A DNA stretch of 64,000 nucleotides from positions 109,239,192-109,303,191 of the forward strand of contig CM060978.1 of assembly GCA_030765065.1 (NCBI GenBank). The letters are read 5' to 3'. The notes beneath the pieces are model-generated. The model searched no databases, was not told the DNA's origin, and saw only the letters and a program-made list of their open reading frames with translations. Every line of letters starts with the position of its first letter. Position 1 is the stretch's first letter. The position numbers and the translations under genes are program-made. Positions 1 through 64,000 of the stretch are shown one piece after another. The stretch comes from Deroplatys truncata. Its lineage: Eukaryota > Arthropoda > Insecta > Mantodea > Mantidae.

Positions 1-744
1 AAACCCTTTAGTTCAAGGTTCAAGTAGCTAGAATTCAAGACGTTAAGAAATAAGAGATGTGTGGAACCGCACGTAGGCCAGTTCGGAAAAATGAGAGATA
101 AAGAATTCTTATAATTAGAGGAAAAGTTGTGTTTCAGGTGCACAAGATTTGCCGACGTATGGTGTAGGAACTTTGGTGGGGTAGTTCTAAAGCAAGCTGG
201 ACTTAAGTTAATAAAATAGCGTGTATTGCTAAAATTAGCTTATTTTCTTTCTGTTGTTTCGCGTACAGCTTGAGGGACTTATAGTCTTTTACGGTGATCG
301 GCAGTTCGTAGCACTTAAGACCGTGCTGGCATCAGTTACTTAGCGATGGCCGCGAGGGATAATGCCGGTAAGCAAATTGACAACTCACGACAATTTTCGC
401 TTCTGGTTTCTTTTATTGCGGAAAAAGTTATTTCAAATCATAAAACTGATAATGCAGAAGTTAGCAGGTATAATAATTTCATTGTTATAGTTTCGAGTGC
501 TAGATTCATCATCAGCTTCATTCTTTATCTTCAAACAGTCGGCAACTCACTTCAATAGCTCAAGTTTAGATCACATTAAATTTCTCAGTCAATTTAAACT
601 GGCGTTATCTTTTCACACTACGCCCACGCATACCCTGAGAGAAAGATCTCATAGCCAACCACTGTAGCAGTCGGCAGCAGAACAATAGCAGATGTTGGAG
701 ACGACGTCAAAAGGTGACACCGGCCTTTCGTCGTCAAAACACAC
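1..744. other. No recognised gene; AT-rich DNA
   Basis: A 70-codon open frame on the plus strand (346-558) has no recognisable domain and no neighbours that support it. I treat it as chance. Nothing else is seen before the family A fragment that follows. Confidence 0.5.
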
Positions 745-1085
745 AATTTACTTAAATAACTTACTTTGTGGCATGAGCTATTTCTGAAATATCCGAATTG
801 TTCAATACTTTGTCAATCTTTTTAAACTCCTGTCGATTTTCAGTTGTTTCTCGCGATGTCATGGAAAAAGTATGGAGTTTTAATGCTAGCTATATTGGTC
901 AGTCCTTAAACATTTGACTATCGCTGCTCGCTTTGTATCTATAACGAAGTCTGTAATGCAGCTATTTCCGGAAAGGTTTATCTCAATTTAAATGAAGTAG
1001 ATAGAAAAATGAGCTTTCGTAAGTATAATTACTAGTAAACGATAAGAGGATAGAGAAAGTCATATGAATGTAACACATAAGATAT
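745..1085 (-). repeat. Family A repeat, 5'-end fragment
   Basis: Minus-strand partial copy. It keeps the diagnostic 5' end of the family, seen here reversed: a GATAGAGAAAGTCAT motif followed by the complement of the TACACTCACATG-type start. Upstream are the conserved blocks around 'gcgatgtcatgg' and 'tcaatttaaatgaagtagat'. The half that carries the 3' hairpin is missing. Confidence 0.65.
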
Positions 1086-1541
1086 TTTTTCAATTAAAAG
1101 CTACGATCCGTATCAGGCTATAAGTTTCTTAGCTTAAATTATATTAAAAAAAGTATTTTTGAGTTATTTTCCAACAGATTATTTTTAATATGGTTCTATA
1201 AAGTCTTCATTTATTAAAACAAATGAAGGTTTCATTTCCCCAACTGCCCACAAGCCTCGCCCATGCATTGCTAACTACTCCCTGGAAATCAACTTAGCAA
1301 TAGAATTGGTACCAAACAGTGATATCGGGCAAACTCATACGGAAATATGAGCTATCAATTCTTCAGAAGACAATATGTTACTAAATTACCTGCAATTTTT
1401 ACCTAAGCAATAAAATATATGTATGAATTTTTATGGATGGGAACTAATATTCCAGTAAAACTATTTATATCTTATTCATTGCGAGACATCTATTCAGTTA
1501 CCAGCAATATGTAAAACACAAAAACAAAAAACAAACAAAAC
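1086..1541. other. Unremarkable AT-rich spacer
   Basis: I see no coding frame, RNA or repeat that I can name between two family A copies. Confidence 0.4.
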
Positions 1542-2354
1542 TGATTTGTTACACTCACATGACTTTCTCTATTATGTATTCAACAAACGCTTATTCGCCA
1601 TATACTTCATGTTAATCGATATAAACATTTGCAGAAACTATTTTATTGCTAATTTTTTTGTAGGTGCAAGGGGAATGTAGTAGGCTTTAAGCGATAGTCA
1701 TATCTTTTATGAACTGGTTGCTATGTGGAGCATGCCATTCCCTTTGCATGTCCAGGAACATAAAAAATGAATAACTATTACCCATTTGAGAAAAAGTGTA
1801 AGTACTTGAAAATTCAGAAAAATGACAAGGAATATCTCGGAAATGGTTCACTCGACAAAAAAATGCATATAGCATAAATTGTGTATTTTAACGACATCTA
1901 CATTTTTGTGTAGTAAAATTTTGTCTATCTCTTATGGTTTACCAGTTATGCAAAAGTTATTCAGAATGAAGAGAACTTTTGGGGACATTCCCAGGAAATT
2001 CAAGATATACATATTATTTGCCACGAATGTATCTTAAACGTATGATATTTAATCAAAATCGTTAGAGCCATTTTTGAGAGAATCAAAATTTTCGAAAAAT
2101 GTTCCATAGTCTAGGATTCGGGGATATTCTTGAAAATCTTCGTGTCGCATCTTTGAAAGATACTGAAACTAAATACCAAATTTCGTTTTTGAGTTATGCT
2201 GTTCACAGACACACAGATACACATACTGACCTTTTTCTAAAAACTCTTTTTTTGATTCGGGGGGCCTCAAAACATGTATTTTCTGTATCAAATTTTTAAA
2301 TGTAGAAATGCAATACTTTCCCTACTTGGTATACGTAGCAGGGAAAGTAAAAAG
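1542..2354 (+). repeat. Family A repeat, near full-length copy
   Basis: Plus-strand copy of about 810 bp. It starts with TGATTTGTTACACTCACATG followed by ACTTTCTCTA, and ends with a hairpin-forming stretch and GGGAAAGTAAAAAG. The block 'cttcgtgtcgcatc...gatactgaa...gagttatgctgttcacagacacaca' is shared with the other copies. A 66-codon frame inside (2099-2299) matches frames in the copies at 11.7 and 48.5 kb only because the DNA is shared. There is no sign of a real protein gene. Confidence 0.85.
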
Positions 2355-3478
2355 TCATCTAAAACTGTAGAATAATATCATATCGATCCTCACTCTTCTT
2401 GTGAATATATACAAGGTTGTCAGTTGTGTATTAATGTACAATATTTCATTATAGTTTATGGAATAAAGGAACGGAAGGTAATATTAGGTTTATGGTACCT
2501 ATTCCTGGCTTTTACTGCAGAGTTAATGCGTGCCTTGGGTTCCTGCTGTGGCTGTTTATCCGCTTCACGTTTTACTGCTTGAACACAAGCGCCTTAGCAA
2601 TACACAGTTAGTTCCTTGCTCACGGAATATAATATTGTGTTCTTAATTGCCAGTAACAAATATAAATGTACTAACCTGAACTGTAGCAATTCACTTATTA
2701 GTAAAAAAAAATGTTTGTACACGTTGCATCTTATAGGCATACACCAGAAAAATAGATGGAGTAAATCTATCAAAGTCGACCACCAGAGGGCAGCACGCTC
2801 GCAGGTCTAAGAGAAGCAGCTGAAGAATTAGCATACACGTAATGTTGCTTGCTTGAAATAGCTAAATATATAAAATTGTCTTCCCTTTAGAATATAATGG
2901 AGAACCAATTTCATGGTAGCAAATATTGTTGAAAATCAAAGTTTCAAAATATAGCATTGTCGGTTGACGCCAGAGTAACAAGCTCGAAAAGTTAGCTCTT
3001 GTTTGAAAACATAGATAAGCGCTAAGCATTGTATAGTTTACGCTGTTTCTGCCTTAAGCGATGAACGTAAATTAATTTAATTAAATGTGCCACTCATTTA
3101 AGCTTTCTCGTTGATTTTGTTCTCGAAAAGGAAGGGAAGTGATAAATTTTGCAATAAATAATATTCAACTGAAGTTCACAATAAACTGGAGCATACGTTA
3201 ACAGGCTTTTATAAAACTACTATCCATGATTTTGCAAATTTTTATTCAATGATTATTTCATGGATCGTAACAATATATATGCTCATCTGCATTTTAAAAT
3301 GTGCACTTTGTATACTATTAGCCTGCTTTATAAATTCCTGAAAAAGATATTGTTTAAATGTATTGGGGATAGAATACTGCTCTATTTAATTTCTGCATGA
3401 TTTAAAATTATTTCAGATAAATATTGTTTGACGAGGAAAAAATGCTATTGAATACGAGTAAATTAAAATTAAATTGAG
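2355..3478. other. No recognised gene; AT-rich spacer
   Basis: A 64-codon frame at 2616-2810 is unsupported. I see no repeat or motif that I can name. Confidence 0.4.
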
Positions 3479-3757
3479 TTTTATTTATGGACGCTCTTTA
3501 ACTGCTGTGGTTCTTAGCGTCCCATTCTATATTGGGTGTGAAAGACCAGTAATTTTTCTCAGAGGCTTCTATCAGACTTGAGGTTCTTTTACGTGCCGTA
3601 AATGTACGACACGGGACCACCGGCTTTATTTCGCTTCCGAAGGAAGCCATGCTAAGGATTTTTACTCCCGAAAAAATTCATCGCCCTCCACCGGGTTTCA
3701 ACCCGCAACCTCGGGTACTGGAGGCTAGCATAGTAACCACTACCCCACGGGGGATAA
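3479..3757 (-). mobile_element. tRNA-derived SINE, family S1, full-length
   Basis: Read on the minus strand, the element opens with a tRNA-like head. The A-box-like run TGGGGTAGTGG lies near 3742-3752, and the B box, GGGTTGAAACCC-like, is centred on 3694-3704. A body of about 200 bp follows (CATGGCTTCCTTCGGAAG; GGGACGCTAAGAACC), ending near TAAATAAAA. The same body occurs at 9.6 and 40.3 kb. SINEs of this kind are transcribed by RNA polymerase III from the internal boxes and mobilised by LINE enzymes. No protein is encoded. Confidence 0.85.
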
Positions 3758-3837
3758 CTGAATACGAGTGATTTACAGTCTATGTGCCATCCAAGACTTC
3801 GTTACGGGCCGCAGACTGTAAATTAAATTACCACGTG

Positions 3838-4690
3838 AGTTTAAAAAATCTGATACGATAATTTCACGTGAGTTTCTCTACCCTCTATCGCTTATTAGTG
3901 AGAATACAAACTACTCTCACTAAAGCTTATTCTTATATCTACTATGTTTCATTCAAATGAACCTTTGCAAAAATAGCTACATTACACATTTGTTACTGGT
4001 ACAAAGCGAACAGCGATAGTCAAATGTTTAAGAACTGGACGCTATAATCTGGCCTTAAAACTCCATGCTTGTTTCCACGCAATCATGAGAAACAACTTGA
4101 TGTTGAAAGGACTTTAAAGAATGACCAAGAAATGAACCATTCGAACCATTAATAACGTATATCTCAGAAATGTCTTACACCACAAAATACTTATTTAAAA
4201 TTTGGTGTTTCCCGTTTTCGTCTATCGTTTAACGTTTACCAGTTATACAAGATTATACAAAATTCCTTCCAAATGAAGAGGACTTCAAAGGCTATTCCCA
4301 GAAACTTCAAGATATATATCATTTGTCGTGTAAATATCCATTTTAATAAAAATCGTTAGTAGTTTTTTTTAGAAAATCAAAATTTTCCAAAAATATTCCA
4401 TGTATATGGTAGTTGGGGTATGAGGATGTTTTTTTAAATCCTCGTGTCGCATCCTTGGAAGATACTGAACTTAGTTACTAAGATTAGTACTTATCCGACT
4501 TTTCGTTTTTGAGTTATGCTATTCACAGATACACACACAGATTAATATACAGACATATATGTTTCTAAAATGCTTATTTGAATTCATTGGGCCTCAGAAT
4601 ATGTATTTTTGGTGAAATCTCGATATCGAATTTTTGGGTGGAATGCAATACTGTCTCCAGCTACTATCTACGTGGTAGAGAAAGTAAAAG
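3838..4690 (+). repeat. Family A repeat, diverged copy
   Basis: Plus-strand copy of about 850 bp. It ends with the terminal hairpin and CTACGTGGTAGAGAAAGTAAAA. It keeps the internal block 'ctcgtgtcgcatccttggaagatactgaac' and the 'gagttatgctattcacagatacac' block. The 5' third resembles the copy at 745-1085 more than the one at 11.1 kb, suggesting at least two subfamilies. Confidence 0.75.
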
Positions 4691-4799
4691 AGGTAAGAAA
4701 AAACGAAAAATTAAAAAGATAAGAAAATAGTTTGTTCTTGTTATCCTCTTTAACATTCTGTTACGAAAACATATATGTACTCAGATTTCCTGTCAAATA

Positions 4800-5975
4800 A
4801 GTGTTTCAAAGCTCAGACAACCACTTTTTACTTTCTCTAGCTCTCTAGTAATTTTTGGAAAAAGGTGTGTGTGTGAGGGAGAGAGCAGAAAAAGGCGGAT
4901 AGATAACAAGCTTCGTGTTTAAGTTCAAGGTCTTCCAAGAAGGGATACGATAATTGTTAAGAAAATCCCCCATTCCAAACCGCCCTATACATGGAAATAA
5001 TGTCCGTTATCTCTGCTTTTCTCAAAAGTAGCTCTAATAGCTTTGATTAAAACGGTATACTTTCAATGTATTTACATGCCTAGTAATAAAGTATTTAACT
5101 TGAGTTTTCTGTGAATAGCTTTGAAGTCCTCTTCATTCGGAAGGAATTTGTGTAAGTTTGTGAAACTGTTAACGATAAGAGATAGACGAGAAACGTAGAT
5201 ATATTTAAAATGTAAAGTTTATTTCAAATAACTGTTTGTGGCATCAACCATTTCCGATGTATCCGTTATTATTTGAAATTTTCAATGTTTTATTTATTTA
5301 TTTACTTATTTATTGAGTATGCTCCGTTACGCAACGTAATACTACATACTATTTTTACATCATATCACTTAAATCTTAATAGTTAAAATTTCCTTAACTA
5401 ATATAGTCTCATCTACACATGGAATACTTCTATATTTACATTGAGGGTTCACTTTATGGCATCAAAGTCTACTGTTTTGACAATTAATGCATTTAAAATT
5501 TTAAGACATTTGTTTATTATAAAATCCTCTGTCACTGGCCATTTGGTTTTCTGGAGTTCTATAGCGTGTTTTAGGTAGTTTTGGACATCTGTAGGTGCGG
5601 TGTTGTACCGTCTGTTCTTCTAGTAGACAGGAACATGTGGGGTCATCTATTATTCATATCTTGTACATGCCTTGGTTTTACCATGTCTTGAATAAGTTGT
5701 CATTTTTTAAAATATACTCACTACTCAGTTGTTTCTGGCGATGTCGTGGAAGAGTATGGAAATTTAAGTTCAGCATATAGAAGTATCTGACCATCGATTC
5801 AGCTTGTTCTATTCCCCTAGTACATACAACGAAGTGTAATGAAACCGTTTCTTCAAACATTTATCTCAATTAACATAAAGTAGATAAAACAATAAGCTTT
5901 CGTAAAAACACTTCGTATAAGTTATATAAAAATAAACTTTAGTGGCTAGAGAGAAAGTTATTTGAATGTAAACAG
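4800..5975 (-). repeat. Family A repeat, reversed copy split by a LINE
   Basis: Reversed copy. It runs from 'actttctctag' through 'gttcaaggtcttccaagaagggatacgataa' and 'gtcctcttcattcggaaggaa' to 'gagagaaagttatttgaatgtaaacagat'. The copy is interrupted at about 5285-5710 by a LINE 3' fragment; family A sequence resumes with 'tcagttgtttctggcgatgtcg'. Confidence 0.7.
5285..5710 (-). mobile_element. LINE 3' end inserted in a family A copy
   Basis: On the minus strand the segment ends in an (AAAT)-rich tail (5285-5318 on the plus strand), typical of Jockey/CR1-like LINEs. A decayed reading frame upstream contains CSCLLEEQTVQH followed by a Cys and PKL. This resembles the cysteine/histidine motif at the C-terminus of many LINE ORF2 proteins. 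Stops and frameshifts are present. The fragment is severely 5'-truncated and not functional. It is younger than the repeat it splits. Confidence 0.6.
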
Positions 5976-6655
5976 ATTTTTTTTCTATCTGCTTAACGTT
6001 AATCGAGATAAACATTTGCAGATATATTTCATTGCACATTTCGTTGTAGATACAAGATAGAGAAAACCGAATCGACAGTTAAGTGTTTAAAATGCGGCTG
6101 GTATGTCTTTAAAATTTCATACTCTTTACATGACATCGCAGGAAACAAGTGAATAACGGCAGGACTTAAAAATAATTAAATACTGAACAACTGAAAACAA
6201 TATTAACAGATGTCTCCGAAGTGGTTGTTGCCACAAAAAATACTATTTTAAATAAATTGTGTGTTTTAAGCAAATCTACATGCTTTGTAACGTTCTTATC
6301 TATCGATTAGCGTTTATTAGTAATACAAGATCATACAAACTTCCTTCCGAATGAAGAGGACTTCACAGGCTATCCTCAGAAAATTCAAGATATGCATTTT
6401 ATTTTTCAATAAATATATTTAATATATGGTATTTTAATCAAAAGCGTTGGAACCATTTTAGCGGAAATAAAAGGTTTTGAAAAATATTCATGTATATAGG
6501 GAGTTGGAGTGGGGGAAGTTTGGTATTTATCTGACTTTTCGTTTTTGAGTTATGCTGTTCAAGTACACGCAAGGGCCTTTTCTAAAAATGTTTCCTTTTG
6601 TATTCAGGGCCCTCAAAACATGTATTTCCTCTACCTAAGATACATTAGAGAAGGT
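5976..6655 (+). repeat. Family A repeat, plus copy head-to-head with the previous one
   Basis: It begins at 'ctatctgcttaacgttaatcgagataaac' and ends with 'atacattagagaaggtaaac'. It keeps 'gaatgaagaggacttcacaggctatcctcag' and 'gagttatgctgttcaag'. With the reversed copy before it, it forms a large imperfect inverted repeat. A short extra terminal piece (6660-6720) follows. Confidence 0.7.
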
Positions 6656-6719
6656 AAACGATAGTGGCTAGAGAAATTATATGTGAATACCAACAGATTT
6701 TTTTCTAACCCCTAATCGC

Positions 6720-7507
6720 AGAGAAAACTACATTAGACCTGTTACCTATCACCTAAACAATCTTCTCTTGAAACGTATGCACCAAAGTACCTTTCTTTAT
6801 GCATATACAAATATATATTATATTGTGTGTATATATTATATATACACCTATTCGTTGTCAGCAACAAATGTTTTTTTGTGTGGCATGGGTTGACATCGCT
6901 GTGGAATAACTTCAGTCCTGCGGCGATTTGCCAGTGAGTAATGAATGCGTTTATGAGACAACTAAAGATCAAAAGCCATTAATATTTCTTTATCATGTTG
7001 TCGGGGGGCTCGATGCTGGAGGCCTTGTTTTTTAGTGCATTTGTACTTGGCTGTGTTACTTTCCGTAGTTAAATATTATTTTGTTCCTGTGGTTATCACT
7101 GGCATTCTCCCTCAGAAAAAAGAAAAGAAAGACAGATCACAAATGTCTACATGGCGTTAAATTTGAGATGTGTTCATTTTGTGGCTTAAATGATGTGGTA
7201 GCATTAAGAATATTTACAGTCTGAACATTTTAGGAAATACTAAAATTGTAAACTTTTAGAAAAAATTTTATACTAACTTACACTTAATGCTGTACGGTTT
7301 TCAATAAAATTTGAAATGCTCGACAAATATCCTTCAAACCTTTTCTTTTTTATTTTGTTTTATTAATGAAGCTTTTCTACAATATAGCTGTGTACATTTA
7401 CTTAAAAACAAAATCAACATCTAGGTAATGTCATTTTGTTACCCACTGGTAATCCCAAATAGTGCTGACTATTGTGACATTAGTCTAGTGGTATTTTCCT
7501 TTTCAGT
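6720..7507. other. No recognised gene; AT-rich spacer
   Basis: A 76-codon minus-strand frame at 6742-6972 has no recognisable motif. A TA-rich run at 6805-6845 is low complexity. Confidence 0.4.
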
Positions 7508-7930
7508 CTTCTTTTAGCATAATTAGATGTAGGATTTGCTGGTATCCGTTGTAGTAAAGGGTGGTGTGTTATACAAATGAGTTGTTGAGTCTTGTAGCTG
7601 TCTCGGAGGATTGGAAAAACCTCCGGAATCCTAGATCACTGTGAAGAGTGGTGTTGCGAATATATCAAGTAGCTGAGTTATAATTTGGAGAAGTCTGTTC
7701 TATAGAGTTTGTATTCTTCGGATGTGGATGATGAAGCGAAACCCCAGTTTGAATATCATAATGCCATATAGGACGGATGAAGGAATTGTATAATAATCTT
7801 TTGTAGTTTAAAGTAATTTTCTAAACTAAATGATTGTCATTCCATGTGCATTTGCAATCCAAAATTAAGCCGAGATATCTAGCACTTTGTGATGTAGAAG
7901 TTACTCTTCAAACTTTTGTGCATAATAATA
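7508..7930 (-). pseudogene. Jockey-like LINE ORF2 fragment, C-terminal part
   Basis: Minus-strand translation across several frames shows the run of motifs that follows the reverse transcriptase in Jockey-clade LINEs. These are an ARYLGLILD block (thumb region, compare 'YLGVxLD'), then YKRLLYNSFIRPIWHYDIQ, then NTTLHSDLGF (compare 'NxTLHxDLGI'). Internal stops and at least one frameshift make it a relic. It is too diverged from the element at 16.7-20.8 kb to be a piece of the same insertion. What is seen is the motifs; the clade assignment is inference. Confidence 0.65.
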
Positions 7931-7934
7931 TTTT

Positions 7935-9583
7935 AACTCCTGTTTTCAGCAAATCACCAAACCTTTAGGAGATTCTCCATTCGAGCTATCATTACTTTGT
8001 GGCAATTTCAAACAAATTTCACATTTATCCACACATTTTTTCTTATAGATAAACTGTTAAGTACATAGTGTAGCGATTCGTTAGTTGTTTCATATGTATA
8101 CGGAGGGTTGCATGGACAAAGACGCTAATGAGTGCACCGCAGAAGCAAATAAAACTACAAACTCCATAATCCTTTACTTCTGTAAAGAATTTACAAGGTT
8201 TCATTTTATTATGGTTTCTGTCTCTCTTTCTTTCTTTCTTTCTTTCTTTCTTTCATTTTTCATTAAATAGCATTTTTAACATCTGCGTCATAATCTACGT
8301 TTTGAGAAACAACTGATGGTGTTAGTAACTAATTGAATTTGAGCTCAAATATGGGTTTTATTCAGTTTTTGCAGTTAAACTGTACATTCATACTTCCAGA
8401 CGAGAAGGATAATAAATAATTGCAATTAAAAAATATCCCCCACCCCAACAAGTAATCTAACCCGACATCTCTGGTTGATTTCTTTATTAGCTTCTTTCAT
8501 ATGCCTTCACTTGTTTTAAAGATTACGAATTGTTTATCATCATTGCACTTTCGGTTCCGTGACAGCGTAAATAAAATATAAACGTCACGTCTCACTTATA
8601 TCTGAGTAATAAAAGCTGCCAATTATTCTGTCAGAATGAATTAATAGCAACTTAAATATGTAACACTAGAACCCAAATCATAATTCAGTTTTAAAGTCAC
8701 ATTATATTAATGTTGAAACATATATAAATGTAAAACAAAAACACCCGGAGAAAATTAGAGCACTCAGAACTGCATTACAGTTTCACAAACAACTTCTATT
8801 ATTAATGTTGTTAATATTCTCTTTGCTTGTGCTTTTAACTACATTGGTTTTGATGAAACGAAGTTAAAATTCAGAGTTATGATTTTTAAACCTCTAGGGA
8901 ACCAATGACACGTAGCTCGGAACCCAATAAATGTGCATCCAGAAGGGAGGCTGATTATTATCGAACGTGAACATTCAATAAAAAATGAAAGAAATACAAT
9001 GTAAGAAATGTGTACGTATTGATTTATTCCAGTACCCTATAACATTTACGTAATGTATTACTTTTAAATCCTAAATTCATGTTGATCCTTGGAGAAGAAG
9101 ATATACATTCAAGACAGTCCATTGAATTAGGTAAAACTTAATAACAAATAATTTATAATGCTTTAAGGAGAATCGCATTAAAATAATATACACACCCCAG
9201 TTCTGTTAGATTAAGTCAATGTGGAATATGTGTGAATTAGGAGCAAAGATCCCGAAATTATATTTCAAGCATTTTACCATCTTACAGCTGTTTAGACAGA
9301 ATTCTCCATCTGTAATTTTGTCCTCTTAACGAATTAAAACCTAAAAAAACCATTCATTGGTGTATATTGTGAGCAAGGTTATGTATATTGTATGGTCTAA
9401 CAATCCTTGAAGTCTTGAGATAAGCATTATTTCAATGCGCTGAAATCAATTAGGTCGATATTGATCTGCCTGTCCCTATATAGCGCCGCATTATCCCATC
9501 TTCCTATTTAAACGAAAAATACCTCAGTATACAGGTAGATTCTGTTCCAAACATCAGATTATTCCTTTTGTTATAGTTTTCTT
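7935..9583. other. No recognised gene apart from the microsatellite
   Basis: AT-rich sequence without a long frame or a repeat that I can name. The (TTTC)n tract lies within it. Confidence 0.4.
8225..8254. repeat. (TTTC)n microsatellite
   Basis: About seven TTTC units, inside an unsupported 61-codon frame that they partly create. Confidence 0.9.
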
Positions 9584-9826
9584 TTTATTTATGGACGCAC
9601 TTTAACTACTATGGTCCTTAGCGTCCCATTCTACATTGGGCGTGAAAGAACCGGAAATTTTGCTCAGAGGCCTCTTCATCAGCTTGAGGTTGTTTTACAT
9701 GCCATAAATCTACGATACGGCACCACCGGCTTTACCTCCCTTCCGAAGGAAGCCATGCTAAGGATTTTTACGCCCGAAAATATCCATTACCTTCCGCCAG
9801 GTTTGAACCCGCAACCTCGGGCCTTT
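9584..9826 (-). mobile_element. SINE family S1, 5'-truncated copy
   Basis: Same body as the copies at 3.5 and 40.3 kb (GGACGCTAAGGACC, CATGGCTTCCTTCGGAAG on the minus strand). The B box is near 9801-9812. The homology stops just beyond the B box, so the A-box part is missing or replaced. An 88-codon plus-strand frame across it (9611-9877) is an artefact of reading the SINE backwards. Confidence 0.8.
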
Positions 9827-9829
9827 TGT

Positions 9830-11090
9830 TATATTGCATACGACTATGATACGATGATTATAAGATTTACAATGTAATTATATTAAACAATCGCTTTAAA
9901 CTAAGAATAAAGACATAAAACGGAATATTAAATGCGAAAGTGGAGGATACGTGCACTTTAACTCCTTTTATTCGCTAAATCAGCGTGGCCTCTATGTCTA
10001 AATGGGTGCATATGTGGATGATGGATTCTATTTATATATTATGTACTCATCAGAACTAAGCATGTTCAATTAGAACCATTTGCATTAAACAAGTTAGCCG
10101 TTTACCCTTCTCTCCTGTAAACGGTTCAACATAAACTTAGTAGCTGTATGTCCCATGCGTTAGATTATAATATTTGCAGCGATCAGTCTGCTATCAGCGA
10201 TCATAAACTAAAGAAAATGCATTAAAGGAAAGTAAGTAAGGTGAAATGTTGAGATTTCGCACATGCTTCTGCATTTGGAAGGAGTTTTATTTAATAAGAA
10301 AGAAAAAATATACAAATTTACCGAAGATCTAACCCGCGTTGACGTGTCTACTTTGTCCAACGTATCTATTGCGTAACGTAAGAAATGTAGAATAGTTCAC
10401 AAACTGTATAGTACCCGTTCATAGCGCCCGTGTTCTTGCTGGTTTTGCTGTCGTTTTAAGGATTTAGTAGTTTATTTTCAGACATTGAATTTAAGCGCAT
10501 GCTCTACTACTGTCTTCTAAACCGTCCAAACATGTTAATCTTAGATGTGAACTGAGTTCGACATTTGCATATTATTTATAGACTGTACGTTGCACAAAAT
10601 CAAATCAAAAGAAATTGGTGGTCCACATGTTGTATTCAGCTTGATTTTGCACTATAAAGAGTCACTCTGAAATAACCTTCAGATTTAATTCTGTTAATTT
10701 TGGGTTTATTAATTATAATACTACCGTAATAATGGTTTTAAAGCACAACTTTAGTAGGCAATTTGCTAGTGGCATATCCTGTCGCGTTTGTGTACAAAAA
10801 CGTTGCATGTAAATGAATGTATGTGGAGTGGGATATAGCTAATCTTTAACCCTCGTTTGTAATTTCTTTGGCACCATAGGCAAAGATTGGAAAATTAATG
10901 ATGGTGTAACTTAAGCCATGATTCCTTTGCGCCCAAAGTTAACCGATATGCGTCTTTCTAGGGTGAGAGAAAGCTGCAGAAGGGATCCACCCTCTTTCCC
11001 ACTGGGAATCGAAGCCGAGCTCACAAGTTGAAAGCGAATGATTATTAGCTCCTTCTTGCAATCTCTAAGCAATATTTGCAGTCATTAAGC

Positions 11091-11093
<3 letters not shown>
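9830..11093. other. No recognised gene; AT-rich spacer
   Basis: Nothing identifiable on either strand. Confidence 0.4.

Positions 11094-11138
<45 letters not shown>
11094..11138. repeat. (GA)n microsatellite
   Basis: About 22 GA units that directly abut the 5' end of the next family A copy. The repeat may have inserted beside an existing tract. Confidence 0.95.
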
Positions 11139-11140
<2 letters not shown>

Positions 11141-11142
<2 letters not shown>

Positions 11143-11831
11143 TGATGTGTTACACTGACATGACTTTCTCTATTCTTGTACAAACTATTTTTACAAACGC
11201 TTATTCTCCATATGCTTCATGTTAATCGAGATATCGATATGTTAATATTATTGCTAATTTTCTTGTAGATGCAAGGGGAATTGGTAGGCTTTAAGCGATA
11301 GTCAAATATTTTAAGAGCTGGTTGCTATGTCGAGTATTCTATTCTCTTTCCATTACCAGGACAAAAAATGAATAACGAATTCCCATTTGAAAAAAAATTT
11401 AAAGGAATAACAAGCAATATCTCGAAAATGGTTCACTCAACAACAAAAATGTATATAACATAAATTGTGTATTTTAACGCGATCTACATTTTTATGTGTA
11501 GTAAAATGTTGTCTATCTCTTATGGTTTACCAATTATGCAAAAGTCGTTCACAATGAAGAATACTTTTGGAGACATTCCCAGAAAATTCAAGATATACAT
11601 TTTATTTGTCATGAAAGTATCTTAAATATATGATATTTTAATCAAAATCGTTAGAGTCATTTTTGAGAAAATTAAAATTTTCGAAAAATGTTCCATGTAA
11701 AGGGTAATCTGGGGTGGGAGATTTTCTTGAAAACCTTCGTGTCGCATCTCTGGAAGATACTGAACCTAAATACGAAGTTTGGTGTTTATCCGACTGTTCG
11801 TTTCTGAGTTATGCTGTTTACAGACACACAG

Positions 11832-11866
<35 letters not shown>

Positions 11867-11998
11867 CATGTTTCCAAAAATGCTTTTTTTTATTCAGAGG
11901 GTCTCAAAACATATATTTCCGGTGAAATCTCGGTATCGAATTTTTGGGTAGAATGCAATACTTCCCCTACTTACTATACGTAGTAGAGAAAGTAAAAA
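11141..11998 (+). repeat. Family A repeat, best-preserved plus copy
   Basis: About 858 bp. The start is TCTGATGTGTTACACTGACATG, then ACTTTCTCTA. The end is TAGTAGAGAAAGTAAAAA. At the 3' end, 11959-11994 can fold into a hairpin, with arms TACTTCCCCTAC and GTAGAGAAAGTA. The outer arm is the complement of the ACTTTCTCTA motif that lies about 23 bp inside the 5' end. A (CA)n tract sits in the interior (11834-11863). An 89-codon frame (11714-11983) is shared with the 48.5-kb copy, but it includes the (CA)n tract and has no start context or domain. Confidence 0.85.
11834..11863. repeat. (CA)n microsatellite inside family A
   Basis: About 14 CA units at the point where other copies have short 'cacagatacacac' runs, so the tract has expanded in this copy. 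Confidence 0.95.
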
Positions 11999-12976
11999 GC
12001 TGTATATAATTGAATTTGCGTCAGGATGAGGGAAAGAAGACGGAAAGATAAAGACAAGCGTAGGTGGACTAATGATTTAAGTATCTCGTATCGTGGTGTT
12101 CCGATGTTAAATGAAGCTTCATTCAAACGCACATTTCATACCCTTCTATGTTTCTCTCCCTTAGTAAGATTCCAACACACAAAAATACATATTTTTGTGT
12201 CAGCGGCCTAACTCGCGAACTTTACGCGGTGAACCCGTTATTGCCAGCTAATATTTCCAGGATCAGATGCTGTCTTTACATGTATGCGAACTTTGCACAT
12301 CCGTCTTTGCGAACTTCCGGATTGTGAGCGATCTTACTCGTGTATGTAAGATTTCGCCATATAATTGTTCCTTTCTTTAATAATATTCGTTGAACGTATT
12401 TCTTTAAAATAGATGTAATGTTTCTCTTGGTCAATGTTATAGAAACTCCCCACGTAGCTCTGTTTTGTGAAAATGAAGAATAAGCGTTCTCAAGCGAACT
12501 GAAACGATAACAAGATAAGTCGCGTTCTTCTGAACCCTTAACTTTCCAAACATAATCTTAGCTTACATTGATACACACACATCTGTTTAACTTACAATAG
12601 AAATTTTAACTGCAACTTAAAGCTGCACGTGGGTTTAGGGAACATTCTGTTATCCTGCTTAAAGAATCCGTTTCCCACAGGACTTATTTTTCTCTGCAAC
12701 CCCATACTGGTTTCTGCAATATATTGTCTTTTAAAATTTATACAATGCTTTTTTTTTTCACACTGCGGTCATTGCACGCTGGCCGCCGCAGCTCGGACTC
12801 CCGCCGAAACAGCTATATTCGCGCAACCGCCTCACATTCTTATAGCAGTTACAATTAAAATGATAATAGACACTACCTTATCGTAAGATATGTTGGAAAT
12901 GTTGTTCTTCTCTATGCTCACATTTCTGGGATGTTTTCAGGAAAATTTTATTCACACTCAAGAGTTCAATATTTGT
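11999..12976. other. No recognised gene; one short palindrome
   Basis: Frames at 12026-12211 and 12629-12886 show no known motif. An inverted repeat with 11-bp arms and a 2-nt loop lies at 12177-12200 (ACACAAAAATA arm). Confidence 0.4.
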
Positions 12977-13012
12977 AATTCAGTGAATTTCTCGCGAGAA
13001 ATTCACTGAATT
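12977..13012. repeat. Perfect 36-bp palindrome
   Basis: Two 18-nt arms without a loop, centred between 12994 and 12995 on TCTCG|CGAGA; the left arm is AATTCAGTGAATTTCTCG. Perfect zero-loop palindromes of this size are rare by chance. It lies at the 3' limit of the decayed transposase that follows and overlaps its last recognisable codons. Confidence 0.95.
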
Positions 13013-13760
13013 TTTCTTTTAATTTTTTCCAATGATTTTTGTTCTTTTTTGTTGCATACACTTTATCTTTCAAGTTCTCCCATAGATGAAAATCGCATAC
13101 ATTTAAATCAGGGATCTTGAGGGCCACAATTCTTTACTAATTACCTACCTTATCTTAAAAATGTCCTGGTTTAAACTTAATGCTTGATCAGCTGTATGCG
13201 CGGTAGCAAAAGTCTTGATGGAAATACCCAGATTGACATTTATCATTTGATAAATACCTTTAAAAAGCTATGTAGGCAAGCCGTTCCTGTATCTCTCTGC
13301 ATTTATTGTTTATTCAGAAACTATATGTCCTATTATTCTGTATGCAATTACTGCACACCACACACTAATTTTCGCGTCATGCAACGGAATCTCGTGTGCA
13401 AAATCGGGTTTCTCTGTGTTTCAGTATCTATTATTTTACGACAGAACATAACCATGTAAATGGAACCTGCTTCGTCAGAGAAGAATATTAAGCGTAGGCC
13501 AATTACTTTTATAGTTGCATTTCGCAAAATCCAATTATAGAAATTTACCCGACTCTGATCCCGTGAAAAAGAAAGTGCAAAAGAAATGCAACAAGTACCA
13601 TATTTTGAAAGAACTAATTGAAACATCAGGCGAGAAATTCGCTTAATATTAGATATTGAAATCTCAAGTGTATATGAAAATTTTGGGAGAAGATGCCAAA
13701 ATGTGTGGGTAGAGGACAGCATTTCCAATATCTCTTATGATAAGGTATGTGCTTATTATC
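13010..13760 (-). pseudogene. Tc1/mariner-superfamily transposase relic (DDE_3 type)
   Basis: Minus-strand relic of an insect DDE transposase. In order, with frameshifts between them, I see RVNFYNWIL, FFSDEAGS (first catalytic Asp in the SDE motif) and a Tyr/Pro region up to CGVQ. These are followed by SGYFHQD (second Asp), PDLNVCDFHLWENLKDKVY (third acidic residue and the LKDKVY signature), and a tail that ends at the palindrome. All three catalytic acidic positions can still be read, but stops and frameshifts mean the enzyme is dead. The N-terminal DNA-binding part is not seen; the sequence above 13760 on the minus strand does not continue it clearly. The order of motifs matches the family well; the exact subfamily is uncertain. 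Confidence 0.7.
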
Positions 13761-13964
13761 ATTGTAATTGTAACTGTAACTATGAGAATATGAGGCAGTT
13801 GCGCGGATATTATCACGTTTTAGCGGGAGTTCTGCTGTAGCGGCCGGAGCGCGAGCTGCCATGCGAAGGCCTCAGTGTGAAAGAAAAGCACTGCATTAAA
13901 TCAACACGTGGACGTAATGTACACGTTCAAATTTCAGTAGTTATTGCATGGGTTATTTTTTCTT

Positions 13965-14225
13965 CTTGTTTCATTTGTATGGCCCCCTTTAACTCTATGG
14001 TCATGTCGGGGCTTTGACTTGTAAAACAACTCGTTCACTATAGGTTATTAACGCTGGGTTTTAATCATTTCTATCTTCAAACATACGCATATTCACTTTC
14101 ACATGCATGCTTTTGACTCTATGGGGGATAAGGAATGGTTCTCGTTAAAGGAAAATTCCCCCCCAGCCGGGAATTGAACCTAGGATCCCTTGCTTTCTGA
14201 AGCCAGAGCGTTGAAGCTCATATTA
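13965..14225 (-). mobile_element. Candidate tRNA-like SINE
   Basis: The minus strand holds a good B box (GGTTCAATTCC, about 14168-14181) preceded by a tRNA-like stretch up to about 14220. About 200 bp with a T-rich 3' end follow. There is only one copy in the window, so the borders are guesses. Confidence 0.35.
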
Positions 14226-14689
14226 TAATTAATCATTATGTTCTGATAAAAAAACATTATTTTATTCAAATTTCGCGTTGCCTGCTTCTAGCGTTGAAGG
14301 GAAACGTCGTTAACTTCCTATGATACAGCACACCTTTTAATTATATAAGAACAGTAACCTGAAAACAATATGATAATTATTAACTAAAGAGCATCTTCAA
14401 AAGCTCCACCCTATAATCCCGTGTTCTATTTTGGTGCATTAGAATCAGCTGCAAGGATTCTTATTACATTGGGTATTAAAGGTAAACATACGTAGACTTT
14501 CTCTGTAAAATCACGAGTTTCTCTTCTTCGCCTCAGGTACATAAAGCCTACACGACTCACGGATATTTATTTTGTGAAGATGTATTGAGATGTGCGAATT
14601 TGTTTTACTTCCCCTGGAAGTTACTGTCTTCGCCCAAAAAGTCTATATAGTGAACACATCAAATACGCATTTTTATTAAATCTAATGTG

Positions 14690-14885
14690 TGTATCCTCAA
14701 AACATTCAAGATATGCATTTCATTAGTAATGCAAGTATCTTAAACATTGGGTATTTTATACATACATACATTTAACTTTTATTAAAAAGCCTATTTTTAA
14801 TTCAGTGGAACTCAAAAGATATATTTCGGTAAAATCTTGATACCGAACGTTTTGCTGCAAAGAGTAAAGAAGAGAAGGAATGGTA
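14690..14885 (+). repeat. Family A repeat, decayed 3' part
   Basis: It keeps 'aacattcaagatatgcatttcatt', 'aattcagtggaactcaaaagatatattt' and 'aaaatcttgataccgaa', but has lost the hairpin end. Confidence 0.5.
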
Positions 14886-14889
14886 AAAA

Positions 14890-16735
14890 GGACTAAGCTG
14901 CTTTTGGAACTCTAGTCCCTAGAGGGTATAAAATTATTTTGCCCAAATTTAACAGATAAATGTCAGCAAACGGTATTTACTCTGAAAAAGCGTGGTAATG
15001 AAAGTCTGAGAACGAGGAAAGAATACACCATAGAACATCTCCGCAGCCTTTTGAGAGTTTTTTCCTCAGAAATAGATCTTAGGAAGTCGAGGAACATGTA
15101 AAATGAAAGGAACTAGAAACTGCGGTCATAAAGGGACACGCCGAAGTTGCGTTGCTATTCCCAATGCGGTGACCAAATGTCCACATTGCCATTCTGGAAG
15201 GCGCGTAGGAGCAGAAAGAAATCCAATACATAAACAATCAAACGTAGTATGCGGGCCGGCTGTTCAGACAGCAACTTTCCGCATGAGAGAACCGCTCCAT
15301 GTTTCAACAGCTGTATACCACAATAAAAACAATTCGTTTTTATGGCGTTTCTTTGTGACGCGTCCATTGTAACGCAGGGCAAGCATTTTTAAACGGCTTG
15401 ACTGCTGTGATATTCCTCTATATATGCACGTATAATATAACACTTCTCAAGACTCCTGAGGCCCGTCCAAGAAAAGAATGAGAGATGAGAAAACGTCCGT
15501 TACTGACTCCACTTAGTCTAACAACACCGCTATACTTAAATTAGTTTGTTTTAGTAGTAGTGGTGTACTGGGTACCGCATTTACCCAGATTACCGGATTT
15601 AATTCAAGTTTATGATGGCTGCTACATCGGAGTTGTAAAGACAGTCATGCCTGCATCTTTCTCACAAATATGGAAATGAAGTGTGCAACTTTGTAAAAGC
15701 AAATTACCCAGAAATGTGTTCAGTTGACACAAAATGCTAAAATAAAATACATAACATTAACTTTCAAAGTTCTTCGTTATCTTATTCAAAGATTTTTGGA
15801 AATACAAAGCCATGAGCCCGTAACTAACCTTCACCTCAATCTTTAGGCAATCCGATCCTTTGAAAAAGCAAAATTTTAATAATTAGGAAAGGGCTTTGTA
15901 GAATAATGTCCAAGCAGAAGTAATGGATAGCAAATACACAATTGATCTCGCCATTTATTTTAATAACGTAGTATGCCATGGGGAAATTTTGTATTTGAAG
16001 AACACATGTACTATAAAAGGCATACTGAAAGCAAAACTCGGAAGAAGCTCCATTGAATTTAACCCAGTAAACTTGTGTCCAGGTCAATTAAAAAATAAGA
16101 AGCAACGATGGAACTAATGACTATGAGTGCAATTGAAATCCTTAATGGAATACCTATAGAATACCTATATAAATAATGAGTAAACCGAATCCGATCGTGC
16201 TTTGTGCATTGTTCACTTCAGGTCAGAAAAAATGCATTATGTGAATAAATGCCTGCTCGCTGTAAAAACATGAAGCTGGTTTTAGAATTTGCAAGGAAAC
16301 CGAAATAATGTAGACCCTTTCTCTTAAGAAGAAAGCTTCAAATTAATGGTTACCGATGAAGCCGAGTCTCAGATGATGAGGCAGTATTTTATATCACAAC
16401 ACTGTGAATGCCAGAGTGATTGTAGTGTAAATTAACATTATTGTATGACAATGATTTTAGATGTCTGTAGCTATAAGCATTGTTAGGAAATAAGCTTACA
16501 CGGCCTCACTGAAACTGACAATAGGAGTGGGTAACAATGAAGCGATGGGGTGAGTTGTTTATCACTTAAAAGAGACAAACAAATGACGTCAGGGTAGCGC
16601 GCCTTTCTTTAGAAATGGAGGGAATATCCTCCCTAGAGCATATGTTTTAGTAATTATGATTGGCTGACGAAACAGACGCTAATGTTGGCGCGATTTAGTA
16701 ACCAATAGGAGCTCGATTATAATGTTTAGGCATAT
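14890..16735. other. No recognised gene
   Basis: Open frames at 15103-15372 (plus, 89 codons) and 15836-16087 (minus, 83 codons) carry no motif that I recognise. The stretch 15100-15370 is somewhat less AT-rich than its surroundings and could be an unrecognised repeat. Confidence 0.4.
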
Positions 16736-17518
16736 CGGGGTGAGGGAGTATAAATTCTTGAGCCAAAGGCAAGTATCGCGCTGCTTAAGGTGCGGAGGCT
16801 CCCACCCAAGAGAGGTCTGTCCCCGAACTATCGCCGAGGTTCCCACCTGTGCTAACTGCAAGGGAAGCATGTGGCGTGTTACGGCGGGTGCCCTACGAGG
16901 AAGGCTGTGATAGCCTCCAGGAGACCACCAGCACCAGCAGACCCCCAAGGTAGGGGAGGCAAACCAACACAACAGCAGCACCCGCCAGCTCCGGCTCCGC
17001 CACGGCAACAAGATCAGCCTGCTTCCCGACGCTCTTATGCAGCAGCACTACAGAGCACCTCGGGTGGACCTGCGGTGTCGAGGGCCCCCACACACACCAA
17101 CCCCAGAGATACAGAAACACCTGCTCCAGTCACCCCAAAACCACCCCGTCCTAGAAGGACAAGGAAATGTCGACCAGCTCGAGAACCGGACTCGGACTCC
17201 GAGGCCTCGTGTGAGCGTGGTACTTCCACGCCTCCCCGAAGGTTGAGGGCCGACAAGAGGACCAGTGGATCGGCGCCCTTGCCCAAGCCCCCCACTCCTC
17301 TCCCGAGAAGAGCCCCAACCCCTCCTCCTGCACCACAGGTTTCTGATGTGCTGGTGTGGTTGCAGCAGCTGCTGCAGAACCACGGCCAGCGCATCTGCGA
17401 CCTGCTGGTCAGGTTCCTCTCAACATCCGACCAAGCCGGAAAGATGGTTATTGCCATGGAGGGGCTCACACTCCTGACCACTGTCATCCAGACGGCCCGA
17501 AATGATGAATCGAACTAG
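16736..17518 (+). pseudogene. LINE ORF1 (gag-like), 3' part, frameshifted
   Basis: Encodes the nucleic-acid-binding end of a LINE ORF1 protein, which packages the element RNA. In the first frame (open from 16722) a zinc knuckle, CLRCGGSHPREVC, is followed by the start of a second one, CANCKG. The second knuckle then continues in another frame (ACYGGCPTRKAV) that is open to 17518, so one frameshift lies near 16866-16871. After the knuckles comes a long Pro/Arg/Ser-rich, probably disordered tail and a C-terminal helical segment with LVWLQQLLQ. The stop overlaps the ORF2 start by 17 nt. The N-terminal half of a normal ORF1 is missing, so this is a remnant and not a complete gene. Confidence 0.8.
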
Positions 17519-20209
17519 GTCACGCACCTCGTTTCGGTTCGCGTTTTGGAACGCGTGTGGCATGGCCGATCAGGGGAATGAGCTCCAGCACTTTGCTGGC
17601 TCATATGCCTTGGACCTCATTCTAGTCGGGGAAACACATTTCAAACCCAACACCCGTTTCCGCCTACCGGGCTTCAGCTGCCTCAGGACTGACCGCTTGG
17701 GCCGCCGAGGAGGTGGCACTGCGGTTCTCGTGAGGAACAGTGTTGTCCAACGTCCAATCCCTCTCCCGCCACTTCAAACCCTGGAGGCCACGACCGTCTG
17801 TATTGATCTCGGCGGTACAGAAGTCATGGTGGTGTCTGTTTACCACCCTCCACGAAGGCTGTTCGTACTTAACGATTACCTTTCCATCCTCGCCCTTCAT
17901 CCTAACGTTATCATGGCTGGGGACATCAATGCCAAACATATGCGTTGGCATTGCGGCCCCCCGTCGTGTAGACGAGGCAATGAAATTATACGTATGATAG
18001 ATGCGGACCCTCAATTCAGAGCAGAGGGTCCCTGGCAACCTACACATCATCCACGAGGCCGAGGACGGGCTACCGTTATCGACTTCGCGATCATCAAGCA
18101 TTTTCCCTTTCATATCTCACTCACATCAATCAACGCGCTACACTCAGATCATAATCCTGTGTTAGCCGAGGTTAACACCAAGGCTGCCAGCCACGGCGTC
18201 CCGGTTCAACACCGGAAAGTCGATTGGGAATGCGTCAAGGTTTGCCTCAACGACTCCCTTCCACCCAACCCGAGAATCGTAGACGTCCCAACCCTGGAGG
18301 CGGCTGTCTCCTCCTTCACGTCCATCGTGGTACGAACGGTCCACAACCTCACGGTCAACGCCCCAGCTCCCTTGCACCCTGACGTCCTTCCTCTTGAACT
18401 CCACCTGCTAATCCGCCGCTCCTGGGCGGCACGCAGACTCTACCAGCGTCACCGCACGCCACATAATCGAGTGCTTCATAGGCGCCTGCGCCGTGAGGTC
18501 CGTCGCCGACTACGCGAACATAGAGTGCGAGCGTGGAAGGAGACGATGAATCGTATGAACCTCGAAGATGGCGACGTGTGGAGGATTGCCAAACACCTCC
18601 GTAACCGCAGAGATCAATACTCTGCCCCTCTCCACGGCACCCAAGGCCTGGCTTACCACCCCCAAGCCAAAGCAAATGTGTTTGCCGACTACCTTGAGAG
18701 GACCATGAGGCCTCGAGATGACCCCCAGGACGATGCCTTTTCCGAACGTACTCGGAGGGAGGTACGCCGATTCCTTCGACGTCCCCCAGACGATGCGGAT
18801 CGATATCCCGTCATAAGACCTTCAGAAATCCAAGGCGCACTCCGGCGTCTCAACCCCAAAAGGGCACCGGGGCCTGACGGGCTTACACCCGCCATGCTAC
18901 GACGCCTTCCCTTCCGGGCCGTGCTCTTTCTCACCAGGGTCTTCAATATGTGCTTCGCCCTGTGTCACTTTCCACGCGAGTGGAGAGAGGCTCGGGTTAT
19001 CTTCATATTGAAGCCGGGGAAACATCCGGTACATCCTGCCAACTACAGATCCATTAGCCTCCTCTCTGTCCTTTCGAAAGTTTTCGAAAGGACCATTCTT
19101 ACCCGCTTGTCTCCCACTTTAGGGGACATTCGAGGCATCCCACCACACCAGTTCGGCTTCCGTCCTGGGCACTCGACCTCCCAGCAATTGCTGCGCGTGG
19201 TGGAGGCGGCTGCCCTGGGCTTCCAGGACAGGGCTTACACCGCCGCGGTTTCACTGGATGTCGAGAAGGCCTTCTCGACGACCTGGCATGCGGGTCTCCT
19301 CAAAAAACTCATCCAACTGGAGCTCCCTACACACATAATACTCCTGTTACACACATATCTAAAACACCGCACTTTTGTAGTTTCGGTTGCGGGACACAAA
19401 TCTACACTAAGGCCAATACGAGGTGGAGTCCCCGAAGGTTCTGTGTTATCCCCCACACTCTTTAGTGTGTATGTGGCCGACCTACCCACAGAGCAGCACG
19501 TCAACATGGCACAGTACGCTGATGACGTGCTCCTGTATTGTACAAGTAAAAACCCACGCAGAGCCTTCAACCCCATTCAGAGACACCTCCGCCTCCTCCA
19601 AGAGTGGTGCAGGCGTTGGCGATTATCCATTAACCCGGCAAAAAGCCACGCCATTCTCTTCACTAAGCGCCGCTTTCCCGCAATCCTCCCCACATTCAGC
19701 TACCTCGGAAGAAGGATAGAATGGACAAATGCCATCACCTACCTGGGAGTTAAGTTAATAAAGGCCTAACTTTTGGGGGACACGTCAGGGACGTCGCGCA
19801 TCGGGGGCATGGGGCTGCGGCTTCATTGTACCCGATGCTGAGGTCTGAGATGCCTGTCCCTCTTAAGTTACACATTTTTCAAGCGCTCATAATCCCCTTC
19901 CTGCTTTATGCCTCCGAGATCTGGGGCATGGCCGCAGATTCCAGTCTGCTGCTCCTGTAACGGGTGCAGAATAGGGGCCTTCGGGCTATCTATTCTGTAA
20001 ACCGCTCCTTTCCCGTGAGACTGCTTCACGAAGCCTCATCCCTTCCTTACGTGGAGAATGAAATTAGGCGCCGGGTCGCAAAATTTTACGACCAGTTGCC
20101 ATACCATCAGAGCGCCCTCGTTCGGCCTCTTGGGGATTATATCCCCAGAACACGCCGCTTGAGGCATCACCGGGTTCCCCGCATGGCATGCGGACATATC
20201 CGGTAACAG
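17502..20209 (+). pseudogene. LINE ORF2: endonuclease and reverse transcriptase, broken near its end
   Basis: Open for 755 codons to 19769. An AP-type endonuclease (residues ~12-225) shows FWNACG, GETHF (catalytic Glu44), GDIN and a terminal SDHNPV (catalytic His). The reverse transcriptase (~440-700) shows APGPDGLTP, NYRSISLLS, motif A LDVEKAFS (Asp586 present), motif B GVPEGSVLSP and motif C YADD (672-675). The catalytic residues therefore look intact. Two motif positions differ from the family norm: Ser592, where AFD is usual, and PEG, where PQG is usual. Near 19763 the frame shifts and coding continues in another frame with GLTFGGH, IPFLLYASEIWGM, a TAA at 19958-19960, and then RVQNRGLRAI, LLHEASSLPYV, KFYDQLP and PLGDY, the Jockey C-terminal signature, ending about 20209. 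The protein would be about 900 residues. With one frameshift and one stop it is a young but probably inactive copy. The start is the first ATG of an ATGATG pair. Confidence 0.9.
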
Positions 20210-20530
20210 CGGAGTAATTCCAACAGCAGCTAAAGCTGAACTCCAATACAATCCCTTCAAGAGTAGCTTGGACTTCAAAATTAAAATCCCTACATGTTTT
20301 AAATTACTAAATTCATATCATCAGTGGTGCACAAGGGCAGTTGCACCATGACCGGCTACCATTGAGGAACAAACTTTGTTACCTCCTTTCTCTCCCCTAC
20401 CTAAAGAACAACCGCCATCCTATAACCCCCATATCCTGCCACTACGTGGTTATGCCCTAATTAGGGCAGGTACACGCCTAAACACACCATCGGGTTGCCC
20501 TCAACCTGCCATCATGATGCACGCACGCAA

Positions 20531-20680
20531 GTATCGCGCAGTTCTACAGAATCATTCACGAGGTAAACGTCGCGCAGTTCTAAGAAATCTCTCTCGCGAG
20601 TTACACGTCAGGCAGTTCTAAGGAAGCATTCATGAGGTACACATTACGCAATTCTACAGAATCTCTCGCGTCGTAAAGTT
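20531..20680 (+). repeat. Four ~38-bp tandem units in the LINE 3' UTR
   Basis: Units start at about 20531, 20569, 20607 and 20643. Each carries a GCGCAGTTCTA-like core, then (a)gaatc..tc(a/g)cgaggt..ac. Identity between neighbours is only partial, so the array is old relative to this insertion and probably belongs to the family. Confidence 0.8.
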
Positions 20681-20834
20681 AGTTACAAAATGTGAAATAC
20701 GCGAATTAATAGTGCGCGGCAAATAAGTGATTGTAGTTACATTCGAAAATATAACAGTTTCAGTCAGGCGTGTATCAAGATTAAATATGTGAAATTAATT
20801 AAGTGTGACGGCAATAAAAGTGTAAAAACAAATT

Positions 20835-22555
20835 CTTTTATCAGTGTTATCTTTTAGTAACAACTCCTTTCCTTTACACGCCCTGCTCAAGAGATATTTG
20901 CTCGACTGAGTAAATAATAGCTAGCCGGAGGACAAAGAACCCAAAATTCAAAATAGTAAAACAATAACAAGCGCCAAATAGCAAATAAGATAACACGAAC
21001 AGAATACTGCGACAATGATCGCGCCTACAAACCTTTTCCTGTAAGAAAGAAGGGGGATGATTAGTCCTATTGGCTGAAAACATTTTGAGGAAAAAATAAC
21101 CCGGCTGCACTATGTTGAATGTCTTCACATACCTGAACATTTCTAGTGATTTTATTTCACTTGTGTTAGATATTAAGGTTTCTAAATTCTAATGACACTT
21201 TTTGGCCAAGGCTTGTGACATTCCAAAGTGATGCAAGCTGTATGCTTTTACTGATCCAAGTGAGTTCCCTCTCCCTGGAACAAATGTCTTAATTAGGAGA
21301 AACTGTTCCAAACGCGATGCATTATTAGAGACTTTCTATACATGGGAGGTATATTGTATGTCAATTATTATAGGTAATAGTCGGTTCAGCCATTCTTGGG
21401 TGAAAACTTTTACAGTAGCAGTTATAGGCGTTAAAATTAATTGTTATTCAAAATAAAATCTACCAACCACATTTTGACTTGTTTTAAGTAATATACAGAT
21501 AGACAAGAGTCGATTTTGGATTTTTCTCATACGTATGCATGCTTGAAACTTTCTACCAATTTCTTTCAATTGCCGTGTATTCTAATTATAATGAATCTAA
21601 AGCAGTCTAAAAGTCATATCATATTTGTACATTTATGTAGCCCATTAAGTTAAGTGTAATGTTTAATCTAGAATTTTAGTTGATTTTTTTAACATTTAAT
21701 CCACTTGCTTGTCGCATTAATACGTGCGTGTTGTCAGTTGGAGCTGAAGAGCTGTTGTGCAATCACCCACGTTTCCAAGTTGATATGCAGACCGTCTCTC
21801 CGCTAATTACAGATATAGCATCAGCGTTGCTACATTCCACAATCATTTTACTGGGTCCTCCGTGAACACTGTTTCTATAGAATTATTTTGGTTTAATATG
21901 CAAATGTAACTCCTCCTCGCACCACCTCCCCCTTGCTACAATTAATCTCGAGTCTTTATGACGTATTTAAAACGCAGCAGCAGATGGCATGTATGGCTTT
22001 CCTCCCATCGCTGTTTGGGTTGAAACCACAAAGGGATGCTGGATGTGTTTCTACCTCTGGGACCTAATTCTTCTTTATTGATGGGGAGGCTTTAAAAGCA
22101 GCGAGGCGTGCTGTGCTCCACATCCCAGACTTTTTCCCCCCAATTCCCTCTTGCGGTTTTATTTCCGAGTGACATGGCAGAATGGAGAAGTCTCTAGTTT
22201 CCTTCGTTGTGCCGCGGATCTATTGCGTTCTCGGCCTGCTATGGCTGATTGCACCCTCTCCCCCAGGATCATTTACGTATTTACTTAAGAGAGTAGCTAG
22301 AATTGCCTACCGAAAATATTTAAAACAAAAATGTTTCTAACAAATCGAAACACCTACAGCTTTTGTAAATTGCTTTCGTCCACAATACAACGAAATGGAA
22401 TGGATAGTTTTATACATGTACAAACCTTAAGTAAAAATATGATTTAAAACTATGACTTGTAGCAATAATACAACCTGCTCTACCAGTAATCGTTTATTTT
22501 TGTAACTACCCTATAAATTATTCGTAAAAAGGCTTACTTTTCAATATTTCCTATT
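20835..22555. other. No recognised gene; one GC-richer patch
   Basis: An 88-codon minus-strand frame at 20874-21140 is unrecognised. The stretch 21900-22270 is less AT-rich than its surroundings and has no long frame or motif that I can name. Confidence 0.4.
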
Positions 22556-22559
22556 AATC

Positions 22560-23055
22560 ATGATAAATACGGTTTCAATAAGTTTGTAAGTAAACCGGTA
22601 CAAGGTCAAATATACGAGCCTTTATGCTGTACAAACTTTATATGGCTAATGAGAAATGGATAATATTCCATGAAATACTGTAAAATTCAAAAGATCGACA
22701 GGAATTATCACGAAACCCACAAAAGCTATAAAAAGGTTATTTAATATAAATTGGATATTTTAATGAGGTTTACCTGTAACAGTTTTCTCTTTATTATGTT
22801 TTACTACATATTAAATTCAATGTGAAAAGAACTTTACTGCAGAAAAACCATTGTTTTATTCCTAAAGCCAAAATCTCAAATGCATTTTAATCACAATCGT
22901 TAGAGCTGTTTTTCGATAACACAAATAAAAGAACGAAAGTGTTTTCATGTAGTGATTGTTTAGAACAAGGGGGAATTTCATGAAAATCTTCGTCTTTCAT
23001 CCCTGAAAGATGAACCAAATTTAGTGTTTCTCCAACCTTTCGCTTTTGAGGTACA
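22560..23055 (+). repeat. Family A repeat, strongly decayed plus copy
   Basis: Recognisable by 'ttttaatcacaatcgttagagctgtttttcga' and 'gggggaatttcatgaaaatcttcgtctttcatccctgaaaga', and by 'cgcttttgaggtac'. Both ends are lost. Confidence 0.5.
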
Positions 23056-23059
23056 AAAT

Positions 23060-23990
23060 AGTTTTATAAATGTATTAAGATAATCCTTATCTCGATAACA
23101 AATTAAATGTTATACTCTCAACACCTTATAGAGAATCAATACTTAAAAATTATTTGAACTATTTTACCAGTCATAGTTTTAATTTTATTGACCTATCCTG
23201 CACGTGCGCCTCTGATTTTTCTAAAAACACATCCTGCCACAAAAGGAGCATTTCCAGTGAAATTGTCTACAGCTGTCGATTCCTGTTTAAAGAAGAAATA
23301 GGAAACGGTCGCTAATGCTGCATCTTTCCCTGCAGTTAAAGACTTATTAAGTTTATAGATACGATAACAAACGATAGAATAGCAATTTATAGAGGTTTTC
23401 TTCGCTAAATTCCAGGATCTAGTATGTGAGTCAGACGCATCAGCTAAATTGCAGCCCTTCTTTGCGTCTCTAATAACAGAATTAAACTAGTGCAGTTTTT
23501 CAGCGATGAAAACTCTGATGTTCAGTTTCGCCGCCATTAGAAAATGTGGCCTGAGAGACGTTAAACTAACACTTCGTCAATTTTTGTCATATTGTCAACA
23601 ATAATCGCATCAAAATGACGGTGTGTCAACTATGACTAACATAAATTTGCCAATTTTAGCAACAGAAATGATTGCAACGTATCTTTTTATTGGCATTTGA
23701 AAACAAAAGAGAAACGTAGCGCGTACATTTTTTGTTAATATCAACGGCACGCTACCTCATGTTTTAAACATAGTTCGGTAATACTGTAATTGCTGCCTAG
23801 TCTAGCAGAATACCTATATATAAGTATAACTTCTGTCTTGAACAACATTTTAAGTTGACTTGTCAAAATATAAAACTTGAACACATCCGTAATTAGTTAA
23901 CTACAAACTGTACCGAAACACAGAGAAACATAGCCTTCTCACTGTGTCTACCAGCGATAAAATGGCTACATGTGCATAAAGAATGCTCAC
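23060..23990. other. No recognised gene; AT-rich spacer
   Basis: Nothing identifiable on either strand. Confidence 0.4.
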
Positions 23991-23994
23991 TACC

Positions 23995-24120
23995 TGCCTC
24001 TGTAGTCTGATGGAAGCATCTAGCTTCCAAATCAGAGGTCATGTGTTCGATTCCCGGATGAAAGATGGGAATTTTTTGGCCAGGTTTATTCCCCATTCTC
24101 CCTAGAGTCTGGAAGTATGA
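23995..24120 (+). mobile_element. Candidate tRNA-like SINE
   Basis: A TAGTCTGATGG run (A-box-like) and TGTTCGATTCC (B box, 24049-24059) are spaced as in a tRNA. The acceptor stem does not pair convincingly, so I read it as a tRNA-derived SINE head followed by an unrelated tail. Confidence 0.45.
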
Positions 24121-25990
24121 GTGAGAGTGTAAATTTAATGTTTATAAAGAAAAACTCAAGTAAACAAATCCAAAGATACACAATAGTACTCGACCACGAT
24201 AATATTGCACTTGACTTTACGAAAATCTGCATTTGAACACATGCGGAAGCCAGCCCAGCGAGTGCAATACTACTGTGATCGAGTTATAAAACAACATTGT
24301 GAACATCATCGCCGATGTGCAATTGTTCCAAAAACAAAGCCGCCGATACGACGTTAGGTATTAACATGGCATAAAATTGTGCTTACAGAGCCGGGAAGAT
24401 TTGCTATTACATTAATTTCTGAAAAACTGCAGTAGCTTTTTTTATCCTCCAGTTACGTAAACTAGTTTGGGAGTAAGGAAGCAATATTTGCTTCACACAC
24501 ACACACACACACGCAAGTGCTATACAAGTTTTGAAACACCATCTCAATTACCGTTACCAATACGGTATGACACCGTGACGAAACATCTAATGATTATAGC
24601 AAGTGTTGTTTCGGTGTTTTATAACCTATATCGATTCAAAAACGTTATCATCCATTTTGCGAGATGTCGATACATACGTTCTGGACAAACATTTTCTAAA
24701 AACTCGGTGAGTATCATTTCAAAGTTGGAAATGTCCATTATTCACTTAGTGAAATGAAAATAGCTGCGATGCCGTTTCACAAGAACTTAACAAAGAATAA
24801 GAAGCGCCAATGATTGGAAAGGAGGAAAACGACTCCACAAAAATTGACGGGAAATTTGGCTGTTAAAATGAGGACGCAGCTTGATGGAATGGACTTTAAC
24901 GTTTAACGAAACCACCAGTTTGACAATTTTCAAATGTCTTGACGACGATTGGTGGGACCGAGCATGTTATTAACAGGAATCCTATAACATAAGTTTTATG
25001 TACTTACAGGAAATAAAATTGAGTTTGCGTGCTATAAAGTTGCATAAGCCTGGTCGTTGAAGATCTTTTGGTTATCGTTCAGAAGGCATAAAACCAGTTT
25101 TCTGAAATTGCTGGAAACATAAACATTGGATAAAAATAGATATAACGTGATATAGATCTTGCTAACGAAATAGTGACGAAAGGTAGCAAGAACCAGTTAT
25201 GCATTATTATTATTCTCAGTCAATAGAGTCAATTTTTAACAAAGAAACAAGGTATAGGTTGCGGACATGACTTCTGCAGCGCAGTTTTAAATTAGCAAGG
25301 CAAGAGCGGAGCCAACTCATTCTGCACTGCATTCTCTTCTGCCGGAGTTTGTTGAATGATTGAACAGCCCTTTTTCACGGTGCCGACCTCACCTGTATTG
25401 CCCTTGTACTGTTTGCTCTCTTATATACCTCCTTTTTTTCTTTCTTTCTTTTACCTTCCTGCTTGCCTCTCTTTTCTCTTTCGATTCGTGCTTCAAGTTG
25501 TTTTGTCTTCTTTTGTCTTAAATCTTATCGATCTACGCCAAGACTTATCGTTCCTCCCTCAACGTCAAGAGGGTCTCTCTCTCTCTCTCTCCTCGAGAGT
25601 TACACTATATTCCTTTTTTGTTTCTCCACAAAGAACCAGAGTCATTCGAATCCTGCGGAAGGAACAACCACGGCTTATTGCCGTTAGAGAGAGCTACATA
25701 TTTCAGTGGCGTTCTGCATCCTATATTAAAGCAATACACGACTTGAATGTTAGGAACACAAATATTTTTATCTACGGCATCGGTTATTTATACTTCAAAA
25801 TGTGATTTCTTGGCATTAATGATAGGTATATGCGCTGAATTTTTCAGTCTGGTTCTACCTTTTCAACTTGAGTCTACACACTGCATGTGTGAAGAGCAAT
25901 TTTTTATCAAGAACCCACAATGCATAAATCCCGGTCGTTGGAAAACACGATCAGCCTTGTAATTGCGGCAGTTAGAACACTTAAGTATGC
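24121..25990. other. No recognised gene; low-complexity tracts
   Basis: Holds a (CA)n run (24497-24512) and pyrimidine-rich stretches with CTTT and CT runs (25430-25600). The latter create unsupported 149- and 74-codon frames (25356-25805, 25463-25687) full of Phe, Leu and Ser. I see no domain. Confidence 0.4.
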
Positions 25991-25997
25991 CTTATAA

Positions 25998-26135
25998 CGA
26001 GCGAAATGACTCAGGGGTAACGCGTGAGGCTCGTATTCGGGGTGTCCTGGGTTGGGCCGGCCATTCTGACGTTGACTTTTTTCGCGGCATTCTATGGTTG
26101 GTAGGCCAATGGTGCGATGTGCACAATTTCCTGTG
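25998..26135 (+). mobile_element. SINE family S3 head, diverged copy
   Basis: The run 'gcgaaatgactcaggggtaacgcgtgaggctcgtattcggggtgtcctgggtt' is related to the minus-strand head at 29740-29822 (GGTAACGTGTGAGGCTAGC there). The B box is degraded (CCTGGGTTGGGCC). A GC-richer segment to about 26400 follows that I cannot classify. Confidence 0.5.
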
Positions 26136-27635
26136 ATTTCATTTTCTTATTCATGGTCGAAGAATCGGGCGAGTGAATGGCGCGCGTATCGCTATGAATT
26201 TGATTTGCAGAACTGTCTGCCCTGGTCGGTGTGTGACGGACCCTCAGAGACCTCTTCGTGGAGAGATAAGGGGATTCCCGCCGTAGGTAGAGGTTAGGTA
26301 CCCCGAGTCTGCCGCCTCGGGTCTGGTCGCCCTCTGTCCTTCACTTCGCCCCTTCCTTCTCGAGGGTGCCAGAAGTACAACAGGCGACTGTGCGCTTAAA
26401 GTGCCGAAATCCTCCTCCGCTTCCTAATAACCATAAAGTATCCTTATAAAGTAACGAAATCAAGAAATGGACGAAAATAACAGCGCTTCTGCTAATTATA
26501 CCGAAACATTACTACGAGTTATTGAAGTAAGGATTGGTCTGTAGGTATGCGAAGATTAAAGAGAGAAACAGCTCTAGAGCCTGAGACGAAATTTAAGAAT
26601 AAAAAAGATAAGACGTAACCATATCAGACAAAATATGGATACAAAAGAAGTTATATTAACAGACATGCGAAATGAACGCAACTATGTCCTTGCATAATAT
26701 TGTTGATTCACCCTCTTTCCAAACACCATGGTGAAGAATGTGTTATTCACAAAGTTTGTAAAAATATAGTTTACTCCTGTATAGCCTTCCCTTTCTTGCA
26801 CCTCTCCTCTCCGAATTCTATGCTCCTGGCTTGGAACATCGCAACTTTCACAAAATGAATGCGTAGAAAGGCAACAGATACAAAACAAATTGATTGATCT
26901 CCACCTGGGAAAAGAGAGAAGGAAAGGCTGCTTCAGAATTACTCTCAACAAAGAAAGCAAAAATCCACAACACACTGAGAGGAACGACCTTGGATGGATA
27001 GAGACAGAAACTGCAAGGCAACTGCTGAAAGTGGAGAGATGCCTAAATCTCGTAGGTAAGTGGTTCAAGGTTGACCGAGACTTTTGCGCTTAAGAAAATC
27101 GCTGATAACATAATACTAAAAAACCAGAGAAGGGAATAAGTCTTCCTGAGCACTGCTTGCCTGACACGATATAGATGCCGCTTGTAACCTAATGTAACAT
27201 GGTGACGTGATATATCCATAGACTGGATTTCAGAATATTCACAAAATGAGAATTACTGAATATTGCTAAGAAATGGGATTCCTGATGTGTCGATAGCAAC
27301 GAGTACAATAAAAACAAAGATGTTACTTTCGGCTTGTATCCTGCGAAGTATTGTATTCATCAAATCATACGCCGAGATGAACGTTTGTAACTACACTAGT
27401 ATGAAAAATACAGCCGCCGTAAACTGTTCATAGCCACACCATATGGAGCACTACGATCGATTTTAGCTGCCACAGACCGCTTGACACCCAAACTAACCAA
27501 TGCATTCCGTAAAACATGATTCCACGAATCTCTCTCTATCTACGCTTAAGCAGCATAAGGAACAAGTTGCAACTAAGCAAGAAAAGATCTAAAACTAAAC
27601 ACTACACAGTATAACAGTTGAAGCAGGTATAAAAA
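26136..27635. other. No recognised gene
   Basis: A GC-richer patch (26150-26400) is followed by AT-rich DNA. The overlapping opposite-strand frames at 26682-27068 and 26890-27093 have no recognisable motif. Confidence 0.4.
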
Positions 27636-27639
27636 ATCT

Positions 27640-28318
27640 GATCTGTTGCATTCACACGGCTTTCTCTACTCTCATTTATAAACTATACTTACAAAAACTA
27701 AACCTTCTGTCCTTCATCACACATTTACACATATTTTCGTTGTAGGCATAAGGATACAATAGGATAAAGCGATAGACATATTTTTTAAATGCGGCCGCTG
27801 TGTGATGACTTTGAATTCCATTTACTTACATAATCACGAGAAACAGAAACGAATAGTGACTTACGGCTTAAAGAAAGTATAAGTATTTGAAAATTCAAGC
27901 CAATATCTAAGGATGTCTCAGAAATGGCTAACACATCAAAATATGTTATTTGACATAATTTTATTTGTGATGCAAATAAAACATGGAATTTTAATCAACA
28001 TGTTAGGGCCATTTTTTTAAAAATAAAAAATAATGAATTTTTTTTCTAAAGGGAAATTATGGTGAACGATTTTCTTGAAAAGCTTCGTGTCGCATCCGAA
28101 GATGCTGAACTTAAATATCAATTTTGGTATTTAACGACTTTTCGTTTTTTTAGTTAGGCTGTTCACAGACGCACGGAGACACACACGCACATTTTCTAAA
28201 AGTGCGTTTCTATTCAGGGGACTTCAAAATGGGAATTTCCAAAGAAATTTCCATATCGAATTTTTGGGTGGAATTCAATACTTTTTATATACTATAGGAA
28301 AGTAGTAGATAAATTAAA
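27640..28318 (+). repeat. Family A repeat, plus copy
   Basis: It starts at 'aaatctgatctgttgcattcacac' followed by GGCTTTCTCTACTCTC, and ends at 'tactataggaaagtagtagataaatt'. It keeps 'cttcgtgtcgcatcc', 'gatgctgaacttaaat' and the 'ttcacagacgcacggagacacac' block. Confidence 0.75.
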
Positions 28319-28844
28319 AAAGGTGTCTGCGCTTTTCTTTTCATAAGTATTGGTTGTGGTGACTTTAGGTGATGCAATAATACATGTGTGAAATCTCTAG
28401 CAAACTGACACAAAAACTAAAATCAAATAGAAAGTTTATTAAACTATAGAGTTCGTTTTGCTTAATTTCTGGGTTAAGTGACAGCAGTGTTCTGATAAAC
28501 AAACCACACGTAACTCTGTCCTTTATATCAATTGGTGCTCTAGTTTGTGGTCAAAGCCACCTTGTCATAGCAGAACAAACAATGCAAACAAATGTTTGAA
28601 TACGCAAGGAATCTTTATTGGAGCATTTAGCTTTTGTTGGTAAATTATTTCAGAATAATTATATTGCATGTCATTTCAAAACGTAATACACCAATAGGGA
28701 AACAGCAGATGTGCACCTTATGAAGACTTGGTAGCTGCAATACAAACGAATTAGCGGAGAACATTTGCCTGATGGATGTAAATTTCTAGGTGTACTTTAC
28801 TAAATTTGGCAAATGCGGTTAATACATAATGGGGCAAATGTTCG

Positions 28845-29012
28845 TTTTCGTTTTGCTGCCAAAGCGACAATAAGTCAACGATTCCCAAGTAATGCACAGG
28901 TCATGAGAAAGAGACCTTTGACTTGCTCGCCCTTCTGATCTCACTCCATTGGACCTGTATTTTGTGAGTTTTAACGCCATTCTACATTCTGTACTCATTC
29001 CTAGTACCTACG
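28845..29012 (+). pseudogene. Short DDE transposase fragment (DUF4817-type family)
   Basis: A plus-strand frame reads LARPSDLTPLDLYFVSF, matching the signature 'WPxRSPDLTPLDFFLW' that holds the last catalytic acidic residue in the insect DUF4817/DDE_3 transposases. A frame upstream (SQRFPSNAQ) resembles the preceding 'FLNxRFPxRWIGR' block. It is too short and frameshifted to be functional. Confidence 0.5.
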
Positions 29013-29095
29013 GAGAATGCCAGCAGACACCATAATATAGTAATGCGGCATTTACAATCTTACATTACAGCTCATAATGGATGTTGAACACGTTT

Positions 29096-29520
29096 TCCAA
29101 AATAATGAATAGGGTAAGGTAGTTGGATTGAGGGACCCCCAGCACGGCTTATAGGCCATGTCAGCAGCCCATTGTGTTCTATGTGACCCTTTGGAGAAAG
29201 GGATGAAGGGGAGACCCGAAGAGCGATCAGATCCGGACAACGATGAACGCCAGAGGGGCTGGGGTCCTTAACGAGTAACACCAATCCATACGCCGAGCGA
29301 GTCTGTCTGCACCATTCCGCGGGTTCCCTAGAGCGTGTATCCTCCAGAAAGGTGCTCCAATCGCCAGGGAATCCACAATCTTGCCGCCTTGCACCAATCG
29401 CTGCCGCCTGGTCTGTAGCCCTAAAATATATGAAGGTACTGGTGTTTGACGCACGTTCTTACTACATACAGCACCACGGGCGCTGGACACTGGCGATACA
29501 CGCAATGAAATGTTATGTAG
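29096..29520. other. GC-richer unclassified segment
   Basis: Distinctly less AT-rich than its surroundings and open on the minus strand for 92 codons (29227-29505), but I recognise no domain. It is next to the SINE at 29530-29825 and may be an uncharacterised repeat. Confidence 0.35.
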
Positions 29521-29529
29521 GAAAATAAT

Positions 29530-29826
29530 TTAGGTTAGAGTACCTCCCTTTATTTTGCCAGTCTTAGAGAGAACGGTCTTGGCGGGATTGGAACCGCGGA
29601 CCTCCAAAGTTACCGCGGAGCTATCTTGCTGGGGAAAGGAAATGGTGATAACAAGGATAATGGAGAAGTAATTCGTGATAGAAAGGAACCACCCCAGCAT
29701 TCGCCTTCTGGGCAAAAAAACACGAAGAAAACCAGACCATATTGCCGGGCTAGTGGGATTCGAAACCGGGACCCCCCTCCTGAATGCTAGCCTCACACGT
29801 TACCGCGAGACCATCTCGCTCGATAA
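29530..29826 (-). mobile_element. SINE family S3 with two tRNA-like heads
   Basis: On the minus strand a first tRNA-like head reads GAGATGGTCTCGCGGTAACG, followed by a B box, GGTTTCGAATCCC (29756-29769). About 110 bp further on comes a second head: AAGATAGCTCCGCGGTAAC, then CCGCGGTTCCAATCCC (29582-29597). The two heads point the same way, so the element looks dimeric. Neither makes a clean tRNA cloverleaf. Confidence 0.6.
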
Positions 29827-29829
29827 AAT

Positions 29830-30545
29830 AATGTAATACGTGAAGTTCACTTTATACGTGTTTGATTTTCATCTTGTTAGTTACGAAGTGTTATGCCTAT
29901 ACTGAAATGACAGGAGGGTGCATAATGCTCTTTATCGTAGCCTCGTTTTATGCGCTCTAGGATATCGACGATGTTAGTGCTGCTAGTAGCGAAGATTACA
30001 GTGAGGTTAAAATGACTTTCGAGTGGTGGCAGAACTGTAACAAAAATGCTTACCTAGTCTTTGTACGAAATTTAACTCTTGCTGAAATGAAGCATAATCG
30101 TAAAAACATAAACGTGTGTGCCGAATAGTAACAGTGAATACATTGGTAGTAAAATAGCTTTCACCTTCTACTCTTTTCTATGTTAAGTAAGGGAATGCGA
30201 CATGCGAAATGCTTAGTTAGCTGTTCTTTCCTTGAATATAAATTAACTTATTGTCAAGTTAAATGTTCTAATTCTAGTAGCAAATGTGGGTAACAAAGCT
30301 ACATATATGGGTTGACAATACTGAATAAAGAATATCTCACAGCAAGGAAAAATTGAATATAAGTTTCACTAATGTTTAATCGTCTCAATTTGCAGAGAAA
30401 ATATGTTTCGAATGGGATAAGAGATATCCCAGAAATAGACTAAAACTATAAAATCAAAGAATAAACGTACTTATTCATCAGGAATATGCTTAGGGTACAT
30501 GGTTGTAGGTACTCTAAATAAATAAATAAATACACACATGTGTGT
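29830..30545. other. No recognised gene; (AAAT)n near the right side
   Basis: An AAAT run at 30515-30531 followed by ACACACATGTGTGT (30532-30545, palindromic) directly precedes the mariner remnant. It may be a LINE tail or the target of the mariner. Confidence 0.4.
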
Positions 30546-31234
30546 ATATACGAGGTACATCCAGAAAGTAAAGAACGATTTGGCATAACTAAATAATAAC
30601 GAACGATATCAACAACACAAAACTTTATTTACAAAGATACAGTACCTTAATCTATGTAAGGTACTGTAATCGCTATTGCTGTTAAGGCATTCTTCAATAC
30701 CGTGTTATACTCCTCTATCGCCAAAGACTGTCACTGCCTCTTTGAAATCTTCATCGGCTGGAAACTCTTTTCCACCCAAAAAGTCCTTTAGTTTCGGAAA
30801 CAAGTGAATATCCTGAATTATTTAATCAACATTTGCTTTCAACTCATCCTAATGAGTGATGTCCTCCCGTATCGTCTTCGTTGCACCCTGGTTCTTCCTT
30901 GGTTAAACATTGTGCACCATTTCCACACTGAGGACTCATTCATTGCATTATCACCATACACTTGCATTATTTCCTATAAATTTCCATTGACCGAACATTT
31001 TGTGCATTCAAACAATGAATCACACTATGCACTTCACATTTGGCAGGATTTTTAATTGACGCCGCCATTTGGACATGTGCAGAAGAGACAGGCGTGACAT
31101 CACAGCAACGAAACTCGACTCACACTGAGATGGAGTAAGGAGCTCACTAGCGTGCATGCAATTGTGTTGGTGGGGGACCGGCACCGAGCGTGATATGCAA
31201 TTGTTGTTTACTTTCTGAATGTCCCTGGTATATA
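30546..31234 (-). mobile_element. Internally deleted mariner element with both inverted ends
   Basis: The ends match over about 30 bp as inverted repeats: TACGAGGTACATCCAGAAAG on the left, and on the right the complement reading TACCAGGGACATTCAGAAAG. Both are flanked by TA, the mariner target. On the minus strand the N-terminal helix-turn-helix part of a transposase is readable from about 31075 (AAPIKNPAKCEV-like start, then EIMQVYGDNAMNESSVWKW, FNQGRTRVQRRRYGR). It then runs into a C-terminal piece, HLFPKLKDFLGGKEFPADED, near 30800-30745. The whole catalytic D,D,D middle is missing, so the ~690-bp element could move only in trans. A 12-bp inverted repeat (TACAGTACCTTA) lies at 30638-30668. 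Confidence 0.85.
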
Positions 31235-32185
31235 AATACAGGATGTCCGCCAACTTATATATTAATTCTTCAGTTGGTGAAAAAAAAAACCTTAAAAAGA
31301 ACTTTCATTGAAATCAGGCTTCTCATTCCATAGACGTAACTCTCGCATAGAAATAAAGGATATCAGTGAACAAATCCTGCAATGATAGCAAAAACAGCTC
31401 CTATTGAAAGTGATTTAAAGGAATAATGGTTATTGGTAAAAATAAGGCGATTTCTACATCAAAAATTAAAATAATAATTGCAGGCTTGTCTGAGACCGCT
31501 GCATTATGCTTACATCCAGGTACGGTTAACCGCTTGAAGTTCAAACTGTCAATTTTGTTTTCTGATATACAACCTTTAGTTGACAAGCCCAACCTCTGTA
31601 AAATCCCTCGTTTAGCTTGTTCTTGCCGTTTGCAGCAACAGTGCAACAAATGACTGCCGACTTGCTAACCACTCAAAATTAATGTTCACGTTTTTATTTA
31701 TTCAAGTAGCCTATGATATACATAAAGTGCCTTGTTTTCGAAGATTATAAAAACGTACGTGACAATACTGCATTACTCTGTCACAGTGTTGAAACACTTC
31801 AGCAGGTGTTACCTTCGTAGACAAAAACATCCACTAAGTTTTACCTTATGTTGCTCCGCGATTTTAGCAATATAGTGGCAATAAGGCACTCATTCTGTTA
31901 AACCTGTGAAAACGACGCTACGAAAATGAAATTGCTACCGGCATCCGGTATCTCCAGCAACATGTCGGATAAAATCTGAAATCGGAAAAGGATGTTTGGC
32001 ATGCATGAATACCCTCAGGAACTCTCTTCTTCTTTTCCCTTTATGCATTAGGTTAAAAGCCTGTTCCAGCTTCATTCGATCCATCGTTTATGCGGTCTTC
32101 CTACACTACTCCTTCCATACGCTGAATAATGGACTACCCTATACAGGGTGTGTTCGTTCGACATTCTCTATACAGGTGACTTCCA
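31235..32185. other. No recognised gene
   Basis: Opposite-strand frames at 31401-31653 mirror each other and show no motif. CAGGATGTCCGCC at 31241 and TATACAGGGTGTG at 32141 resemble transposon ends but are not paired. Confidence 0.35.
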
Positions 32186-32415
32186 TTTTGATTTATATTG
32201 TATAATTTTTTCTACTGCTATTTCTGTGATGTTTAGTTCTAATATCTTCGTTTCTAAGTTTATCCATTCTTGTACAGCCCTTAACTGCTCTTAAGAATTT
32301 TATCTCAGCAGCTTCGATTTTATGGAAATCCGTATTTTGTGAGTCTATTTCAGTTCCATAAAGCAATTTCGGAAAAGCCATGACATTGTTAAAGCTTATT
32401 AATGTGTCTTTTTAA
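32186..32415 (-). pseudogene. LINE reverse-transcriptase C-terminal fragment
   Basis: The minus-strand frame (from about 32412) reads LISFNNVMAFPKLLYGTEI, then KIEAAEIKFLRAVKGCTRMD and LRNEDIRTK. This matches the post-RT segment of the LINE family whose consensus is like 'LLYGSExW...AAEMRFLRxxxGxTRxDxxRNExIR'. It is unlike the Jockey element at 16.7 kb, so it is a second LINE lineage, probably RTE-like (inference). It is about 70 residues of a >900-residue protein. Confidence 0.7.
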
Positions 32416-33217
32416 GCTTTCATTTTTAGCATTCTATTTATATTGCCACAGAGAAAGAATTTAGTGAAAAATTCTGCTTCCTCCAACTGAAGACTGCTGT
32501 AAACAAAGCTTATCAGGATGCAAAACTTCAAATACAGACATAAATACATAATTTTTACAGATTCCAATATATATATACTGAAATTGGTGAATTTTATTAA
32601 GGACCTCTTATATCTTTTGATATGTTATACTGGGTCTTCGCTCGCACGTTGTGTGTCAGAGCCCTTGTCGATTGGCTTAACCACTCCCCACACCTCGCAC
32701 TCACGACAGGCTTTCTGTCCTTCATTTACCGCGCAGTCATTAGCGTCGGAAGTCCATTTTATTTGCGAGGATGGGAAGCTAGTTATCTTTAGAACAACGT
32801 ACATTTGATGTAAATGTTATTTTAAATAAGAATCGGCTCGTCGCGTTCATGAAGAATTCATCTTGAGTTTTTTACACAATCCTCCTTCCAGAACTTCAGT
32901 TCACGACCATGTGAATAAATCTGAGACTTCTGGTTCAGTGCAAAACAAGAAATGAATCCAAAGACGTACAGTGTTAACAGAAGAAACATTGGCGAAAATC
33001 CTTAACGTTCACCATGAAAATCACTATCGAAATTAGCATAACATACAGCACATACAGCATTTGCTATGAGGCAACAGTTAATTGTGTTGTATTTTATGTA
33101 CAGTTTGCAGGAATACAGATTTAGCGGAGACAGAGTGCTAGCACTCCCGACTACGGCATGTCGTGCTACCCAAATTCAGAATCCCGTGCGAGCTGTCAGG
33201 TTTTATATCTAAGGCAT
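32416..33217. other. No recognised gene; AT-rich spacer
   Basis: A 96-codon frame (32518-32808) has no motif that I recognise. Confidence 0.4.
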
Positions 33218-33605
33218 TATACAGGGTGAATCACCAAATTCTTGCATCGCAAATATTACGGAAAATGAAAGTGCTACTGATGTGCAGTTTTCACAGCATT
33301 GATTGGTAGTCAGGGGCTCGTACATTTAGCCCATAAAAAGATTTTAATAATACTGAGAAAGTTTATTTGTTTAGCAAACATACAATTTTTAATGGAACAA
33401 TTCCTAGTTACATCAATAGAACAAAGGTAGGGTAAATTAGAATGTCAGTGGCGTTTGTTGCAAGATTTTAGTGCAAGTGGTTTACGAGAAATCTTATTTT
33501 GAAACCTTTACGCACCGACACTTGTACAACCTGTGGTAGCACAAACTAAAGAAAACCAAAAGGGAATTACAATACTTCTGTGAATTCTTACAAGTAAAGA
33601 GAACA

Positions 33606-33970
33606 TAGCCCTTCAAAGGTTGTGTTCAAAATGGCGACCGGGAGCTTCAATGCACGCTTCCAGTCTGCTATGGAAAGACTGCTGCACACGTTCTAGCATT
33701 TCAGCAGAAATTTCAGAACAGGCAGCAGTAATACGTCATTTCATATGGTCTGGTGTAGTTGGCACATCCTTGTAGATAGTGTCTTTCAGCCTTCCCTACA
33801 GAAAAAAAGTCTAAAGGGGTCAGATCCGGTGAACGGGCCGGCCAAGGTACAGGTCCACTTCGTCCAATCCCACGAAATGGAAACAATCCGTTAAGACAAG
33901 CTGCAGTACTTCGAGCACTATGGACTGGACAGCCACCATGTTGGTACCATAGGTTCCTCCTAGTCTGCAT
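33606..33970 (-). pseudogene. DDE transposase, C-terminal third
   Basis: Continues the transposase on the other side of the LTR insertion. It reads LWYQHGGCPVHSA, then RWIGR-like GIGRSGPVPWPARSPDLTPLDFF, then in another frame LKDTIYKDVPTT and SRLEACIEAPGRHFEH, the family's C-terminus. The second catalytic position, normally Asp in QQDG, reads Gly here (QHGG), so the catalytic site is lost. The third (Asp in the TPLDFF block) is present. A frameshift lies near 33795. Confidence 0.8.
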
Positions 33971-35036
33971 GAGGCAGTATTTTTAACACTTAAATGATTT
34001 CAGTCTAATTATATAAATATATAAATTGAATAACAGCCCGCCTTAAAGCAATATGTGTATGTAAAATATATAAAAGTTGTATATTACAGTCATTGTATAT
34101 GTTTATATTATTGTATTCATGTGTAATAATGTTATATGAATATATTACGTAATTTAATCATGTAGGAGCTGTGAGAAATAGGTCAAAGTTGCTACCAATG
34201 AGGTAACCTTGAGGCAATAATGAGTTTGAGAGTTTAAATGTTACTTGTGATTCTTGGAAGCAATAATATAATTTTAGTGACAGTTTATAAAAATAGCCAA
34301 TCAACAACCAGAAAAAGGTATAGTTAAATTAAAGTATTCTACTAGATTAAGAATAACCAATCAGAGACTTGAAATACAGAAATTTACAAGTTTAGGCGGT
34401 TGAAATCAATTCAGTTGCCTGCAGACAGTGTTTGTAACCGGATGCGAGATGCGTCCTCGAGAGATTTTAATACGTATTCTGAGGCAATATTTTTAACACT
34501 TAAATAATTTCAGTCTAATTATATAATATACAAATTCAATAACAGCCCGCCTTGAAGCAATATGTGTATGTAATAATTTGCAAAATGTATGTAACAGTCA
34601 TTTTCCATACGTAGCAGCAACAATAACATTTACAATTCGTGTGAGACAAAAAAATAGTTTACGTGTTAAAAAGTGCAAGTAATTAATTAAAAGAATCTCA
34701 CAGCTCTCTATATCAGTGAAGTGTTATTTAAATCGTATCAAGCATTAATAAAATAAGTGAATTAAAAATTATAATCTGTGTAAGCCTACATTCTTAAGTC
34801 GCACCACAACCCTGTCAAGACATCCATGTCTCTAACAATAATACTGACGCAGCCGAGGTAAACACAAATATATAATATTTAAAGAAACAGTCAAATTACA
34901 AAGCTAAAATTTTTTTAAACTTGGGGCAAAGGCCACCTGAAAGTACATTTGAAGCGAAGGCTACCGGAAACTGTTTACTATACGTGCGGTTGCAACTACT
35001 ACAAGTTCGGCTCCCCAACATTTGAACTATAATACA
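33970..35036 (+). repeat. Left LTR, interrupted by a solo LTR
   Basis: Same order of blocks as the right LTR, with a 159-bp insertion at 34480-34638 (a 155-bp element plus one copy of its 4-bp target). It contains TATA-like runs and 'gagatgcgtcctcgagagatttta' about 510 bp from the left edge. The promoter cannot be placed by eye. Confidence 0.9.
34480..34634 (+). mobile_element. 155-bp solo LTR of a related family
   Basis: Absent from the right LTR, where the empty site reads TACGTATTCGTGTGAG. Here it is flanked by ATTC on both sides (34476-34479 and 34635-34638), a 4-bp target duplication. It begins TG and ends CA. Its first ~110 bp match the first ~110 bp of the host LTR with about 90 % identity, but the rest differs (GCAGCAACAATAACATTTACA-like end). 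It is therefore the LTR of a shorter relative. Confidence 0.9.
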
Positions 35037-35571
35037 ACTCCTACTTCAAATTGGCTTTCCATATGTAAAGATAATTAACCTTCTTCAAAGTGGTGCCCAG
35101 CTGCGTGGAGCTCGAAGAGACAAGAATTGGTGAAAACAACTGAAAAGAAGAGATCAACGAATATCAGAGAACTTCAGAAAACTCCAGAAAAACATCAGAG
35201 AACTTCAGAATCATCAACAGCATCCAAGGACAGCAACAATTCTTTCAGGAGTACGGGGCACGCAGTCAACAATTCAACAACAATCTACGTGGGAATACCA
35301 GAATAAAAAGATTTACTGTAACAGCCAGAACTAAAGGTCGAAAATTCCAGTACTGTAGGTATAATAATTGTCAAGATAGCTAAGAAAATATATTGTTAAG
35401 ATAATTTGATCCTGTTAAGAAATGGTAAATTTAAAATTGAGCAATTCCAAACCAGAAATAACAAAGCAAAATGGAAACAGAAAACAATGGAAATATAAAT
35501 TTTAGTGGCTTCCAAAAGCAATAAATGACTCTTATACAGAATTAAGTAATAAGATAACTGAAAATAATGAT

Positions 35572-36567
35572 ATGATAGATGAAATGATAACTGAAATGAG
35601 AGGGGAGAGAAAAGAAACTAATAATAAATTAACTGAAACTAATACAGAGCTAAGAAAAGAATTAAATAATAAGTTAAATGAAACTAATACAGAACTAAGA
35701 GTAGAGTTAAGTAATAAGTTAACTGAAAACAGTAAAGAGTTAAATAATAAGCTGAATGAAATTAGCACAGAGTTAAATAAACTACAAGAAACTAGTCAGG
35801 AAACTGAAGAAATAGAAAACACAAATGTAGATATTGTGCAAATACAAATAGATCTTACAGTACCAAAGGTAAATACAAATGTAACTAGTTCTTTAAATGC
35901 TAATAAAATGCATGGCAATAATGCAAGTGCAGAAAGAAGTGTATCACCTTTGTTAACTAATAATACAAGAGACGCTACTACTTTTTCCATAGCATCAGCC
36001 TCTCAAACACAAAACAGTAATGATGACACACATGTGCATGTACCAAATCAGATGTCAAACTATTATTCTGTGCTTAATGAATTACCATTACCTTATTTTA
36101 ATGCTTCCTCAAGTCCAGTACAATTTATACATGATTTAGTAGAATATTTTAAATTGAAAAGTGTGCCTGAAGCATTAAAAATGATACTTGTTAGAAAATG
36201 CTTGGATAACAATAAAACCTTAGAATGGTTACATATGCTAGCAGACAGTGAAATGAATTTTGAAACATTTAGAGTTTTATTCATGAATAAGTTTTGGAAT
36301 ACCACTGTGCAACATAAGATTAGGGCAAGGCTAAAAAGTCTATGGTACAAGAATAAAAATAAAATAAAGTATGTCGGTTATGCGTGCCACAAAAAGAAAA
36401 AGAAAATAAATGTAAACAGTCTGAGGCACAAGAAGAAAAAGAAAATAAAGTATCTGGAACATAAAAGGGGAAAGCAATGTAATTTTTTTAAAAAAAATAT
36501 AAGAATATCTTTACTAGAAGTAACCAATTGTCAATATACAAAAGAGAATTTAGATAAAAAGATGTAA
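35572..36567 (+). CDS. Gag-like protein of the non-autonomous LTR element
   Basis: 331 codons. Residues ~1-80 are a run of 11-12-residue Asn/Glu/Leu/Lys repeats (ELNNKLNETNT-like) that should form a coiled coil. A Ser/Thr/Asn-rich linker follows. Residues ~175-265 resemble a retrotransposon gag/capsid domain: LPLPYFNASSSPVQFI, LEWLHMLADSEMNFETF, FMNKFWNTTVQHKIRARL. The C-terminus is very Lys-rich (KKKKK twice) and has no CCHC knuckle. The likely original start is an ATG at 35471 in another frame, whose 17-codon frame ends at 35524 shortly before this one opens, so a frameshift near 35518 is probable. Such proteins form the particle that packages element RNA; that role is inferred from the family. 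It is highly AT-rich, unlike the LINE at 16.7 kb. Confidence 0.7.
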   Translation: MIDEMITEMRGERKETNNKLTETNTELRKELNNKLNETNTELRVELSNKLTENSKELNNKLNEISTELNKLQETSQETEEIENTNVDIVQIQIDLTVPKVNTNVTSSLNANKMHGNNASAERSVSPLLTNNTRDATTFSIASASQTQNSNDDTHVHVPNQMSNYYSVLNELPLPYFNASSSPVQFIHDLVEYFKLKSVPEALKMILVRKCLDNNKTLEWLHMLADSEMNFETFRVLFMNKFWNTTVQHKIRARLKSLWYKNKNKIKYVGYACHKKKKKINVNSLRHKKKKKIKYLEHKRGKQCNFFKKNIRISLLEVTNCQYTKENLDKKM

Positions 36568-36935
36568 TAGAAGAAAAACCATTGTTAGTAAGAAAAACAT
36601 AATAAATCTGAATAGTAACTGCAATTATATAGTATAAGGTATAAATCGTTAGAAATTGTAAGAAAATAATAAAAATGTTTAAGAAATAAGTTGTAAAGAA
36701 AGGGTAACAAGTGTTAATATCACTAATTAAATGTTAAATCTATAGCAAATAAAATGCTTAATAGTGGCTATTTAGTGAATAAACAAACTTCACTCAGATC
36801 ACTGAACACCAGATCATTGACCTCAAAGTGCCGAACAAGTGAAAGAACAAAATGAACTACTCTGCTATATACGAGTGTAGTGAAAAACCAGTGAGTGTTA
36901 CATAAAAGTGACAGTGAAAAATAGGAAGTGTAAAA

Positions 36936-36936
<1 letters not shown>

Positions 36937-36996
<60 letters not shown>
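36937..36996. repeat. (TAA)n microsatellite between direct repeats
   Basis: About 20 TAA units. On each side lies a copy of CAGTGAAAAATAGGAAGTGT (second copy one base different; 36911-36930 and 37001-37020), so a local duplication and the expansion occurred together. Confidence 0.95.
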
Positions 36997-37137
36997 GCTA
37001 CAGTGAAAAATAGAAAGTGTAAAAATAAAAAGGTTATGTTTCTTTCTTTCAGGAGACTTTCAGAAAATGTTTTTAAAAAAATTTAAAAGAACAAAACAAA
37101 AATAACAATTTTTAAATATTTCTAAAAGGGGGCAATT

Positions 37138-38046
37138 TGAGGCAGTATTTTAACACTTAAATGATTTCAGTCTAATTATATAAATATATAAATTCAATAA
37201 CAGCCCGCCTTAAAGCAATATGTGTATGTAACAATATATAAAAATTGTATATTACAGTCATTGTATATGTTTATATTATTGCATTCATGTGTAATAATGT
37301 TACGTGAATATATTACGTAATTTAATAATGTAGGAGCTGTGAGAAATAGGTAAAAAATTTCTAACAATGAGGTAACCTTGAGGCAATAATGAGTTTGAAA
37401 CTTTAACAATACTACTTCTGATTCTTGGATGCAATACTGTAATTTTAGTGACAGTTTATAAAATAGCCAATCAACAACCAGAAAGACCTTTAGTTAAATG
37501 AAGGTATACTATTGGATTAGGAATAGCCAATCAGAGACTTGAAATACAGAAATTTACAAGTTTAGGCGGTTGAAATCAATTCAGTTGCCTGCAGACAGTG
37601 TTTGTAACCGGATGCGAGATGCGTCCTCGAGAGATTTTAATACGTATTCGTGTGAGACAAAAAATAGTTTACGTGTTAAAAAGTGCAAGTAATTAATTAA
37701 AAGAATCTCACAGCTCTCTATATCAGTGAAGTGTTATTTAAATCGTATCAAACATTAATAAAAGAAGTGAATTAAAAATTATAATCTGTGTAAGCCTACA
37801 TTCTTAAGTCGCACCACAACCCTGCCAAGACATCCATGTCTCTAACAATAATACTGACGCAGCCGAGATAAACACAAATATATAATATTTAGAGAAACAG
37901 TCAAATTTCAAAGTTAATATTTTTTTAAACTTGGAACATAGGCCACCTGAAAGTACATTTGGGGCGAAGGCTACCGGAAACTGTTTACTATACGTGCGGT
38001 TGCAACTACTACAAGTTCAGCTCCCCAACAGTTGAACTATAATACA
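37138..38046 (+). repeat. Right LTR (uninterrupted)
   Basis: About 909 bp, beginning TGAGGCAGTATTTTAACACT after the polypurine tract. It serves as the reference that reveals the insertion in the left LTR. The homology to the left LTR ends at AATACAACTCCT. Confidence 0.9.
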
Positions 38047-38052
38047 ACTCCT

Positions 38053-38743
38053 TCAATACTTGCGATACTTGTGCGAGTTCATTGTTCCTTCTATGAACAA
38101 AGGGTCTATGAGATGATGGTTCACTATCCCATACCACGCGTTTAAACTCCATAGATGCTGACGTTCCACCTGACGAAGCCAACGGGGATTGTCAACAGAC
38201 CAATAGTGCATGTTTCTACGGTTTACCAGGCCATGATTAGTAAATATTACCTCATCACTAAACAAGATACATGATGAATCTGGAGTATCATGTCTTAATG
38301 TCCATGTACAAAAGTTATCACGATTCTCAAAATAGTTTCCATGCAGCTCTTGAGGGAGAGAGATGTGACACGGCTGGAACTTATGTCGATGGAGAATGCG
38401 CAGTACACTTGCCTGACTTATGCCACTTCCACGTGCAATTGTGCGGGAACTAATTTACGCATACTGCAACGGCAGCCAAGACATTAATTTCTGCCTCTTC
38501 TCCAGTCACTTGTTTGTTTCTGTTGCGTTTTCTAGGTGTTACAGTACCACTTTCACCCTATTGGTTGAAGAGGTTGATAAATAAGTGCCGAGATGGTTGA
38601 CATCTATTGGGATACGTTTCCTCATACACCGTACAGGAACGAACTGCATAATTCCTACTCTCTCCATACACCATGAGCATGTCGGCTTTTTCTGCATTAG
38701 TAAACCCCATCTTCCACTCACGATTTACTGCTTGAACTGTCAC
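38053..38743 (-). pseudogene. DDE transposase, N-terminal two-thirds
   Basis: Minus strand. It starts near 38743 with a DUF4817-type helix-turn-helix: FTNAEKADMLMVYGES, then YPNRCQPSRHLFI. A stop/frameshift comes near 38558. Further frames show TVTPRKRNRNKQVTGEEAE, VLRILHRHKF and ELHGNYFEN-like blocks. The stretch from 38265 is open with LFSDEVIF (first catalytic Asp), then NRRNMHYWSVDNPRWLRQVE and LNAWYGIVN. The family is common in ant and other insect genomes; the enzyme cuts and pastes the element at TA sites. Coding stops at a TGA next to the LTR insertion. At least two frame breaks besides the insertion show that the gene was probably already dead. Confidence 0.8.
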
Positions 38744-39144
38744 AAACTAACTGACCAGAAAGTTGCAATGCAATCAATGAACAGAAAACACAATGCAAAA
38801 ATAACATAATCGTACCTAGCACTAAGCAGGTTGAATGGGACAAACAATTTGGAAACTTTTCAAAACGATTTCTCGTAAACCACTTGCACTAGAATCCTGC
38901 AACAAAGACCATTGACATTCTAATTTACAGTACCTTTATTTTGCTGATGTAACTAGGCATTGTTGCTTTTAAAAAATTGTATGTTTGCTCAAAAAATACA
39001 CTTTCTTAGTATTATTAAAATCTATTTATAAACTAAATGTACGAACCCCTGACTACCAATCAATGCTGTCAAAACTGCGCATCAATAGCACTTTCCATTT
39101 CCGAAATATTTGCGGTGCAAGTTTTAGTTGATTCACCCTGTATA

Positions 39145-40265
39145 ATATAGCAGCCTTTCTGGGGTGTGCTCTGTCCGTGAGGAAATTTGGGAAAAATATT
39201 AATAGAATAAATGTTGAATAATTAATTATAACCGCTACGATATATATTCGAAATTTTATAAACTTGTTGTGAATACTAATGGTAAACTTATTGGTTATAC
39301 TGAATGGATAGGTAATTAGTGAATGTAAGTAGTAAAGCAATTAACGATTTTAAAACTTTTAGCCTATTATGTTACACTGGTAGCTAGAATAATATGATTG
39401 TGGATAGAAGGTTATTCAGATTGTTGTTTATTACTCATTGTGTTATTATTGTTTGTTATATTATTTTGTAATTGTAACTCTGCCACCGGGTAATATCCAT
39501 TTTCAGTGAATAAATACATACTTGCATAAGAACTGGAGTATTTAAAGCATGCAACTTTCTATAATTTTATTTTCTAATGCTATTTTTTGCCTAATAGAAA
39601 TTTTGCCTGGAAGGCCATTATTTTAGTTTAATCTAAGGAGATATTAAAATTATAAGACTGACAGATTTGTTGAAGTTTAAAAATTGATATTAAGGCTTAG
39701 TGCTTTGGAAACTGTTTAAATATTAATTATCTGCCGATATTTAAGAGAATGCACTACTGAGATTTGGTAAATTGGACATGAGGATTGTGCTCCAAAAATG
39801 TTAAAAACATATAATGTCAACATTTAGTTTCACTTTTGGTACTCTGAATTTTTACCTTCATGTTCAACAAGGTAGCTATATAGAATTTACATTATTTCCA
39901 TTTTAAATCTTGAGTTTTTGGAAAAACTATTTTTCTCAGCACTTTTGCTCTTTAAATATTCCATGTAATACAGTCTTCAACAAACGGTTATGAAAAATGT
40001 CCTGCATTTTCTGAAAATTCTAATAATTAAAACTGTCATATAATGTTTAATCTATTTTGGGTTTTTGAATTTTGGGTTTTTAAAGCAAAACAAATAGATA
40101 GATTTTTATAGCGATCAGTTTTGAACCAAAATTAGCATTAAATAATTATACGACGTTGTGCGCTAAGAACAGATAAATGACATGAGATTTAAAAGCAACA
40201 TTATTTTTAAAACTTCATTGTAGAACATTTGACATAGAATAATAAAATTCACCTTTGTGACTCAA
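39145..40265. other. No gene; possible LINE 3' end at 39330-39527
   Basis: Near 39477 the text CTCTGCCACCGGGTAATA is followed by CAGTGAATAAATAC. It resembles the 3' end of the LINE at 59.7 kb (CTCTGCCACAGTGAATAAATAAAT), so a related LINE tail is likely. The rest is AT-rich without features. Confidence 0.4.
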
Positions 40266-40276
40266 TTACTTAAAAA

Positions 40277-40566
40277 TTATGTCGTCCTCCGTGGTGTAGT
40301 GGTTACCATTCTAGCCTCTAGTTCCTGAGGTCGCGGGTTCAAATCCCACGAAGGAATTTTTCGGGCGTAAAAATCCTTAGCATGGCTTCCTTTGGAAGAG
40401 AAGTAAAGCCGATGGTCCCGTGTCGTAGATTTACGGCACGTAAAAGAACCTCAAGCCTGATAGAGAGTCCTCTGAGCAAAATTACCGGTCTTTCACGCCC
40501 AATATAGAATGGGACGCTAAGGATCACAGCAGTTAAAGAGCGTCTATAAATAAAATTCAATTTAAT
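40277..40566 (+). mobile_element. SINE family S1, full-length with target duplication
   Basis: The tRNA-like head has TGGTGTAGTGG (A box) and GGGTTCAAATCCC (B box, 40336-40348). The S1 body follows, ending at a TAAATAAAATTCA tail. The flanks share TTACTTAAAAA (40266-40276 and 40567-40577), an 11-bp target-site duplication, which is direct evidence of LINE-type retroposition. This is the best reference copy of S1 in the window. Confidence 0.92.
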
Positions 40567-40577
40567 TTACTTAAAAA

Positions 40578-41780
40578 CTACAAAAGATACCGAAACAAAA
40601 TTTAAAGTTGTACACTGTATACGTGAGACAAACTTAAGATTAAATATTCAGTCAAATTTACTGAAAGCTTTAGAAAATAGTACTCTGCATCTCCATATGA
40701 CACGGTCCTCGTAATATACAGATATTACATCACAAGATCCAATGTTGAATCAATACCTTGACTAGTAAATATTATTTGCGGACAATGGGTCAAGTTCTGT
40801 GTTGTAAATAACCATATCACAAGTCCTCACTTACCTTAAAGTTGGAAATAATAATACAAAACGTGATAGTAATGAAAACAGAATACTTATTAGTGAGGTA
40901 GAAATGCTTCAGTAACGCAGCATAAAGTTAGTCGTTTTGAACTTAGTATATGTGGTTTCAGAGAAACGTGGTGATCCTGCCAAGTAATTTCCATAGGGAA
41001 GGAAGCTGAGTCAATCTTCAGAAGCGATGCCATGCATCACAATGTGATGTAACGAAACTAACTCGCCTTTAAGGCTTCCTTCGTATTGGAAATCAGCTAA
41101 GGGCAGTGCATACCCTCCTGTTCTCCATCATGGAGAAAGGGGATGCTGACAAGGCTGCAGCTGACTTCCTCATAACCCTGAGAACATAAAAGATAAATCG
41201 GTTGCATTCTACAATGAGTAGAAACCAGTAAAGCAGACCCTCCCCACAGAAACATTAGCGAAACAGGTTCACGTTTAAATGGTTCACTCTGTTTTTGCAT
41301 CGCGGGTTCATGATCCTATGTACCGTATTTGAACATAAAACTGGAGAAAACCAAAACAGAAAAAGTTATTATAGAAAACACGGATTTTTAACGGAGAAAT
41401 TTACATAAAATTTAACGGACTTTATATTAAATGTAATGGTAAAGTTTATGCATTTTCAAAGCATATATCGTGCAGCAAAGCCTTTCTTTCTAGATAAAAA
41501 CTAGTTTTGTTTCATATAACAGAATACATTTTTTTTATTATTTTGTGCATGTAATAAAATTGGAACCAAAATGCTTCTGGTAGTTTTAGGTTTTGAAAAA
41601 ATAACCGATGTTAAAGTGTATAATTGTTTACGCTGTATGTATTATATATGCCCTTGTGAGTACTACATTACCTTTTCATTAAGCAATAGTTAAACCGGTT
41701 GCTTGGTATAAGTATAACATACGCTAGGTATCACCTAAAGCGCAGTCTTTGTGGCCACTCATTAGTAAAGTAGTTTGGTT
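40578..41780. other. No recognised gene; AT-rich spacer
   Basis: A 67-codon minus-strand frame at 41097-41300 is unsupported. Confidence 0.4.
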
Positions 41781-41785
41781 TTGGC

Positions 41786-41911
41786 CACGTCTTAGGGATT
41801 AGTGAACTATCATACATTTCGATGGCCTTGCAGCCTTCCTCTTCAGGGACCTGTCACTGGAACGCTGCTACGCCTTCGAAATGTGTATCTCACTAATTCT
41901 TAAGGCATGAC
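41786..41911. mobile_element. Fold-back (MITE-like) element 1
   Basis: Left arm 41786-41834 and right arm 41864-41911 are inverted copies, about 80 % paired by eye (core GATTAGTGA and CATTTCGA, answered by TCACTAAT and TCGAAATG). The loop is about 29 bp. No protein. The strongly paired arms suggest a snap-back DNA element or a hairpin RNA source. Confidence 0.7.
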
Positions 41912-41989
41912 TTATGCGACAAAATACTTTAATGAGGCATCGTTTATATTTAATTATTTATTTATTTAGTGATAATTTCCTCTTTTCTT

Positions 41990-42220
41990 TTAACGTCCGT
42001 ACTCAGGTCATCACGGGTGGTGAATGAAATGGGTGGAATGATGCTCAAATGAGCCCGGAGTCCATTGAACTGAGAATAATCTGACCATCTTAACAGAATA
42101 AGGAAATCTCCGGAAAGAAAAGAAAACAGCTTGTCCAGGCAACTTGACCCAATCGATGTTTGAACTCGGTGCCCTCCGAGTTATAGGTAAGCACGCCGAA
42201 CTCGAGCGGAGCTTCGGAAT
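41990..42220 (-). mobile_element. Weak tRNA-like SINE candidate
   Basis: The minus strand holds GTGCTTACCTATAACTCGGAGGGCACC-type text and a B-box-like GAGTTCAAACATC (about 42153-42165). Single copy, with no defined borders. Confidence 0.3.
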
Positions 42221-42224
42221 TCGT

Positions 42225-44012
42225 TAAAATTCAATAAAAGCCTATTATAAGCCAGAAATAATTTATGTTTTAAAGAAAGCTGTTTAGTAGTAGTCAAACT
42301 TGTTAATTCGGTTTCAGACTTTGTCCTAGTTATCACTTTTATTCATTACATAAAAAATTATGTTCAAGCAATTCACCTAATTATACCCTCAGTGTACGAA
42401 ATTATATAGTTTAAGTAGTCTGTTCATGATTTGATTTGTTTTCCTAAAATACTCGCAAACTTTTATGTTAATCTGCGACCACAAGTTTGACCACAATACG
42501 AGAAACACAATAACACCAAAAGCATAGCGAAGGAGTTATTGTTACAGTGTACAATTTTTGTTTGAATATTGTATAAAAACAGTTCTTTAAATCAACAGTG
42601 ACAAATGTTTTATGACTTCGTCAACATTGATTTCGACTATTTATGAAAATGTCTAGATACAGTTTTGTTTTCTAGACGAAAGAATGTCGGTGCTCGAAAC
42701 ATCACGCCACTGCGTTACCTCCGCCTCTCCTTCCCCTTCTTTCTCTCTAGCTGCTTTCTTCATTAACGTGCATCTCTTTGAATAGAGTTTCATTTTAAAC
42801 ATAACCGAATGCACCGGTGTGGAAGTGGTGGAGAAAGTGCACTGAATTGCTTTCTTGTGTTCTGATGCACAGAATTATTCTACCTTACTGGAAAATTCGC
42901 ATTTCTCTAATGATGGCTTTTTAGACCTTGGAAACTCAACAACACATTCTGTCATTACTTGGGGACTATCTATCTACACCTGCAATAAATCTGCACCAAC
43001 ATGTCTCCTGTAAATTAAAATCTTCGAAAAATAACCAACATTGAAGTCTGTAAGGGGCACGTGATGTAAAACATTATGGAAAACCTCTTCTTCCTTTTGG
43101 GCCTCTCAGGTTTATTATTTTCAGTTGTTTGCCAGAGTGTGCCTTATCTAACGTTTTGAGCCCATAAATTGACATGTAACTTCCCAATTAAGTTTTATGT
43201 TATTTTAGAATTTATTATTTACAAATACATTTTATTTTTGTTCCTCAATTATATCTAAAACTTGACTCTTTTAAAAATGATGATTTTATTCAATGTTATA
43301 TAATTCGTTTCGTTATAATAATCCCGCAGAATCAGTCGCGACATATCTTCTTTATTAAAGTATCAGATGAAACTTCCTCACCTAGCTTTTTTTAGTTTAT
43401 GCAAAGTTTTAAGCAGCAGATATGCCTTCCATCCATCTCCGTCACTGGCTTTACAGCTCATTTAAATATTTAGATAGATGAACCCTCACTCAGTGAAAAA
43501 AATGGCTTAACAGACGAAAACTACCTGGAGTAGGTCCTTCTAAAACTATAATCCCAACTATTGATAAACCAGTTTTCTATACAATTTAATAAAGTTCTAC
43601 CACAATGTATTTTACTACCTACTTCTGAAACCTCCTAATCAATGAAACATCTATCACTAGGCATAGTATTTCTTAAACAGGAGGCTTCAAGTTATCTACA
43701 CTCAGACCATTATCACTACAAAGAATGCAAGGGTCACAGATAAACATGTAAAATCCGGTCCCAGTCTACAAAGACCAAAAGATTATACGAGGGGTGAGGT
43801 GTGATTTGTTACCTGGCTACAGTGCAGTGATAGTTTAACCTTATTTTTTTCCGTGCGGGCTTAAATGCTTAGAAATTCCTATGCCTGCCTATCACACACA
43901 TCCAGTCAATCTCAGCCACAAAGAATGGTAGATCTAAGCGTTAGAGAAACGGTAGGTTACAACCAATTAGAGGACACGCCTTGCCAAAAACGTATGTTAT
44001 AGTGTCAGACCA
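42225..44012. other. No recognised gene
   Basis: AT-rich DNA. A pyrimidine-rich patch at 42710-42760 is low complexity. Confidence 0.4.
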
Positions 44013-44014
44013 AC

Positions 44015-44290
44015 TTGCGTAGCCGGTCATGTGGCACGGAATCGTGAACGGGAGGTCTGCGGTTCAAATCCCGCCAGAACTGTCATTCCTCAAAGAAATT
44101 TCCAGGATTTTCTCAGTCTTCATAACTAATAAATACCAGGAGATACCCTAAATTTAAGCCTGGAATATTTCCTTCCTAAATTTCTTTTTATAACTATCAT
44201 TTCATATTATGATTCCATCAGTGCCCTCCGCCTGTGGCGCTGTATGCAGTAAGAATGGGCGTGAAAGATTACTCAAAAATGTATTGTCAC
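44015..44290 (+). mobile_element. tRNA-derived SINE, family S2, copy 1
   Basis: The head resembles a Ser/Leu-type tRNA: GTAGCCGGTCATGTGGCACGG, then CGTGAACGGGAGGTC, then the B box GGTTCAAATCC at 44061-44071. A body shared with 57.55-57.79 kb follows: 'ccaggattttctcagtc', 'tggaatatttccttccta', 'atcagtgccctccgcctgtgg', 'cagtaagaatgggcgt'. Confidence 0.85.
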
Positions 44291-44479
44291 ATCAAACAGA
44301 AGATAATATAACTGTATCATTTCAATTCTGACAGCAATTATTACGTCTCATTCTTTTGTTAAACCGTATATAATATAAGGTAATTAAAAAAGAATGGTGC
44401 AAATGTAAAGCTTATTTATTTTTCACTGAAATTACATACAGAAGCAAAAAGTGGTATGAAATGATAGAAGAATGTCTTA

Positions 44480-44842
44480 AGTTAGCATGGACATTATCTT
44501 ACAAGTGTGGATATGAGCACCGCGGGTGACAGACAGATATCTAAACGGTACGTCATTTCTTGCCAGACGTTTCCTAACATGCCCTTGGTTATCAGCTCCA
44601 CTCTATCAGAGATGCGTTGCTTCAAATCATCCAGGCCCTGTGGCAAAGTAGGAACATACACGGCGTCCTTCCACGAACTCCCACAAAAAGAAGTGCAGTG
44701 ATCTCGGAGGTCAAGACAGCATGCCAAATCCGGTTCCCGGTGCGGCCGACCCAACGTCCTGGTTGGTTCACATTCAGGTGCTCACGAACATGTTGGTGGA
44801 AATGGGGAGGAGCACCATCCTGCTGAAAACGGAAGATATTAG
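44480..44842 (-). pseudogene. DDE transposase C-terminal fragment (DUF4817-type family)
   Basis: On the minus strand FQQDGAPPHFHQHV (second catalytic Asp intact) leads to LNVNQPGRWVGRTG. The usual SPDLTPLDFF block is garbled by deletion and frame change. Coding then resumes with WKDAVYVPTLPQGLDDLKQR and MLGNVWQEMTYRLDICL, the family's C-terminus. It belongs to the same broad family as the 33-39 kb element but is a different lineage. No inverted ends were found around it. Confidence 0.8.
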
Positions 44843-44891
44843 GAAGCTATTCCTCTAACATACATGTTTAGGCTTTCAGGCCGGCGTCAAC

Positions 44892-45039
44892 CCAGTAGAA
44901 TGTAGTTTCCGGGCTTGTAAGTCGTGGTACAGTCGATGAGATATCACCTGATTTTCGCCCGTAACTCCGTCGGGCATCTACTCTGAATATATCTTATGTA
45001 GTTTCCAGCCCTACAAGCCCAGAATCTACATTCTACTAG
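44892..45039. mobile_element. Fold-back (MITE-like) element 2
   Basis: Left arm 44892-44919 and right arm 45012-45039 are inverted and match at 25 of 28 positions (AGTAGAATGTAG...GGGCTTGTA). The loop holds a small hairpin (GCCCGT..CGGGC) and a direct repeat of ATGTAGTTTCC (44900 and 44997). Confidence 0.75.
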
Positions 45040-45059
45040 ATATTCCTCTAGTCCAGGCA

Positions 45060-45888
45060 TGGACTATTCTGTTAACATTCTACCCCACAATGCGCACTTT
45101 CCGCTTCATCGTCCCATTTTCTCTATCAACTATATAAACAAAAACCTAGCGTCTCTAGTGGCATTTACGTAAGCTACAAACATAGAGAAGCGAATATATA
45201 AGCATCTTCTATTATTTCATATCACTTTTTTTCTGTAAGTCATTTCAGTGGAAAATAAATAAGCTTTACTTGTGTAACATCCTTTCTTTAAGTACCGCGT
45301 ACTAGTATTGATCAATAGAGTTAAAGGTCCTATGAAGGAATAAATTTCTGAGTAATATCATTAGCGTTCGTTCTATACTACGTATGGCAGTAGGTGTTCG
45401 AAACTTATGTGCGCGCTCAGAATGTTTGTCCTGTTTCAAATATGAGATTGGATGTTCCGCATAAAACATTGTACACAAGTTATAAACGGGTTACACTGGC
45501 TTAGATTTTTAAATTAGGTATGAGAGAATTAAAACTTATATTTTTCGTGCGCTGTTGAATGCAGCTTGGAAAGAATTTGCATTAAATAATATTATAGCAC
45601 TGAATACAGTATATTATACTGCATTAATGTTACCTAAAATAATCAGTATTTTGTTAAAACCCTTCGGCTTGGGTGATAAAGAAATAAAATTAAATAAAAA
45701 AAAGAGTTCTGCAAAGGGTTTCGAATCTTCGATTACGGAGACCAGCATAGTAGTTAGAGCGTCAATACTCTCTACCATTCATTAACTTTGATTGTTTTCT
45801 CTTCAACGAGACACTGCAATATCATCATATTTTCATACCAACATTAACATCGGTTTTTAAACTTTCCGCAACTGCGTTTTCCTTTCTT
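45060..45888. other. No recognised gene
   Basis: AT-rich DNA; the 76-codon frame at 45555-45785 has no motif. Confidence 0.4.
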
Positions 45889-45889
45889 T

Positions 45890-46645
45890 ACCACCTATCT
45901 GTTGTAGGTAAGAGAAAGTATTGCATTCCAACCAAAAATTTCCTACTGAGATTTCACTAGAAATACATGCTTTTGGAATACCTGGACCTAAAATTAGCAT
46001 TTATAGAAAAGTTGTGTGTGTCATAAATTAAAACCTAGCCTGAAGACCTAATTTCGTATTTAAGGCCAACCGCTTTCAAGGATGCGAAATCGAAGACCAA
46101 CACAATGCACCCTCTAGATGGAAATGATATTAGGTGTTTATTTTCTCAAAAATGATTCTAAAGATTTTAATTAAAACATCGTACTTTTTGAGACATTTAC
46201 ATGAATCTTATGTAAATAGTCCGTTAAACCATCCTCATTATAATTATTGAGTGTAAATTTCAACAACTAGGCTACTGTGTGAGATAGACAAAAACACTTA
46301 GTACCTGCAGGGGAAACGCAGATGCCGTTAAAACAAGCCGTTAATGTGAAATAAAAAGTTTATGGCACTAACTGTGTACAAGATTGTTGTTATTTTCAAT
46401 CTTCCAATATTTGATCATGCATTTTAAGTTTCTGACAAGGTTATACAAAGATTATTCAGTATTAAAAACAGCATATCACCTGTTGTTTAAACATTTGTGA
46501 ATTGCCTCATCCTCCTCCTATATTCCTGTGCATCTGCAAAGAAATGTGCAATGAAACGATTTGTGCAGACATGTAGATGATACAAAAATAAAGCGTACAA
46601 AATTATGAAAATAAATGTTTGTGGGGAGAGAAAGTATTATGACCG
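45890..46645 (-). repeat. Family A repeat, decayed reversed copy
   Basis: It starts at 'gtaggtaagagaaagtattgcattcca' (the hairpin end, damaged) and keeps 'actgagatttcactagaaatacatgc' and 'ggatgcgaaatcgaag'. It ends near 'gagagaaagtattatgaccgttacac'. Confidence 0.6.
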
Positions 46646-47625
46646 TTACACCCTTTTTTCTTTCTTTCGTTCTTTCTTTCTTTATTGATTATAACAAGGA
46701 TGATAAGATTTAAACTTCATTGTCCTACAATGAAATTAATTAAGTGTTCGCTGGACCCATTACTTGTCACGACTGCACTAGGTGGTTTGTGACCGATGGT
46801 TCTACTCGCACTCAGAAAGTAGTAGGAATCATGTCAGAAGCTAGCAAGCTTATTGGCAAACTTAAAAGGCAAAGATCTGTATTTTCTGCCACAAGATTAT
46901 GAAATATAACATACAATACAATAATATTCACAAGATTAAGTGGAACATCTACAGCAAAGGTATATTTTAAAAACAATAATAATGTAACTGTGTTCGCGTG
47001 TTACATAGTGACAATCGTGTCATAGGTTTGCCAGTCCTGACTTCACTAATTACTACAAAACCTTTTAAATCACATACCCTAAGTTCTATTTAGAGAAAGT
47101 GCTACATTTCATCTTATTTATTTTCCCCAAAGGCAGGATGTAATGCGGCATGTAGTCAAAAGATCAATATATGTACCACTTATAATTGATTTTGATAAAA
47201 ACTGATGAGTAAAACAACTTTAAGAGCTCAATATCTTTGTTTAAAACGTTATACCAATTTTGCGGCGATGTGGGCGATGAGGAGCTAATAAACCACAATC
47301 ATGAAGCTAAACAAAATAACCGAACTGGTCGAGGATCCTTATGCAAATCCACATTCAGTTTCTTTAAGATTCCTTTATATTTCTTTGAAATCCAGAAAAT
47401 AATAATGCAAGTTCTCAAGAACTCTTTACAGATCGTCCATTCTCGCCTATTGGTTCCGTAGGATGCATTTAATGTCAAAATCCATATTTTTTAAAAAAAA
47501 AAACCTTTCAGTTGTTTTCTTCTTTGAGGCTGAATCTGTGTATTTCATTATTTTTATTCAAATATAAAATACACTTTATTAGAAATTTCTAAATTTATTC
47601 TGATTTTGGATCCTCGTGGTCACTC
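46646..47625. other. No recognised gene; (TTTC)n at 46657-46683
   Basis: A short TTTC tract, then AT-rich DNA. A 74-codon frame (47237-47461) is unsupported. Confidence 0.4.
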
Positions 47626-48190
47626 ATTTTACTTTCTCTTCCGTCTACCTATGGTAGATAGAGAAAGTAGGTATCGCATTCTACCTAAAAATACGATTTC
47701 AAGGTTCGGTGAACCAAAAGAAGAATTTTTTTTGAGTAAATGGCATGCGAGCAAGCACGCATGTGTATATCTTTAAATTGCATAACTGAAAACGGTTAAG
47801 TACCAAAGTTGATACTTAAATTCAGCATCTTCCAAGGATGCGGCAGGAAAATGTTAAAGAAAATCCTCCAAACTACCTTTACAGGGAAAACGTTTGGTCG
47901 TTTTTATTATCTCGTAGATGGCAAATCGATTTTCATTAAAGTGTCATGTATTTTAAGATATTTGCATGACTACTACATTTTATATCTTAAATTTTCTGAA
48001 CAGGCTATGAAGTGTCCTTCATTCTGAATGAATGTTGTATAATTTTGTATAACTGTTAAACTATAAGAGATAAACAAAGTCTTACTACACGAAGAATGTG
48101 GAGCTCATTCAAATACACAGTTTATATCAAATAACCATTTTAATCTGTAGCACTAGCCATTTTCAAAACATTCTTTATTACATTATCTAT
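47626..48190 (-). repeat. Family A repeat, reversed copy with a strong terminal hairpin
   Basis: It opens (3' end of the repeat) with TACTTTCTCTTCCGTCTACC facing GGTAGATAGAGAAAGTA, a clear hairpin at 47630-47669. It continues with 'cattctacctaaaaatacgatttcaaggttc' and 'cagcatcttccaaggatgcgg'. The 5' end is lost near 48190. Confidence 0.75.
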
Positions 48191-48448
48191 AAACCTTCTC
48201 GTAATTCTCCTTTTCCTGCATGGGTTCATTAGCAACAAAAATTGAGTTAGGGTGTGTGAACAGTTGTGTTTGTTTTTCGTGATGTGCATGCACTCAAATT
48301 CACAATGCTTGATTCAAGATTATTTCTAGTCCAGAAAGTCTCATCACTAACGCAACGTCAATAGGGAATCGCTGTATTTATGGATACTGTAATATATAAG
48401 GGGTTATGTGAAGTTGTAATGGGCAACAGTAAGTGTGACGTAGACTTT

Positions 48449-49358
48449 TTTAATTTCTCTACTACGTATAGTAAGTAAGGGAAGTATTGTATTCCACCCA
48501 AAAATTCGATACCGAGATTTCACCGGAAATACATGTTTTGAGACACCCTGAATCCAAAAAAAGCATTTTTGGAAACATGTCCGTGTGTGTGTCTGCATGT
48601 CTGTCTGTGAACAGCATAACTCAGAAACGAACAGTCGGATAAACACCAAACTTGGTATTTAGGTTCAGTATCTTCCAGAGATGCGACACGAAGATTTTCA
48701 AGAAAATCCCCCACCCCAGATTACTCTTTACATGGAAGATTTTTCGAAAAGTTTAATTTTCTCAAAAATGGCTCTAACGATTTTACTTAAAATATCATAT
48801 GTTTAAGATATTTTTATGACAAATAAAATGTATATCTTGAATTTTCTGGGAAGGTCTCCAAAAGTATTCTCCATTGTGAACGACTTTTGCATAACTGGTA
48901 AACCATAAGAGATAGACGAACTTTTACTACGCAAAAAATGTAGATCGCGTTAAAATACACAATTTATGTCATATACATTTTTTTTGTTGAGTGAACCATT
49001 TTCGAGATATTACTTGTTATTCCCTTAAATTTTTCAATACTTATTTTCTAAAATGGGAATTTGTTATTCATTTTTTTGTCTTGGATATGCAAAGAGTATT
49101 AATCTGTGGGAAAGGGAATGGTGCTGCACCTAGCAACCAGCTAATAAGAGATATGTATATGCTTAAAGGCTACTGTATTTCTATATTGCCCTTGTAAATA
49201 TATATATTCCCCTTGCATCTACAAGAACATTAGCAATAAGATAGACTCTGCAAATGTTTATCTCGATTAACATGAAGTAGATGGACAATAAGCGTTTGTA
49301 TAAATAGTTTGTACAAGAGTAGAGAAAGTCATGTGAGTGTAACACATCAGATTTTTTT
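48449..49358 (-). repeat. Family A repeat, full reversed copy
   Basis: From TAATTTCTCTACTACGTATA (hairpin end) through 'cgataccgagatttcaccggaaatacatg', 'gtgaacagcataactcagaaacg' and 'cagagatgcgacacgaagattttca' to GAGAAAGTCATGTGAGTGTAACACATCAGATT at the other end. It is about 910 bp, and close to the 11.1-kb copy over most of its length. Confidence 0.85.
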
Positions 49359-49866
49359 GTCTTGGATATGCAAAGAGTTATAATCTGTGGCAAAGGGAAT
49401 GGTGCTGCACCTAGCAACCAGCTATTAAGAGATATGTATGTGCTTAAAGGCTACTGTTTTTCTATATTGCCCTTGTAAATATATCATCTACAAGAAAATT
49501 AGCAATAAGATAGAGTCTGCAAATGTTTATCTCGATTAACATGAAGTAGATGGAGAATAAGCGTTTGTAAAAATAGTTTCTACAAGAGTAGAGAAAGTCA
49601 TTGAGTGTAACACATCAGATTTTTCATTTTTTTTTGTCCTGGCAATACAAAGAGAATGGAATACTCCACATAGCAGCCACCTCTTAATATATTTGACTGT
49701 CGCTTAAAGCCTAGCTATTTCCCTTGCATCTACAAGAAAATTAGCAATAAGATTAACATCTCGATATCTACATTAACATGAAGCATATGGAGAATAAGTG
49801 TTTGTAAAAATAGTTTGTACAAGAGTAGAGAAAGTCATGTGAGTGTAACACATCAGATTCTTTTAA
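49081..49866 (-). repeat. Terminal ~280 bp of family A, three tandem units
   Basis: Units begin at about 49081 (part of the full copy), 49362 and 49640. Each runs from 'ttggatatgcaaagag' or its equivalent to GTGTAACACATCAGATT. Units 1 and 2 are much closer to each other than to unit 3, so the last duplication is recent. Confidence 0.9.
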
Positions 49867-49869
49867 CTA

Positions 49870-50438
49870 ATGACGGTTTATTGTATATTTCGCTCTACAC
49901 ACAAACGAGCAAACGTTTGAAATTCTTCCCACAAATTCCAGGTAATATAATTAAAATTTACTTTCATAAGAGGTGAAGTTCTGTGCCACGAGTTGGTTAA
50001 TGCTGGTTACATGGCTGGGAGTCCGAAGGCCAGTGAAGTTCTATCAGGCGCGTACATATACAGGAGACGCCGCAGTGGTGTTTATACAAGCAATCAGCGT
50101 TAATGCGGTGGGGCCCTTAAAGCTTTGCCTACAAACTAAAGTCATTTCGACGCACCTGCAGAGGCAACAGGGCCAGTGTAGAGCACCGTCAAGTAATGTG
50201 CCCACTGGGTAATATGCTCAAACTAAGTCAGCGCCATCTTCTTGCCCCTATTACCAAAAACGATTCACTATCAATGCCAACATAATTAATTCTGTTACTG
50301 CGTTCAAAGCACGGGCCTATGTGTATACAAAAGTATGTCTTCTCTTCATACACATACCTCAGTGGACTTCTTCAGCTTTGGTAATTTCGTAATTTATTAC
50401 GAAGCAACACATTTCCTAACTCTTTGCATTATATATAA
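49870..50438. other. No recognised gene
   Basis: The 79-codon frame at 49973-50212 lies in a GC-richer patch without motifs. Confidence 0.4.
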
Positions 50439-50439
50439 G

Positions 50440-50655
50440 GCAGAGAAATTCTCACATTCAACTCAAAATTCGATATTGACATTTCACCAGAACTAGTGTT
50501 TTGAGGTTCTTGAATTGTAAAATAAAAGTAATAGCTTTAAAAAACATCTATATGCAAATCTAACTTGTCTGTTTGTGAGTAGCAGACACAGAAAATTATA
50601 TGTTGTGAAACACCAGATTTCTTGCTTAAGTACCACATCTTTGGTTTCCATTTGG
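50440..50655 (-). repeat. Family A repeat, decayed fragment
   Basis: Recognised by 'ggcagagaaattctcacattcaactcaaaattcgatattgacatttcaccagaa' and 'tttgtgagtagcagacacaga'. Confidence 0.5.
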
Positions 50656-52090
50656 TCTATAGCCTTCGGGCAAATCTCGTTCCACTACGTATGACTAGAT
50701 CTCCCCAAAGAGGTATTATGTTTTATTTCCTCAGATTGTTCTTGTGGCCTTTATTGAGAGTTTGCAATATTAGTATAACATTTAATACAATTAACATTTC
50801 CACCATGGCATTACTTAAAATCTCTTTTTAGGAATATGTGTGGATACAACTACCTTTTTGACAAATTGAATTTTGAGAGCTCTTTTATATCTATACATGC
50901 CCCATTTGTGTATTGAAACTGCATGAACTTAGAGATTATTTATACTTTATAGATGAGATTTAAGACTTTTCGGATTATCTTGTTACACAGATTTTGCTAT
51001 TTTGTTGCATTTAATTAATATATTTTATTTTCGTAATTAATTACTATGAAATTTGCAAGCTAAAATGTTCTCTTCGTGTAAAAGATGAACACAAATATGA
51101 AGGAAAATTTAATAATCAAATTTAAATATATGGCAGAATAAATACATTAGTTTAAAAATGTTTGAAAACGTACAGTATAATTCAAAACAGTGTGAGTCAA
51201 ACTTATGACAAAAAGCACTAATAATTATGCACACAAAATTATCAATAAGGACTGTAAAGTGTTTTCGTAAATATCATATCAGAGTATTTGAATTTATACT
51301 AGTCTTGTCTACCTGTTACACTAATATTAAACATTAATTTTGTAAAATTTATGCTACTCAAATTATACCGCTGTATAACAATCAGTTGAGTGATGAGTGG
51401 CGTGTTACACTTGAATATACACTATTGTAGTAAGTTACTTTTATTTTTAGTTTAATACTAACTTTACAGGTATATGTTTTTCTAAAACGTGATTTCCCTA
51501 AACTTCCCGTTCTTAGCATAAAACGAAGTTTATTACATTTTGTTTTCTTGTCAAAGACTGAAGATGTTCCATTTCATCAATAAACTGACCATTCCCAAAG
51601 AGGTTGAAACCAACCAAGTAATATACGATTCAATTTTAATGTTTCTATAAAATGGCTGCAAAGTCGTCTTCATTTTGTTTTTAATCTTATGCAATTTATT
51701 TTTGTGCGCCATCTAAGTGATGTATCTGAAAATTAAATGATCATATGCTTATTACGAAAATAGATTAATTTAATTCTACCTATTTTTTGTCTCGGTGTCC
51801 TTTGTACAATAAATTGCTGCTATCTAATTGAAGCCATTTCTTTATAGAAGTTTATCGTGATTAAAAATCTATAAACAGTTTGTATTTGCTGGTTACTGTA
51901 AGGGATTTTATTAATTGAACAGTCAAACTATTGAATTATTGGGAATAATTTGGAATACGAATTCATTATTTGAGCTATTCGAATTGTCAAAATAATCTTA
52001 GTCGCATTATTCTAATATTCAAACAATTGCAAGTTTTGAAGTATTGAGTAGTGCTTTCAAAAACAAAGGTGTTTTGCGACCATAGAACGT
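50656..52090. other. No recognised gene; very AT-rich
   Basis: Nothing identifiable on either strand. Confidence 0.4.
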
Positions 52091-52094
52091 ATTG

Positions 52095-52335
52095 CCAAAT
52101 TTGGCGGACTGACCTACCACATCCACATTTAGCATTCTCAGACTTCCATCTATTTGACCTATGAAAGATGGACTACGTGGCCAACATTTTCCAGACTCAG
52201 ACGCTGTCGTCAAAGCTGTAAGACTCAGGATTTTAAGAGCGCGGCATGCAGGCTCTTATTCATCGTTGGTAAAAGTGCATAATGAATGGTGATGACTATG
52301 TGGAAAAATGACAGTATGTAACTGAAATCTTGTTG
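52095..52335 (+). pseudogene. mariner transposase C-terminal relic
   Basis: One plus-strand frame with stops reads HLAFSDFHLFDL, KMDYVANIFQ, ERGMQALIHRW, KCIMNGDDYVEK. This is the C-terminal pattern of mariner transposases (SPDLAPSDFHLF...GI..L..RW.KC....GDYVEK), including the third catalytic Asp position in SDFH. Four or more in-frame stops make it an old relic. Nothing N-terminal is seen upstream. Confidence 0.75.
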
Positions 52336-53016
52336 TATTTAGCTGTGCTATTGTACTTTCTGTATGTTTTAGTTTCTATGAAAATAAATACGAACACCAA
52401 AATACGTTTGTCGAACTCACCAAATTAAATTAATTTATGAATATTTTATTACATCATTACACATTAAAATAGTTTGATAGTCTTTTAAAAACATTCTTAG
52501 CCCATAATAGATTCAGTTATTATGAAATATAAAGCATATGTAATGGGAACATTGATGCAAATTTAGTGCATTTGGTAACATACTACAAAATTACTCTCGA
52601 AATTCTGTTTCAATGCAAATGATAAATTTTACAAGCGTTCTGTGAATTTATTACACACATGTCTGTGACAAGCACATAATTACTTGTGTTTCTTTTCATT
52701 CTGGCGTTTAGCATCGCTTACTAATATTTTTGTACATTCTGTCAAATTTGAGTTATTACAAACAAAATTGTAATACTACCGTATGACATATTCGTCAAGA
52801 AATACTAACTCAAACTGTTTAAGTAACTGTTGAATTCCTTTTCAGATAAAAATTAATATTAAGGGACAATGGGTTCAATGGACCCCAGCCCATTCGCTAT
52901 TCAAGGATTAATGGAATATTTGTATGTATTTTATGTGCAGTTCTCCCTGTAGTATGTTATGAGCAGGTAGAGGAGTTTTAGTAAGTAAACAGAGGAATTG
53001 TCCTACCGCACGGGGT

Positions 53017-53812
53017 ATGGGTGGTGTCAGGTACACTGGCGGAACTTTCTTCCCCTTCCCTGACGATTTCGTTGCAAACAAACCAATGGAGAACTGCGGT
53101 AATATGCCTAAAGTAAAGAAGAATCGCACACCAAAACCATCATCACAATTAGCATCGCTTGTGGCGGAATTTGGCAGGGAAAACTTCAGTACAAATGGCG
53201 AAACTATCTTGAATTCAAAATGTTTAAGGGGACGGAACATGGATTTGCCTTGACTCACAACCAATAGTAGCTTGGTGGAAGACATCGCTACAGGATGCAG
53301 TATACTACGCTCAATATTACGACGAAGTTGTTAATGCGCATAATTAATGTCTTTGGTGATAGAAGAATTCCGCTACATGTGTAGTTAAGGAAATAATTTC
53401 ACCAGCTTTGTTTTTAGATCTTTCACAGATTCCGAATAATTTCAGGAATATTGCAACTACAGTAACATATGTATTTGCAAATATAAACACTAAAAATACC
53501 AGAAGCGCTTGAGAAAATAGAACAGGTTTCAGAAACACTGAGTAAGGTATGAAACTGGAACTGTTAAAGAAAAGGGGACAAGGAAATTTAAAAGTATTCT
53601 AGAGAAGATTTCAGGGTACGCAGGGTACGAGGGATGCGTTGCTGAGACAGGGAATCGTAATCTAGCCTGATTATTTCGTTTTTTATTTGCTCCTACTGCC
53701 TTGGGTGATGTGGAATGTGTTTTTCAAAGTGAAAATCGTATGCTATTTAGGTTCCATGTATTTCGAAAATACATTATTGTACATTGTAAAACTCACAATT
53801 AACATAAAAGTC
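53017..53812 (+). pseudogene. hAT-family transposase relic, internally shortened
   Basis: The frame at 53017-53253 contains MPKVKKNRTPKPSSQL and LVAEFGRENFSTNGETI, resembling the start and BED-type region of CGBP1/hAT-like proteins. Farther on, IPEALEKIEQVSETLSK and ILEKISGYAGY resemble the helical middle. APTALGDVECVFQSENRML, then FRKYIIVHC (53688-53810), matches the hAT dimerisation region (APxTSxDVERxFS...). The whole would be ~800 bp against ~2 kb for a complete gene, and frames change. Each block is weak on its own; their correct order strengthens the call. Confidence 0.55.
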
Positions 53813-55620
53813 AATGTTACTCAGATTTCTGTACATTAATACTTTAATTAAATAATGAAGTAACTAATTGCAACTATCAATAGCTAAACATATCTACATT
53901 GTTTTCTTCCGATACTCCGTAATCCTGATCTACCTGTTTTCGAAGCAGGGTGTAGTGCCTTCAAGTGCGCATACTTGTTTACAGAGAACACTGCAAGGCC
54001 GCATTCGCTTTCACCTTATCTCGCCACCAGCCCTCGATGTGTTCGTAACTTGATGGTTTACTTACTAAAACCCCTCTGCGTGGTTATAAGCAACACTAGT
54101 ATGAGTTTGATGGAATAAACAAAGATTAAAATATAATATTTACAGCTCTTCTCATGTGCCATTCTTAGTCCAAGACTTGTTCTAGTGTAGAAGAACAGAC
54201 ATTCACGTTTGCTGTCTCTAAATTACCTGCAATGTACAAGGTTCGCTCTGAGACAGCAAGGTGATAAATATTGCTCCGCCAGTTTCAACCGGAATTAAGG
54301 ATGTTGGATAATCATCCAAATAATTTAAATTTCAGGTAAATAAGACTTACCCCAATATTCCAGTAAACCTAAGTAATTGAATCAGCCGAATAATGCACCA
54401 TATAGGTTAGTCGATATTTCACTAATATTCAAATGTTTTCGAAAATTGGAATGTTTCGAGTATTCGGGTGTTTTATAGAACCGGTTAATGCTTAACCATC
54501 TTGCAGGCGGATTATGGGAAAGAATTCTAGTATGTTAATTCTTACAGCTAAAGAGCTGCCAAACACTACTGCACATTAATATTGAATAGCATCATAGAAG
54601 ATTCCAAGAGCAATCTTTCCAAAAGTCAATGACTGAGTGAGTAATATTCATAAGGATTATTGTTTTGCGCGGATAAAAGCAAACGGGCTCGTTGTCTTCA
54701 CAATGTAAGGTTACATTAGCTGGTGCTTTTCCATGGTACTGAAGCGTAGGAAAAATAGCAATAAATATCTATTGCCCTTCAAAGTTGCACACTATTGGCA
54801 TCAATCTTTATGGGCTACCTATAATGAAGATTCAATAACCGCATTGTCATGAATTCCTTTGACAGCTGTGATATTGCAAAATAACAATAATGGGCAGAAA
54901 TTTCACTATAAATGGCTGTGCACACATATGTGAATTGATTATGCTGCATTCATTTGCTCTGTGTGTATGTGTTATTTATTTGTTTGTTGCTTCTGTTTAT
55001 CCTCTAATTGCATTCTCTAACCATTGATCATATCATTCAACATAACTCGACGCCCTGCGAAGTCTTGGCTAAATGCGTAACTATCCCAGCGCCGCAGATT
55101 GTTGAAATATAGTACTCTTGTTTATGTAGCGACATGGCCCACTTAAATATTTTCATGCAACTGTGTAGGTACGCTCACTTTTGCATTTCCGGTATTAAAA
55201 ATTCTAAAATAAATTCTAATTGGTTAAATTTAGTACTTATATTTGCACTTATAAATCACATCGTTGGCTATATCCATTCTATTTCCATCTGAAACACAGC
55301 ATAGTATCCGCAAGTGATTGTTTGGCTTTGGTTCCTGAGTTCCTTAGTCCCTAATACACATACCTACGCCTCCTGCTCGGACAGTTATGTTGAAACTTCA
55401 TGATAAAACCGTGGATACTTCCTCTTTCCTTCCTTTTCAGAAAATGCGTTAGTGACGAACCATAGTCTTTAAGTTCGTGGACTTGGGGCTTAGTTTCGTT
55501 GTGGTATACTAGAGTAGATGGTGCCCCTATATGATGTGTCAGTTATTCTTTTGTCCCAGCAAGAGGCAGTTGTGTGCTAACAGTGAAAGTACACTTTGAA
55601 TGCGCGCGTCGGAACTCGAA
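53813..55620. other. No recognised gene
   Basis: AT-rich spacer. Short direct and inverted runs only. Confidence 0.4.
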
Positions 55621-55624
55621 AATG

Positions 55625-55965
55625 TTGCAGTTTGAGCAACGAGCAAACACTAACTTCTGTAATAAAAAAAATTAGGCAAATCCACTAGGAAACGTTTCAG
55701 ATAATGAAACAGGTTTACGGTGACGACGCCTTGAGCCGCAGTGCTGTGTTTAAGTGGTACCAACTTTCCAGCAGGAGAGACACTCTGAAGGATGATGAGA
55801 TATCTTTCGGCCAGAAACGATTTCGTAACAACAGGGATCAACCAGGTACGAGCCACAAAATTTTGACCGATAAACTGAACACCATGCGAGTTCCGGTGAA
55901 ACCTGTATCGGTCCAATTCGCACTTTTGAATCCAAAATCAGTCCCATTTTCTAAAATGTAAACAA
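55625..55965 (+). pseudogene. mariner transposase N-terminal relic
   Basis: Plus-strand frames read FEQRANTNFCNK, MKQVYGDDALSRSAVFKWYQ, RRDTLKDDE and HKILTDKLNTMRV. This is the helix-turn-helix half of a mariner transposase (compare YGDxALSxxxVxxWxxxF, ILTDxLNMRRV). It breaks off before the catalytic domain at about 55960. Two frame breaks are visible. It is a separate lineage from the 30.5-kb element and cannot be shown to belong with the C-terminal relic at 52.1 kb. Confidence 0.75.
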
Positions 55966-55969
55966 CCTA

Positions 55970-56540
55970 ACTCGCTCCTGTAGGAAATTAACCCGAATCT
56001 TGTTCATAACGTAAAATTAGCAACCTAGGTGACTGCAAAAGATATTGCGGTTTCATGTTTCATCAAACCGATTTTAACGAGAAAAAACTGATGTTACGTA
56101 ACACAATTCGTTCTACTAAATACATGTAACAATTTCGTAAACTCCACACACAAATTAGTTGCAAAGTCAGTGTGTTGTTAAAAGATTATAATTACAATCA
56201 AATGAAAGATTTTGAAAAACGCCAATATACGTAAACTGTAATAATGTTTGTTCTTTAGTGCAATCGCTCCATTAAATAGGCTTCTATAATTTTATAAAAG
56301 TGTGTGCTTCTTCAAAATCGCCAATTATAAGTGAAGGTGATAAAATCAAGTTCGCACTCATTAACTAGGTATTGCAATGCAGCCCAGTATGTGTCTTTTC
56401 TCTTGTCCTTCAGTAAAAAGAATACAAGAGGTATATATAAACTGTGCCGGAAAAAAAAATAGTGAAGTGTTTTGGGCAGTTTTTAAACGCTCCATCGACG
56501 TATATGTTATGGAGTTTGCTGAGAAACTCCAAGTTAGATT
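55970..56540. other. No recognised gene
   Basis: AT-rich spacer. Confidence 0.4.
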
Positions 56541-56544
56541 TTGT

Positions 56545-56995
56545 TGAGAAAACTATAATATTCATTTACGGATATGGGACATTTTGAAAAAACCGTTGAT
56601 CGAGTATAATGAACTTATTTTCGAATTAGTTTAACATCATTATTTGTTAAGGTTTCTACATCACCGTCTTGTAGCTCTTGATGAAGCAATTTCCTGGATT
56701 CCTCATAGATATCTTCTACCTCCTTCCCATTTGACTGCGTTACCTGTTGAGAACGGCTTCATTTCCTCGACTTGGTCATTGGTGTTCGTTGTATTGATGT
56801 TACACCGTCTTCATTTATTTTAATGAATGATTTACACGTAGATTTAATGCATCTATATCTTCCTTTACCATTGACGAAGCACTTTGGAAAACTAAACTTG
56901 AAGCCGGCAATATTAGCGACTTTCCCACTTACTGAGCACAGTTTGCCCACTCCTTCCATCGTGAGGAACTGCCAGCAAAGTCTCAATCACAACAA
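56545..56995 (-). pseudogene. FLYWCH zinc-finger/MULE-type protein relic
   Basis: The minus-strand frame 56986-56759 contains FKFSFPKCFVNGKGRYRCIK followed by STCKSFIKINEDG, which fits a FLYWCH zinc finger (aromatic-rich, RYRC...C). After one in-frame TGA the same frame continues with SNGKEVEDIYEESRKLLHQE, DGDVETLTNNDVKLIRK and HYTRSTVFSKCP. This resembles the region after the FLYWCH finger in insect FLYWCH/MULE transposon-derived proteins. The catalytic MULE domain is not seen. With a single stop over ~140 codons it is the best-preserved host-like or domesticated-looking frame here, but I judge it a relic. Confidence 0.6.
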
Positions 56996-57548
56996 AATAT
57001 TTGTGCTCAGTACCACTATCGCTTTTTCGCAATAGAGATTGTTATTACGCTTTCATAATGTATGTTATGGGACTGAATTGGGTTGTTGACATGGTACTTA
57101 AGAAGATAACGGCACCGAGTTAGGATGCGTTCGCGAGTTCGGGTTCTTCTCCCGGTTGAAAGAAAAGCTATATAGGTGTAGATTTCATCTGAACGAAGAC
57201 ATCGTGAATGCCACAAGAAAATCCGTACCAGATTCCTGTCAATATGTCTTTGAGCATAACTTCCAGCAGCAACTATAATAATGTTTGCAGACGTGCATGA
57301 CCGCCAACGGTGATCGTTTTGAGGTAAGATATGTATGTAAGGGAACGCCGTGTTGTGCGGCAACGGGTAAGACAACAAGATTCTGCTTTTCGCCTATTTT
57401 CTAGGTGCCAGTCCACGAACTTAATGACGCTATGACGTATATTAAACATCACCTAGATCTCGCTATCGATTCTTGAGGAACTGGAATTTTTGGGTCAAGG
57501 AACCAATCATTTCTATCATCAGGATGAAAGGTTGTACACTAAACGTTA
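56996..57548. other. No recognised gene
   Basis: A 120-codon minus-strand frame (57016-57378) has no motif that I recognise. Confidence 0.4.
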
Positions 57549-57792
57549 ATACCCATGTGGCCGAAGTCGTTAAGACACGGACTCGTGAACGGGAGATGCC
57601 GATTTAAATTCTGCCAGGACCGTCCTCCCTGACTTGAGGATTTTTTCAGGATTTCCTCAGTCCCCATAACCTTGAACTTTGGCTTGGAACGTTTCCTTCC
57701 CAAAATTCTCTTCCAAAATATCGTTTTATTGTATGTATCATCAGTGCACATCGCCTGTGGTGCCATATATAGTAAGAAAGGGCGTTAAACAC
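57549..57792 (+). mobile_element. tRNA-derived SINE, family S2, copy 2
   Basis: The head GTGGCCGAAGTCGTTAAGAC with CGTGAACGGGAGATGCC is like a Ser/Leu tRNA. The B box is degraded (CGATTTAAATTC). The body matches 44.1-44.29 kb, ending 'catcgcctgtggtgccatatatagtaagaaagggcg'. The A-box region here is better than in copy 1, and the B box is worse. Confidence 0.85.
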
Positions 57793-57794
57793 TT

Positions 57795-58281
57795 AAAAAA
57801 TATTCATGGATGCACTTGGGATAGAGATGAGGGCTAAACCAGCCCTTTGATTCCGTTAGTTTATGATACCAGCTACCTCTACATAGTGGGAAAGGAGCAG
57901 CTGATCTCTGTGTTACCGGTTGCCTAATCGGCAACGAAATCCCTTAATATCTGACGGCAGTAATTTCTCAACTGTAAACATTTGCTGAAAGTCATAACTG
58001 AAGAAAAACAAAATTAACTCAACAGGAAGTTTAGCATGTTAAAGGTGGCATCGGAAACATTATACCGTTTAACAACTTCGTAACTTTTAACATTTCTTAA
58101 CGAACCCAATCTTTAGACTAAACGTTTATTTCATATCTTCATTTCAGATTTGTTTTCTTTTGGAAGTGTTTAAGTGGGAAGAGTATTGCTCTTATCAAAA
58201 CCAGAGTTTTAGAGGCAAAATAAGAATAAACGTGATGATAAACTACAAGCCAATATATCAGGTTAGAGAATTTATATACTG

Positions 58282-58312
<31 letters not shown>

Positions 58313-59040
58313 ACGCACGCAGGGGGATAGAATTAGAGAGAGGCATATATTATATCATGTACTCACCTCTTCGGCGAATAAAAACAAAAGCAGAACTGTT
58401 ATTTTTATTTAACTGTTTAACGAAATGCGATGAAAAAATAATTTTACTTAATAAAGGGGATCAACAGCCGAAATATCTCATTTTGATTTAAACATCCAAT
58501 AAAAGGAAATAAAATCGAGTATAACGTTGGTAAAGCTATTAATAACGCGTGATATCGAGCGGTGCCACAGCTGTCGAAGACATGCTGGGAGGTCAGTCCT
58601 TCAGGTCGCTGTTGCAATATCTTAACTGCAACGTAAACTATGATTTATGGAAAACAAAGGTGCTAAATTCTGGTGAACGAGCTTAAGTAAGAAAGGGAAT
58701 ATGATAAAAAAATATAAACCGGAAATGTTCTGTCATATAATTCAACAGTTCAGTCTTAATGGCTCGGTATGTGAATTTTAAAACCGTGAAATATGTGAAC
58801 ACTTTTTATTTTTTTACTGAAATATTAAATGGTATTTTATTTTTTCATTTACATAGAATCACTTCCTAGGATAATGATATCGACATCCCTTCCATCCGGT
58901 ACATGGACTATATTCGCAGTGAGCATATCAAGAACCATTAAATTAAATAAGACAATATGAACATGCTGCTCATTGTTGATGATATGATGACTATAAAATT
59001 AATATAAGTTAAATTATGAATTGATAGGTGTGTATTTAAG
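57795..59040. other. No recognised gene; (TC)n at 58285-58312
   Basis: One dinucleotide tract of about 14 TC units. The rest is AT-rich. Confidence 0.45.
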
Positions 59041-59044
59041 ATGT

Positions 59045-59724
59045 ATTTAATTGATAGATGTCACAGATTTAAGGTCTGATCTGTCACGTAAATTACAGCT
59101 AGCTCACAATACATGTGTACGTGGTTACGATCATATAACACTATCTCTCCATGAGTTGTCATGGTTCCATCTAGTTGACCATAGAAACATTGTCTTTTAC
59201 TTCTCTGTAAACTTATTCACACTTCTTCCCCTACATACCTAGCCTCTCGCTTCAAAAGTTTGTCCTCGTCTCACAGCCTTCATACATACTCGGAAAATTG
59301 TCACATACTTTCTCTATACTCATCATCTTTTACTGTGAAGGTTGCTAGGCTCTGGAATTCACTTCCACAAGATGTCAGGGGCTGTCAAACTTTACATGCT
59401 TTCGTCACAGGTTGCAGATTTTAGTTAAAAATAATTGTTAACTTTAGAAGAAATATCATTTTCATTGTATATATAGTGTATGTATGCCATATTTTTAAGA
59501 TATTCGTTACAATTAACTTATTTTATTTATATTTTCTATTAACTTAACTTTACTATTCCTCTAAATGTGTATTATTTCTGTTTTGTGTTCCTTTAGATTT
59601 TATCTGTATACCATCAATGTGATCGGAATATTGTATTCAGGATTGTACTATGTGGTTGAGCGGAAGAGAAGGCCATATAGCCTTAGCTCTGCCACAGTGA
59701 ATAAATAAATAAATAAATAAATAA
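59045..59724 (+). mobile_element. LINE 3' end with (AAAT)n tail
   Basis: Decayed plus-strand frames show LQLAHNTCVRG with YDHITLSLHELSWFHLVDHR, then ARLWNSLPQDVRGCQTLHAF. This is the C-terminal part of LINE ORF2 proteins that carry the 'WNSLPxxVR' motif (Jockey/CR1-like). A ~270-bp 3' UTR follows, ending CTCTGCCACAGTGAATAAAT, with the AAAT repeat at 59698-59724. It is strongly 5'-truncated and frameshifted. The (AAAT)n end fixes orientation and 3' border. It is a different family from the 16.7-kb LINE, which ends without such a tail. Confidence 0.8.
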
Positions 59725-59847
59725 GAATGTGTTATAGAAATTGGAGAATTTAAAAAATAAACCTAAAATCGTGGAATTCCATGAAAAATGTCCTGTTTGA
59801 TCTAAAACAGCTCTGAGTTATATTGAATTATAAGAAATAAACTATAA

Positions 59848-59925
59848 CTCTGGTCGAGCGGTAAGAGTGCTAAGTTCTAAATGCAGAGTTACTAATTTCG
59901 ATTCCAGGTGGGACTTTCTTTTAAT
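59848..59925 (+). mobile_element. tRNA-like sequence, SINE candidate
   Basis: CTGGTCGAGCGGTAAGAGTG (A-box-like) and TTTCGATTCCAG (B-box-like, 59896-59907) have tRNA-like spacing. The stems pair poorly, so I do not call a tRNA gene. Confidence 0.4.
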
Positions 59926-61945
59926 TCGAATTATTCTTTTCTTTCACTAGGGTCTATTAAGTTGTATGAGAGCGTGCGTGTTTGAGTGACTGAAAGTACA
60001 CAAAGCAAAAAAGAAAATAACAATTTCAACGGTAATAACAAAATAATTTAAATGAATTAGTATAATCGCTGATGAAGCCACCCAGTCAACTTTGATATTA
60101 AAGGTGTCATATAAATGGAACAAAGATTTCAATTGCTTAGTACAGAGCATCATTTTGCGAGAATTTATATAATATGTCTGCTCAACTCTAACACATTAAA
60201 GAGAAAAACAAAAAATAAACTTAACATTTTATAAAATAACGCTGTTTCAGCACTGATGTATGGGTATGGAGATTGCTCCATGGAGCATAAACAGCGCAGC
60301 TGAAATGAGAAACTTGAAGACAAATAAAAGGTGTGTAATGATAGACAAGATAACACATGCATTTATAAAACAGAATTAAATATTTTTTCTATAGGGGGTT
60401 CCTATAGCTAACATTTGGTCAGCATTTTCAAACAATTGAAGAATTATTTTGTATCCAAAATAAAACTTTGAACCTTCAGCTTCAATTATATGCAACGGGC
60501 TTTACTCACAGAGCCATTTAAAGCTTCAAACATGCAACAATTAAATGTCCAAGAACACTCGGCCTAATGACCTGTATTTAATTCCAATGTCTTTTACTCG
60601 ACACCTGGAGTTTTCTTTACACTTTTGCCATTAAAAAGTTGTATACAATATAGCTTGTAACTAATAATGTTCAAATTTTCAGCATAAACTCGAGAGAATG
60701 AGCTTAAAAACTGCCATACGGTTGTTCCTATACTTTTAAGTCACTCAAGATGTGACAATTCGACCATTATTACAAAATAATCGTGTTTAATGGTTTAAAA
60801 TGCTTTCTGAAACAACATAACATTGGAAAAGTCTCTATGCAGTTTTATGTGTGAATATTTAAATAAGATGCTAATGTTTTCAAAATTGCGATTTCTGCAT
60901 TGTATGTAACACCTGATAAATTAATAAAATAAAATGTCTTCCTCAAAAACTATTAAAGATATTTGCATTAAATTTAAAACACACCTATAATTGTGTTAGA
61001 ACAGTATGTGAAAACATTTTGAAAACATTTGGATAAAATAGAAATTTCACATATGATTGCCCTTAAATGAACAGGTCAGTATAGAAGCAGCTTTAAACTA
61101 CATGTACAAAGAATGGAAAAAGCTACTTGTTATAGGTACCAAACCCACTAACTACAAGCAGAAATGTGGAAAGGCTTATAAGAAGATGGAAAGAACGTTA
61201 GAAACACAAGAAATTTCCTAACCCGTAATAAAAGATGATAAAAAATGAGGATGGTGATGACGACAGAGATTTACATTCCAAATATGAGAAATGAAGGAAC
61301 GGACTGTGTCTTGAGCTAGAAAAGGCAGCAAGTGTTGTCGGCCGCAGCGAGCGCTCTCAGAAACTGTGATATTGCTGTGATGTTAAAGCGAACATGTTTT
61401 GCGAAGCACCCGGCGCTGGTCCACTAAAGAGAAGCATTCCACGCCAGCGGCACAGAGTTCAGGTCCAACAAGGGACATGACACAAAGCTTTGTTTCTTTG
61501 TGAGAGCTGCAGCATGGTAATCTACATTTTTAATCTCGCCGCTCCCTCGAGTAAACGTCGCATTCTCGTACCTTCGTCGCCGCAATCCTCGCAATGAAGA
61601 CTGGTGATCTAAATTCACTGTTTATCTTGTTTCAATCACACCCTAGACTAGATGGCACGTTAACGTGGTCCTCGAGGTGCTTACTTAGAATGGTGTACCT
61701 TAGAAACAAAAAAGATTAAGAAAAGGAGGAAAAATCTATGGCACACACAGTTTGACTCTGTCTGCCCATTACCATTTTACGTGTATTTCTAATGCATTCT
61801 ACTAGGGTTATAAAACCGATACTTCTCCCCACTTCACCTTAATCACCTTTGCCTAGAAATAATTCAGCTTAAGCTATACGAACATAGTTACACGTATTCC
61901 CCCAGATATAGGTAGGTACAAGAGGTGGAAACGACAGGCAGCTGT
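59926..61945. other. No recognised gene; AT-rich spacer
   Basis: A patch at 61330-61620 is less AT-rich but has no motif; its 64-codon minus-strand frame is unrecognised. Confidence 0.4.
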
Positions 61946-61949
61946 TCAG

Positions 61950-62190
61950 TGTTTCTTTGTCATAAGCTCGTGCAATGAAAGGAAAATTACGCATGTTTAT
62001 TTTGTATCAAACAAGGCTTTATCTCAGAAAAAAATGTAAAACAATAGATATTTCGCAAACGGTAATTCCGCAAAATTTTATTTGACTCAGCTTCTATATT
62101 TTAACGAGTATCGCATATTTTCTGCAGCAAAGTTTGGTTTATCTCGTGTATTTCCCAATTACACAAAAGAACGCAATAAGTACAGCACAT
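61950..62190 (+). repeat. Possible family A repeat, very decayed
   Basis: The phrase 'catattttctgcagcaaagtttggtttatctcgtg...caattacacaaaag' parallels the family block 'catttttgtgtagtaaaattttgtctatctcttatggtttaccagttatgcaaaag'. No ends are preserved. Confidence 0.35.
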
Positions 62191-62194
62191 ACCT

Positions 62195-63655
62195 GCATTT
62201 TACTTGTCACGTCAACATCTCATTAATAAACATCAGTATTGCCACTTTTTGAGAAAATAAAGGCAACACCAGTGGTGAGAGTATTGCAGAATATGGCACG
62301 CCAATGCAATGCTTGTGTTCACCGCAATGGGCGTACGTTCCAACATTTACTTTGAATGAGAAAGCTGTGGTGTACTGAAACACCGAGGTGTTTGTGTGTT
62401 CGTTCTTGTTCCAAGTTTATGTACCTTACTAAGATAAATACAAAACTGCAATTTGCGTTGTTCATTTTGTCGTATTTAAATGAAGTCCCGCACAAAAAAC
62501 CATGCCTAAACAAAAGGTATTTCAATCATGTTACCTAGAAGCTCCCAGAGTTTGTCCGACTTATTTTGGGATATTCTGTATAGTTAGTATCAAATATACA
62601 TCCACAATGGCAAATTACTAAAACAAAAATCGGTTACAGTTTTATTGTATGTATAATTTGAATTCGATTTCAGCAATTATATGTTATACAAGAATAAAAC
62701 TAATTACTAAAAGTGCAACATAAAAATAAATTTCTCCTTTATTGCAATCATTTCAGAAAGATTCTGGTAATGTGTTTTATAGCTTGGGTATCCGTAATCG
62801 TTAAAATGTATATTCTCTTATGAATATTTACAAAGTGTTATATTTTTGGAACCATAATTGCATTGAATGGTACGACACTTAAAGGGTAATTGAAATTTGG
62901 AATTTATTCTACAATTAATTACATAAAAATCATCACGTATATACTCCAATGTTAACACTATTTTGTCTTCTAGTAGACAGAAATGTCAGGAAATTCTCCT
63001 AGCAATTCAACTGAAATTTAACGCATGTTATAAAGTTTATTGTATTGCCTGTTAAATTTCTATCGTAAAGTATTAAAGTAAATACTACAACTTGCTTCTT
63101 CTGCAGGCCATGTAATACGTACTTTGTTTAAGAGGCCGTAAAATTATTAACAGTGCGCAAAGCGATTAATTGCATTTTTACGTGCTAGCTTTTAGTCTCA
63201 TTTAACGCACTGTTATCAGGGCGGAAGATACAATTTTATGCACAGTCGGTATGGGGGTTGCGAAAAAAGAAAAAAATTAATTTATATGTGCACTTCAGCT
63301 CTAATGCTCTCCGCTGTTCATTTTGTTTTATGATTACTTTTTCCCAAAAGAGAATTATTAAAGGAATCGGTTTTTCACAACTGTACTCTCCGCTCTCCGT
63401 TTTCCAAACCCCACCCGAGATGACTACTTTCTCTACATTTTACAATTAACTTCTCTTCGACCGTTACATGCGTGGACAGAAAGCACGCTATGAGTTATGT
63501 TCAATTCTCACCAAGTGGGAATTCGTTAAGTTCTTTTTCCGAAGACAAATTAGCTCTATAGGATCGATGCCTGATCAGCTTAAGCAGGATTACCTAAATA
63601 TTTAACTGGTATATAGATAAATCAGCAACAAAAATGTTTTATACATCACCTCGTT
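62195..63655. other. No recognised gene
   Basis: Very AT-rich; short mirrored frames only. Confidence 0.4.
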
Positions 63656-63659
63656 TTTA

Positions 63660-64000
63660 TTTCCTCTGCACCTAGTTATGTTAAAAAGAGGATGAATTGT
63701 ATTTCACCCGAAACTTGGTATCGAGATTTCAACGGAAATACATGCCTTTTGCCCCCTGAATTCAGAAAAAGCTGTGTGTGTCCGTGTGCGCGTATTGTTG
63801 GATTAATACCAAACCTGGTGTTTACGTTTTGCATCTTCCAGAATTGTGACACGAAGATTTTCAAGAAAATCCCCAACCCCAAACTATCCTTTACATGGAA
63901 AATAAATCGTTGTTTTTTATTTTCTCAAAAATGGCTATAGCGATTTTGATAAAAATATCATTGGTTTAAGGAATTTGCATGGCTAATAAAATGTATATCT
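63660..64000 (-). repeat. Family A repeat, reversed copy running off the window
   Basis: It keeps 'cttggtatcgagatttcaacggaaatacatgcc', 'cttccagaattgtgacacgaagattttcaagaaaatcccc' and 'aaaaatggctatagcgattttgat'. Its 5' part lies beyond 64000. The terminal hairpin is damaged ('gttatgttaaaaagaggatgaa'). Confidence 0.75.

Follow-up and report, generated by a model that had tools for sequence, protein, structure and literature searches.

The 64,000-nucleotide window (the whole stretch of DNA analysed) contains a three-level nest, in which a DNA transposon is interrupted by an LTR retrotransposon whose left LTR is itself interrupted by a small inner insertion. Three-level nesting is in itself ordinary; what is unusual is the repeated primer binding site (PBS) at the LTR edge of the middle element's family. 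In this family, tRNA-Lys PBS modules form an array at the border between LTR and leader, and target duplications place the LTR ends at differing module borders in differing copies. The anatomy of the nest taken alone is near certain, and a joint reading that combines the history of the nest with sliding U5 ends appears quite probable.

The middle element (33970 to ~38059, plus strand) is an apparently gag-only LTR retrotransposon with an eroded right end. Its left LTR, inner insertion included, spans 33970..35087, with the 3′ end placed by analogy with relatives bounded by target site duplications (TSDs), and its right LTR, 3′ end cut off, spans 37138..38059 by sequence comparison. The two LTRs match at 93% (33970-34479 against 37138-37649) and 96% (34635-35042 against 37646-38052) in BLAST, with E-values ≤1.2e-38 for these repeats as for the outer inverted ends. 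The pairing of 33970-35036 with 37138-38046 in the sequence-only reading was broadly good, except that the left LTR does not stop at 35036 but extends to ~35087, immediately before the PBS. Downstream follow a leader PBS of tRNA-Lys type with an internal insertion (TGGTGCCCAGCTGCGTGGAGCTCGAA, 35091..35116, plus strand), a gag-like open frame without pol (35506..36567, plus strand; 353 aa stop to stop) and, ahead of the right LTR, a polypurine tract recognized from sequence (AAAAGGGGG, 37124..37132, plus strand; the same in L038). The gag-like frame matches Ty3_capsid at E 0.023, below the Pfam cut-off. No pol-sized frame occurs in the window element or in L071/L038, both read whole, and the 3′ LTR lies a few kb or less from the PBS in 6/7 further elements of the family. 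TG...CA LTRs, a 4-bp duplication, a tRNA PBS and a polypurine tract characterize the family, but they are common to several LTR superfamilies and not diagnostic of Ty3/gypsy. Gag-only elements of the TR-GAG (PMC8704663) and RLG_Quinta (PMC11302176) types share with the middle element two LTRs, a PBS, a polypurine tract and a gag-like frame, with no pol; those are plant elements, whereas the middle element resides in an animal-like genome and bears the PBS array at its LTR border.

The ends of the LTRs were surveyed by target duplication in 49 LTR copies, in two sets (39 + 10), with L044 (no 5′ start), L037 and L049 not entered. Exact CA plus a 4-bp duplication bounded 36/49 copies, while 8/49 carried one mismatch and 5/49 no duplication; within the one-mismatch group the ends of L038, L043 and L059 are doubtful, L038 being a 3′ LTR, so the bases that precede it do not constitute a target duplication. 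Across the 39-copy set, U5 ends 15 to 189 bp past the point where the match to window position 35042 stops, an anchor that shifts somewhat among copies. A spacer + PBS probe (≤6 edits) gave 40 matches in 23 junctions, consisting of 20 fetched of the 39 non-window matches together with L071, L044 and the window, and none in antisense or shuffled controls; a second probe, derived from L035, gave 48 matches in the same junctions, with both controls again at 0. Counting the leader PBS, at least two matches were present in 11/23 and 16/23 junctions, respectively. Junctions hold up to six modules (L101, leader PBS counted), and modules start with the spacer AAT followed by a tRNA-Lys PBS, which matches 18/18 in L101.

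Genome-wide, exact TTCA-AAT-PBS sites number 1,180 (reversed control, 0), and an exact PBS followed by CAAATTGGCGCCCA within 12-42 nt occurs 253 times (control, 0). tRNA-Lys genes with a matching 3′ end are also present. Among three fetched matches to the tRNA pattern, L110 holds tRNA genes; L111 and L112 are probably PBS sites, because each has the exact 18-nt PBS and no tRNA gene. Many array modules are too decayed for priming, and PBS likeness did not exceed shuffles at 5% in 14/32 LTR tails (32/36 tails, those ≤30 bp excluded). The window junction gave one match to the L035 module probe and none to the PBS probe alone; a decayed PBS module (AAT TGGCTTTCCATATG... CTTCTTCA, 35049..35087, plus strand) was recognized within its U5 in a by-eye comparison with relatives. 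In a literature search, no title or abstract opening mentioned a PBS array within an LTR. HIV-1 MAL (PMC3185550) has a partial PBS duplication, a single 23-nt insertion. As in the middle family, a second, partial copy closely follows the PBS, but the family has up to six modules in a junction and integrated ends at differing modules.

The 5′ and 3′ LTR tails were comparable in six elements; the window (right end deleted), L102/L106 (3′ LTR truncated) and L084/L105 (a stretch lacking a 3′ LTR in sense orientation) were left out. In 2/6 the tail of the 3′ LTR forms a prefix of the 5′ array, namely in L101/L103, with an exact though AT-rich ATAA duplication, and in L086/L107, with TGTT/TCTT. No clean prefix is seen in the other four: L094/L108 diverges within the first module, and the module type differs between the ends in L071/L038, L095/L104 and L093/L109, the last with its 5′ LTR start not found. 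A 3′ tail identical to the whole 5′ array was found in 0/6 pairs. Except for L071/L038, the pairing of LTRs into one element was judged from distance and order and, in four cases, also from target duplications.

These observations suggest a model in which the RNA leader of the middle family would carry several tandem tRNA-Lys primer binding sites. The tRNA may start reverse transcription from any member of the array, and therefore the U5 end would slide, since the PBS chosen fixes the 3′ end of U5. LTRs would gain or lose whole PBS modules, with downstream modules remaining in the leader, so that U5 would grow by taking in old PBSs and shrink by upstream priming. That the LTR of this family may have no fixed 3′ end, with reverse transcription starting at any PBS of the array, we put at even chances.

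The chief alternative, possible but on balance doubtful, is that the modules in U5 are tandem repeats of an ordinary sort with no role in priming, and that slippage or gene conversion in integrated copies produced the differences between LTR ends. It draws on the decayed and mosaic state of the modules, on the discordance of 5′ and 3′ tails in 4/6 pairs, and on LTR tail classes that are not congruent with the trees (15 changes on each, a count with no shuffled control). Against it, ends bounded by exact duplications fall at module borders, which means that the integrated cDNA must have had those ends, and modules begin with the spacer and PBS, as in L101. Under the sliding-end model itself, the four discordant pairs would need template switching, recombination or conversion besides.

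The PBS array is of more weight than the nest, as LTR ends are generally treated as fixed in element detection, dating and classification. If the model is true, ends that shift in units of whole PBS modules would confound detection tools and complicate LTR-pair dating near U5; the PBS used by each integration would be testable from genome sequence, and old priming events would stay readable as a record inside LTRs.

Within the window, the LTR pair is usable as a clock, as had been proposed: the two LTRs are each other's nearest relatives in both tree partitions (in the first they fall in an unresolved trio with L048 and are still nearest by path), with a K2P distance of 0.050 over 915 sites. 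Their mutual proximity rejects an origin of the two LTRs from different insertions. Intermolecular strand transfer was likewise rejected as the sole cause of the 5′/3′ differences of this pair, given that divergence is greater in the first part of the LTR (K 0.060) than in the last (K 0.038).

At the right junction the right LTR breaks off near 38059, ~40 bp short of its end, and ~45 bp of transposase sequence that most of the 19 outer copies in the comparison retain are absent. The sequence-only reading overlooked this deletion, which removed the right LTR end, the target duplication and the 45 bp of target, and which leaves no readable target duplication on the right side of the middle element. 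The presumed left duplication is TGCA (33966..33969), as indicated by uninterrupted outer copies and the 4-bp duplications of the family; its right copy is deleted, and TGCA/TGCG as a simple target duplication was rejected on comparison with intact outer copies. That the 45 bp were instead lost as a target deletion at integration or earlier, rather than in a deletion that later crossed the LTR end, is unlikely: CTGC microhomology borders the lost segment in intact outer copies and TGCA/TGCG could be a decayed duplication, but a pre-existing target deletion leaves unexplained why the right LTR lacks its own terminus.

The inner insertion (34480..34634, plus strand) is 155 bp long with TG...CA ends and is flanked by ATTC on the left (34476..34479) and right (34635..34638), with a single ATTC at the matching place in the right LTR. 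The sequence-only reading had given its place in the left LTR, the duplication and the empty site correctly; its identification as a solo LTR did not hold. Solo LTRs arise by LTR-LTR recombination, and they resemble the inner piece in their TG...CA ends and 4-bp duplication, but the piece preserves just 155 bp of an LTR measuring ~0.9-1.1 kb elsewhere and so is not a complete LTR. As regards TRIM elements, which have a short LTR pair with PBS and PPT between, there is no internal region or second copy at the site. The piece comprises the first 123 bp (34480-34602) and the last ~32-34 bp of a same-family LTR. The window alone matches it over 155/155 bases: among 40 scored matches of 535 candidates, no other is full and 39/39 stop at base 120-130. 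All 12 of the first-fetched matches were full-size LTRs, and 22/22 fetched matches run on into the rest of an ordinary LTR. The tail scored 25 of 34 against same-family LTR 3′ ends, compared with ≤18 for three shuffles. Single-strand folding of the whole insert was no better than in shuffles. By these comparisons the inner piece is what an internal deletion left of an element from the middle element's family, with an ATTC duplication. A separate small-LTR family, whether of solo or TRIM type, was rejected on the partial matches, full-size relatives and tail match, and is highly improbable even with the ends, the duplication and the scoring of 40 of 535 candidates in its favor.

The outer element (33222..39140, transposase on the minus strand) is a TA-flanked Tc1/mariner-type transposon of the DD41D class, and this copy is dead. 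Its terminal inverted repeats begin with CAGGGTGAATCA at 33222 and finish at 39140, with TA on both sides (33220..33221 and 39141..39142). BLAST self-matching defined inverted ends of ~285 bp (33222..33504, plus; 38858..39140, minus), 33216-33504 aligning with the complement of 38858-39146 at 86.6% identity over 291 columns. The split transposase is readable as minus-strand pieces on both sides of the middle element, the C-terminal part (33510..33969) with Gly in place of the second catalytic Asp and the N-terminal part (38061..38860) with frame shifts. The inverted ends, the split DDE transposase and the insertion of the LTR element within it, all noted earlier from the letters, are thereby corroborated, as is the expected occurrence of uninterrupted ~1.84-kb copies: 14/20 fetched relatives have both ends and a length of 1.82-1.89 kb. 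Among 17 copies examined, the left end reads TACAG in 12 and the right end CTGTA in 15.

The DDD triad, with 41 residues between the second and third, and a PF16087 match were seen in relative L010 and not, for the triad, in the window copy, whose transposase piece hit only HTH_50, below the Pfam cut-off; the N-terminus is a DUF4817 helix-turn-helix. Solved structures gave 0 matches to the L010 open frame at E 0.1. The DD41D assignment reflects triad spacing and TA duplication. Both are shared with DD41D/VS transposons (PMC8472432), and the length falls inside their range of 1,024-2,258 bp; the ~285-bp inverted ends and DUF4817 N-terminus may set the outer element apart.

The order of layers given by the sequence-only reading stands. 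In the history that follows from comparing the sequences, the DD41D transposon entered at TA, the gag-only retrotransposon then integrated at TGCA in the transposase gene, and a same-family LTR element integrated later at ATTC in its left LTR. The inner element shrank to 123 + ~34 bp, possibly in one deletion from 5′ LTR into 3′ LTR, and a separate deletion took the right LTR's outer end together with the target duplication and the adjoining 45 bp. An assembly artefact is scarcely credible: the nest comes from one assembly, but a target duplication or an end consistent with its family marks each layer, and elements of both kinds stand alone elsewhere in the genome. Nests of such kind are common, and this one yields clean relative ages together with an LTR divergence.

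The anatomy of the three-level nest at window positions 33222-39140 is near certain: the sequence-only reading described the arrangement correctly, although its interpretation is supported only in part. The outer layer, a Tc1/mariner-type DNA transposon, has the paired inverted ends that it proposed, at 33222 and 39140 (86.6% alignment identity), and these have TA on both sides. In general character the elements appear to be of insect type. Searching the 4.29-Gb assembly (818 contigs) with the left end returned 2426 candidate places; 40 were scored, and the 39 besides the window showed 91-93% identity. Uninterrupted copies of about 1.84 kb do exist elsewhere: 14 of 20 fetched places hold two-ended copies with 1,822-1,894 bp between the ends, two hold shorter ones (1,221 and 1,326 bp), and four hold broken, cut or interrupted copies (L009, L011, L026, L028). 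The relative L010 has a stop-to-stop open frame of 351 residues containing a DUF4817 helix-turn-helix (E 2e-11) and three Asp residues; the second and third are spaced by 41 residues, indicating the DD41D type. In the window the transposon is dead, its transposase frame-shifted and with Gly in place of the second catalytic Asp.

In L028, another genomic copy of this transposon, a different insertion (3116-4605) sits about 10 bp away from the spot occupied by the window's LTR element. It begins TGAGGCAGTATTTAATATC and has an ACGT duplication, and its two ends match window 16377-16779 and 20529-21015. These segments flank a non-LTR reverse transcriptase frame (17478-19769), and a second nest may lie there in the window.

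The middle LTR element starts at 33970, directly after TGCA. Its left LTR had been ended at 35036; in relatives, the end set by 4-bp target duplications is a CA farther downstream, and the corresponding CA in the window directly precedes the primer binding site (PBS), which places the end at 35087. The right LTR (37138 to ~38059) is about 40 bp short at its 3′ end. After ...CTAGTCTGCA, most of 19 compared transposons have about 45 bp and then TGCGATACTTG; the window lacks the ~45 bp preceding TGCGATACTTG. A deletion that removed the 3′ end of the right LTR together with the duplication and 45 target bp explains all three observations.

Phylogenetic analysis revealed that the two LTRs are mutual nearest relatives in both partitions, and therefore products of one insertion. 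SH-aLRT support for the pair is 94 in the second partition, which has 45 rows. The first partition, with 42, groups them with L048 in a trio (support 88) whose branching is unresolved, the pair remaining nearest by path and identity. The pair is thus usable as a clock: 44 substitutions over 915 sites (K2P 0.050) correspond to about 8 million years if 3e-9 substitutions per site per year is assumed, a rate originating outside this species. The internal region contains a gag-like frame, and no pol was found in it. L071/L038 (the two ends of one element) shares this gag-only build, and in six of seven further elements the 3′ LTR follows the PBS by no more than a few kb, a spacing that would be too tight for a full gag-pol. 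Nests, solo and truncated LTRs and elements with gag only are all commonplace.

The 155-bp inner piece (34480-34634) is bounded by the proposed ATTC duplication, but its identification as a solo LTR is not supported. Among 535 candidates, 40 hits were scored, and only the window itself matched over the full 155 bp; the other 39 end at base 120-130, mostly exactly 123. All 12 first-fetched hits run on as ordinary full-size LTRs (95-98% identity over the matched part), and 10 later-fetched hits likewise extend into the remainder of the LTR. The last 34 bp score 25 of 34 against LTR 3′ ends such as L109, versus at most 18 for three shuffles. Judged from these matches, the piece is an internally deleted element, both ends of a same-family LTR element with everything between removed. 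A single deletion that began in the 5′ LTR and ended in the 3′ LTR would suffice; alternatively, the element may first have recombined to a solo LTR and then lost more sequence in a second deletion. Reverse transcription copies both LTRs from one template, and the piece is absent from the right LTR; it is therefore younger than the middle insertion.

Relatives bounded by target duplications differ in their U5 end, which in the first set of copies surveyed falls 15 to 189 bp beyond the point where the match to window 35042 stops; this anchor itself moves somewhat from copy to copy. Duplications in 49 LTR copies were exact in 36, had one mismatch in eight and were missing in five, against a roughly estimated 10% chance per copy of a CA plus 4-mer match in the span searched. 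The added segments are modules of CTTCTTCA, an AAT spacer and a TGGCGCCCAACGTGGGGC-like sequence, TGGCGCCCAACGTGGGGC being complementary to the 3′ terminus of tRNA-Lys genes present in this genome. A tandem tRNA array (C9:191136768-191189755; mostly 144-bp period, >50 kb, at least 100 places) mixes anticodons: ARAGORN on 851 bp of it (L110) reported Lys-CTT, Lys-TTT, Lys-CTT, Asn-GTT, Asn-GTT, Lys-CTT, all on one tRNA body.

Across 23 LTR/leader junctions, a spacer-plus-PBS probe (up to 6 edits) gave 40 sense matches and none on the other strand or in shuffled sequence, with at least two in 11 junctions and none in three, the window included; a second probe, from L035, gave 48 sense, 0 antisense and 0 shuffled, with at least two in 16 and one match in the window. 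Both counts include the leader PBS. With a composed probe the corresponding figures were 47, 0 and 0.1 (at least two in 15 of 23 junctions), and a PBS-only probe (up to 4 edits) gave 15 sense versus 1 antisense. L101 carries six modules with the leader PBS counted, one of them exact. PBS likeness exceeds that of shuffles at the 5% level in 18 of 32 LTR tails and falls short of this in the other 14. Genome-wide, exact TTCA-AAT-PBS sites number 1,180 (reversed control 0), and exact PBSs with CAAATTGGCGCCCA 12-42 nt downstream number 253 (control 0). The 14 spacers among the matches listed for the latter differ, so these sites probably extend to more families than that of the middle element. At C5:23079462-23093467, five tandem PBS-PBS matches 3,484-3,485 bp apart suggest a head-to-tail LTR-element array.

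Whether such arrays let the U5 end slide by whole modules, through tRNA priming at any PBS, we consider about an even call. Given how reverse transcription proceeds, a tRNA that primes at an upstream PBS sets the U5 end at that point, and the PBSs downstream of it remain in the leader. As this predicts, the 3′ tail corresponds to just the first part of the 5′ array in L101/L103 (duplication ATAA, exact, in AT-rich flanks) and L086/L107 (TGTT/TCTT). L094/L108 (ACAT, exact) shares only the initial part of the first module; module type differs in L095/L104 (AGAT, exact), L071/L038 (TATA/CATA) and L093/L109. In none of six elements compared is the 3′ tail identical to the full 5′ array. The window's own two tails are unlike each other as well, but its right one is truncated. 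PBS choice alone is insufficient for the discordant tails; conversion, or a switch of template between RNAs packaged together, would be needed as well. Scoring tail class by eye gives a raw count of 15 changes on the tree of either partition. Partial PBS duplication is known from HIV-1 MAL (PMC3185550); the part of the literature surveyed contained no description of PBS arrays within LTRs, which is weak evidence of absence.

Elsewhere in the window, an open frame at 55689-55961 has a weak, below-cut-off match to a Mos1-type helix-turn-helix (HTH_48, E 0.0028), and a repeat family of ~0.2-0.9 kb copies (~67-92% identity) occurs at 1528-2354, 4217-4692, 11130-11999, 27958-28322, 48445-49864 and 63797-64000.
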